DNA from: Cryomorpha ignava
GTDB taxonomy: Bacteria; Bacteroidota; Bacteroidia; Flavobacteriales_D; Cryomorphaceae
DNA: 64,000 bases
Direction: 5' to 3'
NCBI RefSeq assembly: GCF_010686655.1
Contig: NZ_JAAGVY010000005.1
Span: 55,001 to 119,000, forward strand
The notes below the pieces were generated by a model. That model saw only the letters and a list, made by a program, of their open reading frames with translations. It was not told the origin of the DNA and ran no database searches. Below, one piece after another: positions 1 to 64,000 of this stretch. The stretch's first letter is position 1, and every line of letters starts with the position of its first letter. A program made the translations under genes and the position numbers.

Positions 1-409
1 TCACATGTTCCGCGCTACTCAGGATACTGCTAGGTATTAAATCTATTTCGCTTACAGGGCTATCACCTTCTATGGCCAAACTTTCCAGTTTGTTCTACTA
101 TAAATTTAAAGTCCACGTTGCAGTCCTACAACCCCTAAAATGCCGAAACATTTTAGGTTTGGGCTGGTTCCCGTTCGCTCGCCGCTACTTAGGAAGTCAC
201 TATTGTTTTCTTTTCCTCCGGGTACTTAGATGTTTCAGTTCTCCGGGTTTGCCCCCTTTCGGGTACTATACCTTCAGTATAGTGGGTTTCCCCATTCGGA
301 AATCTACGGATCGCAGGTTGTGTGCACCTACCCGTAGCTTATCGCAGCTTATCACGTCCTTCATCGCCACTGAGAGCCAAGGCATCCACCAATTGCTCTT
401 AATAACTTT
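1..409 (-). rRNA. 23S ribosomal RNA, 5' part (runs off the left edge)
   Basis: The minus strand reads the conserved 5' end of bacterial 23S rRNA: GGTGGATGCCTTGGC just inside the start, then the GATGAAGGACGTG and GATAAGCTACGGG blocks and the AATGGGGAAACCC block. The gene continues beyond position 1. The exact 5' end is approximate (about +/-10 nt). It is the third gene of the operon after 16S and the spacer tRNAs, so transcription runs leftwards. Confidence 0.95.
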
Positions 410-430
410 TAAATTTTCTACTTTTACCAA

Positions 431-443
431 TACGTCAAAGAAC
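431..443 (-). promoter_or_regulatory. boxA-like antitermination site before 23S
   Basis: The minus strand reads GTTCTTTGACGTA. This resembles the Nus-factor boxA of rRNA operons (E. coli type GCTCTTTAACA) and sits where a second boxA is expected, between the spacer tRNAs and 23S. The surrounding 20 nt recur exactly in the CRISPR leader near 42887-42906. Function is inferred from position and similarity only. Confidence 0.6.
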
Positions 444-467
444 GTTTTCAATCTACTGATTGAATAG

Positions 468-536
468 TTGATAAGAACGGAATCGAACCGAACACTTTTC
501 CCGAGGGAATGCTCTAACCATTGAGCTATATATCAA
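468..536 (-). pseudogene. Degenerate tRNA-like element in the 16S-23S spacer
   Basis: On the minus strand the ends pair as a 6-bp acceptor-like stem (TTGATA with TATCAA). A normal D arm (GCTCAATGGTTAGAGC) is followed by a T-loop-like GGTTCGATTCC. The middle, TTCCCTCGGGAA, folds on itself and does not give a 5-bp anticodon stem with a 7-nt loop, and the T stem is poorly paired. I read it as a decayed tRNA or tRNA-like processing element, not a working tRNA. No anticodon can be assigned. Confidence 0.5.
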
Positions 537-624
537 AAACGTTTAATAATGTGTAATAATCTTGAACATTTCCAAGATTTTGGGGATTGTCGCCACTATA
601 TCAGCGGCGACAATATTCCCAAAG

Positions 625-698
625 TGGAGAATATCGGAGTCGAACCGATGACCTCCTGCGTGCAAGGCAGGCGCTCTAGCCAGCTGAGCTAATCCCCC
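625..698 (-). tRNA. tRNA-Ala (anticodon UGC)
   Basis: The 74-nt cloverleaf on the minus strand starts GGGGGAT, has D arm GCTCAGCTGGCTAGAGC, anticodon loop CTTGCAC (anticodon TGC) and T arm with GGTTCGACTCC. The acceptor 3' strand ATTCTCC pairs with two G-U wobbles and is followed by discriminator A; no CCA is encoded. It is one of the two tRNAs usual in the 16S-23S spacer. Confidence 0.95.
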
Positions 699-709
699 AT
701 TTTATTCCG

Positions 710-783
710 TAGTCCTGCGCAGATTTGAACTGCGGACCCCTACATTATCAGTGTAGTGCTCTAACCAACTGAGCTACAGGACT
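710..783 (-). tRNA. tRNA-Ile (anticodon GAU)
   Basis: The 74-nt cloverleaf on the minus strand has the fully paired acceptor AGTCCTG/CAGGACT, D arm GCTCAGTTGGTTAGAGC, anticodon loop CTGATAA (anticodon GAT) and T loop TTCAAAT. Discriminator A, no encoded CCA. It lies directly upstream of tRNA-Ala in the operon, the standard spacer pair. Confidence 0.96.
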
Positions 784-860
784 AGATAAAATGAAGATAT
801 TAAAATAAAAAATGTAATAGCAGGCCGAGATTCAATTTATTGTTACCAGGATTGTCTCTA

Positions 861-2386
<1,526 letters not shown>

Positions 2387-2470
2387 AAAAGTTTATGTTC
2401 CGAAGAACAAAATTTGTGAGTTTGTGTCCTGGTAATTTTTAAATATGAATCTGGCTTGCTGCTATTACAA

Positions 2471-2482
2471 ATTTCAAAGAAC
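2471..2482 (-). promoter_or_regulatory. boxA-like antitermination site before 16S
   Basis: The minus strand reads GTTCTTTGAAAT about 85 nt upstream of the 16S 5' end, in the transcribed leader downstream of promoter P1. It shares GTTCTTTGA with the site before 23S and with the CRISPR leader. Role inferred from boxA similarity and position. Confidence 0.55.
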
Positions 2483-2516
2483 TTTTCTATTTAGTACTCC
2501 CAACAATTTGGGAGCG

Positions 2517-2546
2517 CAAAGATAATCAATTTTTTAATCCAACAAA
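2517..2546 (-). promoter_or_regulatory. rRNA operon promoter P1
   Basis: The minus strand has TTTG at 2546-2543, an 18-nt spacer and TATCTTTG at 2524-2517. This matches the Bacteroidota housekeeping sigma pattern (-33 TTTG, -7 TAnnTTTG). It is followed by GCGCTCC around the likely start point, about 125 nt before 16S. Confidence 0.75.
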
Positions 2547-2623
2547 CTTTTTGAAGAAAATATTTCGAGAAACGCTCTCTCCATTTTTCGCTTGCTAAAT
2601 TTCCTTTTCTTTAAAAGGGAGCG

Positions 2624-2653
2624 CAAAGGTAATACTCTTTTTGTTTCCTGCAA
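2624..2653 (-). promoter_or_regulatory. rRNA operon promoter P2
   Basis: The minus strand has TTGC, an 18-nt spacer and TACCTTTG (consensus TAnnTTTG). It shares the GCGCTCCC stretch after the -7 box with P1, and lies 107 bp upstream of P1. Confidence 0.7.
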
Positions 2654-2717
2654 CTTATTTCGAAAATTAATTTCAAAACTTGTTTTTTGAAAAGCCCCCT
2701 TTCGTTAAATGGGATGG

Positions 2718-2747
2718 CAAAAGTAATACAGTTTTTCGATTCCCAAA
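2718..2747 (-). promoter_or_regulatory. rRNA operon promoter P3
   Basis: The minus strand has TTTG, an 18-nt spacer and TACTTTTG, an exact match to the -33/-7 pattern. It lies 94 bp upstream of P2. Confidence 0.72.
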
Positions 2748-2830
2748 AGAATAATTCAAAAAGTTTTCAAGTTTCTGCTTTCGCGTCGTTTTGGTCTTTT
2801 TTAAATCGCGCCTTGCGTTCAAAGCGGCTG

Positions 2831-2860
2831 CAAATGTACAGCCATTTTTAAACTTTGCAA
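2831..2860 (-). promoter_or_regulatory. rRNA operon promoter P4 (distal)
   Basis: The minus strand has TTGC, an 18-nt spacer and TACATTTG. It is the outermost of four boxes with identical spacer length, 113 bp upstream of P3, and lies just before the 3' end of the oppositely placed SDR gene. Confidence 0.62.
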
Positions 2861-2923
2861 GGTCTTATCGAAAAAAATTTGAATTAATTTTGGGAATAGC
2901 ATTTAAGCTATTGAAAACCAAGA

Positions 2924-3631
2924 TCAAGGATTTGAAACAGAAAGCGAAATAATTTTTCCCCTCATTATTTTGGGCGCCTTTACGGCAAAAGAAACAATGT
3001 AATCTGCCATATCTTTTGTCGTAGTCGAGGCAGTAGCACCAGGAAATGCAGCATTAAACATTTCAGTGTCTACACTTCCCAAAGCTAAACAGTTAAAAAC
3101 ATTGGCTGTTTCCTTAAACTCCTCACTCAACATTTCAGTCAAACAATTGAGTGCCGCTTTGCTGGTGGAGTACGCCGAGAGACCCGCAAACTTCATACTG
3201 CCCTCTACGCCACCCACACTACTTATAGATATAGTATGCGTAGAATCCATTAATGGAATAAGTTTTTGAGTCAGTAAAAAAGGAGCAAATACATTAATAG
3301 TATAAATGTCTGTCAATTCTTTTTCTCCAATATCCTTAAATGGTTTGAATAATAATTTACCTGCATTGTGTACTAGATAACCCAGTTCAGGTAAATTCTT
3401 TAATTCATTATATATCCTATCGCGTCCTATATTTGTACTTATGTCGGCTTCAATTACCGTAACCCTATTCCCCGAAAGGGAAGATTCTAATTTCTTTTTT
3501 AAAACATCACCATTTCTGCTAATAGCTGCTATGTGCAAATCGGTATCGTTTAAAAATGACTGAATTAATTCAAATCCCAATCCTCTTCCACAACCTGTGA
3601 TACAAACTGTGCGGTTTTCTTTCTTATTCAT
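2924..3631 (-). CDS. Short-chain dehydrogenase/reductase (SDR)
   Basis: A 235-residue classical SDR, predicted cytosolic and NAD(P)-dependent. The Rossmann glycine motif TGCGRGLG is at residues 13-20, the NAG motif near residue 89, a catalytic Ser in SISSVGG near 138, and the YSTSK active-site Tyr/Lys near 153-157. Length is normal for the family. The substrate cannot be read from sequence; the C-terminus is short and fits sepiapterin-reductase-like or csgA-like SDRs. It starts at ATG 3631 and ends just upstream of the rRNA promoters on the same strand. No operon partner is visible, since the gene on its other side is divergent (3662, plus strand). Confidence 0.85.
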   Translation of the reverse strand: MNKKENRTVCITGCGRGLGFELIQSFLNDTDLHIAAISRNGDVLKKKLESSLSGNRVTVIEADISTNIGRDRIYNELKNLPELGYLVHNAGKLLFKPFKDIGEKELTDIYTINVFAPFLLTQKLIPLMDSTHTISISSVGGVEGSMKFAGLSAYSTSKAALNCLTEMLSEEFKETANVFNCLALGSVDTEMFNAAFPGATASTTTKDMADYIVSFAVKAPKIMRGKIISLSVSNP

Positions 3632-3639
3632 TACTTTTG
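3632..3639 (+). promoter_or_regulatory. -7 promoter box for the beta-barrel gene
   Basis: TACTTTTG (TAnnTTTG) lies 22 nt before the ATG at 3662. The -33 position has no clear TTTG, so this is a single-box call. Confidence 0.4.
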
Positions 3640-3661
3640 TTTCTATATATAAATGCCTTAG

Positions 3662-4231
3662 ATGAACTCATTAATCAGACTTTCAAAATTTAGCCTTCTT
3701 ATTATTATTGCCCTTGCGGCAAATTCTGCCCATGGTCAGGACAAAGAAAGTAATAATCCTTATGCGGGGCTTCCATTTAAAGATCGCCTCTTTTTTGGAG
3801 GCGACCTGGGTTTGAGTTTTGGAACGATTACTTATATAAGGATAGCACCGATTATTGGTTTTAATGTGAGCCCTAAATTCTCGGTTGGCGCCGGACCGTC
3901 TTATCAATACTACAAAGATAATCGGTTCATTGGCTTAGAGTCATCTATATATGGTGGTTCTGTATTTGGTAGATACTTTGTAATTGAAAACATTTTTCTA
4001 CAAACAGAATTTGAAGTGCTCAATTTAGACGAATTATATTACAACCCCACTTCAGACTATATTCCAGACCGGGTTACCATTCCTGTTTGGTTTGTAGGAG
4101 CAGGTCTTAGTCAACGCACCCCAAATGGCAGTGGCTTCTTTATAGGTGTTTTTTATGATTTGATTGGCGACATAAACTCTCCCTACCCCAGCGATATAGC
4201 AGTGAGAGCTGGTGGTATGATTAGTTTTTAG
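3662..4231 (+). CDS. Predicted outer-membrane beta-barrel protein
   Basis: A 189-residue protein with a Sec signal peptide: hydrophobic residues 8-22, then ANSAHGQ, cleavage probably after AHG. The mature part alternates hydrophobic and polar residues and is rich in Gly and aromatic residues (FFGGDLGLSFG, VGAGPSYQYY, GGSVFGRYFV, WFVGAGLSQR), ending in Phe (GGMISF), a typical outer-membrane strand terminus. About 8 short strands fit an OmpA/OmpW-like small barrel. The specific function is not recognisable. It is divergent from the SDR gene and monocistronic. Confidence 0.65.
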   Translation: MNSLIRLSKFSLLIIIALAANSAHGQDKESNNPYAGLPFKDRLFFGGDLGLSFGTITYIRIAPIIGFNVSPKFSVGAGPSYQYYKDNRFIGLESSIYGGSVFGRYFVIENIFLQTEFEVLNLDELYYNPTSDYIPDRVTIPVWFVGAGLSQRTPNGSGFFIGVFYDLIGDINSPYPSDIAVRAGGMISF

Positions 4232-4442
4232 GCGCCCTTTCGGTAAATATAAGTTTTGCCCGTGCGTTTAAACCGAAAACAATTTCAAATAACTACAAGC
4301 TTTGCGAGTTGCTAATTATAGACCCGTGTAATTTTCTAAATAAAAATCTAATCTATTCTCTTTCGGTTCATAAAGTAAATAATCATGTAACCCAACGGCT
4401 CAAGTATCAGTATATTAGGCAAACCTATTGAATAAAATCTAC

Positions 4443-7400
4443 ATGCTACACCCCCTAAACTTATTAAAAGCACATACATTTTTGTTTTGTGCGCTTCTTT
4501 CAATCGCCTTAATCAACCCTTTTTCTACCCATGCCCAGGTGCAAATCTGGGGTACTTCGCAGCAAGGGGGCTCAAATGGTATTGGCTCCATCTTTAATTT
4601 GTATGATGACGGAACCGATTTTCAAATCAAGTCAGAGTTTATTAATTCTGTAGAAGGCAGCAAACCGCGATCCCGAATTGTAATAGGTGTCGATGGAAAC
4701 TATTATGGTATAACATCAGAGGGTGGAGCAAATAATGGTGGTACCATTTTTCGCTACGGTGCGAATGGTTTTGAAAACCTGTACAATCTGAATCCAGCTT
4801 CGGATGGATCGAACGCCAAAGGAGACATGGTGGAAGTTTCGCCCGGAGTATTTATAGGTACTACTTCTAGCGCAGCTGAACACAATGCAGGATCAATTTT
4901 CCAATACTCATTAAATGAAGGGTTTACCACTTTACACAGCTTTCAATCTTCTACCGATGGTGGCAATCCCTCCGGAGCAATTGCATACAATCCCGTAAAT
5001 CAAAAAATATATGGTGCTTGCAGCAGCGGAGGCAACGATGGTTTCGGAACTTGTTTTACGTATGGTATGAATGGCATTTATACCGTTCAGCACAATTTTG
5101 GCGGTGCAGCAGCAGGAGCGTATCCCCAAGGTGGAGTTATTTTCGCCGACGATGGAAAACTTTACGGCAGTACCCAATACGGCGGTAATTTCAGTCAGGG
5201 AAGTATTTTCAAGCTAAATCCACAAAATAATACGCACGAAATAATTTATCATATCAATTCTGCTACCTCTGATGGGCGATATCCTTTTGGTAGACTTGTA
5301 GAGTCAAGCACCGGTGTTTTTATGGGCACTTGTAGTGAAGGCGGAACAAATGGTACCGGTACGGTATTTAAAGTAACTGCCGCGGGAGTTTACACCAGGT
5401 TGCGCAGTTTACAAGCAACGAATGATGGGGGTTATCCAAAAGCAGGGCTGTGTAAAACAAACGGCACCACTTTATATGGCATAACAGAATTTGGAGGACT
5501 CAATGGTTTTGGTACAATATTCACAATTACCGAATCTGGCAATTTTACGAAAGTTAAAGATATGGATTACTCTGCTAATGGAAGTAATGCTGTAGGCACG
5601 CTCGCCTTTAACGGAGATGATTTAGTAATAGGTGCAGGAACAGTTGGTGGTGCCAATAACTTTGGTACCCTATTTACGCTTTCCACTGCAGATCAGTCTT
5701 TTGAAAAATTACACGACTTTAGCTTACCTCTTGAAGGTGCTACTCCCGTTTCAATTTATAAAAGTGGAAACACATTTTATGGAATCACTCAGGTAGGAGG
5801 AGCATTTAATACCGGAACATTTTACAAGACCAATCTTGACGGAACTACGGAAGACTTGCATGATTTTGACCCGGAATTAGATGGTCAAAATCCGAATGGC
5901 GATTTATTTCTTGCCGATGATGGTTATTATTATGGTACTGCCAGATTTGGCGGAAGCGGAAATTCAGGAACTATTTTTAAAATATCTCAATCGGGAGAGC
6001 TCACAGTACTCCATAATTTTGATGGGGCTGCGGGACAATTTCCTTATGGAGGCGTAGTAAAACACAGCAACGGAATCCTTTACGGTACTACCATTACCGG
6101 TGGTGCTTATAACGATGGTGTACTATATTCACTAACGGAAACTGGCGAATACCTTGTGGAAATGGACTTTTTTGGATTTTTTGATGGTGGAAACCCGGAG
6201 GCAAGCTTAACCGAGGGAGCGGATGGTATGCTATACGGCACCAATAGTCACGGAGGAGATTTTAATGCCGGTACGCTTTTCCAATTTGATATGGAAATAA
6301 ACCTTGTTACTGTAATGCACCATTTTGATGCGTCTAGTGAAGGCGAGTTTCCAAAAGCGAAACTATTACTTCACAGCGACGGCAAGCTTTATGGTACTAC
6401 TTCGGCAGGTCTGTATGGAGGTGGTACTATATATAGGTATAGTGTTGAAACGGGTATGGAAGTACTGCATGGGTTTACAACCGATACTGATGGAATGGAT
6501 TGCAGCGGTGGCTTGGCCGAAGATGAATTTGGAAAAATATACGGATTTTGCACTTATGGAGGAGCCACAAATCAGGGAACTTGCTTTAGCTACGACGAAA
6601 CTGATGGTTTTGAAACTATCTATTCATTCTCTTCAGCAGGCCAATATCCCACAGGAGCTCCTGCACTTTTCTTTCCCGAGTGTTATGGGAATGATGGTTG
6701 CGCTTCAGAAGATCCATGCGCGGTAGCAATTTGCAATTTCGGGCTTTGTGAAGAGGTGGCTATAAACCCGGTATTTACGACATCAGATATTGGTGATTGC
6801 CAGGTAGGATTAGATGTATATGACTTGTCGTTAAATATAAGTATGAACATTCACCCGGGTGGGCTGCTGATCGTGGCTGGTGAAACAATAGAATTAATAG
6901 ATGGAGTAAACTCCTATTTGGTCACAATTTCTGAACTTCCTTCAAATGGTCAAGAAATTGTTCTCGATTATGTTTTTGAAGAAACGGGATGCAGCGGAAC
7001 AACCGGCTCGCTCGGAATTGCGCCAGATCCCTGCCCTCCTATTTTGGTTACCTTCATACTCGATGCGGGCAACTTAGAGGTGAGCCCCGAAGGAATTCAC
7101 ATCGGCGGAAACTTTCAGGGATGGACTCCATCAGCGTATCCTATGACATTGAATAATGACGGCTTTTGGGAGGCTACACTCACTATTGGAAGCGGGGAAC
7201 ACGAATTTAACTTCTTTAATGGCTCCAGCCTCTTTGATGGTGAATATGTAATAGGCCAATGTGCTATGAATGGAAAGCGACAGCTTATTGTGGGTGAAGA
7301 AAGCCAAACTGTGAACTACTGCTGGGCAAATTGCGATGAAAACTGTTCGGTGGGCTTAAGCCAAACGGCATCTTTGATTGATTTTCAAATCGTTCCCAAT

Positions 7401-7625
7401 TTAATAAGCGGAGGTGGTACTGTGTATGTGGATATTCCATCTATGCAGGCACAACTCACCTATGCTGTGGTTAACATTACCGGTAAGGTAGTTCTAACCG
7501 GGAAAATTTCTACAAATAGAACTGCAATAAACACCGGCGCAATCGCGTCTGGAATGTACAATCTTCTAATTTTTGAAGGTTCTAATAAGCATATAGCCGG
7601 CGTAAAAAGATTTGTTGTTCAATAA
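4443..7625 (+). CDS. Secreted GloVer-type repeat protein with T9SS tail
   Basis: A 1060-residue secreted protein. I chose ATG 4443; an in-frame TTG lies at 4428. A signal peptide (hydrophobic about 10-28, ending THAQ) is followed by about 14 repeats of roughly 50 residues with the pattern DGxLYGTTxxGGxxxxGTIF...LHxFDxxxDGxxPxG. This is the Gloeobacter/Verrucomicrobium (GloVer, TIGR03803-like) tandem repeat, expected to form a beta-propeller-like surface structure. After a Cys-rich linker (near residues 745-770) comes a segment with GIHIGGNFQGW and GEHEFNFFNG, which resembles a starch-binding/CBM-like beta-sandwich. The C-terminus (IASGMYNLLIFEG...VKRFVVQ) is a type A T9SS sorting domain. Likely a cell-surface or released adhesin or glycan-binding protein; the ligand is unknown. 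Confidence 0.8.
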   Translation: MLHPLNLLKAHTFLFCALLSIALINPFSTHAQVQIWGTSQQGGSNGIGSIFNLYDDGTDFQIKSEFINSVEGSKPRSRIVIGVDGNYYGITSEGGANNGGTIFRYGANGFENLYNLNPASDGSNAKGDMVEVSPGVFIGTTSSAAEHNAGSIFQYSLNEGFTTLHSFQSSTDGGNPSGAIAYNPVNQKIYGACSSGGNDGFGTCFTYGMNGIYTVQHNFGGAAAGAYPQGGVIFADDGKLYGSTQYGGNFSQGSIFKLNPQNNTHEIIYHINSATSDGRYPFGRLVESSTGVFMGTCSEGGTNGTGTVFKVTAAGVYTRLRSLQATNDGGYPKAGLCKTNGTTLYGITEFGGLNGFGTIFTITESGNFTKVKDMDYSANGSNAVGTLAFNGDDLVIGAGTVGGANNFGTLFTLSTADQSFEKLHDFSLPLEGATPVSIYKSGNTFYGITQVGGAFNTGTFYKTNLDGTTEDLHDFDPELDGQNPNGDLFLADDGYYYGTARFGGSGNSGTIFKISQSGELTVLHNFDGAAGQFPYGGVVKHSNGILYGTTITGGAYNDGVLYSLTETGEYLVEMDFFGFFDGGNPEASLTEGADGMLYGTNSHGGDFNAGTLFQFDMEINLVTVMHHFDASSEGEFPKAKLLLHSDGKLYGTTSAGLYGGGTIYRYSVETGMEVLHGFTTDTDGMDCSGGLAEDEFGKIYGFCTYGGATNQGTCFSYDETDGFETIYSFSSAGQYPTGAPALFFPECYGNDGCASEDPCAVAICNFGLCEEVAINPVFTTSDIGDCQVGLDVYDLSLNISMNIHPGGLLIVAGETIELIDGVNSYLVTISELPSNGQEIVLDYVFEETGCSGTTGSLGIAPDPCPPILVTFILDAGNLEVSPEGIHIGGNFQGWTPSAYPMTLNNDGFWEATLTIGSGEHEFNFFNGSSLFDGEYVIGQCAMNGKRQLIVGEESQTVNYCWANCDENCSVGLSQTASLIDFQIVPNLISGGGTVYVDIPSMQAQLTYAVVNITGKVVLTGKISTNRTAINTGAIASGMYNLLIFEGSNKHIAGVKRFVVQ

Positions 7626-7650
7626 TATTCTGGCATTAGATGCTGACCAT

Positions 7651-7683
7651 AAACCTGCGGCACGTGTGTCGTAGGTTTTTTTT
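7651..7683 (+). terminator. Rho-independent terminator of the GloVer gene
   Basis: AAACCTGCGGCAC and GTGTCGTAGGTTT pair as a 13-bp stem (two G-U) with a tiny loop, followed by a T run, 25 nt after the stop codon. Confidence 0.8.
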
Positions 7684-7789
7684 ATTTCAGCCTTGGCAAT
7701 CAATGCAGGCAGCGTAAAGATTATTTTGCTTTTGCTTGCAAGCATTTGAGAGGAGTCTGCCTCTATTTGTGACTAGTCAAATTCTTTGT

Positions 7790-7820
7790 AAAAAAAAATG
7801 CCCCGCAATCGCGAGGCATC
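7790..7820 (-). terminator. Rho-independent terminator of the lipoprotein gene
   Basis: The minus strand has ATGCCTCGC-GATT-GCGGGGCAT (9 bp, one G-U) followed by eight T. It lies 25 nt past the end of the lipoprotein gene. Confidence 0.8.
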
Positions 7821-7845
7821 TTTACTGTTGAAAATCCTATTAAGT

Positions 7846-8694
7846 CTATTCTTCCAATGTAACCGTTCGCGTTGACGGATTGTATGGACTATTTACACTT
7901 GCACCGTTTGCATCAAGCAATTCAAGTTTTACCTCAACATCGCCTTTAGGCAAACCTTCTACTACATAAGCAGACCAATTGGTAAGCATAAACTCGGTAC
8001 CGTTTAAAGTGGCGCGAACTTTATAGCCATCTGTGCTCAAATTGGCATTTACGAGATAAAAATCAAGAAGCAATTTATTTGTATCCTCGCCTTTATACGA
8101 ACCTTTTGGACGGCTGTAAAAAAGGTGCGGAGCGTTTAAATCGATTGATTGCGCATCAGAATTTCCTACATTAAATTCAATTATACTCATCGCTTCAGGA
8201 TTCTTTACACTTTCGTGATATGAACGTGAAAGAAAAGAAAGCAAAACGTATTTACCGCCTTTCAAGTCTTTTTCAAATCCGGGCAAATATTCTGCCATAT
8301 AAGGCTCATTGTTAAGAATAGCATGAATGTGCTGCCCTTTGTCCGAATTTGCAAGGCCATTGGTCTCGGCATCTGAAGTTTGAGCACCTAGTTCGTATCC
8401 TTCTACATTATAGTCAAATTTTACGTTTCCGGCCTTTAGATTCTCGCCGTTTTTAGGTGATTTGAGCGTTAACTTTGCTCCGGCAAATTCTGGAGAGGCA
8501 GTATAAGCAGAAACCTTAATACCATCTTTTTCCATGACATCTGCCGATCCCATTTCTTCCTGGATCACATCATTTGAAGTTGTATCCTGAACCATTTTAT
8601 CGCTTTCTGTTCCTTCAGTGTTTTCTCCGCCACCCGTGCAGGCAGATAGCGCAAGAAAAGATACGATAGCGAGTACTCCTAATTTAGATTTCAT
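7846..8694 (-). CDS. Conserved Bacteroidota lipoprotein
   Basis: A 282-residue lipoprotein. The signal peptide MKSKLGVLAIVSFLALSAC has a lipobox LSAC with Cys19, followed by an acidic/Gly linker (GGGENTEGTESD). The body has a GQHIHAILNNEPY motif (about 135-147), FSRPKG-like segments and a C-terminal beta-rich region ending TRTVTLEE. It looks like an Ig-like periplasmic or surface fold. Similar proteins in Bacteroidota are mostly of unknown function, so I assign none. It has its own terminator and a CAAAAGTA (-7) box upstream, so it is probably monocistronic. Confidence 0.7.
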   Translation of the reverse strand: MKSKLGVLAIVSFLALSACTGGGENTEGTESDKMVQDTTSNDVIQEEMGSADVMEKDGIKVSAYTASPEFAGAKLTLKSPKNGENLKAGNVKFDYNVEGYELGAQTSDAETNGLANSDKGQHIHAILNNEPYMAEYLPGFEKDLKGGKYVLLSFLSRSYHESVKNPEAMSIIEFNVGNSDAQSIDLNAPHLFYSRPKGSYKGEDTNKLLLDFYLVNANLSTDGYKVRATLNGTEFMLTNWSAYVVEGLPKGDVEVKLELLDANGASVNSPYNPSTRTVTLEE

Positions 8695-8722
8695 AATAGA
8701 TAAATTTTGTTTTAATTTTTTT

Positions 8723-8730
8723 CAAAAGTA
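8723..8730 (-). promoter_or_regulatory. -7 promoter box for the lipoprotein gene
   Basis: The minus strand has TACTTTTG 29 nt before the lipoprotein ATG. No clear -33 TTTG at the expected place. Confidence 0.4.
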
Positions 8731-8823
8731 GTTAAATTATAAAGTAGCCATTTAAAAACTTAAATGTTTTTGAAAAGCAGCCGTGGTAATTCGTTAACAA
8801 ACACTGATATTTAATTGTTTAAT

Positions 8824-8853
8824 AAAAAAGGGATGCGCTGGCATCCCTTTTTT
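8824..8853 (-). terminator. Terminator downstream of tpx (symmetric)
   Basis: AAAAAAGGGATGC-GCTG-GCATCCCTTTTTT is a perfect hairpin with A and T runs on both sides, so it could act on either strand. It lies 24 nt past the tpx stop codon. Confidence 0.8.
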
Positions 8854-8876
8854 ATATAATAATTTCAAAACCTGTT

Positions 8877-9380
8877 TTAGATACTGTCTACAATCCTTAA
8901 GATTTCATCGTAGTTAGGTTCTTCAGTTACCTCTCCTACAAGTTCGGTGTGCTTAATATTATTGTCGCCATCTAATACAAAAACGGCTCTTGAGCTCAAT
9001 CCTTTAAGCGGACCATCTGTCATGCCGGTATTATAGTGACTGGTAAAGTTACCTCTGAAATCACTGGCTATTTGCACATTCTCTATTCCTTCGGCAGCGC
9101 AGAAACGCTTCATCGCAAAAGGTAAATCTTTAGAAACTACCAGACCTACCACATCTTTTCTTGAAGAGAGTTCTTTATTAAAGCGTTTGGCTTCCATTTG
9201 ACATACACCTGTATCGAGGCTTGGAAGAGCGATAATTACTTTTTTCTTATTGCCTAAACCGTGAAGGGTTCCTTCGCTTAAATCTTCCTTTACATAAGTA
9301 AAATCAGGTGCTTTTGAACCCGATGCCGGAATGTTTCCAGTAAGGTGCACATCGCTACCTTTAAATTTTGTCTTATTCAT
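8877..9380 (-). CDS. tpx: Thiol peroxidase (atypical 2-Cys peroxiredoxin, Tpx)
   Basis: A 167-residue cytosolic peroxidase that reduces H2O2 and organic peroxides with thioredoxin as reductant. The peroxidatic Cys lies in PSLDTGVCQMEAKRFN, with the Thr three residues before it, and the resolving Cys is in MKRFCAAEGI about 34 residues later, the Tpx spacing. SSRAVFVLDGDN is the conserved C-terminal block. The first ATG is at 9380; the frame opens 27 nt earlier at a TTG against the purL stop, which I consider not used. It follows purL with a small gap on the same strand, so some read-through transcription is likely. Confidence 0.93.
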   Translation of the reverse strand: MNKTKFKGSDVHLTGNIPASGSKAPDFTYVKEDLSEGTLHGLGNKKKVIIALPSLDTGVCQMEAKRFNKELSSRKDVVGLVVSKDLPFAMKRFCAAEGIENVQIASDFRGNFTSHYNTGMTDGPLKGLSSRAVFVLDGDNNIKHTELVGEVTEEPNYDEILRIVDSI

Positions 9381-9407
9381 TACGTTTTTCTTTTTTTGAA
9401 TATTCAA

Positions 9408-11663
9408 TTATACATCTGTAACAGCCGAATCCATTTTTCGTTCAATAGCATGGTTATATATTTTAGCTGCATCGTCAATAAATCCATAATGAGCATCATC
9501 GATTACCATTTTTCCGCGAGTTACGTGGCCTAGAAGTGAGAACGGCACTTTAAGGCTTAGCAATTCTTCAATAATCTCTTCCTCAATACTTCCACTTAGC
9601 GATACAAGAATACGACCTTGTGCTTCTCCGAACAAGAATGAATCTTCCCGCACCGCGGCATCGCCGGTAATATCAAAGCCCAAACCACGCGGCAAGCCCA
9701 TTTCTACAAGTGCAGTATAAAGACCGCCATCTGAAATATCGTGTGCTGCGTTAATCAAATCTTTTTCGATAAGGGTGCGCACTGCCTTTTGAACAGCAAA
9801 CTCTTCATCCAGATTGAAATAAGGAGCAGGGCTATTCTTAGTCCCAACAATATTGGCGAGGTACTCTGAACTGGAAATATCATCGCGGGATTCGCCAAGC
9901 AAGAAAATCAAATCGCCCTTTTCTTTAAAATCAAGGCTCATGGTTTTCTTCTTATCCTTAATAACTCCTATCATTCCAATGGTTGGAGTAGGAAATACCG
10001 GCACCGCATTTTTACCGTCAATTACTGTTTGGTTGTAGAAACTCACATTTCCACCTGTAACGGGGGTTTTGAATTTAAGGCAAGCTTCGCTCATTCCTTT
10101 AATAGCCATTACAAATTGCCAATAAACCTCGGGGTTGTAAGGATTTCCGAAATTGAGACAGTTTGTAATTGCCGATGGTTCTCCGCCTGTGCAGCTAATA
10201 TTTCTGGCTGCTTCTGCCACGGCTATTGCTGTTCCTGTTTTGGGATCGGCGTGAACGTAGCGCGCGTTGCAATCTACAGTCATTGCGAGCGCAGAGTCAT
10301 TGTCTTTAATATTTACCACACCGGCATCAGAGGGTGCGTTGGTGCTCATATTTCGGGTTCCTACCATGGTATCATACTGCTCAAAAATCCAGCGCTTAGA
10401 AGCAATGTTTGGCAAGCCGAGCAATTTCATTCCAATTTCTGCCAGATTAGTAGGCTCGGGAACTGATTCTATTTTAAATTTCTTGTTTTCTGCAAAATAG
10501 GCAGGCTCTTTATACTCGCGGTCGTAAACCGGAGCGCCGCCGCCGAGCACAAGATCGTGCGCGGGAACGTTAGCCACCAGCTCGCCATTCATATAATACT
10601 CAAGCTGGCCACCTTCAGTCACTTCACCAATCTGCACACAATTTAGATCCCATTTATCAAAAATATTCTGTACAATTTTCTCTTTTCCTTTTTTCACAAC
10701 CACCAGCATACGCTCCTGCGATTCTGAAAGTAGAATCTCAAACGGCAACATGTCTTCCTGTCGCGTAGGCACTTTATCAAGGTCAATGCGCATTCCGAAA
10801 CCTTCAACAGCACTCATCTCGCTGGTAGAGCAGGTAATACCCGCCGCACCCATATCTTGCATACCAACTATTGCATCGGTTTTAGCGAGCTCAAGACTGG
10901 CTTCGAGCAATAGCTTTTCCTGAAAAGGATCGCCTACTTGTACAGATGGCAAATCGCCCGCTGACTCTTCTGTAATATCTTTTGATGCAAATGAGGCACC
11001 ATTAATTCCGTCTTTTCCAGTGGCTGAGCCGACTATAAAAACAGGATTACCAACTCCATGCGAAGTTGCCGAAATCATATCGTCAGCATGCATAATACCA
11101 ACGCTCATAGCATTTACAAGCGGATTTGTCTGGTAACATTCATCAAAGAAAACCTCACCACCCAAAACAGGGATACCAAAGGCATTTCCATAATCGCCTA
11201 TTCCCTTTACCACTCCTCTAAGCAGCCATTTAGTATGATCTGTATCTATTGCTCCAAACCGTAGTGAGTTAAGTTGGGCAATGGGACGCGCACCCATGGT
11301 GAAAATGTCGCGGTTAATTCCTCCTACTCCAGTTGCTGCGCCTTGGTAAGGTTCCAGCGCTGATGGGTGGTTGTGCGACTCAATTTTAAACGCACATGCC
11401 ACACCGTTTCCAATATCTACCAAACCGGCGTTTTCTTTTCCGGCCTCTACCAATAGGTGAGGGCCTTCTTTTGGAAGTGTTTTAAGCCATTTAATGGAAT
11501 TTTTATACGAGCAGTGCTCAGACCACATAATAGAAAAAATACTGAGCTCGGTAAAATTCGGAGTTCTGCCCAGCACCTCTTTTATCTTCTCAAATTCTTC
11601 GGCCAATAAGCCCAGATTCTTTGCCTGTTCAAGCGTTGCAACATCTTTTGTAAGCGTATCCAT
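9408..11663 (-). CDS. purL: Phosphoribosylformylglycinamidine synthase subunit PurL
   Basis: A 751-residue short-form PurL, the ATP-dependent synthase subunit of step 4 of de novo purine synthesis (FGAR to FGAM). This form works with separate PurS and PurQ, which are not in this window. Conserved blocks are visible: [13 protein letters not shown] near the N-terminus, [39 protein letters not shown], and in the second half [19 protein letters not shown] and AHDISDGGL. Length is typical of the small form, and nothing is missing. It starts at ATG 11663 and tpx follows directly downstream. Confidence 0.97.
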
Positions 11664-11694
11664 TCTCTAGTTTTTGGTCTGAAATTAATTGGTG

Positions 11695-11702
11695 CAAAAG
11701 TA
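11695..11702 (-). promoter_or_regulatory. -7 promoter box for purL
   Basis: The minus strand has TACTTTTG about 32 nt before the purL ATG. The -33 region is not a clear TTTG. No purine riboswitch-like fold was seen in the short leader. Confidence 0.45.
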
Positions 11703-12073
11703 GCTAATTTATTACGGAAACCACCCTTTCTATTTGTGAATTAAGCAGAAAACAGACCTATAAAATAAACCTGCGGGAATATTTTGCATTGCCCATAATT
11801 CAATTTATTATTGTTACTTTATGTCTGAATAAAATTAATTCACAGACTGCTCTCTCTATTTTCTACTTCATATTCGTTGTATTTTTTACCACCATGGGTA
11901 TATTTTATTTCAATGACATTAGAAAAGTGGAAATTTATTGTCACTTTAACCATCCAATTTGATTGATTATACTTTTAACTTAGCAATCGCATTGGCAGTT
12001 TTGAAGAATTAAAACATTAAAATTACAAGGCTCCAGAAACAATTTTAACACATTGAATTTTAAATAATAAACC
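11703..12073 (+). other. AT-rich gap between purL and the membrane gene
   Basis: About 370 bp of AT-rich sequence separates divergent genes. I see no gene, tRNA, strong hairpin or repeat. The promoter of the GTG-started gene at 12074 should lie in the right part, but no TAnnTTTG box is obvious. Confidence 0.5.
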
Positions 12074-13393
12074 GTGTATTTATTCCTCTTTCTTGCATAC
12101 ATCTTCATTTTCTCCGGGCTCATTTATTACTGGAAGTTTTTTGACATTAAGGGTGTGAGAAAAAAATACCTCATTGCGGTTTTCGTTCTCAAAATAATAG
12201 CCGGTTTCGGGCTTGCACAACTCTATACCGATCATTATACCAATAGGAGGACGGGAGATGCTTTTCGCTTTTACGATGATGCTGCAATCATGTACAGCAG
12301 CATCGACGAAAGTCCGATGGTCTTTTTCCGGCTAATTTCCGGAATTGGAATGAAAACTGACTCTGTAGCCCAGAGTTATTATATGCGCATGACCCACCTG
12401 GAGCGCGATTATTACAATGGATTTTTAAACGACAATGCCACTATTATCCGCGTCAACGCCATTGTAATGCTTTTTTCTCTTGGCTATTATCATATACACA
12501 CGGTTTTTTGGTGCTTCTTTGCTATGATAGGCCTTACGGCGATTTTTAAGTTGTGTGTCAACCATTTTCCGCGTAAGAAGTGGGCTATGTTTTTTGCTGT
12601 TTACCTTTTGCCTACGGTCCTATTTTGGAGTTCGGGCGTGCTCAAAGAACCAATGTTTCTTCTGGGGCTGGGCATCTTTTTGCTAGGTTTTTTTCGATTT
12701 ATCTATTCAGAACATTCGCGGAGCGATTATTTCAAAATAATTTTCGGATTTTTAATTCTCCTTGTAGCCAAAGGGTATGTTATTCAGTGCCTTGCACCTG
12801 CGCTTGTCGGGCTTCTTTTGGCAAAAGCATTTTCGGGCAGGCGATTTTGGCTTTGGTTTAGTCTCCCGCACTTACTTATTATCCCGCTCCTTTTTATTGG
12901 CCCTTATATTAGCGATGGGTTAAAAATTTCGGAACTGATGCATTTAAAGCAAACCGCTTTTTACAATGTAGCCTATCAAAGTAATTCGGGTTCAATTATA
13001 GCGCTTCGCCCCATAAATGGCCCGGCCGATATTATTTTAAATGCACCAGCCGCTATGGTAAACACCTATTTACGTCCGTGGCCATGGCAATGGGAAAAAT
13101 TGCTGTATATCCCTGCTGCATTAGAAAACTTGCTTCTCCTTTTTGTTTTGGGCATTATGATTTGGAATTTTAGAAGACCGTACGGTTTGAGCATTCCCAT
13201 ACTTGCTTTTTGCGGAAGCTTTGTACTTGTATTGGGTGTCCTTTCGGGAGAAGTGGTCCCTGTACTGGGAGCGCTGGTACGCTATAAACTACCTTCGCTC
13301 ATATTTTTATTCGTACTGATTTTTGCGCTTACAGATCATGTGAAATTGCAAAGGCGGTTTCCGATTATTCGGCGAATGGTGAGAAGGTTATGA
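12074..13393 (+). CDS. Polytopic inner-membrane protein of unknown function
   Basis: A 439-residue protein, GTG start. About 10 hydrophobic segments, e.g. residues 2-20, 30-48, 133-155, 168-187, 190-210, 218-245, 255-275, 352-372, 380-400 and 405-425. A soluble loop at about 50-125 contains TNRRTGDAFRFYDDA, an Asp-rich motif. The plan (first helices, acidic periplasmic loop, many helices, basic tail RRFPIIRRMVRRL) recalls large O-antigen polymerase or glycosyltransferase-like membrane proteins, but I see no diagnostic motif and assign no function. Both neighbours are on the other strand, so it is monocistronic. Confidence 0.6.
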   Translation: MYLFLFLAYIFIFSGLIYYWKFFDIKGVRKKYLIAVFVLKIIAGFGLAQLYTDHYTNRRTGDAFRFYDDAAIMYSSIDESPMVFFRLISGIGMKTDSVAQSYYMRMTHLERDYYNGFLNDNATIIRVNAIVMLFSLGYYHIHTVFWCFFAMIGLTAIFKLCVNHFPRKKWAMFFAVYLLPTVLFWSSGVLKEPMFLLGLGIFLLGFFRFIYSEHSRSDYFKIIFGFLILLVAKGYVIQCLAPALVGLLLAKAFSGRRFWLWFSLPHLLIIPLLFIGPYISDGLKISELMHLKQTAFYNVAYQSNSGSIIALRPINGPADIILNAPAAMVNTYLRPWPWQWEKLLYIPAALENLLLLFVLGIMIWNFRRPYGLSIPILAFCGSFVLVLGVLSGEVVPVLGALVRYKLPSLIFLFVLIFALTDHVKLQRRFPIIRRMVRRL

Positions 13394-13430
13394 TTCATAA
13401 CAGAAGAGCTGCGTCTTTTTTTAAACTCCC

Positions 13431-14789
13431 TTATTCCTTAATGACGCGTGGGGCGACTAATGTTTGATTTAAAAGAACAAAGCTATCTACCCTGACTCTG
13501 TGTTTTTTAAAATTAACAAATTGCATAAGAATTGCCATAAACACCGGTATTAGAGCAATACAAACAAAGATAAATTCCCAACTAAAATTTGTTTTTAGCA
13601 CACCCATTAAAGCCGCGCCTGCTGACCGCCCCATATTGTTGGCAGCCATATATAGCGTAAATTGGGTTGCTGCCACCGTTTTCCAGCAGAGGTGCATGGC
13701 AGATGCAAATACCGCAATACACAAAAAGGTATAGAGGGCAAAGTAGCTCATTAAAAAGATATATACCACAATATTATTGCTCCAGAGACTAGACATAGAG
13801 GCAAAAGCCGATATTAGAATGGTCAGAATGCCCAGATAAAGAGTCAACATTTTGATTTTCCCAAAATAATCTACAAGATAGCCACCGACGATCATTCCCA
13901 ACAATCCACCCGCAACCATTGAAATGGAAAGAACCTGAGAAAAAAAGGTGTTTGTCCAACCCAATTCCTGAATGGTGAAAAGAGGCAAGTGTACCTCCAT
14001 AAGCCCGAACATAATACCGATTGCAAAAACACCAATACCAAACACAACACTAGATTTTAGTCTTATTACTTTATAAAGACTTTTAAAAATATGTTTCCAA
14101 CTTCGCAATTGTGTCTGTTTGGAATCGGGCGCTGCTTCTCCCGGTGTCCACGGCATTAGTTTTTCGCCCGGCCGTTCTCTAAAATAAATAGGAAAAAACA
14201 TGATGGCAGCCACTGCAACCGATAGTGATGAAACAGCAATTGAAAACCCAACGGTATTAATAAGCCAAGTGCCAATAACAAAAGACGCAGAAGTACCGAT
14301 TACCTTAGTTCCCCACATCAGCCCATTGGCTTTGGCTTGCTCAGTTTCCGGAATTACATCTACCGCCATTCCATCTGTGGCCACATCTTGAAAAGCTCCA
14401 AAAAAACTGATAAAAAATCCTGCAGTCATCAATCCAAAAGAATTGTATAAAGGATCTGAAACCAGTCCAAGACTTAAAAAGCTGATGATTAGGCCCAATT
14501 GACCAAAAATAACCCAAGGTCGCTTTCTGCCCATGTTCAAAAGTGTAAATCGATCCATCAATGGGGCAATCAAGATTTTAAAGCTCCATGGAATTCCTAT
14601 AACCGCAACAAATGCCGCGATTTCCATAGGAGATTTACCATTCATAGCCATCCAGGCGGGAATGGCAAAAAAAGTAATACCTTCTGGGATACCTTGTGCA
14701 ATATAAAGTGCCGAAAACGTAAAATATCTTGTTAGCGCATTATCGGTTAAGCTAAGGTGTTGTCTGGTTTTTGGCTGTGATGCTTTCAT
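13431..14789 (-). CDS. MFS transporter, AmpG-like (PAT family)
   Basis: A 452-residue, 12-helix major facilitator. The N-terminal half has IGIPWSFKILIAPLMDR, very like the AmpG/PAT signature in helix 2/3, then QDVATDGMAVDV, the counterpart of the AmpG loop. The central cytosolic loop (about 205-235) is charged. AmpG-type carriers import muropeptides, and PAT relatives carry acetyl-CoA or siderophores; the substrate here is not certain. It starts at ATG 14789. The histidine kinase gene lies upstream on the same strand, 136 bp away, with no sign of coupling. Confidence 0.72.
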   Translation of the reverse strand: MKASQPKTRQHLSLTDNALTRYFTFSALYIAQGIPEGITFFAIPAWMAMNGKSPMEIAAFVAVIGIPWSFKILIAPLMDRFTLLNMGRKRPWVIFGQLGLIISFLSLGLVSDPLYNSFGLMTAGFFISFFGAFQDVATDGMAVDVIPETEQAKANGLMWGTKVIGTSASFVIGTWLINTVGFSIAVSSLSVAVAAIMFFPIYFRERPGEKLMPWTPGEAAPDSKQTQLRSWKHIFKSLYKVIRLKSSVVFGIGVFAIGIMFGLMEVHLPLFTIQELGWTNTFFSQVLSISMVAGGLLGMIVGGYLVDYFGKIKMLTLYLGILTILISAFASMSSLWSNNIVVYIFLMSYFALYTFLCIAVFASAMHLCWKTVAATQFTLYMAANNMGRSAGAALMGVLKTNFSWEFIFVCIALIPVFMAILMQFVNFKKHRVRVDSFVLLNQTLVAPRVIKE

Positions 14790-14925
14790 TTGGTTGAATT
14801 AGTTCGCATCTAAATTTACTTTTTCACCCCATCAATTTTCCATAAATCAGGACGAGAAGCCACATATATTGTCCGAATGGCTCTATAAATTTATCGAAAG
14901 GCAATAAAACTACTGAGAATTGAAT

Positions 14926-15885
14926 TTAAGAAATTGGTAATTCAATTATAAACGTTGTCCCCTTCCCTACTTCGGTTTCTACTTTCAGTTCTCCCCGATG
15001 CGCTTTTACTATATCGTAGCTTAGGCTCAGTCCCAAGCCCGTTCCTTGTCCGGTGGGTTTTGTGGTGAAAAAGGGTTGGAATATCTTGGCGAGAATTTTT
15101 TGTGGAATTCCGTTTCCATTGTCGCTTACGTGGATTTCGATATTATCACCCACCTTTTTAGTAGAAACGGAAACCACTGGATCAAAACCTGATTTTTCTT
15201 CTTTTGTTTTTTCCTGCACCGCATAAAAAGCATTATTAAAAAGGTTCAAAAGCACTCGCCCGATATCCTCCGGAACGACATTTATTTTTCCAAGACTTTC
15301 GTCAAAATTAATTTTAATATCGGCATTAAAAGATTTGTCCTTTGCCCGCAAGCCATGATAAGCAAGTCGCAAATACTCATCAGCCAAAACGTTGATATCC
15401 GTAGGATCTTTTGAACCTGTATTGGTTCGCGAATGCTGCAACATACCTTTTACAATGTTATCTGCTCGCTTGCCGTGGTGATTTATTTTTTCGAGGTTTT
15501 GGATTATGTTGTCGGCTATAGCATTTGCTTCTTGAGAGTCGCCATTTTTTAGTTCTTGAAGCATTTCTGCCAATAGTTCTTTGCTCAATTCAGCAAAATT
15601 ATTGACGAAGTTCAACGGGTTTTGAATTTCATGGGCAATGCCTGCAGTGAGTTCTCCAAGAGAAGCCATTTTTTCAGATTGTATCAGTTGATTCTGTGTG
15701 GCCTTAAGTTCCTGTATGGATTTTGTTAGAGCCAGATTACTTTGTTCCAGATCTTTTTGTTTAGTTTCCAGTTTGGTATTAAGCTTGTTCAATGCTTGTC
15801 GTTTTTTTCTGATATTTTTTATGGTGAAAAACATACCAACAAAATTGATGGTTACTATAAGAGTTATCAAATATAAATGCTCCAT
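14926..15885 (-). CDS. Sensor histidine kinase, single membrane helix
   Basis: A 319-residue kinase. One N-terminal membrane helix (about 4-22), then a long coiled coil (about 25-70) rich in Lys/Gln/Leu, then HisKA with the phosphoacceptor His in LTAGIAHEIQNPLNF. The HATPase domain follows with an N box (LLNLFNNAFYAV), G1 (VSDNGNGIP), F box (IFQPFFTTKP) and G2 (GQGTGLGLSLSYDI). There is no periplasmic sensor domain, so input probably comes through the coiled coil or a partner. No response regulator gene is adjacent, making it an orphan kinase. I chose ATG 15885; the frame opens with a TTG one codon earlier. Confidence 0.88.
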   Translation of the reverse strand: MEHLYLITLIVTINFVGMFFTIKNIRKKRQALNKLNTKLETKQKDLEQSNLALTKSIQELKATQNQLIQSEKMASLGELTAGIAHEIQNPLNFVNNFAELSKELLAEMLQELKNGDSQEANAIADNIIQNLEKINHHGKRADNIVKGMLQHSRTNTGSKDPTDINVLADEYLRLAYHGLRAKDKSFNADIKINFDESLGKINVVPEDIGRVLLNLFNNAFYAVQEKTKEEKSGFDPVVSVSTKKVGDNIEIHVSDNGNGIPQKILAKIFQPFFTTKPTGQGTGLGLSLSYDIVKAHRGELKVETEVGKGTTFIIELPIS

Positions 15886-15892
15886 CAATTAT

Positions 15893-15910
15893 CTAATCTC
15901 TATACACATC
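15893..15910 (-). repeat. Short dispersed repeat end (GATGTGTATAGAGATTAG)
   Basis: This 18-nt word on the minus strand recurs at 55663-55680 (minus) and, with one change, at 56052-56069 (plus), in each case near a copy of the hairpin repeat. Here the nearest hairpin copy begins about 150 bp to the right. Confidence 0.55.
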
Positions 15911-16059
15911 GTAGTAGATAATTATACTCATAAATTTTAAACTAATTACAAATCTGTATAGTAACACCTTCCCGCACCCCATCCCTAAAGGGCGCCACCG
16001 CCCACATCATCCAAATTGATTAGTTTTATTCATTAAGAGGCTTTTCTATGCATTCCTAT

Positions 16060-16225
16060 AATAAGGCCTTTCACGGAACAATATGGTGTGCGGCAGAAGT
16101 TCACCTTCCTGCATCCGACGAGGTCTTTCACCGAGAGGAATGCACAGGTGTGATATAATGCTTTAATAAACAGCAGTTTGTTGCTTTTAAAAACCAAAAT
16201 TTTCAGATTATGATAAGAGAATTCC
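16060..16225 (+). repeat. Dispersed hairpin repeat, copy A
   Basis: One of three copies in the window (the others near 55608-55680 minus and 55920-56072 plus). The 33-nt core at 16111-16143 reads GCATCCGACGAGGT...ACCGAGAGGAATGC. It folds with outer stem GCATCC/GGAATGC (one bulge), a purine-rich internal loop GACGA/GAGA and inner stem GGT/ACC. Similarity to copy B continues for about 70 nt on the right. The left flank has a CCCTAAAGGG palindrome near 15980. No coding sense. It abuts the broken end of the zeta-toxin-like gene. Confidence 0.6.
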
Positions 16226-16239
16226 ATCTTGAGCTTAAT

Positions 16240-16500
16240 TTATATTAACCTTATTAGGTTTAGAGCAAAGCAGATTTGTATTGTCGCATTTTCTCTTAAG
16301 AGCTCATTGATTCGATTAATCATTATCTTACCAGCTTCAAAAGAAACTGTTTCGGGTTGAAATGGAGAAAGACCCTTGGCTATTTCGTCGGCGTTTACAA
16401 ATTCTTTACACTTTATTATTTCCGGAAGAATAGTGTAAGAAGCAGTGGTCTTTCCGGCTCCATTGCAACCTGCAATTATGAATAAATTTTTGTCTTCCAT
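16240..16500 (-). pseudogene. Truncated zeta-toxin-like P-loop kinase
   Basis: The 86 codons start well. MEDKNLFIIAGCNGAGKTTAS carries a Walker A (GCNGAGKT), then EFVNADEIAKGLSPFQPE, the typical start of zeta-toxin/UDP-GlcNAc-kinase-like proteins (usually about 190 residues). After LLRENAT the sequence goes out of register (IQICFALNLIRLI) and stops, so the catalytic second half is missing. The break lies about 15 bp from hairpin repeat copy A. No epsilon-type antitoxin is visible. I regard it as a dead remnant. Confidence 0.75.
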
Positions 16501-16675
16501 TTCTACAAATTTAATCTTTTAAGGTAACACTGTATCAACTTGAAAACTATTAGCGAGCCATTAAAAATAATCGTGTTTGAATGATTGGCTTGACTGATTT
16601 CACTTATTGATCGTACAGCTTTTCCTTCAAAATAAATACCTTAGCTGCCTACTTGAAAACCTGCAAAAGAAACCT

Positions 16676-17434
16676 ATGAAAACTGCCTTAATAACTGGCG
16701 CATCTTCCGGATTTGGAAAAGCAATAGCCACAGCATTCGCCCGTAAGGGCTACCGATTAATAATAACAGGCCGACGAAACGAAAAACTAGAGGCGCTGAA
16801 ACCAAAACTCATGGATTTGGGAGCTAAAGATGTGCTTCTTCTTTCTTTTGATATTCAGGACAAAGAAGCTGTGAATAATGCAGTTGATTCCCTTTCGGGA
16901 GAATGGAAAAACATAGATATTCTGATCAATAACGCTGGTTTGGCTGTTGGAAAATCGACGATTGAGAATGGCGAAATTGATGATTGGGAGCGCATGATTA
17001 ATACCAATGTAAAAGGGCTGCTCTATATGACTCGGGCGCTAATTGCTACGCTAAAAAATTCGGATGGCCCACATATTGTAAATATAGGAAGCATTGCCGG
17101 AACAGAAGTTTACCCTGGCGGGAATGTGTATTGCGCTTCGAAACACGCGGTAAACGCATTGAGCAAAGCCATGCGCATTGAGCTTCTCCCCTACGCTATT
17201 CGCGTAAGCCAAATAAGACCGGGACTGGCAGAAACCGAATTTTCTGTAGTGCGCTACAAAGGCGATGAAACCAAAGCTGCCGATGTGTACAAAGGCTACG
17301 AACCACTACTGGCTGAAGATGTGGCCAGAGCTGTAGAATTTGTAGTCGATCAGCCAAAACATGTATGCATTAACGATTTGGAAATTACCCCAACTGCCCA
17401 GGCAAATGCGTACCTGATAGAGAAAAATGGTTAG
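16676..17434 (+). CDS. SDR family NADP-dependent dehydrogenase, YdfG-like
   Basis: A 252-residue cytosolic SDR. TGASSGFG (residues 7-14) is the nucleotide motif and ITGRR gives an NADP preference; NNAG is near 86, Ser in NIGSIAG near 138, and the catalytic YCASK near 151. The C-terminal pattern VRPGLAETEFS-like (IRPGLAETEFSVVRYKGD) and VCINDLEITPTAQA match YdfG-type L-allo-threonine/3-hydroxy acid dehydrogenases closely. I chose ATG 16676 (MKTALITG); an in-frame TTG 69 nt upstream would add a non-conserved tail. Monocistronic, followed by a long palindrome. Confidence 0.85.
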   Translation: MKTALITGASSGFGKAIATAFARKGYRLIITGRRNEKLEALKPKLMDLGAKDVLLLSFDIQDKEAVNNAVDSLSGEWKNIDILINNAGLAVGKSTIENGEIDDWERMINTNVKGLLYMTRALIATLKNSDGPHIVNIGSIAGTEVYPGGNVYCASKHAVNALSKAMRIELLPYAIRVSQIRPGLAETEFSVVRYKGDETKAADVYKGYEPLLAEDVARAVEFVVDQPKHVCINDLEITPTAQANAYLIEKNG

Positions 17435-17464
17435 AACAATCAGTCCAAATGACTACGTGTACTG

Positions 17465-17518
17465 AAGCAATTCACGTTAATTGCTTCAACACATTCAAGC
17501 AATTAACGTGAATTGCTT
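17465..17518. repeat. Perfect 22-bp inverted repeat with nested palindrome
   Basis: The left arm at 17465-17486 and right arm at 17497-17518 are exact reverse complements separated by 10 nt. Each arm is itself a palindrome (AAGCAATT-N6-AATTGCTT). It lies 50 bp upstream of the ATPase/DUF4143 gene and is not followed by a T run, so it is more likely a protein-binding or mobility site than a terminator. Confidence 0.75.
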
Positions 17519-17568
17519 GAATAACATTTGATAAATTCCTATCTTGCTTAAAATTTAATGAAGCAACT

Positions 17569-18711
17569 ATGCACTTAGACCGCAGCATAATGACCGAATT
17601 TCACAATAAAGTGCGACCGGGAAAAGTATTAATTCTACTCGGTGCCAGAAGGGTGGGTAAATCTGAATTGATAAAAGCTTACTTGAAGGATAAAGACGAA
17701 AGCACTTTTCTACTTCTTTCGGGTGAAGATCAGCAGACGGTAGAAGTGTTACAAGAGCGATCAGTTGTAAATTATGCACGGTTGATAGGCGATCGGAAAA
17801 TGCTCATAATAGACGAAGCTCAAAAAGTTGATGAGATTGGGCTAAAACTCAAGGTAATGGTCGATCATTTTCCCGATGTGGCATTTATCGCAACAGGTTC
17901 CTCCGTATTCGACTTGACGAATAAACTTGGTGAACCACTTGTAGGTCGCTCGAATACCCTTATGCTTTACCCTCTGGCTCAAATGGAATTTGCTCAAAAA
18001 GAGACTTTTGTGGAGACCAAATCACATTTAGAAGAACGGCTTATTCTTGGAAGTTATCCAGAATTAACACATTATAAAACATGGATTGATAAGGAAGAAT
18101 ATCTGCGGGAGTTAACAAATTCGTATCTGCTGCGCGATATTCTCGAGTTTGAAGGAATACGTCGTGCCGATAAAATTATGGATATTCTTCGTATGCTCGC
18201 TTTTCAGATAGGGCGAGAAGTGAATGTAGAAGAACTGGCGAAAAATGCTAAAGGCATCAGCAGAAATACAGTTGAGAATTATCTCGACTTATTATCTAAA
18301 GTATTCATCATTTATAAAGTTGAAGGATTTAGTAGAAATCTACGAAAGGAAATTACCAAAATGAATCGATGGTACTTTTATGATAACGGCATTCGGAATG
18401 CTGTTATTAACAATTACAATAAGATTTCATTGCGTGCCGATTCAGGTCAGCTTTGGGAAAATTACATTATGGCTGAAAGACTAAAATTTCTCGCCTGTAG
18501 TAAAAGGCATGCAAATCGTTACTTCTGGCGCACCTACGATCAACAAGAAATTGACCTGATAGAAGAAGAAGCTGCGGTGTTACGGGCATATGAATTTAAA
18601 TGGAGCGAGAAAGGCAAAACTAAAGCTCCCGGAGGTTGGTCAAAAGCCTATCCCGACGCAAGTTTTAATTTAGTAAACCCCAAAAACTATCTCGATTTTA
18701 TTACAACGTAA
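17569..18711 (+). CDS. AAA ATPase with DUF4143 domain
   Basis: A 380-residue member of the AAA_14/DUF4143 family. Walker A GARRVGKS is at residues 24-31, Walker B LIIDEAQ near 81-87, and a sensor-like ATGSS near 107. A winged-helix-like part (EELAKNAKGISRNTVENYLDLL) follows. The C-terminal DUF4143 half contains RNLRKEITKMNRWYFYDNGI and a restriction-endonuclease-like RTYDQQEIDLIEEE...YEFKWS, consistent with a PD-(D/E)xK nuclease core. These multi-copy genes are widespread, and their biological role is unsettled. The gene stands alone, preceded by the nested palindrome. Confidence 0.85.
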   Translation: MHLDRSIMTEFHNKVRPGKVLILLGARRVGKSELIKAYLKDKDESTFLLLSGEDQQTVEVLQERSVVNYARLIGDRKMLIIDEAQKVDEIGLKLKVMVDHFPDVAFIATGSSVFDLTNKLGEPLVGRSNTLMLYPLAQMEFAQKETFVETKSHLEERLILGSYPELTHYKTWIDKEEYLRELTNSYLLRDILEFEGIRRADKIMDILRMLAFQIGREVNVEELAKNAKGISRNTVENYLDLLSKVFIIYKVEGFSRNLRKEITKMNRWYFYDNGIRNAVINNYNKISLRADSGQLWENYIMAERLKFLACSKRHANRYFWRTYDQQEIDLIEEEAAVLRAYEFKWSEKGKTKAPGGWSKAYPDASFNLVNPKNYLDFITT

Positions 18712-18724
18712 CGGAATAAGAAGC

Positions 18725-18732
18725 TACTTTTG
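18725..18732 (+). promoter_or_regulatory. -7 promoter box for the amidohydrolase gene
   Basis: TACTTTTG lies 20 nt before the ATG at 18752, in the 40-bp gap after the ATPase gene. No clear -33 box. Confidence 0.4.
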
Positions 18733-18751
18733 AAAATAGAATTTATTTAAT

Positions 18752-20401
18752 ATGAAGACGATTCGCTTAATTACCACCAGCTTTATCATTCTGATTACAG
18801 GCGTATTAGCAACAAGCTGTTACAAAACCAAAAAAGCCGATTTGGTAGTTCACAATGCCGTGATTTACTCTGTCGACGAAAATTTTACAACCTATCAGGC
18901 TATGGCTATTGCCGATGGAAAAATTATTGAGCTTGGCGCCGAACGCGAAATAATGAATCGCTATAAAGCCGACAAATTTATAGATGCGGGTTCGAGATCA
19001 GTATACCCCGGCTTTTACGATGCCCATTCGCATTTTTTGGGTGCTGCTACCAATAAAGGCGAGCTCAATCTATTTGGGGTAAAATCGGAAAGCGAAATGA
19101 TTGAAAAAGTCATCGCTTTTGCCGAAAAAAATAATCGTGAATGGATAGTTGGTCGCGGCTGGGATCAGAATATTTGGGCTGCAAAAGCATTTCCCGAAAA
19201 GGCGAAACTCGACAGTCTTTTTCCCGATCGACCTGTTTATCTTATGCGCATCGATGGCCACTCGGCATTGGTAAACCAGCGCGGGCTTGACTTAGCCGGG
19301 ATTACTGCCGAAACTAAAATAGCTGATGGCATTATTGAAAAAGACGCGCAGGGCAAGCTTACAGGAATAGTCATTGATGGTGCATCAACATTGGCCGAAA
19401 GGCAAATCTCGCCTCTCAAAAATACCCGGGTGGCAGAGCTGCTTGCCGAAACTGAAATGGAATGCTTTAAGGCCGGGCTCACCACTGTAACCGCTGCCGG
19501 CATTTCCATAAAAGAACTGCTTTTCTTAGACAGCTTGCAAAAACAAGGAAATTTAAAAATTGGCATTTACGCCATGCTTGAGCCAGAAGAAAAAGTAATA
19601 GCTTTTATGCAAAATGGCCCGTTTATAACCGACCAGCTCACAGCCCGTAGTTTTAAGCTTTTTGCAGACGGATCATTGGGTTCTCGCGGCGCATTGCTCA
19701 AAAAGCCATACAGCGATCAACCCGAAAATTACGGTGTGTTTTTGCTCAGCGATTCTATTTTAGATTTATATGCAAAAGCGTGTTACGCCAATGGTTTTCA
19801 AATGAATACGCACTGCATTGGCGATTCTGTCAACGCACTGATATTAAGTAAATACGCTGAAATTCTTGGAGGCATTACCGACTTGCGCTGGCGCATTGAG
19901 CACGCACAGGTTGTGAGCGAAGAAGACAGACATTTTTTTGCCGATTATGCCATAATTCCCTCTATGCAGCCCGTTGCAGCTATGAGCGATATGGCTTGGG
20001 CCGAAGAGCGATTGGGATCAGACCGGATGAGTGATGCCTACGCATTAAAATCGCTTAAAAACCAATTGGGGTTTTTAGCACTGGGCACCGATTTTCCGGT
20101 AGATAATATGTCACCGATCAACAATTTTTATGCAGCTGTCTTTCGCGAAAATGCGAATGGTGAGCCAAAAGATGGTTATAGAATGGATGAAGCACTTACG
20201 CGTGAAGAGGCACTGCGCGGCATTACAATTTGGGCCGCACTTGCAGGATTTGAAGAAGAGAAAAAAGGAAGCCTGGAGCCTGGTAAGAACGCCGATTTTG
20301 TGATTCTCGATGCTGACTTATTGAAGGCTCCGAAAAAAGACATTCTGAAAGCAAGGGTTTTGGAGACTTATGTGGGCGGTATTTCTGTAATTGAGAAGTA
20401 G
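18752..20401 (+). CDS. YtcJ-like amidohydrolase, lipoprotein
   Basis: A 549-residue metal-dependent hydrolase of the Amidohydro_3 (YtcJ) group. The signal peptide ends in a lipobox (LATSC, Cys24), so it should be membrane anchored. An N-terminal beta-sandwich part (ADLVVHNAVIYSVDEN) is followed by the metal ligands: DAHSHFLG (about 90-97), GWDQNIW, HCIGD (about 350), RIEHAQ (about 378) and GTDFPVD (about 446). The C-terminus GSLEPGKNADFVILDAD is classic for the fold. Relatives hydrolyse formamides or amides; the substrate is not identifiable. Length is normal and nothing is missing. Confidence 0.9.
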   Translation: MKTIRLITTSFIILITGVLATSCYKTKKADLVVHNAVIYSVDENFTTYQAMAIADGKIIELGAEREIMNRYKADKFIDAGSRSVYPGFYDAHSHFLGAATNKGELNLFGVKSESEMIEKVIAFAEKNNREWIVGRGWDQNIWAAKAFPEKAKLDSLFPDRPVYLMRIDGHSALVNQRGLDLAGITAETKIADGIIEKDAQGKLTGIVIDGASTLAERQISPLKNTRVAELLAETEMECFKAGLTTVTAAGISIKELLFLDSLQKQGNLKIGIYAMLEPEEKVIAFMQNGPFITDQLTARSFKLFADGSLGSRGALLKKPYSDQPENYGVFLLSDSILDLYAKACYANGFQMNTHCIGDSVNALILSKYAEILGGITDLRWRIEHAQVVSEEDRHFFADYAIIPSMQPVAAMSDMAWAEERLGSDRMSDAYALKSLKNQLGFLALGTDFPVDNMSPINNFYAAVFRENANGEPKDGYRMDEALTREEALRGITIWAALAGFEEEKKGSLEPGKNADFVILDADLLKAPKKDILKARVLETYVGGISVIEK

Positions 20402-20447
20402 GTAGAATGTGTTTAATTCATTAGGTCGTAACCAACAAAGCGCTCTA

Positions 20448-21060
20448 TCAGTGCAATTGGTCTTCATTAAATACTTCTTCTAAATCTACCCGCAAATCAG
20501 GAAAAGTAAGACTCTGCACTATTTGTCCTTTCGCGTAAAGCTGTAATATGCGATACTTCTCATTTTCCAAAATATGCTCGGTAATAGTGCCTTCCACGGG
20601 ATGGACAATCCACAATTCCTTCACTCCGTATTCTTCGTAAAGATCGCGCTTTATACCAACGTCTTTGGCCGCAGTAGAAGGCGAGCGAACTTCCACGACT
20701 AAATCTGGTGCGCCGAAACATCCACGATCATGAATTTTTGAAGGATCGCAAACAATAAATAAATCTGGTTGTAAAATATTTCTGGTTTCTTTCCAGTCTT
20801 CTCCAGGATGAATTAGATATACGTCCGCAAGTGATAAGCCCACCTTACATGGAAGGTTAATATACTTTTCGGAAAATAAGATAGAGCTCACCTACAATTT
20901 CCTGATGCCGCCACAACGGTGCGGCTGACATTTTAAAAATCTTACCCCGCAGAAGCTCCATAAGCTCTTCGGTTTTACAAGAAATATAATCGCGCGCGGT
21001 GTAAGTGCCAGTTAAATCAGGCTCTTCTACATTTTGATATGGCTCATATTCTTTCTTCAC
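20448..21060 (-). pseudogene. Uma2-family nuclease, frameshifted
   Basis: Two overlapping frames together give one Uma2 protein. The first (21060 to about 20860, GTG start) carries EPDLTGTYTARDYIS and LMELLRGKIFKM; the second (about 20885 to 20448) carries GEDWKETRNILQPDLFIVCDP, PDLVVEVRSPST, the KRDLYEEYGVKELWIVHP block and the usual tail. Alignment with the two intact paralogues at 26262 and 26946 puts the frameshift near 20860-20885. The nuclease motifs are intact in the second frame, so this looks recent or is a sequencing indel. Confidence 0.8.
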
Positions 21061-21282
21061 TATCTGTTAATATCTAAATTGAGCAGTTAATTACAGTCAT
21101 TTTTCGGATCATGAAATAGTCAAAAACATCCCTTAAAGTAAACCACCTCAGCATCGTCTATTCTGATAAATTTCTTTTTAACCAATACTATGGTCGACTT
21201 CCAATTTTTTGAGAATGAGCGTTTAATTCTAAAAATTCAATCTTCGGAAAAGTCAATTTCAAAAGAAGAATTGTTTTTCCTG

Positions 21283-21312
21283 TTTGCACTTATAAAATAT
21301 TCCCTATTTTGG
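21283..21312 (+). promoter_or_regulatory. Promoter of the acyl-CoA synthetase gene
   Basis: TTTG at 21283-21286, an 18-nt spacer and TATTTTGG at 21305-21312 (close to TAnnTTTG). The spacer length equals that of the four rRNA promoters. It supports ATG 21336 as the start. Confidence 0.5.
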
Positions 21313-21335
21313 TGCAATATTTATATGAGATTGGT

Positions 21336-23108
21336 ATGGAACTAAATGCAGAAACTACAAGACTTTTTGATTTTTATGCTTTTCAGCAAAAACACTTTCC
21401 CGCAGAAGATTCGCTGGCTGGAAAAGTAAATGGAAAGTGGGTAAAGTACAGCACTGCAAAAGTTTTAGAATTGGCTAATAAACTAAGTACAGGGCTTTTG
21501 AAACTTGGCATTGAGCCGGGCGACAAGATTGCGCTTATTTCAAACAATCGTCCCGAATGGATAATTACCGATCTCGCCATTTTGCAAATTGGAGCCATTA
21601 ATGTACCGATGTATCCTACCATTTCTGAAAAGGATTACGAGTTTATTTTTAATGATTCTGAAGTGAAGATCGTTTTTGTATCGGATACCGAAATTCTTGA
21701 AAAGGTTCGCAATGCACAAAATCGCTGCCCCGATCTAAAATCGGTTTTTTCTTTTGACAAAATTGAAAACACCACCCATTGGAGCAGTATATGCAGCGAG
21801 AATCCGGATACTGAAAAAATTGAAAAACTAAAATCACATATAAAGGCATCAGATCTGGCTACGTTGATTTACACTTCCGGCACCACCGGAAATCCAAAAG
21901 GGGTAATGCTTTCGCACAGCAACATAGCCAGCAACGCCATAGCCAGTAAAGAGAGGCTTCCGGTAAATGAAGATGCACGTGGCGTTAGCTTCCTGCCGCT
22001 CTGCCATGTTTATGAGCGCATGCTTAGTTACCTGTACGTATATACAGGTGTATCGCTTTACTTTGCCGAATCGCTTGAAACAATTGGAGCGGATATTAAA
22101 GACGTTAAACCTGAAGTATTTACAGCAGTGCCGCGCGTTTTGGAAAAAGTTTTTGATAAAATCATTGCCAAAGGATCTGAACTCACAGGCATTAAGAAAA
22201 AACTTTTCTTCTGGTCTGTGGGCCTCGCCGAAAAATATGAGCCTTATGCAGCCAATGGTCCGATTTATGAAATCAAATTAAAGATTGCCAATAAGCTCAT
22301 TTTCAGTAAATGGCGCGAAGCACTTGGCGGGCAAGTAAAGGCTGTGGCAAGTGGAAGCGCCTCTTTAAATCCACGTTTGGCGCGTATTTTCAACGCTGCG
22401 GGAATTCCGGTTTTGGAAGGTTATGGCCTTACTGAAACCTCGCCGGTAGTTAGCGTAAATCAAATTGAAAACAATGGAATGAAATTCGGCACCACCGGCA
22501 GGCCGATAAAAGATGTGCAGGTAAAAATTGCCGAAGATGGCGAGATACTTGTTAAAGGGCCCAATGTAATGATGGGCTATTATAAGCGCCCTGACTTAAC
22601 CAAGGAAGTGATGGACACCGATGGCTGGTTTCATACCGGCGATATCGGCGAAATGGTTGACGGCCAGTTTCTGAAAATCACCGACAGGAAGAAAGAAATT
22701 TTCAAAACCTCTGGCGGTAAATACATCGCTCCACAAATGATGGAAAACAAGTTTAAGGAAAGCCGCTTTATTGAGCAGCTTATCGTTATTGGTGAAAACC
22801 GTAAACACCCTTCAGCGCTTATCGTTCCTGATTATGCCTTTTTAAAAGACTGGTGCAGCAAGAAGGGATACAGCTGTGGCACAAACAAAGAAATGATTGA
22901 AAATGAAAAAGTCATTGAACGCCTTCAAAAAGAAGTGGATGAAAAAAATAAGTCTTTCGGAAATTGGGAACAGATAAAACGATTTGAACTATTAGAGAAA
23001 CCATTTACTGTGGAAGGTGGCGAGCTTACGCCAACGCTAAAACTAAAACGGAAGCAAATTATGGAAGAATATACGGATTTGGTAGATTCTATTTATCCGG
23101 AGAATTAA
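21336..23108 (+). CDS. Long-chain fatty acid-CoA ligase (AMP-forming)
   Basis: A 590-residue acyl-adenylate synthetase of the FadD15/long-chain type, activating fatty acids to acyl-CoA with ATP. Motifs: P-loop-like LIYTSGTTGNPKGVMLSH (A3), FLPLCHVYERM, YGLTETSP (A5), WFHTGDIGE (A7) and ITDRKKEIFKTSGGKYIAP (A8/A10 region with catalytic Lys in the C-terminal part). Full length. I chose ATG 21336 because the likely -7 box overlaps the upstream TTG/GTG codons (21309 and 21312). Monocistronic; the gene downstream is convergent. Confidence 0.93.
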   Translation: MELNAETTRLFDFYAFQQKHFPAEDSLAGKVNGKWVKYSTAKVLELANKLSTGLLKLGIEPGDKIALISNNRPEWIITDLAILQIGAINVPMYPTISEKDYEFIFNDSEVKIVFVSDTEILEKVRNAQNRCPDLKSVFSFDKIENTTHWSSICSENPDTEKIEKLKSHIKASDLATLIYTSGTTGNPKGVMLSHSNIASNAIASKERLPVNEDARGVSFLPLCHVYERMLSYLYVYTGVSLYFAESLETIGADIKDVKPEVFTAVPRVLEKVFDKIIAKGSELTGIKKKLFFWSVGLAEKYEPYAANGPIYEIKLKIANKLIFSKWREALGGQVKAVASGSASLNPRLARIFNAAGIPVLEGYGLTETSPVVSVNQIENNGMKFGTTGRPIKDVQVKIAEDGEILVKGPNVMMGYYKRPDLTKEVMDTDGWFHTGDIGEMVDGQFLKITDRKKEIFKTSGGKYIAPQMMENKFKESRFIEQLIVIGENRKHPSALIVPDYAFLKDWCSKKGYSCGTNKEMIENEKVIERLQKEVDEKNKSFGNWEQIKRFELLEKPFTVEGGELTPTLKLKRKQIMEEYTDLVDSIYPEN

Positions 23109-23164
23109 AATGCATTTTATTTCACGCAATAATTCGGAATATCCATTATAACTAATCTGTTTAA

Positions 23165-24370
23165 TTATCCGTTTTTAAATTCCAATTTCTCATCTTTTGC
23201 TGCCCCGAGCCCCATGTAAAATTTCAAGAATCCTATTGCGAAAAGCAAACCGAGCGGATAAAGCCATGAACCCGTAAAATCAAAAATACTTCCAAAAACA
23301 ACCGGACCGATGGCCGCAATAAAATAGCCGATTGATTGCGCCATGCCAGATAGTTCTGTGGCAGTTTCTGAATCGTTGGTACGGAGCACAATAAACAATA
23401 AAGCGAGGCTAAAAGTACCACCCAGAGCAAAACCGATAAGCGAAACCCAGACAGGCGTCATTCCTATTTGCGGAAGCATAAGCCCTATAAGACTAACTGT
23501 TTCTACAATACCCAGAAAAAGCACCATACCCCGTTGATTCTTTCTTTTTCCTGCGAGGGTGGGTACAAGGAGCGACCCCAGCACGCCGGTAGCCTGCGAG
23601 AGCGAAAGCATCCATCCGGCATAAGTAGAATCAAAGCCACGACTTTGGATAATCTCGGGAAGCCAAGCCAGAATAACATAAAAAGCAAAAGATTGAAGAC
23701 CCATAAAAAGGGCAACTTTCCAGGCGAGTTTTGAACCACCCAAATTCTTCATAGCTACTCTAAAACTCCTGTCGTTATTCGATTTTTTGATACGCCACAA
23801 CTGCGGAAGCCACACAAAAAACCCAACGATTGCCAGCACAGCCCAAACTCCCAGCGAACCGCGCCACCCAAGATCCAAATCTACCGCCAGGGGCAAACTA
23901 ATACCTGCGGCAAGTGCAGCGCCCATTCCCAATACGCTGGAATAAAGACTCGTTATTTTACCAGACTTGTGTGGTAAATTACGCTTTACCAAGCCCGGAA
24001 TGAGCACATTGCCCAGCGCAATAGCAACTCCCAATAATGCGGTACCGATATAGAGTGCAGCAATGGACGGCAACGAACGGATGATAACCCCAATGGCCAG
24101 TAAGACTAATGCGCCGGCAAGCGTACCTGAAATACCAAAACGCTTTGTAAAAAGTGAAGTGAAGTTTGATACTACACCAAAAGCAATTAGCGGAAGCGAA
24201 GTGAGCAACCCGAGCATAGAATTTGACAGACCTGTGCTTTCGCGAATAAGCCCTACGAGTGGGCCAACACTAACGAGTGCCGGCCGCAAATTGAGCGCCA
24301 CGAAGACTATTCCCGCAATGAGTAAGGCTTCAGCACCTCTTATAGAATTAATGTTTCTCTTCACCTCCAT
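23165..24370 (-). CDS. MFS transporter, CynX/NimT-like
   Basis: A 401-residue, 12-helix major facilitator. The N-terminus ALNLRPALVSVGPLVGLIRESTGLS is the signature of the CynX/NimT (cyanate/2-nitroimidazole transporter-like) group, with LTSLPLIAFG and RFG in the 2-3 loop, and LGNVLIPGLVKR in helix 4/5. A central loop (about 195-215) is basic. Actual cargo is unknown for most members. It starts at ATG 24370. Upstream there are TACTTTCG and TACATTTG boxes on the minus strand within 60 bp. Confidence 0.83.
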   Translation of the reverse strand: MEVKRNINSIRGAEALLIAGIVFVALNLRPALVSVGPLVGLIRESTGLSNSMLGLLTSLPLIAFGVVSNFTSLFTKRFGISGTLAGALVLLAIGVIIRSLPSIAALYIGTALLGVAIALGNVLIPGLVKRNLPHKSGKITSLYSSVLGMGAALAAGISLPLAVDLDLGWRGSLGVWAVLAIVGFFVWLPQLWRIKKSNNDRSFRVAMKNLGGSKLAWKVALFMGLQSFAFYVILAWLPEIIQSRGFDSTYAGWMLSLSQATGVLGSLLVPTLAGKRKNQRGMVLFLGIVETVSLIGLMLPQIGMTPVWVSLIGFALGGTFSLALLFIVLRTNDSETATELSGMAQSIGYFIAAIGPVVFGSIFDFTGSWLYPLGLLFAIGFLKFYMGLGAAKDEKLEFKNG

Positions 24371-24585
24371 TATTGCGGTGTAAACTGCAAATTATTGAAG
24401 GCGCGAAAGTAGCTAAAACAAATGTACAGGTCGTTTCATTTTAATTCAAGTCAATGCAGTTGTCTTTGAATAATTGAATCTAGAAAGCAAAAAAGCACCG
24501 AAATAAAAATGCCGATACTTTAATAGAAATTAGTTAACGAATACTACTCAACTACAATCTTCTTTGCAGAAAGCATTTCAAGACC

Positions 24586-25314
24586 TCAAACTAATTGAAA
24601 CATATAAACTCCGCTTGCTAAATCGCTTACGTTAATCTCAATACCATTTTCTATGCCTACTACATTGTTTTCGTGCATTATTGTGCGACCATCAATACTT
24701 ACAATTCGAATAGAAAGATTTGAATAATTCGCATCTCTTAGTTCAGTTTTTACCCGTACTACTTCAACTACTGGGTTAGGGTAAGCCTCAAGTGAAGCCA
24801 CGATTTCACTGAAATCGCTTATTCCCGTTTCGTTGTCAAACGTGATATCAAGACCCATATCTATAGATTTTTGTTCTGGCTCTCCCATTGGTGCTCCATT
24901 TTTTTCTTTCACAAGGAATGAAAAGCCATTTGCCATTGCTATCTGTTGATTTACACCGTAAAACTCTAAAAAAGGAGCCTCCACAAAACTAAAATACCAG
25001 AGATTGGGATTAACCGAGTCTTGCCGCATAATTAAATTCTCATTAGAATTGTTCCAATAACCGTTTAAAATATTCATTCCGTTTACATACGGTCGTTCTT
25101 CAGCTGGATTCCAAGTCCAAAAATAAAGCGGGTTCGTATCCGGGTTTGCGTCTTGCAGTTCAGGACAATTACACGCAGCTGAAGTAATATCAACGTACAA
25201 TTTTACCGGCCCATTAACAGGCACAGGAAAAGGATCGAAATAGACCGCATCTTGAGCATTTACAGCTCCGGTACAAAACAATGCCAGGATAATTAATGCA
25301 TAGATTTTTTTCAT
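24586..25314 (-). CDS. Secreted T9SS cargo with interrupted sorting tail
   Basis: A secreted protein with signal peptide MKKIYALIILALFCTGAVNAQ (ATG 25314; another ATG lies four codons upstream at 25326). The middle has paired cysteines (AACNCPE) and an aromatic-rich segment (PLYFWTWNPAEERPY), resembling a starch-binding-like beta-sandwich. The T9SS sorting domain starts at LEAYPNPV and runs to ASGVYMFQLV, where a TGA stops it at 24586. The same frame continues GLEMLSAKKIVVE to a TAG at 24544, which is exactly the expected end of the domain. The stop therefore removes the last strand and probably blocks T9SS export. Confidence 0.75.
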   Translation of the reverse strand: MKKIYALIILALFCTGAVNAQDAVYFDPFPVPVNGPVKLYVDITSAACNCPELQDANPDTNPLYFWTWNPAEERPYVNGMNILNGYWNNSNENLIMRQDSVNPNLWYFSFVEAPFLEFYGVNQQIAMANGFSFLVKEKNGAPMGEPEQKSIDMGLDITFDNETGISDFSEIVASLEAYPNPVVEVVRVKTELRDANYSNLSIRIVSIDGRTIMHENNVVGIENGIEINVSDLASGVYMFQLV

Positions 25315-25578
25315 TAGCGTAAACATTGTTCAAAATAAGAAATTCCTAAATTAGTTCATAATTAGTGTATCCCTGTCTAATAGGCCATATCTGCGTAGCA
25401 CAAAAAAAAAATATGTTCGCAAATTTTCCCATATAGTAAAGGGTTAAAGATAATAATTTACTTTATTCTGTTCAGTTTTACCTTCCAGCTTTCACTTAAT
25501 AGTCGATATCGTTTCCGCAGTCTATCTGGTTTAAAATACCGACCTTTGCCACCGCATTTTAATTAAATCTGGATAGCA

Positions 25579-26256
25579 ATGAAATCAAAAACGTGGCTCT
25601 TAACACTTGGTAGCTTTTTAATCATTTTGATGGGTGGAATGTACTTCGCCTACCCGCTTCTGAAAAAGAAAAAGGTCTTAAAAATATATCAACCCGCCGA
25701 CATCAATCCAAAACTGGTTGACACGAGCAAGCAAGGCGTAAAAAAAGATCATACCATTGCGGGTTTTACCCTTGTAAATCAACGAGGTGAAACGTTTACA
25801 GAATCTGTATTTGACAATAAAGTTTACGTGGCAAACTTCTTTTTTGCAACCTGCCCTACTATCTGCCCCATTATGAGCAACCATTTTGCCGACTTGCAAA
25901 AAACATTTAAAGATGAGCCAAAGGTCATGTTTATATCCTATTCCGTAACGCCCGATTTAGACTCGGTTGCCGTTCTTGCAGAATATGGAGAGCGATATGG
26001 TGCAGATCCTGACAAATGGATTTTGGCGACTGGTGACAAAAAGGAAATTTATACCATTGCCCGCAAGAGCTACTTTGCAGTTTTGGATGAAGGCGATGGT
26101 GGTGTACAGGATTTTATCCACACCGAAAACATGATTTTAGTAGATTCAAAAAGCAGGATTCGTGGATATTATGACGGCACAAGCAATACAGACATGGAGC
26201 GACTAGAAGATGAGATTAGAATATTGCTACTGGAAGAGGAAGCCGGTAAGGGCTAA
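25579..26256 (+). CDS. SCO1/SenC-type copper-binding thioredoxin-fold protein
   Basis: A 225-residue protein with an N-terminal membrane anchor (about 7-28) and periplasmic thioredoxin-like domain. The CxxxC copper site is in FFFATCPTICPIMSNH (about 91-100) and the distant His ligand in DFIHTENM (about 178). FISYSVTPDLDS and GYYDGT are SCO family blocks. SCO proteins deliver copper to the CuA site of cytochrome c oxidase or act as thiol reductases. No oxidase genes are nearby. It converges with the Uma2 gene 5 bp downstream. Confidence 0.92.
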   Translation: MKSKTWLLTLGSFLIILMGGMYFAYPLLKKKKVLKIYQPADINPKLVDTSKQGVKKDHTIAGFTLVNQRGETFTESVFDNKVYVANFFFATCPTICPIMSNHFADLQKTFKDEPKVMFISYSVTPDLDSVAVLAEYGERYGADPDKWILATGDKKEIYTIARKSYFAVLDEGDGGVQDFIHTENMILVDSKSRIRGYYDGTSNTDMERLEDEIRILLLEEEAGKG

Positions 26257-26261
26257 AAATA

Positions 26262-26879
26262 TCAATCGATTTCGTTTACCCAATCTTCAAAGACCTCATC
26301 CAAATCTACTTTCAAATCGGGGAAAGTTGGACTTTGCAATATTTCACCTTTGGGTAATAATTTTACAATTTTGTATTTTCCATTTACCAAAAGGTAGACA
26401 GCAACCGTGAAATCTTGCGGATGGACAATCCATACTTCTTTAACTCCGTATTCTTCGTAAATAGCCAACTTTGGACCTAAGTCTCTCGATGCGGTTTCGG
26501 GCATGAGAAGCTCCACAACCAAGTCGGGCGAACCCATGCAGCCCAAGTCATGCAATTTAGCAGAATCACATATCACTAATATATCTGGTTGAAGTACATT
26601 GTGTGTATCCATCCAATCTTCTCCGGGATGAAACATGTACACATCTAAAGGAGCAAAGTAAACTTCGCACCGACCTGCAAAGTGCTTTTGAAGAATGAAC
26701 GAAATATTACCCAGAGCAATTTGATGACTCGTCGAGTTACCACGGGTTGGTCTGTAGAGCTTTCCGCGAATAAGTTCCATGAATGAATCCGGCTCTGTTT
26801 TTAGATAATCGCGAGCGGTATAAGACCCGATCAGATCAGGATCTTGAAGTTCCAAGTATTGATTTTCATTATCATTCAT
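26262..26879 (-). CDS. Uma2 family nuclease, paralogue 1
   Basis: A 205-residue Uma2 (DUF820) protein with a PD-(D/E)xK fold. EPDLIGSYTARDYL-like start (QDPDLIGSYTARDY), LMELIRGKLYRP-type strand, GEDWMDTHNVLQPDILVICD with the first acidic residues, PDLVVELLMPETASRD with the catalytic Asp/Glu, and the EYGVKEVWIVHPQD strand. It shares most of its length with the neighbours at 26946 and 20448. Uma2 proteins are common multi-copy genes; their biological role is unclear. Confidence 0.85.
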   Translation of the reverse strand: MNDNENQYLELQDPDLIGSYTARDYLKTEPDSFMELIRGKLYRPTRGNSTSHQIALGNISFILQKHFAGRCEVYFAPLDVYMFHPGEDWMDTHNVLQPDILVICDSAKLHDLGCMGSPDLVVELLMPETASRDLGPKLAIYEEYGVKEVWIVHPQDFTVAVYLLVNGKYKIVKLLPKGEILQSPTFPDLKVDLDEVFEDWVNEID

Positions 26880-26945
26880 GAGCTTTTTGATTTTTGTTTA
26901 AGCCTTGTGATAAATCGACGGGGATACCATCGTCGAGGGTACTTT

Positions 26946-27548
26946 TTACTCATCAGGGAAAACCGCATCTAAATCTACTTGTAAATCTGGAAAAGTAGGG
27001 CTTTGAAACGATTGACCTTTTGTAACTAAAGACGTAATTCGGTATTTTCCGTTTTCCAAAACATGGACGGCTAGTGTTGCATCTTGCGGATGAACTATCC
27101 AGAATTCTTTCACTCCATATTCTTCGTATAGGTCACGCTTGGCACCTAAATCTTTGAGTCGAGTGCTTGGCGAAAGAATTTCCACAACCAGATCGGGTAC
27201 TCCAATACATCCGCGTAAATGGATTTTTTCCGGATCGCAGATTACACAAAGATCAGGCTGAACAACATTCTTAGCGCTTTTCCAGTCCTCACTTGAGCGA
27301 ATTAAGTAAACATCGAATGGCGCAGAGTACACCTCACACTTTTTTAGAAAATGAAGATATAGAATAGTACCCAAGCTCATCACAACTTTCTGATGATCAC
27401 TAGAAGGAGCCGCCGCCATTTTAAAAACCTTTCCTCTAATAAGCTCCATCAGCTCATCGGTTTTCCACGAAATATAATCGCGCGCAGTATAGGTCCCGGT
27501 TAAATCGGGTTCTTGAACCTCTTGATTTTTGTCTTCAAAATTTTTCAT
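26946..27548 (-). CDS. Uma2 family nuclease, paralogue 2
   Basis: A 200-residue Uma2 protein, the closest relative of the frameshifted copy at 20448-21060 (both begin EPDLTGTYTARDYIS and keep LRGK/IRGK-FKM-AAP). Active-site blocks NVVQPDLCVICDP, PDLVVEILSPST and EEYGVKEFWIVHP are intact. It lies 66 bp upstream of paralogue 1 on the same strand, so the pair may be co-transcribed. Confidence 0.86.
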   Translation of the reverse strand: MKNFEDKNQEVQEPDLTGTYTARDYISWKTDELMELIRGKVFKMAAAPSSDHQKVVMSLGTILYLHFLKKCEVYSAPFDVYLIRSSEDWKSAKNVVQPDLCVICDPEKIHLRGCIGVPDLVVEILSPSTRLKDLGAKRDLYEEYGVKEFWIVHPQDATLAVHVLENGKYRITSLVTKGQSFQSPTFPDLQVDLDAVFPDE

Positions 27549-27978
27549 GGCTAAATGAAATTGAATGTGGAGATTAGCTTTAGGTTAAAGATACCATTTT
27601 TTAATGCAACAGGTGAAGAAAGAATATCATGACTACCGAAACAACTGTGCGGTTGTTGAGTGGGAAAAGCTCGTATTAATAAGATTAACGCTAAATATCA
27701 CCTCTTCATAATTTCAATCTGAGGCTTCGCGTCCGGTGACTGATGCTCCCAAAGTCCAGCTACCTATTTTTCGTAATTACTTGCTATGCTGCATTTCGAC
27801 TGCGCTCAATGACCACGTGAGACCGCTGCGCTAAGTTAGTAATTGAACTTTCCCCCATTCGTAATTCGCAATTCAACTATTCTTAATTGATTCCGTAATT
27901 CGTAATTCACCTAATCGTAATTCGTAATTGATTACCTTTGCACTCGCTAAAAATCCGGCCACCCTATTCCATTGAAAT
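27549..27978 (+). other. Gap with short AT-rich direct repeats before the ABC-F gene
   Basis: No gene is seen. Between about 27840 and 27930 the words TTCGTAATTCG and TCGTAATTCGTAATT recur four to five times with drift, a small degenerate tandem array. TTTCGACTGCGCTCAATGACC at about 27796 resembles a stretch I have seen in other Bacteroidota intergenic regions. A -7 box TACCTTTG at 27933-27940 probably belongs to the ABC-F gene. Confidence 0.5.
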
Positions 27979-29847
27979 ATGAATGTACTCTCTGTAGAAA
28001 ATATCTCTAAGCGCTATGGTTCGCGCCTTCTTTTCGAAAACTTTTCTTTTGGGATGGCTCAAGGCGAAAAAGTGGCTATTGTAGCGCCAAACGGGTCGGG
28101 AAAAAGCACCCTTATGAAAGCCGTGGCCGGAGTGGAAGCTGCCGATACCGGAATAATTACTTTCAGAAGCGGGATACGGATAGGATACTTGCCACAAGAC
28201 CCCATTTTTCCGGCAGGGCTTACATTGGCGGAAGCCATAATGGCATCTGATAACCCACTGCGCGATGCGGTAATAGCCTACGAAAAAGCACTCGAAAATG
28301 CAGATGACCACGATGCCCTACAGCGCGCGATGGACGAGATGGATCGCCAAAACGCATGGGATTACGAAGCACGTGTACAGGAAGTCTTAGGTCAATTGGG
28401 AATAGTTGATACCAGTCTGAAAGTTGATGCAGCATCCGGGGGGCAGCGAAAACGCGCCGCACTTGCAAAAATAATGCTCGAAGAACCCGACTTTCTGATT
28501 CTCGATGAGCCCACAAACCACCTTGACCTCGACACCATAGAATGGCTTGAAAAATGGCTGGCAGGCGCACAGTTTTCCCTCCTGATGGTTACTCACGACA
28601 GGTATTTTCTGGATAGAGTTTGTACCGATATTCTGGAAATTGAACGCGGTGAACTCGTGCGCTACACCGGAAATTACAGCTATTTTCTGGAAAAGAAAGC
28701 CGAGCGACAAGCCAATCTGGCAACCACTGTGGGAAAGGCAAAAAACCTGATGAAAACAGAACTTGAATGGCTTCGGCGGCAGCCAAAAGCCCGTAGCACA
28801 AAATCAAAATCGCGGGTTGATGCTTTTGACGATATTAAGGCGCATGCTACAATTCGCACCGATCAACAGAGTGTTGATATAGGAGTGCGAACAGAACGAC
28901 TGGGCTCAAAAATTATTGAGTTTCACAAGGTAACTAAGGCTTTTGACGATGTGAAAATTACCGACCATTTCAGCTACACCTTTAACCGAAAGGAAAAACT
29001 GGGAATCGTAGGAAAAAATGGAACGGGAAAAACCAGTTTTGTAAAACTTCTTCTCGGACTGGAAGAGCCAGACGGCGGAAAAGTGGTGCAGGGAGAAACG
29101 GTAAAATTTGGGCACTACGATCAGGAGGGACTAATCAACGCAGATCACAAACGCGTAATAGAAGTAGTAACCGAAATTGCCGAAGTAATAGAGCTTAAAA
29201 AAGGGCAGAAACTCACCGCAGCCCAGCTTCTGGAGCGGTTTCTCTTTTCGAGAGATAAGCAGTGGCAACTCGTTTCTACCTTGAGCGGAGGCGAAAAAAG
29301 ACGCCTCTACCTCTGTACTGTTCTTATTGCTAATCCCAACTTTTTGGTGCTCGATGAGCCAACAAACGACCTGGACATTGACACTTTGCAAGTGCTGGAA
29401 GACTATCTGGCTTCATACGATGGCTGCCTTGTAGTGGTATCGCACGACCGGTTCTTTATGGACAAGGTGGTAGATCACCTTTTTGTATTTGAAGGTCAGG
29501 CAGAAATAAGAGACTTTCCGGGCAATTACTCGCAATACCGCGCCAAAAAAGCCATAGAAGATTCGGCGGAAGCCAAAGAAACATCAGCCGCCAAAACCAA
29601 AGAGAAAGCCGCTGCCGCTGAAAAATCTAAAGAAAAAATAAAGCTTACTTACGGCGAGCGTCTCGAATTTGAAAAACTCGAAAAGACCATTGAAGAGCTC
29701 GAAGCGAAAAAGGAATCATTGGCCGTGGGTCTTTCCAATACCAATAACAACGATGAGCTGATGAAAATCTCGGCAGACCTGGAAATCGTGGTCGCAAAAA
29801 TTGAAGAAGCTACTACACGTTGGGTGGAACTGGCAGAGTGGGCGTGA
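27979..29847 (+). CDS. ABC-F family ATPase, Uup-like
   Basis: A 622-residue soluble protein with two ABC ATPase domains and no membrane part. Domain 1: Walker A APNGSGKST (about 37-45), signature ASGGQRKR, Walker B LILDEPTNHLDL. Linker with Lys/Arg-rich helices (RRQPKARSTKSKSR, the ABC-F arm/P-site motif area). Domain 2: Walker A GKNGTGKTS, signature LSGGEKRR, Walker B LVLDEPTNDLDI. A C-terminal Ala/Lys/Glu-rich coiled coil (about 530-620) is typical of Uup, linked to branched DNA and ribosome-associated roles. Complete and monocistronic. Confidence 0.9.
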   Translation: MNVLSVENISKRYGSRLLFENFSFGMAQGEKVAIVAPNGSGKSTLMKAVAGVEAADTGIITFRSGIRIGYLPQDPIFPAGLTLAEAIMASDNPLRDAVIAYEKALENADDHDALQRAMDEMDRQNAWDYEARVQEVLGQLGIVDTSLKVDAASGGQRKRAALAKIMLEEPDFLILDEPTNHLDLDTIEWLEKWLAGAQFSLLMVTHDRYFLDRVCTDILEIERGELVRYTGNYSYFLEKKAERQANLATTVGKAKNLMKTELEWLRRQPKARSTKSKSRVDAFDDIKAHATIRTDQQSVDIGVRTERLGSKIIEFHKVTKAFDDVKITDHFSYTFNRKEKLGIVGKNGTGKTSFVKLLLGLEEPDGGKVVQGETVKFGHYDQEGLINADHKRVIEVVTEIAEVIELKKGQKLTAAQLLERFLFSRDKQWQLVSTLSGGEKRRLYLCTVLIANPNFLVLDEPTNDLDIDTLQVLEDYLASYDGCLVVVSHDRFFMDKVVDHLFVFEGQAEIRDFPGNYSQYRAKKAIEDSAEAKETSAAKTKEKAAAAEKSKEKIKLTYGERLEFEKLEKTIEELEAKKESLAVGLSNTNNNDELMKISADLEIVVAKIEEATTRWVELAEWA

Positions 29848-29860
29848 TTTGAAAAGTCAC

Positions 29861-30020
29861 GAGTCGCTAGTCTCTAGTCGCGAGGGTTTGGGGGAAAAAA
29901 GGTCTCCGTGCCTTTGGCTTGGTAAACTGAGTCGCTAGTCGCGAGTCGCGAGGGTTTGGAGGAGAAAAGGTCGCCATGCCTTTGGCTTGGTAAACTGAGT
30001 CTCTAATCGCGAGGGTTTAA
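29861..30020 (+). repeat. Two and a third tandem copies of a 68-bp intergenic unit
   Basis: Unit 1 (29861-29928) and unit 2 (29929-29996) share GAGTCGCTAGTC, GCGAGGGTTTGG and CTTTGGCTTGGTAAACT with scattered changes; a third partial unit follows to about 30020. Each holds the hairpin word CCATGCC-TTT-GGCTTGG or a variant. The 19-nt GCCATGCCTTTGGCTTGGT at 29973-29991 recurs exactly at 56164-56182. The rest of the gap to 30394 shows no gene; a TACTTTAG box just before 30395 may be a promoter. Confidence 0.7.
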
Positions 30021-30394
30021 CGACTAAGGCTGCGAATCATTAACACATTCGAGAATAATTTCGGTGCTCGCGGCAAAAATACGGAACTATTTCCTGAACA
30101 GGATAATTGATTAATATTAGAAATCTCGGCAAACCGAAAGGACGATGAATGGGAGGTCATGGATATTTAAAATTGCTTTATGGTCACTTAGTTCAACTCA
30201 AAGAAAATTTTCAATTCATAGTCGGTTTATTCGAGGTTCATTTCCACTATAAGTAGAAACAATTGAAAGGCCATACGTTCCGGACTTCCATCGGGAAACA
30301 AGTTATTACAATTCTTTTTAAGAAAGATTTAAATTGCTTTTCTGTTTGTGTAATAAATCCGATTTCTATTACTTTAGAACAAAAATAAACCGCT

Positions 30395-31045
30395 ATGCAA
30401 GCACCGCTCAAAATTAAAATTGAACTTCAGGACATGCCATTTCCAGTTTACAGAAAACTGTTATTACCTGCTGAAATCGACATGAGACAAGTGCATTTTG
30501 TAATTCAGGAAGTTATGGGATGGCACAATGCGCATTTGTTTGAGTTTAAAGATAATAGAGGTCGGGCAACAATAACTGTTTCATCACCGGAAAATGTAGA
30601 TGATGAAGATTTCAATTTGTTCGGCGAAAAAGAAGTGGCAGCCCATGAGATTACGCTGGTTGAATTTTTTGAATTTACCGGTCAGAAACCCATTTGGTAT
30701 GAGTACGATTTTGGCGATTCATGGATGCACAAAATCCTTTTTAAAACAACCAAGAAAGATATCGAACAGTTTGCAGGTGTACCCTTTTATGCACCGAGGC
30801 CAAAGGTGCATCGCCGATAGAAGATATTGGAGGCTCATGGGGCTATACCGACTTTTTAGAGGTGCTAAGAGGTGCTAAAAAATCCGAAAAGCTCGGAGGA
30901 CAGAGAATTGATAGAGTGGAGTGACATTGACCCAGATACATTTAGACCGGAAATTGCAGACAAGGAAGAAATCACAGAAGATCTGGCAGGTCTTTATGGG
31001 AGTGATATTTGGAAGAATGAGGACTATTATGGTGGTGTTTTTTAA
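30395..31045 (+). pseudogene. PRiA4_ORF3-like protein gene with two frameshifts
   Basis: The first frame (30395 to about 30790) encodes the N-terminal part of the plasmid pRiA4b ORF-3-like family: FPVYRKLLLPAE, MGWHNAHLFEF and WYEYDFGDSWMHKI are diagnostic. A frameshift near 30790-30800 moves the conserved continuation EAKGASPIEDIGGSWGYTDFLE to another frame. A second shift near 30895-30905 moves the tail (ELIEWSDIDPDTFRPE..., stop at 31043) to a third frame. Normal members have all three parts in one frame of about 190-215 residues. The function of the family is unknown, although it is often near mobile elements. Confidence 0.82.
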
Positions 31046-31435
31046 GCTGACATCCGCTCCGCTTCGGAAGTATTAAAAAAGGCAGCTAATCTAAAATTTT
31101 ATTAAGAAGTTTCTCCAACGTAAATAGGTTACGTTGTGAGGGTGTATTCTTGTTGGGTATTCATTTCGCGAAAGCTAAAAAAATGATCAACATGGTTGAA
31201 GAGCTGGAAGCTACATAATGGAATATGCACGAAGACCTGAAATGCGGCTTTGTATAGTTTGAAATAAAAAAAACTAGAATGATTGTAATAAACACCCGAA
31301 CCGGAGGGGGTGTTTTCACGGTATTTTGAAATCGTGGTTGTTTTAGTGATTTGTGGTGGGTAAATTGCCTGCGGAAATGATAGGCCACCGTGCATGAAGA
31401 GATTTGAATAAACGCTGATAAATAAAGGAATTATT
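31046..31435 (+). other. Gap between PRiA4 pseudogene and the cas region
   Basis: No gene recognised. A short plus-strand stretch at about 31165-31220 could be a gene remnant (reads AKKMINMVEELEAT, then stops). A hairpin AACACCC-N10-GGGTGTT at 31291-31314 may be a weak terminator. Confidence 0.4.
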
Positions 31436-31500
31436 ATGCTCGATACATTATTGAAGATAGGGGAATGGCAGAAAGAGGGGGACAGGCTGTGGGAAGATTA
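31436..31500 (+). pseudogene. Truncated duplicate of the cas8b start
   Basis: The frame begins MLDTLLKIGEWQKEGDRLWEDY, nearly the same as the intact cas8b start 457 bp downstream (MLDTLLKIGEWQSEGKSEWDRF). DNA identity is high over about 45 bp, including the TTAT-ATG context. After about 25 codons it diverges, becomes non-coding in character and enters the structured element at 31536. It is the relic of a second cas8b copy or of a duplication of the operon start. Confidence 0.75.
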
Positions 31501-31530
31501 CAGAAGGTATTTTGGATATAAATGTGCTCT

Positions 31531-31570
31531 AAAAACAAAAGCCACAGTCCAATTTAAACTGTGGCTTTTG
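31531..31570 (-). terminator. Strong hairpin plus T run, minus strand
   Basis: CAAAAGCCACAGT (31536-31548) and ACTGTGGCTTTTG (31558-31570) pair perfectly over 13 bp with a 9-nt loop. On the minus strand TTTTT follows. No minus-strand protein gene feeds it, so it may end a non-coding transcript from the structured stretch at 31571-31790. Confidence 0.65.
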
Positions 31571-31790
31571 AGCCAACTCGGCAGTTCCCGCAGAACTACT
31601 TCGGGATTCGAACCCTCCTTCCCTTTCGTTCAAGGATGTGCGTCCATACACCACATAATGACCTTTATTATCGAAAGGCGGTTAAAAGCCTTGTTGTTTT
31701 TGGAACCATCATTGGATGGATACACCTCACGACACTTAAATTTCAATCCACTTTATAATTGGAAACACTGCAAAGTTATAAAATATTATT
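31571..31790 (-). other. Structured, tRNA-like stretch of unknown nature
   Basis: The minus strand contains GGAGGGTTCGAATCCCGAAG, which looks like a tRNA T arm, followed by AGTTC/GAACT pairing and the strong terminator hairpin. No complete cloverleaf could be drawn: D arm and anticodon arm were not found upstream. It may be a tRNA-derived relic, an unknown small RNA, or the 3' end of a decayed gene. It lies between the truncated and the intact cas8b starts. Confidence 0.35.
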
Positions 31791-31892
31791 AACCTTACAA
31801 CTCTTAATAAAAATATTTTATATCTTAGCACTCTTAATGACCACTAATCGATGGCTCGTTATTAAAAACAAAAGCAATCAAAACTTAATAAT

Positions 31893-33869
31893 ATGCTTGA
31901 TACATTATTAAAAATTGGGGAATGGCAGAGTGAGGGAAAGAGCGAATGGGATAGGTTTTTGGAATACCCAAAGGTTGAAACAAAAGACAAATATGGCAAT
32001 TCAATCACGAATTATACGCTGCCAATAATTTTTGATTTGGACAATCAAGAAGTTATCATCAAACCTCAAAACTTAAAAGAATTTGAGGCGAAAGACGTAC
32101 GAGAAGCTAAGGGAATAAAAATGAAGGGCTCTAATAGTAAGGCTATTTGTAGTTCTGGACTTTCAAAACGACTTGGCAGAATCTATCAGGCCTTTTTTGG
32201 TAAAGAAGGAGAAGAAACAAGTAGAGGCGAATTGCTGGAAGCAGTCGAAAAAAATAATCCAGAACTTCTCACCGAGAATTTAAGGCAAATTCTTTCTAAA
32301 ATTTTCGAATTAAAAAATCGCTTTTTAGAATTGACTACAGAGTCCTCAAAAAACATAATTGACATACGAGCCATTCAAGAGACTTTTGAATTTGGAAAAA
32401 ATGAAAACATCGTTTTTCTCGCTTTTCATATCAAATCAAAAGAATTTGGTTTTGAAAAAGTGATCCCTTTCGCTCATGTTCCAGACTACGAAGCATTTTT
32501 GCAGGAAGCTTATTTCGGAAGTGATATAGATGCAGGAAAGAAAGGAACCAAAAAAAAATTGTGTTACGCAAGTGGGACGAACACCGAAGATGTAGAAGAA
32601 CTTAATCTATCTACGCGATATAGCCTCAACAAAATGTTTGTTACGGAGACCAAGAACTACGCATCTCTTTTTGATAAGCGTAAATTTAATTTGAACTATC
32701 AGGTAAGTGCTGAAAATCAGGAAAAATTAGATTATGCATCCGACTATTTATTGAATAAAGGTTATAAGATACGGATTGCAGGATTGGATCACGTAATTAT
32801 TCCCCAGTTCCAACAAAACTCTACTGTGGATATTGAAATGGCGTTGAAAGGAATTTATCGGAAATCTGACATTCTCTTTAGTTTACATAAGCTATTGGCC
32901 CTTTCTGAAAGCGTAAGTGATGAATCAGATGACGCGGTCTTTTGGATAAACTTTATTGCTTTTGAGTCGGACGGTAATTTCTTTAAATCTACCGAAATAA
33001 TTAAAGATGTAAGCAATTTTCATTTCAATAAAATTCTGGAAGCGTTCGCGGAAGTTGATTGGCATTATCGCGACTTAGATGCAATGGATTGGGATTCGAT
33101 TATGATGGAATATGACTATGATTCAAAAGATCGCGTACGCAGAAATTTTAATTTCAATTCTATCTTTAAAATTATACCTCTTCGAAAAGAGAAGGAAAAG
33201 AAAAACAAAGCATTAGGACTTTTTAAAACAATACTCGAAAACAGAAAAGTCAATATAGAAATCCTTTACGATTATTTCTGTGAACTTATACTTTGCCATT
33301 GGTATCAGCGGTATGGAAGTTATACCAATGTTTCACATTATACTCCAAAGAACTTCTATTTCGGTGTTCGCGACAGCGTTTTTAAGTACCACGCATTTAT
33401 TCAATTTCTCAAAAAACTAAACCTAATCAATATGGACGAATCAAACGAACATTCCGGAGAAAGTACCGGAAACAAATATGACGATGCTGAACAAAGTTTC
33501 TTCAAAGAAATGGATATGCTGAATCATAAAGATCAACAGGCAATGTTTTATCTCGGTAGGATGCTAAATAAAGTAGAGTACATACAAAAGGATAAGAATA
33601 AGACCGTTATTGAAAAAGTAAACTTTAACGGTATGGATAAAGACGATATCGTAAGGTTGCGTATTGGCCTCGTTGAAAAAGCGAAGCAATACAATCAAGT
33701 CTCGAAAGTAATTTTTATCGATCAAAAATTCGGAGTCACTTTTGACACAAATAGCTGGAACATGAATCCTAAAGAAGCAGTATTTCATCTGCTTACGGGT
33801 TATTCCTTTGGTGTTGGTCAAAAAGATGCCGAAACTTTAACTCAAATAGAAACAGAAGAATCTCATTAA
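31893..33869 (+). CDS. cas8b: CRISPR type I-B large subunit Cas8b (TM1802/Csh1-like)
   Basis: A 658-residue protein, first gene of the cas series. By position directly before cas7-cas5-cas3, size and N-terminus (MLDTLLKIGEW) it is the large Cascade subunit of the TM1802/Cas8b group, which recognises the PAM and anchors the 5' crRNA handle. The sequence has few universal motifs: a central part with FHFNKILEAFAEVDWHYRDLD and a helical C-terminus with KVEYIQKDKNKTVIEKVNFNGMD, probably the fused small-subunit-like helical bundle. cas7 follows after 21 nt. The start is duplicated upstream at 31436. Confidence 0.85.
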   Translation: MLDTLLKIGEWQSEGKSEWDRFLEYPKVETKDKYGNSITNYTLPIIFDLDNQEVIIKPQNLKEFEAKDVREAKGIKMKGSNSKAICSSGLSKRLGRIYQAFFGKEGEETSRGELLEAVEKNNPELLTENLRQILSKIFELKNRFLELTTESSKNIIDIRAIQETFEFGKNENIVFLAFHIKSKEFGFEKVIPFAHVPDYEAFLQEAYFGSDIDAGKKGTKKKLCYASGTNTEDVEELNLSTRYSLNKMFVTETKNYASLFDKRKFNLNYQVSAENQEKLDYASDYLLNKGYKIRIAGLDHVIIPQFQQNSTVDIEMALKGIYRKSDILFSLHKLLALSESVSDESDDAVFWINFIAFESDGNFFKSTEIIKDVSNFHFNKILEAFAEVDWHYRDLDAMDWDSIMMEYDYDSKDRVRRNFNFNSIFKIIPLRKEKEKKNKALGLFKTILENRKVNIEILYDYFCELILCHWYQRYGSYTNVSHYTPKNFYFGVRDSVFKYHAFIQFLKKLNLINMDESNEHSGESTGNKYDDAEQSFFKEMDMLNHKDQQAMFYLGRMLNKVEYIQKDKNKTVIEKVNFNGMDKDDIVRLRIGLVEKAKQYNQVSKVIFIDQKFGVTFDTNSWNMNPKEAVFHLLTGYSFGVGQKDAETLTQIETEESH

Positions 33870-33890
33870 AACTCTAAAAACAAAACCGAT

Positions 33891-34904
33891 ATGAAATCAG
33901 GTATTAAAAACTCTTCCGACTTTCTCTTTATTTACGAAGCAATTCAATGTAATCCGAATGGCGATCCCGATCAGGAAAACAAACCACGTATGGATTATGA
34001 TACCAAAACCAATTTGGTAACCGACACGCGTGTAAAGCGATTTATACGTGACTACCTAAAATCAACAAGTGAAGATGAAGTCATCTTTGTTGATATGGAA
34101 GGCAATTCCAAAGTAAGCGTTGACAGTAAGTTGAGAGCAGTGGTTAAAAGACTCGTAGAAAATAAAGGCGAAATCGAAAAAGCCTTTTCAGAGAACTCCG
34201 AATCATTACAAATATTCAAAGATATCATTGAGAAAGAAAAAGACGCAGATGCCGTTTGGAAATTAATTACTGACAAAAAATTCAAGCACAAAGAAGTCAA
34301 CTATGAGTTACTGGCATATTTGGTGAAAGAAAAATTCATCGATATCCGAATGTTCGGGAGTGCTTTTGCAGTGGGAGGTTTTACAAAAGCATATACAGGG
34401 CCGATTCAACTAAACTGGGGATATTCATTCAATGAGGTCGAGTTGATGGATTCGAGTACAATCGTTACTATAATGAATGACGACAGTAGCACTTTTGGTA
34501 AAGATTATCGAGTCCACTACAGCCTACTTGGATTCAACGGCACCATCAATGCACCAGCAGCAAAATCAACTGGTCTGACCGACGATGATGTTACGATTTT
34601 CAGAAAAGCAATTTGGGAAAGCATTCCGGCTTCACCTACGCGATCAAAACTCAATCAATACCCAAAACTTTATCTCGAAATCGTTTATAATGAAGGAGTT
34701 TCTAATGGTCAATTCGGAGACTTGCGCAACTTTGTGGAAACGAGTCCAAAAGAAGGAGTTACCAGTAAGCAGGTTCGAAAGTTTAAAGAATTGAATATTG
34801 ATTTAGATGCTTTAAAAAAGCTGATTGCAGAAAATAAAGGAGCTGACAAAAAAATTAAAGAGGTTATTCTAACTACTTCGGCTGATTTTGATTTTTCGCT
34901 TTAA
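33891..34904 (+). CDS. cas7: CRISPR type I-B backbone protein Cas7 (Csh2)
   Basis: A 337-residue Cas7 of the Csh2 family, the RNA-binding RAMP protein that polymerises along the crRNA. The diagnostic start FIYEAIQCNPNGDPDQENKPRMD is followed by TDTRVKRFIRDYL, then the Gly-rich FGSAFAVGGFTKAYTGPIQ and the HYSLLGFNGTINAPAAKSTGL segment. Complete. It lies 21 nt after cas8b and 27 nt before cas5 on the same strand, one operon. Confidence 0.95.
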   Translation: MKSGIKNSSDFLFIYEAIQCNPNGDPDQENKPRMDYDTKTNLVTDTRVKRFIRDYLKSTSEDEVIFVDMEGNSKVSVDSKLRAVVKRLVENKGEIEKAFSENSESLQIFKDIIEKEKDADAVWKLITDKKFKHKEVNYELLAYLVKEKFIDIRMFGSAFAVGGFTKAYTGPIQLNWGYSFNEVELMDSSTIVTIMNDDSSTFGKDYRVHYSLLGFNGTINAPAAKSTGLTDDDVTIFRKAIWESIPASPTRSKLNQYPKLYLEIVYNEGVSNGQFGDLRNFVETSPKEGVTSKQVRKFKELNIDLDALKKLIAENKGADKKIKEVILTTSADFDFSL

Positions 34905-34931
34905 TAGAAAATCGAATCAAAACGAACGGTT

Positions 34932-35738
34932 ATGGAGATTCTAAGTTTTAAAATAAGCGGGAAAATGGCTCATTTTCGAAAATACTATGCAAATAATACA
35001 GCATTTAGTTTTTCGATTCCTCCGCGCACGACCCTGATGGGAATTGTAGCTGCTGCTATGGGCTGGCCAAAAGACAGCTATTATGAAGATTTGGCTTCTG
35101 AAAATATCCAATTCGGAATTCGTGTATTGAGTCCACTCAAGAAGAGTTTTCACCGCCTAAATTTATTGAGCATAAAGTCAACTGGTGATATGGCCAAAAA
35201 ATGGTCTTCTGATTTTCGGGGTGAAGGAGGGCGAATACAAACACCCTTTGAAATTGTGAGCGGTTGGAATATTGGAAAAGATGAAGTGTGCTATCAGGTT
35301 TTTCTAAAATCAAATGGGAATGGGAATGGGAATAGTGTATTTGATGATGTTAAAGCACATCTCTTGAACAAAGATCCGGTTTATAATATCACATTGGGTA
35401 CTGCAAATTTCTCGGCACGCATTTCAGAAATTCAGCTTTTCAAGGAAAGTGAAATCCAGGAGCAAACTTCCAATGATTTTATTTTCCTGCACTCGGCAGT
35501 ACCAACAGACTATGTAGAAGAATTGAGATTTGATAAGGATGATTACGACAGCTACAATTTCGTAGAAGAAGATATGCTTCCCGGCGATTTTATTGGCAAC
35601 AAGAATCGGGAGGTTCGGAAAATGAATAAATTGCTTTTTTCAACCACAGCTCATCCGTTACGCGTAAAGCTCTTAGGGTCATTTTTCGTTTTAGCTGATG
35701 GTGCTGATGAAATGAATATTCGATTTATTGACGAATGA
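34932..35738 (+). CDS. cas5: CRISPR type I-B protein Cas5 (Cas5h)
   Basis: A 268-residue Cas5. MEILSFKISGKMAHFRKYYANNTAFSF followed by IPPRTTLMGIVAAAMGW is the N-terminal RAMP fold and signature of Cas5h/Cas5b. The protein caps the 5' handle of the crRNA in Cascade. The C-terminal part KLLFSTTAHPLRVKLLGSFF contains a small beta domain. Its stop overlaps the cas3 start by 4 nt (ATGA), so the two are translationally coupled. Confidence 0.93.
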   Translation: MEILSFKISGKMAHFRKYYANNTAFSFSIPPRTTLMGIVAAAMGWPKDSYYEDLASENIQFGIRVLSPLKKSFHRLNLLSIKSTGDMAKKWSSDFRGEGGRIQTPFEIVSGWNIGKDEVCYQVFLKSNGNGNGNSVFDDVKAHLLNKDPVYNITLGTANFSARISEIQLFKESEIQEQTSNDFIFLHSAVPTDYVEELRFDKDDYDSYNFVEEDMLPGDFIGNKNREVRKMNKLLFSTTAHPLRVKLLGSFFVLADGADEMNIRFIDE

Positions 35739-38158
35739 CTTTCTATTCTCATAGTAAAACCGATGCTCATGGCGAAGCCTATGGTTCGAAAGAACTGAAA
35801 GTTCATGTGAATGGCGTAAAAGAAAAGGCACTCTTTCATCTCTCTGAAAATTTGGATTTGGGATTTCCCGATAATGAATTGAAAGAGTTAATTGAAGTCA
35901 TAGTTGATTTTCATGATCTTGGCAAATACACTTCTTATTTCCAAAATTATCTATTACAAAAGAAACCAATAGACAATTTACTCAAACGTCACGCCCAAAT
36001 CGGAGGTTTTGCAGCGTACAATTCTCTGATTGAAAAGAATGAGAAAAAGGCATTGATTGCACTTTATCTGATTTTTTTGCATCATAGTCAGCTCATCGAT
36101 ATTTTGGAAATAACCTCTAAGTTGGATTACGACTTAGACAAAATAATCCCTTCGCAAATTGATGATTTGAAAATTAGCTTTCAGGCAATTGAATCGGATT
36201 TGAATTTTGAGAATATTAAAATATTGTTGGTTTATACTGAAAAAAGAAAGCTACGCAAAGGCTACAGGCATTGGGCATTGAGAAATGCTTCAATCCAAGA
36301 CTATTTTTTGATTAATTATCTATTCTCACTTCTTATTGAAGGTGATAAATTGGATGCTTCAGACACACTTCCATACCATCTCAAAGCCATACTACATAAT
36401 GCGGTTGATAAACACTTTGGGAAGCCTGAAAAAGGGAATCAGAATCTCAAAGAGATGAGCAATAACGAACTGCGGAATTATTGCCGTGCCACCGTTATTT
36501 CAAATTTGGAAGATAGTGATATTCTGAATCGCTATATCTTTACCCTCACAGCACCAACAGGAATAGGGAAAACGATGACCGCTCTTGATTTTTCATTAAA
36601 GTTAAAAGCAAAAATTAAAAAGGTAGAAAATATTGAAACGCGAATAATCTACGCTCTTCCTTTTATCAATATCATCGAACAGGCTCTAAACGAATATCAG
36701 AAGATTTTACCAAAAGAGAACCGTATTCTCGGTCATTACCAATATGCAGATATTTTTGGCGATTCAGATGAGAAAGATAATCTGGATGGCGCGGAACAAG
36801 GTTATAACCAAAAAGCAATGGCACTCGACACTTGGCAGGCAGATGTGGTAATCACTTCATTTGTGCAGTTCTTTGAAACATTGATAGGAAATCGCAATAA
36901 ACTTTTAAAAAAATTTAATCATTTTGCCAATGCCATTATCATATTAGACGAGGTTCAAACACTGCGATTGGATCAGATGCCACTCTTGGGATCGGTCTTG
37001 TACTATCTTACAAAATTCTTAAAGACGAGAATAATATTGATGACCGCCACACGTCCGAAAATATTTGAATTGGCGCAATCTGAAATTTTAAATGAGGAAG
37101 GTGAAAAAGCTAATCCAAAAGAACTCTTGACAAATTACGAGGAAGTTTTTGCGGTTTTTAAACGAACCTCCATTCATCCGCTTTTAGACGATTTGAATGA
37201 AGAAAAAGCGGATAGAACAATAGAATTTGTGTCGAATATTTTTACAGACAAATGGAATTCCGAAAAATCCTGCTTATTGGTCTGTAATACCGTAGGCCGA
37301 TCTATAGAATTATACAAGTGCATAGCCGAATTTCTGGAAGAAAATGAGCTTTCAAATCCATTGTATTACCTCTCTACAAACATTATCCCAGCCCATCGGT
37401 TTGATCGGATAAGTGAAATTAAAAAGGACATCAATGTGCATCGGTCGCCAATTTTAGTTGCAACCCAAGTGGTTGAAGCCGGAGTAGATTTAGATTTTGA
37501 TATGGGTTTTCGGGATATTGGCCCCATTGATTCTATCATTCAGGTGGCGGGGCGTATAAATCGAAATAATGATTTAAACCGAAAGCATTCACCACTTTAT
37601 ATTGTTGACTTTGACAAGAGCATGACAATTAGGATATACGGACGGTTCTCTTATGATCAATCGAGGATGGCACTCAAAACGAAAGCCACATTCGGTGAAG
37701 AAGAATATTTGAATCTAATCAACCAATATTTTGACGGTGTAGCGGGAAGAAATTCATTTGATGTTTCAAGATGTTATTTCAACTCACTCAAGACTTTAAA
37801 ATATACGGCAGATGACAAAAGCGAGTGTCCAATAGGTTCTTTTCGAATTATTGAAGAATCAGATCGCTACGTTCCTGTTTTTATAGAGTTTGATGAAACC
37901 GCGGCAGATTCAAAAAAGGCATATTTGAAAAAGATAGTGAATGAAATGAGCAGTCTGGAGTTTAATCGAGATTGGAAACTCAAGTTTCAGCAATGTATAA
38001 TTTCAGCACCTAAATATTTATGTGACCATCTTGAACCGATAAACGAATATGAAGAAAACATTCTTTGTGTTCCGCAGTCAGAAATAGCTGAATTTTACAA
38101 TGAGCAAACCGGGCTTATCAGAAATATAAAAGAAGAAAAAAGTGTTTATATTTTATAA
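35735..38158 (+). CDS. cas3: CRISPR type I helicase-nuclease Cas3 (HD + DEAD/DEAH)
   Basis: An 807-residue effector nuclease. The N-terminal HD domain has DFHDLGKYTSYFQNYL (about 50-65, metal-binding His-Asp), then HAQIGGFAAYN and a LHHSQL His pair. The helicase part has Walker A APTGIGKT (about 271-278), motif II LDEVQT (DEVQ instead of DEAH), motif III MTATRP, and motif VI QVAGRINRNN. Length and order are normal for a fused Cas3' and Cas3''. It overlaps cas5 by 4 nt. The cas6 gene does not follow directly; a toxin-antitoxin tract intervenes. Confidence 0.95.
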   Translation: MTFYSHSKTDAHGEAYGSKELKVHVNGVKEKALFHLSENLDLGFPDNELKELIEVIVDFHDLGKYTSYFQNYLLQKKPIDNLLKRHAQIGGFAAYNSLIEKNEKKALIALYLIFLHHSQLIDILEITSKLDYDLDKIIPSQIDDLKISFQAIESDLNFENIKILLVYTEKRKLRKGYRHWALRNASIQDYFLINYLFSLLIEGDKLDASDTLPYHLKAILHNAVDKHFGKPEKGNQNLKEMSNNELRNYCRATVISNLEDSDILNRYIFTLTAPTGIGKTMTALDFSLKLKAKIKKVENIETRIIYALPFINIIEQALNEYQKILPKENRILGHYQYADIFGDSDEKDNLDGAEQGYNQKAMALDTWQADVVITSFVQFFETLIGNRNKLLKKFNHFANAIIILDEVQTLRLDQMPLLGSVLYYLTKFLKTRIILMTATRPKIFELAQSEILNEEGEKANPKELLTNYEEVFAVFKRTSIHPLLDDLNEEKADRTIEFVSNIFTDKWNSEKSCLLVCNTVGRSIELYKCIAEFLEENELSNPLYYLSTNIIPAHRFDRISEIKKDINVHRSPILVATQVVEAGVDLDFDMGFRDIGPIDSIIQVAGRINRNNDLNRKHSPLYIVDFDKSMTIRIYGRFSYDQSRMALKTKATFGEEEYLNLINQYFDGVAGRNSFDVSRCYFNSLKTLKYTADDKSECPIGSFRIIEESDRYVPVFIEFDETAADSKKAYLKKIVNEMSSLEFNRDWKLKFQQCIISAPKYLCDHLEPINEYEENILCVPQSEIAEFYNEQTGLIRNIKEEKSVYIL

Positions 38159-38232
38159 AAAATACCTTCAACCGAGGATGCTCTAACCATTTGCTAATAA
38201 TCCTTATCTTTAACTATTCAAAACAGATTTTT

Positions 38233-38487
38233 ATGAAAATCACCATATCAGGAAAAGACGAGAATTCCTTCAAACAAGTCGAGGACCTGGGGAAAAAGTT
38301 AGGCTTGCGTATTTCCAAAAAAGAGGATAAAGAAGATGTGAGATCGAAGGAGGAAAAAGTGAGATCTGAAAAACTCTACCAACTGATGACCGAGATGGCA
38401 AAATCGGGTGGAATTAAATCCATTCCAGACCCGGCTGCATGGCAGCGCGAGATTCGAAAAGATCGCACTTTACCCGGAAGAGAATAG
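38233..38487 (+). CDS. Orphan antitoxin-like protein (copy 1)
   Basis: An 84-residue protein starting at ATG 38233 (MKITISGKDENSFKQVED). It is about 60% identical to the second copy at 38583: shared parts are ITISGKD, VRSEKLYQLM/VRSEKLYLLM, and the tail DPAAWQREIRKDRTLPGRE, a DNA-binding linker plus the C-terminal toxin-wrapping segment common in antitoxins of PIN toxins. Its own toxin gene, three bases downstream, is decayed. Upstream lies the box TATCTTTA, also present before copy 2. It might cross-neutralise the surviving toxin. Confidence 0.75.
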   Translation: MKITISGKDENSFKQVEDLGKKLGLRISKKEDKEDVRSKEEKVRSEKLYQLMTEMAKSGGIKSIPDPAAWQREIRKDRTLPGRE

Positions 38488-38489
38488 CC

Positions 38490-38556
38490 ATGGAAGTACT
38501 TTTAGATTCAATCATTTTGTGATATGCTGGCGAGCCTTCTGCAAGATTTGTATCTT
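38490..38556 (+). pseudogene. Remnant of a PIN-domain toxin
   Basis: The frame starts MEVLLDSIIL, then TGA, and continues YAGEPSARFVSL. This is the typical first 20 residues of a PIN toxin (LLDSNIIIYA...). The in-frame stop and the missing body, replaced directly by the promoter region of the second antitoxin copy (both units share TATCTTTAACTATTC), show that the toxin was lost by a deletion between duplicated modules. Confidence 0.65.
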
Positions 38557-38582
38557 TAACTATTCATTTAAATATTCAGATT

Positions 38583-38837
38583 ATGGAAATCACCATTTCA
38601 GGAAAAGACAAGAACTTACTGAGACAAGTTGAAAAACTCGCCAAAAAGTTAGGTTTAAATATTTCGAAAACAGAAGAAGAAGTGAACAGAGAAGAACAAA
38701 AAGTAAGATCTGAAAAACTCTATCTTCTTATGGTAGAAATGGCCACTTCGGGTGCATTTAGCACAATTAAAGATCCGATTTCGTGGCAGCGTGAACAAAG
38801 AAAAGATAAACCCTTACCCGGTAGAGAAGAGTCATGA
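38583..38837 (+). CDS. Antitoxin of the PIN toxin (copy 2)
   Basis: An 84-residue antitoxin starting MEITISGKDKNLLRQVEKLAKKLGL (predicted coiled/helical N-terminus) and ending with DPISWQREQRKDKPLPGREES, which should wrap the toxin active site. It is a tandem paralogue of copy 1. The stop overlaps the toxin ATG by 4 nt (ATGA), the usual antitoxin-first coupling. As in other modules of this design it probably represses its own promoter; TATCTTTA at about 38551 is the likely -7 box. Confidence 0.8.
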   Translation: MEITISGKDKNLLRQVEKLAKKLGLNISKTEEEVNREEQKVRSEKLYLLMVEMATSGAFSTIKDPISWQREQRKDKPLPGREES

Positions 38838-39172
38838 GGATTCTTATCGACGCAAATATTATAATCTATTCTGCCCACAAAGACAAGGAGTCGCTTAGAA
38901 AGTGGCTTCAAAAACAAAGTCTTTCAATATCATCCATAAACCAGCTTGAGGTATTGGGTTATCATAAAATCACTAAGGAAGAAATTGTATTATCGAAAAA
39001 TTTTTTTTCACTATGCCAGATAATTTCTATAACCCAAACTATTATAGAGGAAGCTATTAAATTTCGGCAAGAAAAGAGTATGAGTCTCGGAGATTCAATT
39101 GTCGCGGCGAGCGCAAAAGAGAATAATCTACCAATAGCCACCGCCAACATCAAAGACTTCGAACATATTTAA
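38834..39172 (+). CDS. PIN-domain toxin (VapC-like ribonuclease)
   Basis: A 112-residue PIN-domain protein. The acidic metal-binding residues are visible: Asp in ILIDANIIIYS (residue 5-6), Glu in INQLEVLGY (about 38), Asp in SLGDSIVAAS (about 86) and Asp in TANIKDFEHI (about 108). VapC-like PIN toxins cut tRNA or rRNA. The gene is coupled to the antitoxin upstream. It lies between cas3 and cas6 in the same direction, 59 bp before cas6, so it could be co-transcribed with the cas genes. Confidence 0.88.
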   Translation: MRILIDANIIIYSAHKDKESLRKWLQKQSLSISSINQLEVLGYHKITKEEIVLSKNFFSLCQIISITQTIIEEAIKFRQEKSMSLGDSIVAASAKENNLPIATANIKDFEHI

Positions 39173-39231
39173 AACTTAAATTTGATAAATCCCCTTAACC
39201 AATAATTTTTTACAGAAAAGCTTATACCCTT

Positions 39232-39912
39232 ATGCCTTCCACAACTACCCAAAACCTTTCGGTAACACAAATAAAATTTCCGGAAATACAATTGCACACC
39301 CGCGATGCACACAAGCTACGCGGATATTTCGGAAATGTATTTAAGGATAATTCTCCGCTTCTTCACAATCATTACGATTCTGGGCAATTGCGTTATCGGT
39401 ATCCCTTGGTGCAATACAAAATATTAAACAACACCCCCACCCTCGTGGCAATTGACGAAGGAGCAGAATTGCTGACCCAACTTTTTTTGAAAATACAGGA
39501 AATCGATATTGACGGAAAGAAATATCCTATTCAAAATAAACACATTACATCCAAAAATTACCCAATCGGTATTGGCGAAAGCCTATTTACCTATACGTTT
39601 GAAACGCTATGGATGGCACTTAACCAAGAGAATTATAAAAAGTACACCGAGGCAGAAGATTCCGAAAAACGCAAAATATTGAATCGGATTTTAGTAGGCA
39701 ATATCCTGTCATTTTTTAAAAGTACCGGATTGATGCTCGAACCCGATGAGCGCATTTTGGCAACGACCGAAGTGGAACCAAAAAAAACCAAGTTTAAAGA
39801 TCAGTCTATGGTTGCTTTTACCGGAAGGTTTACGACAAATGCGCAGTTGCCGGATTTTATTGGCATCGGCAAATCGGTATCACGCGGGTTTGGAACCATT
39901 CTACAAGTCTGA
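39232..39912 (+). CDS. cas6: CRISPR endoribonuclease Cas6
   Basis: A 226-residue RAMP protein that cuts the repeat RNA to give crRNAs. The C-terminal Gly-rich loop GIGKSVSRGFGTI is the Cas6 signature, and the N-terminal part has HTRDAHKLRGYFGNVF with a candidate catalytic His. The repeat in the downstream array ends ATTGAAAC, so the predicted crRNA 5' tag is 8 nt. Unlike common type I-B operons, cas6 lies after cas3 and is bracketed by toxin-antitoxin genes. Confidence 0.85.
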   Translation: MPSTTTQNLSVTQIKFPEIQLHTRDAHKLRGYFGNVFKDNSPLLHNHYDSGQLRYRYPLVQYKILNNTPTLVAIDEGAELLTQLFLKIQEIDIDGKKYPIQNKHITSKNYPIGIGESLFTYTFETLWMALNQENYKKYTEAEDSEKRKILNRILVGNILSFFKSTGLMLEPDERILATTEVEPKKTKFKDQSMVAFTGRFTTNAQLPDFIGIGKSVSRGFGTILQV

Positions 39913-40015
39913 TATTTTTTTATGGAAATGAAAAAATATCGATAATTCGCAAATGATATTTGCATAAAATCATTGAAAAGACGGATCAAAAGCAATTCAA
40001 AATTATTACAATCCG

Positions 40016-40023
40016 TAAATTTG
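40016..40023 (+). promoter_or_regulatory. -7 box before the AbiE-like module
   Basis: TAAATTTG (TAnnTTTG) lies 14 nt before the ATG at 40038, in the 125-bp gap after cas6. If used, it would drive the AbiE-like pair together with cas1-cas2-cas4 separately from the interference genes. Confidence 0.35.
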
Positions 40024-40037
40024 ACGACCTTTAACTC

Positions 40038-40328
40038 ATGGAACTTCTTTTTACCAAAGCTATTTTCTGGGATACAGACATTTCAAAGTTGGATCCAAGC
40101 CTACACTCTAAATACATCATAGAGAAGGTTTTAAATTACGGCACTTTAGAGGATTGGAAGAAGCTAAAACAATTGTATTCTGAAGAAAGGATACTAGCTG
40201 AAGCTAAAAAAATAAGGGATTTACACCCTAAAACACTGAGCTTTCTAAGCATTTATTATAACGTTTCTAAAACAGAATTTCATTGCTATACAGAAATACC
40301 ATCCACCCGGACACATTTTCCTTATTGA
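40038..40328 (+). CDS. DUF6922-like / AbiEi-type antitoxin, small
   Basis: A 96-residue helical protein (FWDTDISKLDPSLHSKYIIEKVLNYGTLEDWKKLKQLY). This N-terminal pattern is typical for small proteins encoded directly before AbiEii-like nucleotidyltransferase toxins in Bacteroidota, where they act as presumed antitoxins. It overlaps the next gene by 46 nt in a different frame, so the two are translationally coupled. It has no wHTH-plus-C-terminal domain of full AbiEi. The assignment rests on pattern and position. Confidence 0.72.
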   Translation: MELLFTKAIFWDTDISKLDPSLHSKYIIEKVLNYGTLEDWKKLKQLYSEERILAEAKKIRDLHPKTLSFLSIYYNVSKTEFHCYTEIPSTRTHFPY

Positions 40329-40900
40329 AGGAATTGCAACAAAACCCGGCTTTAGGTGATTGCCCCTTAGCTGGTGGCACAGCACTTGCGTTGCAACTCG
40401 GTCACCGCATTTCGCTGGATCTTGACTTTTTTAGCAGTCGAGATTTAAACCTGAATGAGATAAAAAAAGTATTCGAAAGCTATCCGACTGCAATGGAATT
40501 GGCCACATCAAAAAATATACTCACTTGGAGTATCAATGACGTAAAAGTAGATGTGGTAAATTATACTTACCCCACTTTAAGACCATTAATAGAGAATGGC
40601 GGGATTGTTTTGTACAGCATGGAAGATATTGCGGCAATGAAATTGGAAGCAATTAAAGGAAGAGGGCGAAAACGCGATTTTTACGATCTGTATTTTTTAT
40701 TGAAAAAATTCGACCTTGCTAAAATGTTGCAATTCAACAAGGAAAAATATAATCGGAGCAATATGTTTATGGTTATTAAGAGTATGACTTTTTTTGAAGA
40801 TGCCAATACTGATCCTGATGTTATGGTTCCAAAAGATACCGAAAAGGTGGATTGGGAATTGGTAAAAAAGGAAATAATAAAGGCGGTTAAATCAATCTGA
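40283..40900 (+). CDS. AbiEii-like nucleotidyltransferase toxin
   Basis: A 205-residue protein with a TTG start inside the antitoxin gene. The nucleotidyltransferase core is GGTALALQLGHRISLDLDFFS (about 31-51; GG motif and the catalytic Asp pair in DLDF). A VDVVNYTYP strand and DIAAMKLEAIKGRGRKRDFYDLYFL, the conserved C-terminal AbiEii block, follow. AbiEii-type toxins transfer nucleotides to RNA (tRNA CCA ends in studied cases) and give phage abortive infection. The stop codon overlaps the cas1 ATG (TGATG), coupling it to cas1. Confidence 0.88.
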   Translation: MLYRNTIHPDTFSLLKELQQNPALGDCPLAGGTALALQLGHRISLDLDFFSSRDLNLNEIKKVFESYPTAMELATSKNILTWSINDVKVDVVNYTYPTLRPLIENGGIVLYSMEDIAAMKLEAIKGRGRKRDFYDLYFLLKKFDLAKMLQFNKEKYNRSNMFMVIKSMTFFEDANTDPDVMVPKDTEKVDWELVKKEIIKAVKSI

Positions 40901-41907
40901 TGCAAATATTTATCAACACGTATGGCAGTTATTTACATGTAAAGGAAGACATGTTTGAAGTAAAAACGCGCCCCGATCCCAAACAGAAAGATAAAATAAA
41001 AGTGAACCATATTGCTGCACACAAAATCACTTCGTTCGTGGTGAGCAAAGGCGCGGCAATAAGTACAGATGCCATTGCCCTTGCGGTAAAACACAATATT
41101 GATATCGTTGTAGTTGAAAATAACGGTCATCCGCTTGGACGATTTTGGCACAGTAAGCTGGGTAGCACCACCAAAATACGGAAGCGTCAGCTCGAGGTGA
41201 GCATGGATGCCGTGGGATTGGAATGGATAAAACAATGGCTTATTGTCAAACTTCAAAATCAGGCTGAATATCTGGGTGATTTGCGGAAGCACCGACCTAA
41301 AATCTCGATAACGCTGGCTGAATCGGAAAAACGAATATTAGAGCAATGTGAGAAAATTGCCGAATTAAAAGCGGACAGCATCTCTGATGTTGCGGAGCGC
41401 ATAAGGGGTCTTGAGGGAACTGCGGGGCGTTTGTATTTCGGCGGACTTTCAAAAAGCATTCCCGAAGAGTTCAACTTTAAAGGTCGTAGCTTTAGGCCTG
41501 CACAAGACCCCTTTAACGCTATGCTCAACTACGCTTATGGCATACTCTATTCGCGTACTGAGCGGGCACTGATGCTTGCGGGACTGGATCCTTATGTGGG
41601 TTTTTTGCACCGCGACGATTACAATTCAAAGAGCCTGGTTTTCGATTTTATTGAGCCTTATCGCATACATGCAGAACGCTGTGTATTTGCTCTTTTTTCA
41701 AAAAAACAGGTCAATAAAACTTTTTTTGAGGATATTTCGGGAGGGGTTTCGCTTAATGCGGATGGAAAACCGGTATTGGTAGAGCATTTTATGAAATATC
41801 TTGATCAGGATACCATTCGCCATAAGGGGCGCAACCAAACCCGGTACAACGCTATGCAGCTCGATGCGCACAACTTTGCCAACACTTTAATAGCCAAAGA
41901 AGAATGA
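40900..41907 (+). CDS. cas1: CRISPR integrase Cas1 (type I-B)
   Basis: A 335-residue Cas1, metal-dependent spacer integrase working with Cas2. Catalytic residues are in LEGTAGRLYF (Glu about 171), FLHRDDYN (His about 236) and FDFIEPYR (Asp/Glu about 250). The N-terminal beta domain has INTYGSYLHVKEDMFEV. Complete length. It starts within the stop codon of the AbiEii-like gene and overlaps cas2 by 4 nt. Confidence 0.97.
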   Translation: MQIFINTYGSYLHVKEDMFEVKTRPDPKQKDKIKVNHIAAHKITSFVVSKGAAISTDAIALAVKHNIDIVVVENNGHPLGRFWHSKLGSTTKIRKRQLEVSMDAVGLEWIKQWLIVKLQNQAEYLGDLRKHRPKISITLAESEKRILEQCEKIAELKADSISDVAERIRGLEGTAGRLYFGGLSKSIPEEFNFKGRSFRPAQDPFNAMLNYAYGILYSRTERALMLAGLDPYVGFLHRDDYNSKSLVFDFIEPYRIHAERCVFALFSKKQVNKTFFEDISGGVSLNADGKPVLVEHFMKYLDQDTIRHKGRNQTRYNAMQLDAHNFANTLIAKEE

Positions 41908-42194
41908 TAATCTGGGTAATGTACGATATCAAAAAGGATAAGGCGCGCAGTAAAATCGCGAAAATATGCAAACAATCGGGGCTATACCGAGTGCAGTACA
42001 GCGTGTTTTTGGGTCAGCTTTCTGCAAATTCAAAAGACAGTTTGTGGATACAAATTGAGGAATTGATTGATGAAGAAACCGACTCGGTATATATTTTCCC
42101 AATGTCGAAAAACGAGCTTCAAGACACGATTTTATTGGGACAAGCTTTTGACAAGGATATGGTTACTGATGAAGTAAAAGCGTTGTTTTTCTGA
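41904..42194 (+). CDS. cas2: CRISPR adaptation protein Cas2
   Basis: A 96-residue Cas2 with ferredoxin-like fold. MIIWVMYDIKKDKARSKIAKICKQ contains the conserved Asp at the end of strand 1, then GLYRVQYSVFLG, the usual YRVQxSVF block, and a hydrophobic strand with VYIFPMS. It dimerises between two Cas1 dimers. Overlaps cas1 by 4 nt and cas4 by 1 nt. Confidence 0.95.
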   Translation: MIIWVMYDIKKDKARSKIAKICKQSGLYRVQYSVFLGQLSANSKDSLWIQIEELIDEETDSVYIFPMSKNELQDTILLGQAFDKDMVTDEVKALFF

Positions 42195-42769
42195 TGTTTA
42201 GCATAACGCCCTCACATATTATCGAATATTTGTATTGTGCGCGGTACACTTTTTTTGAATATGTGCTGGCTGTGCCGCAAAATGAAGACAAGTACTACAA
42301 GGTACAGCGGGGTAGAACGTTGCACGACGAGAAGCTTGAACGTAACAAAGGATATTTGCGGAAGCGTATAGGCGCAGTAGAAAAATGGGAAGACCAATAT
42401 CTTACCAATGCCACAATGCGCGGGAGAATAGATGAGGTTTTAAAGCTTGAGGACGGGAGTTTTGCACCCTTGGATTATAAGTTTGCGGAGTACAAAGACA
42501 AGCTTTACGACACGTATAAGCAGCAGTTGTTTTGCTATGCTGTGCTGATAGAGGATAATTGGGGAGCAAAGGTCAATCGCGGATTTATTGTTTACATCCG
42601 CAGCAAGAATAAATTATTGGAAGTTGAGATAAAACAGTCTGACAAGGAATTGATTCGTGAGAGCATTTCGGGATTTTTGGAGATTGTGGAGAAAAATCAT
42701 TTCCCAAAAGCCACGAAATATAAGCGAAGATGTGTAAATTGCACCTATCGGAATATTTGCACGAAGTAA
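42194..42769 (+). CDS. cas4: CRISPR protein Cas4 (RecB-like, Fe-S)
   Basis: A 191-residue Cas4 exonuclease, which trims prespacers and selects the PAM side. The Fe-S cysteines are Cys16 (YLYCARYTFFEY) and the C-terminal cluster CVNCTYRNIC. The RecB nuclease motifs are visible: His in RGRTLHDEK, Asp in RGRIDEVL, PLDYKFAEY with Asp-Lys, and QLFCYAVL. It is the last cas gene and ends about 200 bp before the first repeat, an unusual place after cas2. Confidence 0.95.
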   Translation: MFSITPSHIIEYLYCARYTFFEYVLAVPQNEDKYYKVQRGRTLHDEKLERNKGYLRKRIGAVEKWEDQYLTNATMRGRIDEVLKLEDGSFAPLDYKFAEYKDKLYDTYKQQLFCYAVLIEDNWGAKVNRGFIVYIRSKNKLLEVEIKQSDKELIRESISGFLEIVEKNHFPKATKYKRRCVNCTYRNICTK

Positions 42770-42974
42770 TGAAAAAGGTTGTGGGAATCCGGTAGTAGAT
42801 TTATAAAAGGAGAAATTAATTTTGGAGTCAACTAATTATATTACAACACCTTGCTGTCGCAAAAACGAACGGAAAGCGGGTGTAAAAACGTTCTTTGACG
42901 TATTAGAAACAATGAATAAGGGAAATGACTCAATATGTAACGGTCTGTTATTTAGCTGTTTGAGAGCTGATCGG
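42770..42974 (+). promoter_or_regulatory. CRISPR leader
   Basis: A 205-bp AT-rich non-coding stretch between cas4 and the first repeat. It contains the boxA-like word at 42890-42905. The array repeats are perfect at this end and degenerate at the other, so transcription and spacer addition start here. A promoter was not identified with certainty; TTTG at about 42833 has no good -7 partner. Confidence 0.8.
42887..42906 (+). promoter_or_regulatory. boxA-like antitermination site in the CRISPR leader
   Basis: AAAACGTTCTTTGACGTATT is identical over 20 nt to the sequence before 23S rRNA (minus strand, about 427-447). It lies about 70 nt before the first repeat, in the part that should be transcribed. 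boxA recruits Nus factors to prevent Rho termination of untranslated RNA. Function here is inferred. Confidence 0.65.
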
Positions 42975-45900
42975 CTCAAAGACCAAATCCAGTAAGAACA
43001 AGGATTGAAACTTTCTTCACGATAAAAAGACATGACGGCTTTCATTCTCAAAGACCAAATCCAGTAAGAACAAGGATTGAAACATAAGCTAAACAACATG
43101 ATCACAAAAATTTACAATCTCAAAGACCAAATCCAGTAAGAACAAGGATTGAAACACGCGCAAGGAACGCCAACGGGTGAAACGGCGGATATCTCAAAGA
43201 CCAAATCCAGTAAGAACAAGGATTGAAACGTTTTCCTTTGTTTGGCATGTCAATTGGCCTTGTTCCTCAAAGACCAAATCCAGTAAGAACAAGGATTGAA
43301 ACTATCAGACAGACAAAGCGGCGGTTGATTCACAAGTTCTCAAAGACCAAATCCAGTAAGAACAAGGATTGAAACGAGAGTAATCCACTTGCAAGGCTGG
43401 CTATAAGGCTGCTCAAAGACCAAATCCAGTAAGAACAAGGATTGAAACAAATCGTCTATAAAAAGGCCACCTTTCAAGAAACCCTCAAAGACCAAATCCA
43501 GTAAGAACAAGGATTGAAACACAACATCCGGTTTCGCATGACGAATACCGGTAGTGCTCAAAGACCAAATCCAGTAAGAACAAGGATTGAAACAAAAGAA
43601 TGGTCAGGAGATTAACGATAAGACGGCTTCTCAAAGACCAAATCCAGTAAGAACAAGGATTGAAACTTGAGTCATGTGATGAGGCGATTATGGATCAGCT
43701 TACTCAAAGACCAAATCCAGTAAGAACAAGGATTGAAACTGGTGACTAACGGATACGCTATTCAGCAGCAGGAAACTCAAAGACCAAATCCAGTAAGAAC
43801 AAGGATTGAAACAAGTCTAAAATAAATCAGTAATGAAAAAAGCTAGAGCTCAAAGACCAAATCCAGTAAGAACAAGGATTGAAACTGAATCCTTCCTGAT
43901 CTGCTATGAAGGCATTGTTTCTCAAAGACCAAATCCAGTAAGAACAAGGATTGAAACCAGCAGAAGATGAGATGCTTATAAAACGAGACTACTCTCAAAG
44001 ACCAAATCCAGTAAGAACAAGGATTGAAACATTTCTACGGGCGACAAAGAAGTCTCGCAACCGTGTTCTCAAAGACCAAATCCAGTAAGAACAAGGATTG
44101 AAACTGATGGTTTGATTAATTTGTGTCACCACATTAGTGTACTCAAAGACCAAATCCAGTAAGAACAAGGATTGAAACCGTTGCTTCCAAGGCCGCCTGT
44201 TGTGTCACGGATGCCTCAAAGACCAAATCCAGTAAGAACAAGGATTGAAACAACCAGCAGCCTCCGGCGTTGTTGACGGAGCCGAAACTCAAAGACCAAA
44301 TCCAGTAAGAACAAGGATTGAAACTTATATCCTTTGATTGATTCACGTGTTGGGTATTTCTCAAAGACCAAATCCAGTAAGAACAAGGATTGAAACTTTA
44401 TTCTTTTGTTTTTTGGTGCTTTCATTTGATTTCTCAAAGACCAAATCCAGTAAGAACAAGGATTGAAACCAACAACAAGGTTATGTTTCAAAGGAAATTT
44501 TTGAACTCAAAGACCAAATCCAGTAAGAACAAGGATTGAAACCAAGTCATAACCAACCAGCAACGGTGCATAGTCATTTCTCAAAGACCAAATCCAGTAA
44601 GAACAAGGATTGAAACTTGATTCCATTGATGCAAGATCCGTTGGTTGTTGATCCCTCAAAGACCAAATCCAGTAAGAACAAGGATTGAAACCGGAAGCCA
44701 TCGCTCCAAAAGGGGCGGAGCTGTTTAGCTCAAAGACCAAATCCAGTAAGAACAAGGATTGAAACAACTAAAAAAATGATGTACAAAGGATTCTACGATG
44801 TCTCAAAGACCAAATCCAGTAAGAACAAGGATTGAAACCCGGCTTCAATTAGTGCGTCCTGTCTTTCCTTAGCCTCAAAGACCAAATCCAGTAAGAACAA
44901 GGATTGAAACCCGTTCCTGTGGCGTTTGCTGCATTGTAACACTCTCTCTCAAAGACCAAATCCAGTAAGAACAAGGATTGAAACATTTCTACGGGCGACA
45001 AAGAAGTCTCGCAACCGTGTCTCAAAGACCAAATCCAGTAAGAACAAGGATTGAAACATCTAAGCTCCGCAATTTTGCTTTCAGCTCTCGCTCTCAAAGA
45101 CCAAATCCAGTAAGAACAAGGATTGAAACTTATAACGGGTTAAGAGGGACTGCGTTTTCATACTACTCAAAGACCAAATCCAGTAAGAACAAGGATTGAA
45201 ACTTTCCTCCTGTCTCATAGTCATCTTTTTCCCAACAAGCTCAAAGACCAAATCCAGTAAGAACAAGGATTGAAACCATATCCAGAATCGGCTTCGCTAT
45301 TACCAGATTTTGCTCAAAGACCAAATCCAGTAAGAACAAGGATTGAAACCTCCAGCCTCTCCAGACTTAAACGCTTCTGGATTCGCTCAAAGACCAAATC
45401 CAGTAAGAACAAGGATTGAAACCACCATCGTAAAGAATGGCTGTGAAGTCTATTTGGACTCAAAGACCAAATCCAGTAAGAACAAGGATTGAAACGTGCT
45501 TGTATTTCTTTTAGTTGCATTAATTCCAGTACTCTCAAAGACCAAATCCAGTAAGAACAAGGATTGAAACTACCACTATTGCCGATTGGAATGCTTACTA
45601 CACTCTCAAAGACCAAATCCAGTAAGAACAAGGATTGAAACCGATTAAAGTCCAGTTTGAAAGCTCCGGATCGTATCTCAAAGACCAAATCCAGTAAGAA
45701 CAAGGATTGAAACCTACCGTAGAGGTATTCGGTATCTGGGGCCAATAGAGCTCAAAGACCAAATCCAGTAAGAACAAGGATTGAAACTAATTAAAAAAAA
45801 TGGAATAAACGTACAGGAATATACGCTCAAAGACCAAATCCAGTAAGAACAAGGATTGAAACTTCACGGTACTACTATTAATGTGGGACAGCTGCGCCGG

Positions 45901-48900
45901 CTCAAAGACCAAATCCAGTAAGAACAAGGATTGAAACACGCCGAGCTTCAGTTTTTTGTACCTGGCTTAAATGCTCAAAGACCAAATCCAGTAAGAACAA
46001 GGATTGAAACGCTCCATTAGTGGGCTTTCTTCTTCGTAGGTAAGCGCTCAAAGACCAAATCCAGTAAGAACAAGGATTGAAACGTCCAAAGAGCGATTAG
46101 TCCCTCGTTAGAGTATCCTCTCAAAGACCAAATCCAGTAAGAACAAGGATTGAAACCTTCTTGGATGGTCATATTATTAAGCTCCATAATATCTCAAAGA
46201 CCAAATCCAGTAAGAACAAGGATTGAAACAAGCCACGTCACCGAGTAAAGGTGACTCTAAACTACTCAAAGACCAAATCCAGTAAGAACAAGGATTGAAA
46301 CCAAGATAATGCGGGTCGATTGACTCCTGTAATAACACTCAAAGACCAAATCCAGTAAGAACAAGGATTGAAACCTAATGCTGCTCACCCTTATCGCGAT
46401 AATGCTATTCTCAAAGACCAAATCCAGTAAGAACAAGGATTGAAACATCTTACTGTTTGTTCATACATAACGCTATGTTTTCTCAAAGACCAAATCCAGT
46501 AAGAACAAGGATTGAAACAAGCTGAATATACGCGACTTTTTTACGCTGACAATGCTCAAAGACCAAATCCAGTAAGAACAAGGATTGAAACCTGATGATG
46601 CAGCTTTGCCGTATAACCCGAGAGGGTCTCAAAGACCAAATCCAGTAAGAACAAGGATTGAAACTCAATACATTTGGCAATTTTAAGCTGTGTAGCATTT
46701 CTCAAAGACCAAATCCAGTAAGAACAAGGATTGAAACTTATTATCTGATTGTGCGCTATGGCGTTGAAGTCGGCTCAAAGACCAAATCCAGTAAGAACAA
46801 GGATTGAAACATATCCGTTAAATCTATATTACACTTTCTGAAGTGCCTCAAAGACCAAATCCAGTAAGAACAAGGATTGAAACTGGTTCGAGATCTTGGG
46901 CTTTATGGCGATACCACGAACTCAAAGACCAAATCCAGTAAGAACAAGGATTGAAACTTTCGGCGATTTGATAGAATGATCCTGCATAGAATACTCAAAG
47001 ACCAAATCCAGTAAGAACAAGGATTGAAACTATATGTGGGGCGCACAGAAATCTTCCCTATTACCACTCAAAGACCAAATCCAGTAAGAACAAGGATTGA
47101 AACATGTTAGATATTTCGCTATCGTTGCTGATTGAATATCTCAAAGACCAAATCCAGTAAGAACAAGGATTGAAACCGGTGATAGGTCTGCCAATATGGT
47201 CGCGAATAACTTCTCAAAGACCAAATCCAGTAAGAACAAGGATTGAAACTCCCGATGAACTTGAAAACAGCTGGTTGATGTTCTTCTCAAAGACCAAATC
47301 CAGTAAGAACAAGGATTGAAACTTATCTGTGTTCATAATTCAAAGTTTTTGTGTTATCTCAAAGACCAAATCCAGTAAGAACAAGGATTGAAACAAAAAC
47401 GCGCATATAAAGCAGCGCATACCAATGAAAACTCAAAGACCAAATCCAGTAAGAACAAGGATTGAAACTATTCAGCATCATCAAACCCAAATTTATTAAG
47501 CCAGCTCAAAGACCAAATCCAGTAAGAACAAGGATTGAAACCAGAATTACGCAAATGAAGGTGATAAAATATTAGATCTCAAAGACCAAATCCAGTAAGA
47601 ACAAGGATTGAAACCCTACATAGCACAGCGCAGCCACCTGCCAGAGCGATCTCAAAGACCAAATCCAGTAAGAACAAGGATTGAAACATGTTATGGGTTA
47701 ATCTTTTAATCATGTGGGAATTTCTCAAAGACCAAATCCAGTAAGAACAAGGATTGAAACGGGCAATCGCTAATTACATAAGACCGCACACAGCCACTCA
47801 AAGACCAAATCCAGTAAGAACAAGGATTGAAACTAGATAAAAATGGAGCTAAAGCACAGGCCGTATTGGCTCAAAGACCAAATCCAGTAAGAACAAGGAT
47901 TGAAACCACTCAATCACGACTAATGAATGAGTATTTACAAGTCTCAAAGACCAAATCCAGTAAGAACAAGGATTGAAACAAGAAGAAAAAATATGAGCAA
48001 TCGTGTCCACGCTCCCTCAAAGACCAAATCCAGTAAGAACAAGGATTGAAACGCTATTCAAACTCATTGCCGGTAATTCCGTTTAAACTCAAAGACCAAA
48101 TCCAGTAAGAACAAGGATTGAAACTTAAAAACGATCTGCTCCATTATACACCGGTTAAAACTCAAAGACCAAATCCAGTAAGAACAAGGATTGAAACATT
48201 ACTCTATACAAACGATAATAGAATAGAAAAATCTCAAAGACCAAATCCAGTAAGAACAAGGATTGAAACTGCTTCTATACTTGAAGAATGTTAGAGATAG
48301 TAAACACTCAAAGACCAAATCCAGTAAGAACAAGGATTGAAACAAGCATTTGTTTTTGTTGCCAACTCTTGTGCTTCAACAACTCAAAGACCAAATCCAG
48401 TAAGAACAAGGATTGAAACGTGCAATCAAGTCGGGTGGCAGCTTCTCATCATCTCTCAAAGACCAAATCCAGTAAGAACAAGGATTGAAACTTCTGATGT
48501 GTTTATACACCCTTCCTTCGTTGTCTGTCTCAAAGACCAAATCCAGTAAGAACAAGGATTGAAACACCTCTTTTAAAAAGGCTTTCATATCTTCCTCGCT
48601 CTCAAAGACCAAATCCAGTAAGAACAAGGATTGAAACGAATAGATTATTGTAAAGGCTTTGGCCAATAGCATTCTCAAAGACCAAATCCAGTAAGAACAA
48701 GGATTGAAACTTAAACATGCTACTGAGTAAAGACGATATTCCGAAAAGCTCAAAGACCAAATCCAGTAAGAACAAGGATTGAAACTGGGATTTGTCATCC
48801 GCTCAATACTTGGACGAATTACTCAAAGACCAAATCCAGTAAGAACAAGGATTGAAACAGAGCACACCTACTCTTTTGGAGATTAAAGAAAATTCTCAAA

Positions 48901-51900
48901 GACCAAATCCAGTAAGAACAAGGATTGAAACGTGTTTGGTGTTTGGAAAGCGCTTATCTAATAACCACTCAAAGACCAAATCCAGTAAGAACAAGGATTG
49001 AAACTTTCGGGGGTTTTTAGTTTAATGGGTACGATAAGCGCTCAAAGACCAAATCCAGTAAGAACAAGGATTGAAACTTATGCTGTAGCCACCATTATCA
49101 ATGAGGGCTCGTGACTCAAAGACCAAATCCAGTAAGAACAAGGATTGAAACACCTTTTAATTCATTCACTTAATATTGAAAAAAATGCTCAAAGACCAAA
49201 TCCAGTAAGAACAAGGATTGAAACAATTAATTGGTGTAAACAAAAAAGAATACGGGGTGGTCTCAAAGACCAAATCCAGTAAGAACAAGGATTGAAACTA
49301 GGTGTAAATGCCCTTTCGGCGAATGGTGATTTTTCTCAAAGACCAAATCCAGTAAGAACAAGGATTGAAACCCAAAGAAGACATTCGTTCTGGTTGCACA
49401 AACAGAACTCAAAGACCAAATCCAGTAAGAACAAGGATTGAAACAAATAAGACTCACCTTAGAAGCCTACAAAGTAGAACTCAAAGACCAAATCCAGTAA
49501 GAACAAGGATTGAAACTCACATCAAAGTAGCCTTCTACCAGGTACACTTCTCTCAAAGACCAAATCCAGTAAGAACAAGGATTGAAACGAGCTATTACGC
49601 GCATACTTCAAAGAATATCGCCCGCTCAAAGACCAAATCCAGTAAGAACAAGGATTGAAACTCTGCTATCGGATTACAACGGATGGGGCAACGATCTTCT
49701 CAAAGACCAAATCCAGTAAGAACAAGGATTGAAACTCATATAGTTCATTGCCTGGACCGTTGATGTACTTCTCAAAGACCAAATCCAGTAAGAACAAGGA
49801 TTGAAACGTAATAAATTCGTGGCTATTATAGAACAAAACACCCTCAAAGACCAAATCCAGTAAGAACAAGGATTGAAACAAGCCTGCACATCCTTGCGTA
49901 AGTTGTAGTTTTGTACTCAAAGACCAAATCCAGTAAGAACAAGGATTGAAACTGTCCATAAAAAGTTTCAGTATAAGCAAGTTCAATGCTCAAAGACCAA
50001 ATCCAGTAAGAACAAGGATTGAAACAACGCTACTACTACTGCTAAAGATTTGGCTGTAGCCCTCAAAGACCAAATCCAGTAAGAACAAGGATTGAAACGT
50101 CAGCGAAGATCCTATTTTGATTTCCGCTTTTTGGCTCAAAGACCAAATCCAGTAAGAACAAGGATTGAAACAAGCCTGCACATCCTTGCGTAAGTTGTAG
50201 TTTTGTACTCAAAGACCAAATCCAGTAAGAACAAGGATTGAAACTTATTCGGCGATCTGCTGCGGATAGTTCGGGCATGCTCAAAGACCAAATCCAGTAA
50301 GAACAAGGATTGAAACAACCAGTTGGCAGCAAAGGGAGCACATACTGGCTCTCTCAAAGACCAAATCCAGTAAGAACAAGGATTGAAACGCCATTATTTT
50401 TCAGGTATTTGATTGTCGCGCATGCCTCAAAGACCAAATCCAGTAAGAACAAGGATTGAAACTTGATAGGTGGAAGTCCTTGTCAGGGATTTTCTTCTCA
50501 AAGACCAAATCCAGTAAGAACAAGGATTGAAACATGAAATCAACTATCTGCCCAACAAATAATTTTGCCTCAAAGACCAAATCCAGTAAGAACAAGGATT
50601 GAAACTTGAATACCCGCTGGGCAGTTTTCCTACCGGTGTACTCAAAGACCAAATCCAGTAAGAACAAGGATTGAAACTAGACGAGCTGCATCAGGCTGAT
50701 AAAACCATCGAGTCTCAAAGACCAAATCCAGTAAGAACAAGGATTGAAACAAATAAGACTCACCTTAGAAGCCTACAAAGTAGAAGCTCAAAGACCAAAT
50801 CCAGTAAGAACAAGGATTGAAACACACAGGAAGTTGTAGCGTTTTAAATATGAGAGTTTCTCAAAGACCAAATCCAGTAAGAACAAGGATTGAAACATGA
50901 ACAGAATTAAGCACTTGTAGGTAACGTGTTGCCTCAAAGACCAAATCCAGTAAGAACAAGGATTGAAACAAAACAACACAGTTGTAAGCACGGAAATAAA
51001 GGGCCTCAAAGACCAAATCCAGTAAGAACAAGGATTGAAACATTCCGCCTTAAAGTTTATCCAGTCAGCATATGAATCTCAAAGACCAAATCCAGTAAGA
51101 ACAAGGATTGAAACTCATCCGGCATTTGACTGTTCAAAGAAACGGTTTGCTCAAAGACCAAATCCAGTAAGAACAAGGATTGAAACAATGCGAAAAACGC
51201 GGAATTGATGGATATGAAAAAACGCTCAAAGACCAAATCCAGTAAGAACAAGGATTGAAACAGCCTGAATGAATAGTGAGTTTTTGACATGAAAAGACTC
51301 AAAGACCAAATCCAGTAAGAACAAGGATTGAAACAAATATACGCTCGACGCAAAAGCAAGTGCAACAGTGCTCAAAGACCAAATCCAGTAAGAACAAGGA
51401 TTGAAACTACTCGGAAACAACATAGCCCCAAATGCCCGAAAACTCAAAGACCAAATCCAGTAAGAACAAGGATTGAAACAAAAACAGAGTGATACACGTG
51501 CCTGCAGAAGCTTCACTCAAAGACCAAATCCAGTAAGAACAAGGATTGAAACCTGAATTTTCAAACACGGTAAAGAAAGCAATTACCACTCAAAGACCAA
51601 ATCCAGTAAGAACAAGGATTGAAACTAAATCCTTCCTGATCTGCTATGAAGGCATTGTTTGCCTCAAAGACCAAATCCAGTAAGAACAAGGATTGAAACG
51701 CTGAAAGAATTGGCGGGTAAGGTCGTCGGCTTGCTCTCAAAGACCAAATCCAGTAAGAACAAGGATTGAAACAAACAAGAGCACTTACTGCCGGAGGTTT
51801 GCAATACGCTTAAAGACCAAATCCAGTAAGAACAAGGATTGAAACGACGCCTTCCAATCACCAATCACTAAAAACTAACCACTCAGAGACCAAATCCAGT

Positions 51901-51991
51901 AAGAACAAGGATTGAAAAGACGCCTTCCAATCACCAATCACTAAAAACTAACCACTCAGAGACCAAATCCAGTAAGAACAAGGATTGAAAC
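42975..51991 (+). CRISPR. CRISPR array, about 124 repeats and 123 spacers
   Basis: The 37-nt repeat begins CTCAAAGACCAAATCCAG and ends GGATTGAAAC. Spacers are mostly 34-37 nt, and the mean unit is 73.0 bp. By my line-by-line count there are 124 repeats. Nearly all are identical. At the distal end repeat 122 (51809) has CTTAAAG, repeats 123 and 124 (51882, 51955) have CTCAGAG, and repeat 123 ends GAAAA. The last two spacers are identical. Four other spacers occur twice. The array follows cas4 and its leader, so it is a type I-B array read on the plus strand. The predicted 8-nt crRNA 5' tag is ATTGAAAC. The open frames across it are artefacts of the repeat. Confidence 0.99.
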
Positions 51992-52048
51992 TAATTCGGA
52001 AATCCTTACTTCCAGTAAATATTCCCTCTCCAATCTCAACACCCTTCC

Positions 52049-53203
52049 TCAATTCTCCTTCCTTGGAGCCTTTTTCCAAACTCCCGGATGGGTTTCATAT
52101 TTATTGGGATCATAATTCACATCATCAGATTGTATATACTCTCCTCTGTCGTTTATCCAGTAAGTCTGCGAACCTGATTCTACTGTATATTCCTTGCCAT
52201 CAAATGGACTCACTACACGATATTGATCTGAAAAATAATCACCGGTTCGTTCCTGTACAGCATCTTGATCGTTCCACCTGCTATCGCGTGTAGCTGCATT
52301 GCTTTCGCGAATATATTCGGTAGTAGCTGCCGTATTTGCCATACGCTCTTGTGCTCCCTTCGAATTTATATTTCGCATTGCTGCAGCATGATTCTCACTC
52401 TCTTGTATCTGACCAGCCAATTGACTTTTATAGGCATTGATTTCATTTTGATTGTACTGTATATTTGCCAAACCGTTGATATAGTAGTTTTTGGCCTGAT
52501 CAAAACTTGCCGCCGATACTTTTAAAATCTGAATGTAATAGCCCCAGGTTACAAAATTGGGGCTTCCCATTTCATTATAATGCAATACAATTAAAACCTT
52601 ATTTCCTTTTTGATCTGTCCAATCGGTTCCAGCAGCGCGGTTTACGTTAGGGCCGCTATTATTTCCGGAAATCGCACTTACATATGCTGCGTCGCTGGCA
52701 GCCACCTGAGGCAGCGGATAATGCTTAATTAATTGCAGCCCGTTTTCCTGTCCATACGGAATAAGCTGTTGCGAAATTACGTTGTCTATTCCGGCCGGAG
52801 GCGCCATGGCCGCACCGCTCGACTGATAAGCGCTGTACATTTCAGGAATCGTGGTGTAAGTGTAAGATTGGGCAGGATAAGCATAAATAGCCAATCCATT
52901 CGGGCCGGTTACAGCGGGCTTACCTTCAGCGGGTTTATTATCCAATTTCCAACTTTCGGGAAGCGGGATTAGCATAGAAACTGAGTTGGTTTTCGCGCTG
53001 ACTACCGGATGCATTACAATGTTTTCATTACCCGCGATTTGAGTTTGTATTCCTTGATTATTACTTCCGGAAGTACCTCCACTCTCTGAAAGAACCGCTT
53101 GGGATACCTGGTGGTTTCCGTACCCGTTGTTTTGCGCGGGAGCAGTTTCGCAACCAACAGATATTGCGATCAGCACGATAGACATTAGAGCAAAATTCTT
53201 CAT
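52049..53203 (-). CDS. Lipoprotein of unknown function
   Basis: A 384-residue lipoprotein. The signal peptide MKNFALMSIVLIAISVGC has lipobox SVGC (Cys18). A low-complexity Gln/Gly/Asn stretch (about 25-60) is followed by a globular domain with IPLPESWKLDNKP (about 98) and MYSAYQSSGAAMAPP, then a helical segment (YKSQLAGQIQESENHAAAMRNI) and a C-terminal part with YVVSPFDGKEYTVESGSQTYWIND. Similar lipoproteins occur in Bacteroidota without assigned function. It ends 57 bp from the last CRISPR repeat, convergent with the array transcript. Confidence 0.65.
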   Translation of the reverse strand: MKNFALMSIVLIAISVGCETAPAQNNGYGNHQVSQAVLSESGGTSGSNNQGIQTQIAGNENIVMHPVVSAKTNSVSMLIPLPESWKLDNKPAEGKPAVTGPNGLAIYAYPAQSYTYTTIPEMYSAYQSSGAAMAPPAGIDNVISQQLIPYGQENGLQLIKHYPLPQVAASDAAYVSAISGNNSGPNVNRAAGTDWTDQKGNKVLIVLHYNEMGSPNFVTWGYYIQILKVSAASFDQAKNYYINGLANIQYNQNEINAYKSQLAGQIQESENHAAAMRNINSKGAQERMANTAATTEYIRESNAATRDSRWNDQDAVQERTGDYFSDQYRVVSPFDGKEYTVESGSQTYWINDRGEYIQSDDVNYDPNKYETHPGVWKKAPRKEN

Positions 53204-53793
53204 AACATTAAAATTAAGTGGTTTGAATAGCTATCGAGCGAATGCAAAAAGGTGAACCAAATATGCATTTTTTTATTGAAGAACAATCTTACTGTTTCGC
53301 TTTCGCTGAAAAATCTCCATTGCGCAAAAGTCCAATTGCATTATAATTCAATTCAACACCACTTATTATGTTACTTAACAACCACCCACAAGAGGGTCTC
53401 TTTAAATCTCGATAGACCTAGCGACCCCGAATGATTATCTACTGAAAACTAATTACTCAATACCAACTACTCAATACTAACTACTCAATACTAACTACTC
53501 AATACCAACTACTCAATACCAACTACTCAATACTAACTACTCAATACCAAATACTCAATACCAACTACTCAATACCAACTTCCTGGAAAGGAGTTACCAT
53601 ACAAGTTTCTCTTTATGTTAGCTTATCAGATCGTAACATCAGAGTACCAAAATGAATGAATATCATTTTGTAAATTGCAATTATCCTTAAAAATACTTAC
53701 GTTTATGGCGTCCTGTGATTTAACCCGTCGCGCGATAGATTAACCAGACCTCAAACAAAGAAGAAATGCTTACACATTAACCACAGTGCCAAC
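53204..53793 (+). other. Gap between lipoprotein and desulfurase genes
   Basis: About 590 bp with no gene. It holds the 14-bp minisatellite at 53454-53580. The part at 53580-53793 should contain the promoter of the desulfurase-like gene, but no TAnnTTTG box is clear. Confidence 0.6.
53454..53580 (+). repeat. Minisatellite, nine copies of a 14-bp unit
   Basis: The unit TACTCAATACCAAC is repeated nine times head to tail, with a C/T alternation at position 11 and one AAA variant. It is non-coding and lies 220 bp before the next gene. Confidence 0.9.
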
Positions 53794-55398
53794 ATGAAGA
53801 GTGCCGTTACTTACACCAGTATCCTGGAATACAGAAAAGCGTGTTTTGAGAAATTAACCAATAAATCCAGTCATCACGGCACGCTTATACTTGATAGATA
53901 CGCCCGTTGGAACAATGACCTAGAAGCCTATTTTGCGCCCTTCCGGGAAAATATAATCGGAATAAACCACTGCATTGAAACCCCTTTTCATAAATCTCAA
54001 AAACTCGTATATGCCGACTGGACAGCAAGTGGCAGGCTTTACAGCAAAATTGAAGACAAGCTAAAATCTGAACTCTACCCCCTTGTAGCGAATACCCATA
54101 CGGATACCAACCATACCGGTATGACGATGACTTACGCCTACCACAAAGCACAAAAAATTATTAAGGCACATGTGGGCGCTTCCGCGAATGACGTCATCAT
54201 TTGCTGCGGATCGGGAATGACCGGTGCAGTAAACAAGTTTCAGCGCATCCTCGGCCTACGGCTTCACGAATCTTTTAAAGATAAAATCACGCTGTCAGAA
54301 GCCGATACACCCGTGATATTCGTTACCCACATGGAGCACCACTCCAACCAAACCAGTTGGCTGGAAACCATTGGCGATGTGGTGGTCGTGGCACCCGACG
54401 AACGCGGGCTCGTTTGCCCCGAAAAGTTTGAGAAACTCCTCAAAACATACACCACCCGAAAAACAAAGATTGCCGCCATTACCTCCTGCTCAAATGTAAC
54501 CGGCATCGTAACGCCCTTTATGAAAATCGCCAAAATAATGCACCGCGCCGGTGGTCTATGCTTTGCCGATTTTGCCTGTTCTGCTCCCTACATCGATATC
54601 AATATGCACGAAGACGACGAAGCAGGTGCCTACCTCGATGCGATTTACTTCTCACCCCATAAATTCCTGGGCGGCCCCGGTACGGCAGGCGTTTTAATCT
54701 TCAATAAAAAACTCTATAAAAACGCTGTTCCCGACAATCCCGGTGGTGGCACCGTTGACTGGACAAACCCATGGGGCGGACACAAATTTGTGGACGATAT
54801 TGAAGCTCGCGAAGATGGTGGCACTCCCGCCTTTCTACAAACCATCCGCATCGCCATGTGCTGCAATCTCAAAACTGCAATGGGTGTCGATAAAATGGAA
54901 GCCCGCGAAGCCGAAATCCTCCAGATAATCTGGCATACCCTCGATGTTATTCCAAACCTACACGTCCTCGCCGACAACCACCGCGACCGACTAGGCATTA
55001 TCTCCTTTTACATTGACGACCTCCATTACAACCTCGGCGTAAAAATGCTCAACGACCGCTACGGAATCCAAACCCGTGGCGGCTGCTCATGCGCCGGAAG
55101 CTACGGACACTTTTTGCTAAACGTCACCGAAGAATATTCAAATGAAATCACCACCATGATCTCCAGCGGCGACTGCTCTTCAAAACCCGGCTGGATAAGA
55201 TTGTCCATTCACCCTACCCACACCAACGAAGAGATTTTTTACATCTGCAGCGCCATAAAAGAGCTCGCCGAATATTTTCCGAAATGGAAGGCCGATTACG
55301 ATTGCGACTATCGGATAGGAAGTATCAAATCAAAGAATCAAGATACTACCCTTGATATGCAATCGGCGGTTGATGGCTGTTTTTTGATTTCAGATTGA
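53794..55398 (+). CDS. Class V aminotransferase, cysteine-desulfurase-like
   Basis: A 534-residue PLP enzyme, fold type I. ADWTASGRLYSKIEDKL is the start of the conserved domain, CCGSGMTGAVNKF binds the PLP phosphate, THMEHHSNQTSW is the SufS/NifS-type His motif, and FADFACSAPY carries the PLP Asp. The Lys Schiff base is in YFSPHKFLGGPGT (about 290). GGCSCAG (about 430) holds candidate persulfide cysteines. Length exceeds ordinary desulfurases (about 400) because of extra N- and C-terminal parts. Likely a cysteine or selenocysteine lyase; exact substrate uncertain. The end DGCFLISD overlaps a GATTTCA-type low-complexity run. Confidence 0.82.
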   Translation: MKSAVTYTSILEYRKACFEKLTNKSSHHGTLILDRYARWNNDLEAYFAPFRENIIGINHCIETPFHKSQKLVYADWTASGRLYSKIEDKLKSELYPLVANTHTDTNHTGMTMTYAYHKAQKIIKAHVGASANDVIICCGSGMTGAVNKFQRILGLRLHESFKDKITLSEADTPVIFVTHMEHHSNQTSWLETIGDVVVVAPDERGLVCPEKFEKLLKTYTTRKTKIAAITSCSNVTGIVTPFMKIAKIMHRAGGLCFADFACSAPYIDINMHEDDEAGAYLDAIYFSPHKFLGGPGTAGVLIFNKKLYKNAVPDNPGGGTVDWTNPWGGHKFVDDIEAREDGGTPAFLQTIRIAMCCNLKTAMGVDKMEAREAEILQIIWHTLDVIPNLHVLADNHRDRLGIISFYIDDLHYNLGVKMLNDRYGIQTRGGCSCAGSYGHFLLNVTEEYSNEITTMISSGDCSSKPGWIRLSIHPTHTNEEIFYICSAIKELAEYFPKWKADYDCDYRIGSIKSKNQDTTLDMQSAVDGCFLISD

Positions 55399-55607
55399 TG
55401 ATTCTTTGGATTTCAGAATGTTGATTTCAGATTTCAGATTTGGGAATTTGCCGGGTTATTTCTCCGTTGCTGGCATCTTGTTGTTCTTGGCTGCAGTTGC
55501 TGGCACGCAGTCGCCAAGCTTTTAGCTTGAGAACTATTTGTCCGGCGTCCCGCCGGGTTACTAGAGAAAAATTTGCTTTATATTCCTGCAAGTCGGCACT
55601 AAAAAAT

Positions 55608-55680
55608 CCTTCCGCACACCCTATGCATTCCTCTCTGCGAAAAGCCTCGTCGGATGCAGGAACTAATCTCTATACACATC
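55608..55680 (-). repeat. Dispersed hairpin repeat, copy C
   Basis: Minus-strand copy with a core at 55657-55625 (GCATCCGACGAGGC...GGAATGC). It ends with the shared GATGTGTATAGAGATTAG word (55663-55680), which in this copy precedes the core rather than following it. GTGTGCGG flanks the core as in copies A and B. Confidence 0.6.
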
Positions 55681-55919
55681 TTTTGACATCTCATTTGCTT
55701 GGTATAATGTAGGAGTGAAGAAATATGTTATCGTTAGAATCCATATCTCAATAAAATCATTCCTACAACAATTCAAATCACTGTATATCAATGCTTCGCG
55801 CACCCCCAGCCCCTAAAGGGGAGCTTCCAACGCACACCTTACTGTTTCATGAGAAGCATCATTTCAGATAACCTTCAGGTCGTGGTGAGGTGGTATTTTC
55901 ATGAATACAATTAATCCCT

Positions 55920-56072
55920 TATAAGAGGTGTGCGGTGGTGCCCTTCCTGCATCCGACGAGGCTTTTTGCCGAGAGGAGTGCACGGGTTCGGAAAGGCATT
56001 GATGCACAGCGATTTATAAGGTCTGAACACCAAAAGACAATTTTCGAGTACGATGCGTATAGAGATTAGGCC
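55920..56072 (+). repeat. Dispersed hairpin repeat, copy B
   Basis: Core at 55949-55981 (GCATCCGACGAGGC...GCCGAGAGGAGTGC). Compared with copy A, the inner pair changes from GGT/ACC to GGC/GCC and the outer pair from T-A to T-G, both keeping the stem. The right flank is homologous to copy A for about 70 nt and ends GATGCGTATAGAGATTAG before a CCCCTAAATGGGG palindrome. Confidence 0.65.
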
Positions 56073-56349
56073 CCTAAATGGGGAGCGTCCACCGCACGAT
56101 TTAATGTTCCCTAAGGCAGGTTAGCCTTCTCGAAAAGAATTTACCTGCACTTTGACTCTTGCGGCCATGCCTTTGGCTTGGTCTAAGGACTTGCAGCTTA
56201 AAGCTTGTGGCCAATTTAGCCGCAGTTGCCACCCTCGCCCCCAGCATCGCTATTTACGGGCTAAGCGAGACGCCACGCAAAAAAGCGTGGTAAACCGAGC
56301 GTGTGCGACGCCGTCCAAACACCAAAAACCAAACACTAAGAACTAACCA

Positions 56350-59300
56350 CTAATAAAAGAATTTCCCACTAACAACCTCAACCCCATTACTCAACCGCAA
56401 CAAATATGCACCCCGAGCAAGATAAGGTCTAATCGTATTGCGACCCGCTTCATTTTGAATCTCATCCACAAAAAGTCGCTTTCCGAGAAGGTCAAAAACC
56501 TCAACTTTAAGCAATTCAACTTCCGAACGGTAAACCAGATTTACGCCATCATCAGAGCGGTAAACTTTTACCAGTTCAAACCGGTTGTCGCTATCTATTT
56601 TTACCGCGCGAATTTCGCTGAAGGTCGACTTTCCATCAAAATCTGTTTGCTTTAAGCGGTAGTACGAAACACCTGCAAAAGGCGCATCATCGGTGAAGCT
56701 GTACGAGAGTTGTGTGGTTGAATTTCCGGCACCTTCTACCCTGCCCACTTCTTCAAACTCGCGCGCATCAGCCGATCGCTCTACCGTAAAAAAGTCGTTG
56801 TTGATTTCTGTTGAGGTTATCCAATTGGTTTCTACTATTTGGTTTTTTGCGGAAGCGGTGAAGGAGAGGAGCTGGATTGGGAGGACGTTTAACTCACTAG
56901 ATGAACTGCCAATGGTGAACGGACTAAAATTTGATACTGTTCCCGATAAGACATAGCCTGAAGTATAAGGTTCTAACGTTGGACTATATCCAGTTTGACC
57001 CTGATTATCCCAAGCGCCAACTGTAGGATTTGTACCAGTCCATCTAACTACAGTAAGTGTTGAAGCCTCCTCGACAGTGATACAACTCTGCTCATTATAA
57101 TACAATTTAACGAATGATCCAGAAGAGCCAACTTCTCGATTTATCATCCAATAATTACATGTGGATGCCGATTCAACACTTGGATCTGTTGGTGGTGGAT
57201 TATTGGGATTTGTAGTACCCGGAACGTAATTCTCATTGAAATATTCAACAGAAAATTGAGAAGTAGGACTTGACTCAGACTGGATTAATGCAGCTGGTTG
57301 GTAAATATCTACAACAGAATCACCAAAGTTGCGGTAATAACCAACCGGAAATTTAAACTCGGATCCATCGGTTCCAACCTGTGTTGCTTTCCCATTCACG
57401 TATCCATCAATACTACCACCATCCGTAGTTGAACCATTCTCAAAAATTAAATCATTGGCAGCTGTGTGAATAATCCCATCTGTGAAGCTAAGATCACCTG
57501 AAATATTTAAGGCATTGTTCATCACCAATCCGGAATCTGAATTATTCATTTCAACATTATAAAAAGCCTCTCCACCCGGGCTGTTCATCGTCTGAATGGC
57601 ACTACCTGCAAATATGACATTACTATTCGCCTCAGTAAATGAAGCTGAACCAACATCATTATTCCAATCTCCATGAAGCGCAATCGTTTCACTATTTCCA
57701 TTCAGGGCGCCTAATCCGCGAATATTAAGATTCTCGAGAACGGTAACTTCCTCATTAAGCGATTTTACGCCAGTATTATCAAATGACAATCGGTAGAACG
57801 TTTCTCCGTTATCTGTCGATATAGTTTGGGGTACAATTCCGTTAAAAATCACTTCTTGATTACTATGCACGAAGGTGCTTGAAGTACCCGTTCGTATCCA
57901 GCTACCACCAATATCGAAAGTACCAGAGGATGCAGTTAAAGTAAAACCTCCGTCAATAATTGTCAGGTCATTGCGTAACGCTCTGGGAGAATTCAGCTTA
58001 AGGTCGGTTCCATTTTGCAAAACCTCAACATTGTACGGGATTCCCGGATCACCGGAAGCGATATCACCTGTGGCCCAAGTCAAATCAGAAAGATCAACCT
58101 GATAATCAAATGAACTCGCAAAACGCAAGACAGATGCTGGTGCATAATTTACTGCATTATTGATAGCATACCCACCTTGCTGAACTGCTAAAACCCCTTT
58201 AATCAATGTGGGATTTCCGAGACCAAAATCTACTCCTCCATTTCCTATTCGAACCTCCACATCGGATCCAAATACCAAAGAATCGGCTCCTGAATTAACT
58301 ACTTGCTTGGTATAAGGAGTCGGGTCGGATCCCCCTAAACCAATAATATCAAAACGACTTCCGCTACCTCCATTTATATTTCGGTTTCCAGATTGGGCAA
58401 TGTCAATCGTACCCGAAAAATTAGGATCTATACCAATACCACGAGCGGTAAGTATATTTCCGTTGAGATTCAAGTCTGCACCATCAAGATACAAATCGCG
58501 ATTATAAGTGCGATCATGTTGTAAAATGATATCTGCCTCAACCCTAACATCGCGAATAGCATCATTCGCACTCGACCATTCTAATCCCGTAGTGAGAACG
58601 CCAGTATAACGTAAATCATAACTTTCGTCAATAGCTAGAACAGGTGCAGCAGATATGGTTGCTGAAGATGCCTCGCGCATAATTTCACTTTCATTCTCCA
58701 TCGTCAAGATGAATCCGTTCAAATTAAAAATTCCATTCCCTAAACGAAGCCGGTTATTGATTAAAACATCGTTATTTATGAATGCACCACCTGATGTGTT
58801 TTCTATAGCGAGATAATCGAAATTATTGACGCCGTAAATATTTTGAACGGAACTTCCATTCATTACAACCTCACGGGTTTCTTGCTCAAATATTCCAATT
58901 GCATCATTATCTACTTTCACAAAATCACCCTTAATTTTTATGTCTCCGCCAATTTGATCAGATAGAGTAAGGCGAGAAATAGTTGTGCCTTCTGCAAGAA
59001 ATAAATGACGACCGACTTGAATAGGTTGTGTGTCCGAAAACATATCCAGAGTGCCAGTTCCTCCAATCGTTCGACCAATAATTAAATCGTTTTGGATGCC
59101 CAGTTCAGATGACGTGTTATTTATAAATAAAACTGTTCCATTTTGGATAATAACATTGCCCGGATAACCATTGCCGGTATTTCCTGTCCATTCCAAATTT
59201 CGGGATATGGCGGAACCAACATTATATATAAGTTGAGATGTTGGAGAATACAATGGACTCGTGGTCAGAATTGCATTTTCAACATTTAGAATAAGCTTTG

Positions 59301-62300
59301 AATTATTAGCTGCATTAAAAGTTCCGTATTGCACTTCTACCTGACGAGATAAAACAAGGGTATCATTGGCATCCAGCGTAACATTGAAAAATTTACACAT
59401 TGAGCCGTTCCCTTGAATTGTGGTTTTATCACCTGTGGCCAGAAGAGTTAAGTCGTTTCCAACACCAACGTCAGTTCCTAAAATAGAACCGAAAGTTGAT
59501 AGTTCAATAATTCCATTCTCACCAATCATAGAGATTGTGTGTTCCCCCTGACTTCTGACTTCACCATCTAAAATATTCAGTCTATTTCGAATATCAATAT
59601 CGCGCTGAAGAATCAAAGAAGAACTCAGAGTTGAATTATCAAATTCTAAAATGGCTTTTTCTCCAAAAGTTAGATTACCAGCACCAGACAGATTCTGTGT
59701 AACATTTCCAGAAAAACTTATAGTAGAAGGAGTTGTAGCTGGTGAATAATTAAAATTCCCTCCGACGATATCAAAATCCTTTTTCACTTCAATATTCAAG
59801 GGATTTATATTTGCGGTAATGGTAAGAGATCCACTATAAACCCTAAAATTATCAACCTTCCACGTTGAAGTCGTACCAAGTGTCAAATTCTTGATCCCAG
59901 ATATAAATTCAAAATCGGCATAATTTCTACCAGCATAACTGAAATCATGGTTTCCTACATGTTGATAAACACTCCCCTCTTCGAAAATTACCTTTGACTC
60001 TGGTTGGCTAAGACCAAACGGGTTTCCTCCTGATTCAGAGCGATAGGTGGAACCGGACTCGAAGATAACCGTATTTTCAATGCCGCTATTTCCAAATGGA
60101 TTATATCCTCCAAATAACCAACGTGCTCTAAGAATAGAACCATTTTTAAAATGTACAGAACTAGCGTCGGCTGCAAGAATACGGTGCTTTCTCCCTGTAG
60201 GGGTTACGGCTGTATTCGTGAAATCAACATCTCCTTCAATTTCACCAGTTACCTGAGTCAAAAGTGAAACCTCAATTCCATTGCTTGTACCCACCGTATT
60301 CAGCACATCAAAATTTAAAACTGAACCTGCTTCAACAAAAAAATCAACTCCTAAACCGCCCGTTAAATTCAGAACCGATGGCGCATTACCACTATTGATA
60401 TCTTTTAACGATACAGTTGCATTATTGATTACCAGGATTTGACCGATGGTTTGGTCTGGCACTTCTTGCACTTCCGAAATCCCCCCATCGAAAATCAGAA
60501 CGTCGCGCGCCCGAGCGCAGTCGCGTGAAGGTGTCCAATTAGAAGGCACATTAAAAACACCAGTACCTACATCCCAAGCGTATTCATTTTCGGTAGCGAT
60601 ATCGGGTTTGGGAATGTAAATATTGTCAATCTTCATATATTCCGCACCAGTCGTATGGTGTTTCCAAAAAGCACCTAAATAAGGCAGCTCAGATGCGGTA
60701 AGCACCCCATCGATTCCAGAGTCAGACAAAGTAAATGAACCTATAGACGGATTCGTGAAACCAAGAACAGCTTCTTCACGCACAATCATATTCCAAGTAT
60801 TCGTGCAAGACGTATACGTAACATTTACACTGAAATGGATGTCATCTTGACTTAGTGCCACGGAAGCAATAGTGTAGATCTCCGTAGCGCTATTCAATCC
60901 TCCTTCAAAACGTACCAGACGCAAATAGTCTGCTCCTGTTTGTCCAAGGATTACCGCATAACCAGAGGCCTGACTGTCGTCAAAAGCGGATTTATTACAT
61001 CCTAAAATAAAAGCTGAACCATAATCATTGGAAGTGAAACCAGACGGATCATTCCTGCTGCTCTGCATATTCCATGCCCATATCATGTCTTCGGTACTCG
61101 CATCGAAAGCCACCGGATAGTAATCTGACATATCATAAGAAATAGCTTCCCTCGCATTTGATGCACTCGATTGAAGCCACATAGCTGACCCATTAATACG
61201 TGCGCCTGAATCGCCATTTTCCATTTCATTCCAAATTAGCGGCCCACCATCTGAAGGCTGACCAACATTGTCGGAATTATCACGATTAAAATCGTCGAAC
61301 ACTGTTAATGTAAAAAGCCTCGGAACAACCTCTCCTGTGCTCAAAATCTCCGCACCTAAAGTATATCCGTTAAATCGAATTTGACTCAATTGGGTAGGAG
61401 TAAGTGCGGTATTATCGGAACCAAAGAAGATTTGGCCAGAGGTACCTGAGCTTCCAGCATCGCCAGTCCATCCAAAAACTGTCAGTATTGAACCTGTAGC
61501 CCATACCTCTAAATCGCTTGCCTGAAAATGCAGTTCATGCGAACCCAAGCCCAACTGAATACTTGAACCTATATTTATGACTGCCGTTCCAATACTTTCA
61601 TTGAAACCACCCGTGCTAAAAGTCCCACCATCAAAAACAAATTTAGAACCATCATCTATTCTATTTGCTGCAGATATAGCTAATATCCCCGATTGTAATC
61701 TAGTATTCCCTGTATATGTGCTTACTCCTGAAAGTGTAAGACTTCCAGAACCGATTTTGGTTAATGCACCATTCGACAGAGCACCGGAGTATGTTGTGTT
61801 ATTTCCATTATTACCAATTTCCAGAGTCTTACCTGCCATATCAATATTGCGGCTTCCAATTAAACCACCAATCAGAAATCCAGTAGGTGTTCCAAAAACC
61901 AAACTTCCGGCATCACCACCCATCATATTGAGCGTACTGTTCTTTAAAGCATTTTGATGATGTAAACTGAGGATACCAGCTAGAATGCGGGTATTTCCTG
62001 TAAATGAGTTATCCGCAAAGAGGCTCAACATATCTGTACCACTTTTCCTTAATCCCCCATTGGTTAATTCTCCCGTAAAATCAACATTATCCAAACATTC
62101 TATAGTTCGGTCTGCACCATTGAGATTGATTGTATTCTGAAAATCAAGATCGCCCCCACTACCAGAATATCCAAATGTAATATCGCCTTCAATAAAGAGC
62201 TCTTTGGCGATATTCCGACCTGCACCACCATCCGATCGATAGGTGGTACCATCCGACATTCTAATTACTCCTGAACTTGGGTAACCATTCGTGAGCAGTT

Positions 62301-63360
62301 GCTGAATTTCTCCCTGGACCAGGAGAATATTGCCAGTTATTTCCTCATCGGGACGAAGTTTAAGGGCTCCCGATCCATCCTTGTATATTGCGCCGTTGCC
62401 AGTTATTTTACTTGAATTCAGCACAGAGCTAGCCGTACCAAATTCAAAATTTGCATTTCCTCCAAAATAGGCGGTATTTCCCGCAAAATCAAAAGCACCA
62501 TTTAAACTTAGTGTACCCCCCAGTACATTGATTCTTGCATCGGAGCCGAGCGAAATATCACCATTGTAAACTTGTGTACCTATATTTGATTTTATTAAAG
62601 CGCCATCAGAAACGCCCACTCCGTTAAGAATTAAGTCTTCTGCAGGATAATTGTTTCCAGAGGCAAGCTCTAGCACTGCTCCGTCGGCTACTGTCGTTCC
62701 ATTGGTTATATCACCGAGTCCATTAGGATGAATCAGTCTAATTCTTCCGAAATTAATAAATGTACCGCCGGTATAAGTGTTATCCGCGTTGAGAACAACA
62801 ATTGAACTTCCCTGCACAGCAAACCCGTTTGTACCAGAAATCACCCCATTAATAAATAAGCTATTTCCATTATTTCCGTACACATCAATAAAATTCCCAT
62901 TTGCGAGAATATTTCCATTGAAGGTTAGATTACCACTGACGGGATTGATTTCGCTTCCAGCAAATAACTCTATTTCATTACCGAAGGTATGATTTGCCGT
63001 ACTGTAATTTTCTATTTTGCAATTCCCTGTATTAGTGCGTAGCTCCAAAGTATTACCGCCAAAGGTTCTTGCTAAAGAGGCCGCAGCCTCAAAAGTTAGT
63101 TCGCGAACTCGATAATTACGACCGTTCAATGTCATAGCTAGGTTGTTGTTGTGACCTATCTTGACAAAGTTGGATATGGTATTATTATTATCTGGATCTC
63201 CCATATCGCCAATCCCAGAGTAAAACCAAGGAGCAATATCCCCCCAATTTCCATTTGCTGCAGCATCTCTGCTAAATACGTCTTGTTGACCATAGACCAA
63301 AACGGAATTAAGGAGTACGACAACCCCCAACAAAAAAACTTTCCGAAGCAACATCTTCAT
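56350..63360 (-). CDS. Giant T9SS-secreted protein with autotransporter-type repeats
   Basis: A 2336-residue surface protein. Signal peptide MKMLLRKVFLLGVVVLLNSVLVYGQ. Residues about 60-650 carry many right-handed beta-helix-type repeats of the autotransporter-associated class, e.g. LTKIGSGSLTLSGVSTYTGNTRLQSGIL and VLNADNTYTGGTFINFGRI. Residues about 690-960 look like a LamG/beta-jelly-roll domain (VFDDFNRDNSD...YMKIDNIYIP). More beta-helix-like repeats (FTGNTxxLxG, LNIxDGxxxxxGxxTI) run to about 2000. The C-terminal 90 residues are a type A T9SS sorting domain (ISTEINNDFFTVERSADAREF, then VEVFDLLGKRLF...GAYLLRLSNGVEVVSGKFFY). Probably a long adhesin. Complete. Confidence 0.85.
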   Translation of the reverse strand: MKMLLRKVFLLGVVVLLNSVLVYGQQDVFSRDAAANGNWGDIAPWFYSGIGDMGDPDNNNTISNFVKIGHNNNLAMTLNGRNYRVRELTFEAAASLARTFGGNTLELRTNTGNCKIENYSTANHTFGNEIELFAGSEINPVSGNLTFNGNILANGNFIDVYGNNGNSLFINGVISGTNGFAVQGSSIVVLNADNTYTGGTFINFGRIRLIHPNGLGDITNGTTVADGAVLELASGNNYPAEDLILNGVGVSDGALIKSNIGTQVYNGDISLGSDARINVLGGTLSLNGAFDFAGNTAYFGGNANFEFGTASSVLNSSKITGNGAIYKDGSGALKLRPDEEITGNILLVQGEIQQLLTNGYPSSGVIRMSDGTTYRSDGGAGRNIAKELFIEGDITFGYSGSGGDLDFQNTINLNGADRTIECLDNVDFTGELTNGGLRKSGTDMLSLFADNSFTGNTRILAGILSLHHQNALKNSTLNMMGGDAGSLVFGTPTGFLIGGLIGSRNIDMAGKTLEIGNNGNNTTYSGALSNGALTKIGSGSLTLSGVSTYTGNTRLQSGILAISAANRIDDGSKFVFDGGTFSTGGFNESIGTAVINIGSSIQLGLGSHELHFQASDLEVWATGSILTVFGWTGDAGSSGTSGQIFFGSDNTALTPTQLSQIRFNGYTLGAEILSTGEVVPRLFTLTVFDDFNRDNSDNVGQPSDGGPLIWNEMENGDSGARINGSAMWLQSSASNAREAISYDMSDYYPVAFDASTEDMIWAWNMQSSRNDPSGFTSNDYGSAFILGCNKSAFDDSQASGYAVILGQTGADYLRLVRFEGGLNSATEIYTIASVALSQDDIHFSVNVTYTSCTNTWNMIVREEAVLGFTNPSIGSFTLSDSGIDGVLTASELPYLGAFWKHHTTGAEYMKIDNIYIPKPDIATENEYAWDVGTGVFNVPSNWTPSRDCARARDVLIFDGGISEVQEVPDQTIGQILVINNATVSLKDINSGNAPSVLNLTGGLGVDFFVEAGSVLNFDVLNTVGTSNGIEVSLLTQVTGEIEGDVDFTNTAVTPTGRKHRILAADASSVHFKNGSILRARWLFGGYNPFGNSGIENTVIFESGSTYRSESGGNPFGLSQPESKVIFEEGSVYQHVGNHDFSYAGRNYADFEFISGIKNLTLGTTSTWKVDNFRVYSGSLTITANINPLNIEVKKDFDIVGGNFNYSPATTPSTISFSGNVTQNLSGAGNLTFGEKAILEFDNSTLSSSLILQRDIDIRNRLNILDGEVRSQGEHTISMIGENGIIELSTFGSILGTDVGVGNDLTLLATGDKTTIQGNGSMCKFFNVTLDANDTLVLSRQVEVQYGTFNAANNSKLILNVENAILTTSPLYSPTSQLIYNVGSAISRNLEWTGNTGNGYPGNVIIQNGTVLFINNTSSELGIQNDLIIGRTIGGTGTLDMFSDTQPIQVGRHLFLAEGTTISRLTLSDQIGGDIKIKGDFVKVDNDAIGIFEQETREVVMNGSSVQNIYGVNNFDYLAIENTSGGAFINNDVLINNRLRLGNGIFNLNGFILTMENESEIMREASSATISAAPVLAIDESYDLRYTGVLTTGLEWSSANDAIRDVRVEADIILQHDRTYNRDLYLDGADLNLNGNILTARGIGIDPNFSGTIDIAQSGNRNINGGSGSRFDIIGLGGSDPTPYTKQVVNSGADSLVFGSDVEVRIGNGGVDFGLGNPTLIKGVLAVQQGGYAINNAVNYAPASVLRFASSFDYQVDLSDLTWATGDIASGDPGIPYNVEVLQNGTDLKLNSPRALRNDLTIIDGGFTLTASSGTFDIGGSWIRTGTSSTFVHSNQEVIFNGIVPQTISTDNGETFYRLSFDNTGVKSLNEEVTVLENLNIRGLGALNGNSETIALHGDWNNDVGSASFTEANSNVIFAGSAIQTMNSPGGEAFYNVEMNNSDSGLVMNNALNISGDLSFTDGIIHTAANDLIFENGSTTDGGSIDGYVNGKATQVGTDGSEFKFPVGYYRNFGDSVVDIYQPAALIQSESSPTSQFSVEYFNENYVPGTTNPNNPPPTDPSVESASTCNYWMINREVGSSGSFVKLYYNEQSCITVEEASTLTVVRWTGTNPTVGAWDNQGQTGYSPTLEPYTSGYVLSGTVSNFSPFTIGSSSSELNVLPIQLLSFTASAKNQIVETNWITSTEINNDFFTVERSADAREFEEVGRVEGAGNSTTQLSYSFTDDAPFAGVSYYRLKQTDFDGKSTFSEIRAVKIDSDNRFELVKVYRSDDGVNLVYRSEVELLKVEVFDLLGKRLFVDEIQNEAGRNTIRPYLARGAYLLRLSNGVEVVSGKFFY

Positions 63361-63551
63361 GGTTAAAAATCAAATTAGCCGGAACAAGTTAGTGTTATTT
63401 TTACACAACTCAATAAGCCTGACCCAGATTTATTTACAACAACCGGAAATAAGAAGAGTTTAATGGGAGTGATTTAATTGCCAACAGAAGAAAATGGAAG
63501 TAAACAACAGGAAAAAGTGAGCTAAAAATTCCACAAAGCAAGAAAACACCT

Positions 63552-63854
63552 CTAATCAAACTCCCGATCTTCAGGAGCTATTTTCTTAACCTCTTGAATA
63601 TTTTCAAGAATAGCATGTAGTGCTTTATGAAAACCCTCCTTTTCTGGCGGGTCGCCAAAAAAAAGATCATCTATTTCAGCTTCATCATAACCCAGAAATT
63701 CGTGAACCATCTCTTCTGCTTTCACGATGTAATCATCTTCATTTTCGCATTCATAGGAAAGATAACCAAAGTGCGTGGTTAGATCGTGGTTGAAGCTTTC
63801 GGCTTCGATTAAAATTGCACGGTATGTTTGCTCGGAGAGGTCGTTGGTGTCCAT
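63552..63854 (-). CDS. Small acidic protein of unknown function
   Basis: A 100-residue acidic helical protein (MDTNDLSEQTYRAILIEAESFNHDLTTHFGYLSYECENEDDYI). No known domain recognised. I chose ATG 63854; ATG 63869 (five codons earlier) overlaps the end of the RhuM fragment. It lies directly after the truncated rhuM-like gene on the same strand, and may be a partner protein or an independent small gene. Confidence 0.55.
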   Translation of the reverse strand: MDTNDLSEQTYRAILIEAESFNHDLTTHFGYLSYECENEDDYIVKAEEMVHEFLGYDEAEIDDLFFGDPPEKEGFHKALHAILENIQEVKKIAPEDREFD

Positions 63855-63858
63855 AGGT

Positions 63859-64000
63859 TTAATAAGCATTAGCTTTCAACTCTTCTTTATTCAAGTAGTT
63901 TTTAGAGATGATAACATCTTGTTTACGAACAATATCGCCTTTCCAATTGGTAAGACCTATATTGTTTTTCTTTTCATTGCTGCGGTTGGCAATGATTTCT
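63859..64000 (-). pseudogene. RhuM-family protein, C-terminal fragment, truncated
   Basis: The minus-strand frame entering from the right edge reads ANRSNEKKNNIGLTNWKGDIVRKQDVIISKNYLNKEELKANAY and stops. The pattern LTxWxGxxVRKxDVxxxKNYLxxxEL is the RhuM (virulence protein RhuM/DUF) middle region. In whole members another 90 or so residues follow (MxDW...HAGKxSH), and these are missing. The gene is thus cut at its 3' end; the 5' part lies outside the window. Confidence 0.7.

Follow-up and report, generated by a model that had tools for sequence, protein, structure and literature searches.

An rRNA-type boxA motif in the leaders of type I-B CRISPR arrays of Bacteroidota

The boxA element normally precedes bacterial ribosomal RNA genes, where it probably prevents a premature end of transcription. 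The locus described here raises the question of why the sequence found before the 23S rRNA gene should also stand in the leader of a CRISPR array. We analyzed one stretch of DNA of Cryomorpha ignava, called the window below (64,000 nt, positions 55,001 to 119,000 of contig NZ_JAAGVY010000005.1). The features on which the question rests are the following:

429..448, minus strand: 23S-type boxA in the 16S-23S spacer, the identical 20-mer (spacer consensus GTTCTTTGACATATTG)
2474..2482, minus strand: 16S-leader boxA GTTCTTTGAAATTTG, with a promoter-like pair TTTG-N18-TATCTTTG upstream
31893..42769, plus strand: type I-B cas8b, cas7, cas5, cas3, cas6, cas1, cas2 and cas4 (PADLOC), with non-cas ORFs interspersed
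42770..42974, plus strand: CRISPR leader, 205 nt, from the end of cas4 (42769) to the first repeat
42885..42904, plus strand: 20-mer common to this leader and the 23S leader, also present in leaders of relatives
42890-42905, plus strand: boxA core GTTCTTTGACGTATTA, 85 nt before the first repeat
42975..51991, plus strand: CRISPR array of about 9 kb, with 124 repeats of 37 nt and 123 spacers

The assignment to type I-B relies on all eight cas genes being found beside the array by PADLOC matches. The array contains 121 distinct spacers among its 123, and its repeats are degenerate at the trailer end (51809-51991, plus strand), where the last spacer is also duplicated. The surroundings of the cas genes are themselves composite. 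Upstream, an ORF at 31436-31792 (plus strand) shares its first 12 residues, MLDTLLKIGEWQ, with cas8b at 31893 and appears from this likeness to duplicate the beginning of cas8b in truncated form. Two non-cas genes lie within the cas operon (38834-39172 and 40283-40900, plus strand): one is PIN-domain-like by eye and has no PADLOC match, the other is an AbiEii-like nucleotidyltransferase according to PADLOC, and they are possibly parts of toxin-antitoxin pairs. A match of the Rfam model DUF2693 over the leader was taken as due to chance (18.8 bits versus 81.3).

A first-pass annotation of the window had pointed out the 20-mer shared by the CRISPR leader and the 23S leader. Both copies are real, though its coordinates were off by 2 nt: the window has two exact copies of AAAACGTTCTTTGACGTATT and no more, at 42885-42904 (plus strand) and 429-448 (minus strand). 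Their surroundings are as had been described, the 23S gene starting at 412 (minus strand) and the array at 42975, leaving 70 nt between the end of the 20-mer and the first repeat. The related 16S site reported there is also present, GTTCTTTGAAATTTG beginning at 2482 (minus strand), 106 nt before the 16S anchor. Across the 5.0-Mb genome the core 15-mer GTTCTTTGACNTATT has only two sites, one upstream of 23S and one in the CRISPR leader, and the identity between these two regions stops at the edges of the 20-mer. Chance had been called very improbable, and indeed 100 shuffled versions of the window contain no copy of AAAACGTTCTTTGACGTATT, even when up to 3 mismatches are allowed; the exactness of the match, on the other hand, is partly explained by both copies lying near a shared consensus. 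This follows from three other genomes (G449, G468, G547), in which the leader and 23S versions differ. We thus rejected the idea that a leader copies the 23S boxA of its own genome as a general rule.

To describe this consensus we used the rRNA ends of the window as queries against 35 array-bearing genomes, and obtained 25 matches for 16S and 18 for 23S. In many 16S leaders the site reads GTTCTTTGAA with a TTG after it; in many 16S-23S spacers it reads GTTCTTTGACATATTG, the consensus of 13 such spacer sites outside the window's genome. No boxA site was found in several of the rRNA leaders and spacers of the genomes searched. The two kinds of site can be told apart by the base after GTTCTTTGA or its one-base variant, which is C in 13/13 spacer sites versus 4/19 16S sites, and in 15/17 I-B leaders. 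A weight matrix was built from these 13 spacer sites only, with the window excluded and no CRISPR sequence included. Scored with it, the leader site of the window (core G[TC]TCTTT[GA]A, identical at 20/20 nt to the boxA of its own 23S) reaches p 2e-4. Judged by its sequence, the leader copy is a 23S-type boxA. A search with the 23S model RF02541 failed to recover the 23S gene of this very genome and is thus uninformative.

The distribution of the motif around CRISPR arrays was then examined with this matrix. For a first set (set A), we searched 396 Bacteroidia genomes for Cas1 and obtained a match in 130; 138 regions, covering a part of the listed Cas1 places, were retrieved, together with 2 from an order search. 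The 146 sources scanned yielded 118 arrays in 103 sources (one a duplicate of the array of the window). Each p-value gives the rank of a match relative to 9,792 non-array pieces of 300 nt from the same loci. Over 196 array flanks, 6 matches at p<0.001 point inward, into the array, versus 0 outward; at p<0.01 the figures are 14 versus 3. Two further order searches covered 291 and 295 genomes and added 55 places, 40 of which were scanned. Of their 45 flanks, 10 have a match at p<0.001 and 15 have one at p<0.01, and no match points outward.

When arrays are strictly oriented, matches at p<0.01 in type I/III leaders amount to 8/33 in set A (window included), 13/24 in set B and 3/3 in the plasmids of set C, versus 0/25, 0/12 and 0/3 trailers respectively. 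Leaving the window aside, the motif is present in 23/59 leaders and 0/39 trailers (Fisher p 1.1e-6, arrays being counted singly although related genomes and multiple arrays per locus are not all independent). The enrichment in leaders of relatives, which the annotation had proposed to look for, is thus found. Sets B and C were picked as relatives of the Cas1 of the window, so their rates are not representative of the phylum. The orientation is also marked: in the 60 oriented type I/III leaders, window included, 24 matches are in the sense direction and 1 in antisense. These matches span several CRISPR subtypes and families, and 36/60 leaders have none at p<0.01.

Counts depend to some extent on how arrays are oriented. 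A looser rule gives 8/36 leaders versus 2/29 trailers for set A, which alone does not reach significance (p 0.16), and 14/25 versus 0/13 for set B. From the rule of the script, we judged the two trailer matches of set A to be those of loci L079 and L089, and we take them for orientation errors. The strict count dropped five arrays whose repeats fit the end rule on both strands (two of L068, and one each of L079, L089 and L266); in L079, L089 and L266 the motif lies at the array end which has intact repeats. Arrays bearing the motif were also observed on plasmids of Runella sp. SP2 and Runella rosea (87 nt from the repeat in both), Aureispira sp. CCB-E (65 nt) and Persicobacter psychrovividus (86 nt). 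In a Cytophagales MAG whose Cas1 is 70% identical, the motif is again at 87 nt; in a MAG labelled Flavobacteriales (Cas1 79%), the contig ends before the array and the leader is thus unreadable.

These results bear on the simplest competing explanation, namely a chance likeness or a promoter element of the -33 type without any Nus function. GTTCTTTG does have TTTG in common with the -33/-7 boxes of Bacteroidota, and the 9-mer GTTCTTTGA taken alone shows no enrichment over the genome, with 46 sites versus 50 for the reversed control. Against this, the extended motif is limited to two loci of the genome, it is enriched in leaders, and it precedes 23S, where no promoter is expected. We regard this explanation as extremely improbable. 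A scan of 18 leaders for TTTG-N18-22-TAnnTTTG revealed no promoter exceeding the chance level upstream of boxA: the mean score was 7.33 versus 7.01 for resampled sequences, the 16S controls being mixed (3/7 with a full match). Many leaders have a conserved block TTACGGAAA lying, when counted by eye, about 31 nt before boxA, which may mark a promoter. A conserved block ACGGAAA is present at 42869-42875 (plus strand), at a distance from boxA, again counted by eye, of 20 nt in the window and usually 28-32 nt in relatives, many of which also carry AATTTATTT further upstream of it; these two blocks are possibly promoter or integration sites.

The motif was further considered within the group of loci most similar to that of the window. 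This I-B group comprises 24 loci (Cas1 identity of about 49% or more), five of which (L036, L267, L294, L295 and L298) have no readable leader, owing to a contig end or to no array being called. All 19 readable leaders show the motif, which is significant in 18 of them: 15 reach p<0.01 in the flank scan, and L264, L296 and L301 do so when the site itself is scored. The remaining one, L268, has a weak match (p 0.13), and its best match is at exactly 87 nt. Copies are degenerate in L037, L092 and L268.

The place of the motif in these leaders is nearly fixed: it lies 85-90 nt from the first repeat in the 15 I-B leaders measured, and at exactly 87 nt in 10, despite weak conservation of the sequence in between. 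Such a near-constant spacing is not known to be required for boxA function, and it suggests that some additional or other constraint may act. One candidate is that the motif serves, or serves also, as a DNA anchor for spacer integration, bound by a host factor or by Cas1-Cas2-Cas4 at a fixed distance from the repeat. The existence of conserved blocks upstream (ACGGAAA) and at the leader-repeat junction would agree with such a role. But distances vary between 42 and 297 nt among the p<0.01 matches of the other groups, and the motif reproduces an rRNA element including its 3' block, which rRNA spacers carry without any integration function. We hold a role as anchor to be rather unlikely.

A second particularity of the I-B leaders is an open reading frame which runs through the motif. 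In the window it is as follows:

42822..42995, plus strand: open frame across boxA, 57 codons, with a TTG start that is a guess and a TAA stop within the first repeat

It is unusual for a boxA to lie within an open reading frame. Frame +1 of the I-B leaders reads through the motif as TTC TTT GAC GTA TTG (FFDVL), and from the motif to the repeat this frame is free of stops in 15/17 leaders (window included) versus 1/17 and 2/17 for the other frames. Summed over the 17 leaders, stops number 5 in frame +1 versus 48 and 34, the two interrupted cases being L265 and L270. Random rotation gives a mean of 4.1 open leaders and at most 10, and none of 5000 rotations reaches 15. When leaders are collapsed by hand into 14 lineages the frame is open in 12 (p ~2e-6 before correction for the choice of frame). 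By reading, it ends inside the first repeat in 14/15 cases, L299 running into masked sequence, and the end of the frame would consequently be unchanged by the insertion of a new spacer.

Could the motif be merely the by-product of a conserved small leader protein containing the FFDVL codons? Besides the openness of the frame, two results speak for such a protein: the column-shuffle coding score (14 leaders) has a z of 3.3, which falls to 2.7 when the motif is left out, and L089, L266 and L305 have a common 52-codon ATG frame. The variation of the last motif codon among leucine codons also fits coding better than the rRNA pattern. However, the dN/dS values of these three loci are 0.45, 0.98 and 0.52, and the peptide of the window shows by eye little likeness to the others outside FFDVL. 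The information at the three codon positions (0.45, 0.30 and 0.42) is unlike the typical coding pattern. By eye, no start codon is conserved throughout the I-B frames, and no Pfam family exceeds the cut-off for four leader peptides.

The codons of the motif are more decisive. Codon 1 ends in C in 17/18 leaders, the codons used there having a mean usage of 0.27, and codon 3 likewise ends in C in 17/18. The wobble positions of codons 1-3 are the most fixed of all, while first and second positions vary, with changes of residue. Since the synonymous positions are nearly fixed, the nucleotides themselves are constrained and not the peptide alone; this constraint at the wobble positions of codons 1 and 3, together with the residue changes, implies that the frame does not account for the boxA core as a mere side effect. 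Furthermore, in 14/16 other leaders bearing the motif (13/16 at p<0.01) the frame reaches a stop ahead of the repeat. We thus discarded a conserved microprotein as the only explanation for the motif, a by-product origin being largely refuted and in our view very improbable, and we retain the frame as an overlay on boxA.

How such an overlay could operate is a matter for tentative proposals. The I-B leader might contain a short translated frame through boxA, ribosomes protecting the first ~150 nt of the transcript before a Nus complex loaded at boxA takes over; on the sequence features given above, we consider this possible but doubtful. In such a hand-over the Nus complex, which shares S10 with the ribosome, would cover the untranslated array, and the fixed spacing would serve either the hand-over or spacer integration. 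CRISPR leaders are described as non-coding in passages of one report (PMC12638026), and this usual view would change if the leader frame were translated.

The explanation that we favor for the motif itself is antitermination: the I-B leader would contain a Bacteroidota boxA of the 23S-spacer type which recruits NusB/S10-dependent antitermination for the synthesis of the long crRNA precursor. We consider it probable. It is suggested by the likeness to rRNA sites and by published work linking boxA and CRISPR in other bacteria. Once the leader is transcribed, NusB and S10 would attach to the boxA in the RNA; an rRNA-type antitermination complex, also comprising NusA, NusG and SuhB, would then stay on the polymerase, and the 9-kb untranslated precursor could be completed despite Rho. 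A NusB gene was identified: a 315-aa ORF contains a NusB domain (TIGR01951, E 2.5e-24, 87.8 bits, 0.5 under the curated cut-off). The same five proteins, NusB, S10, NusA, NusG and SuhB, are given as the rrn antitermination complex in the portion of PMC12691694 that describes it. With respect to rRNA sites, the leader copy has the same sequence as the 23S-spacer boxA of its own genome but precedes a CRISPR array instead of rRNA.

Comparable arrangements exist in other phyla. Stringer et al. (eLife 2020) reportedly described boxA-dependent antitermination of enterobacterial CRISPR arrays and proposed that it acts against Rho. Those arrays likewise have an rRNA-type boxA in the leader, ahead of a long array; the present case differs by the phylum, Bacteroidota, by the 23S type of the boxA with its conserved TATTG-like 3' block, by a spacing that stays close to 87 nt throughout the I-B group and by the overlap with an open frame. 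In Legionella, according to the part of PMC7862264 concerned with these constructs, a boxA placed before a synthetic array raised precursor crRNA about 10-fold. It was tested at -58 and -90, similar to the -85 of the window, and a boxA, GTTCTTTAAAA, also stands before a natural array in the leader of Legionella pneumophila Lens (PMC7862264, same part). The Legionella element belongs to a different phylum, has A and not G after CTTT, and is given there without a TATTG block. The control of array transcription is presented as little known beyond E. coli in a section of PMC10883916. Our literature search (boxA with CRISPR or Bacteroidota, leader motifs, small ORFs in leaders) returned no Bacteroidota CRISPR boxA among the matches listed. 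The present results, tested statistically with a CRISPR-free matrix, would add Bacteroidota to the bacteria in which boxA controls CRISPR arrays, and they give the form of boxA to be mutated.

The other CRISPR types of the phylum offer a useful comparison. Type II arrays with repeats of 46-47 nt have no match to the matrix, in 0/33 upstream and 0/46 downstream flanks. With 36-nt repeats, type II arrays have 3/13 upstream and 0/14 downstream, and type V arrays 0/4 and 0/4. Under the looser rule, the contrast in set A between type I/III (8/36) and long-repeat type II (0/33) is significant (Fisher p 0.005). The sequence TAnnTTTG, the -7 box of Bacteroidota promoters, is present in 22/50 of the type II repeats of 46-47 nt (loci of other genomes, L121-L204), with a TTG upstream of it within the same repeat in those inspected. 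These repeats are likely to contain internal promoters, as is reported for type II-C arrays in passages of PMC12638026. The likeness to the type II-C case would lie in an alternative way of expressing long arrays within the same phylum, by a repeat-internal promoter and no boxA, unlike the leader boxA of the window. This distribution fits the idea that boxA is kept where a single transcript started in the leader must span the array, and the contrast between type I/III and type II suggests two solutions to the expression of long arrays in one phylum.

Two other elements of the window may be mentioned. Between tRNA-Ala and the 23S boxA, at 468-535 (minus strand), lies a third, degenerate tRNA-like sequence, which matches the Rfam tRNA model with 36.3 bits and receives no ARAGORN call. 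Beyond the array, at 53439-53580, a 14-nt unit, CTACTCAATACCAA, is present in 10 tandem copies.
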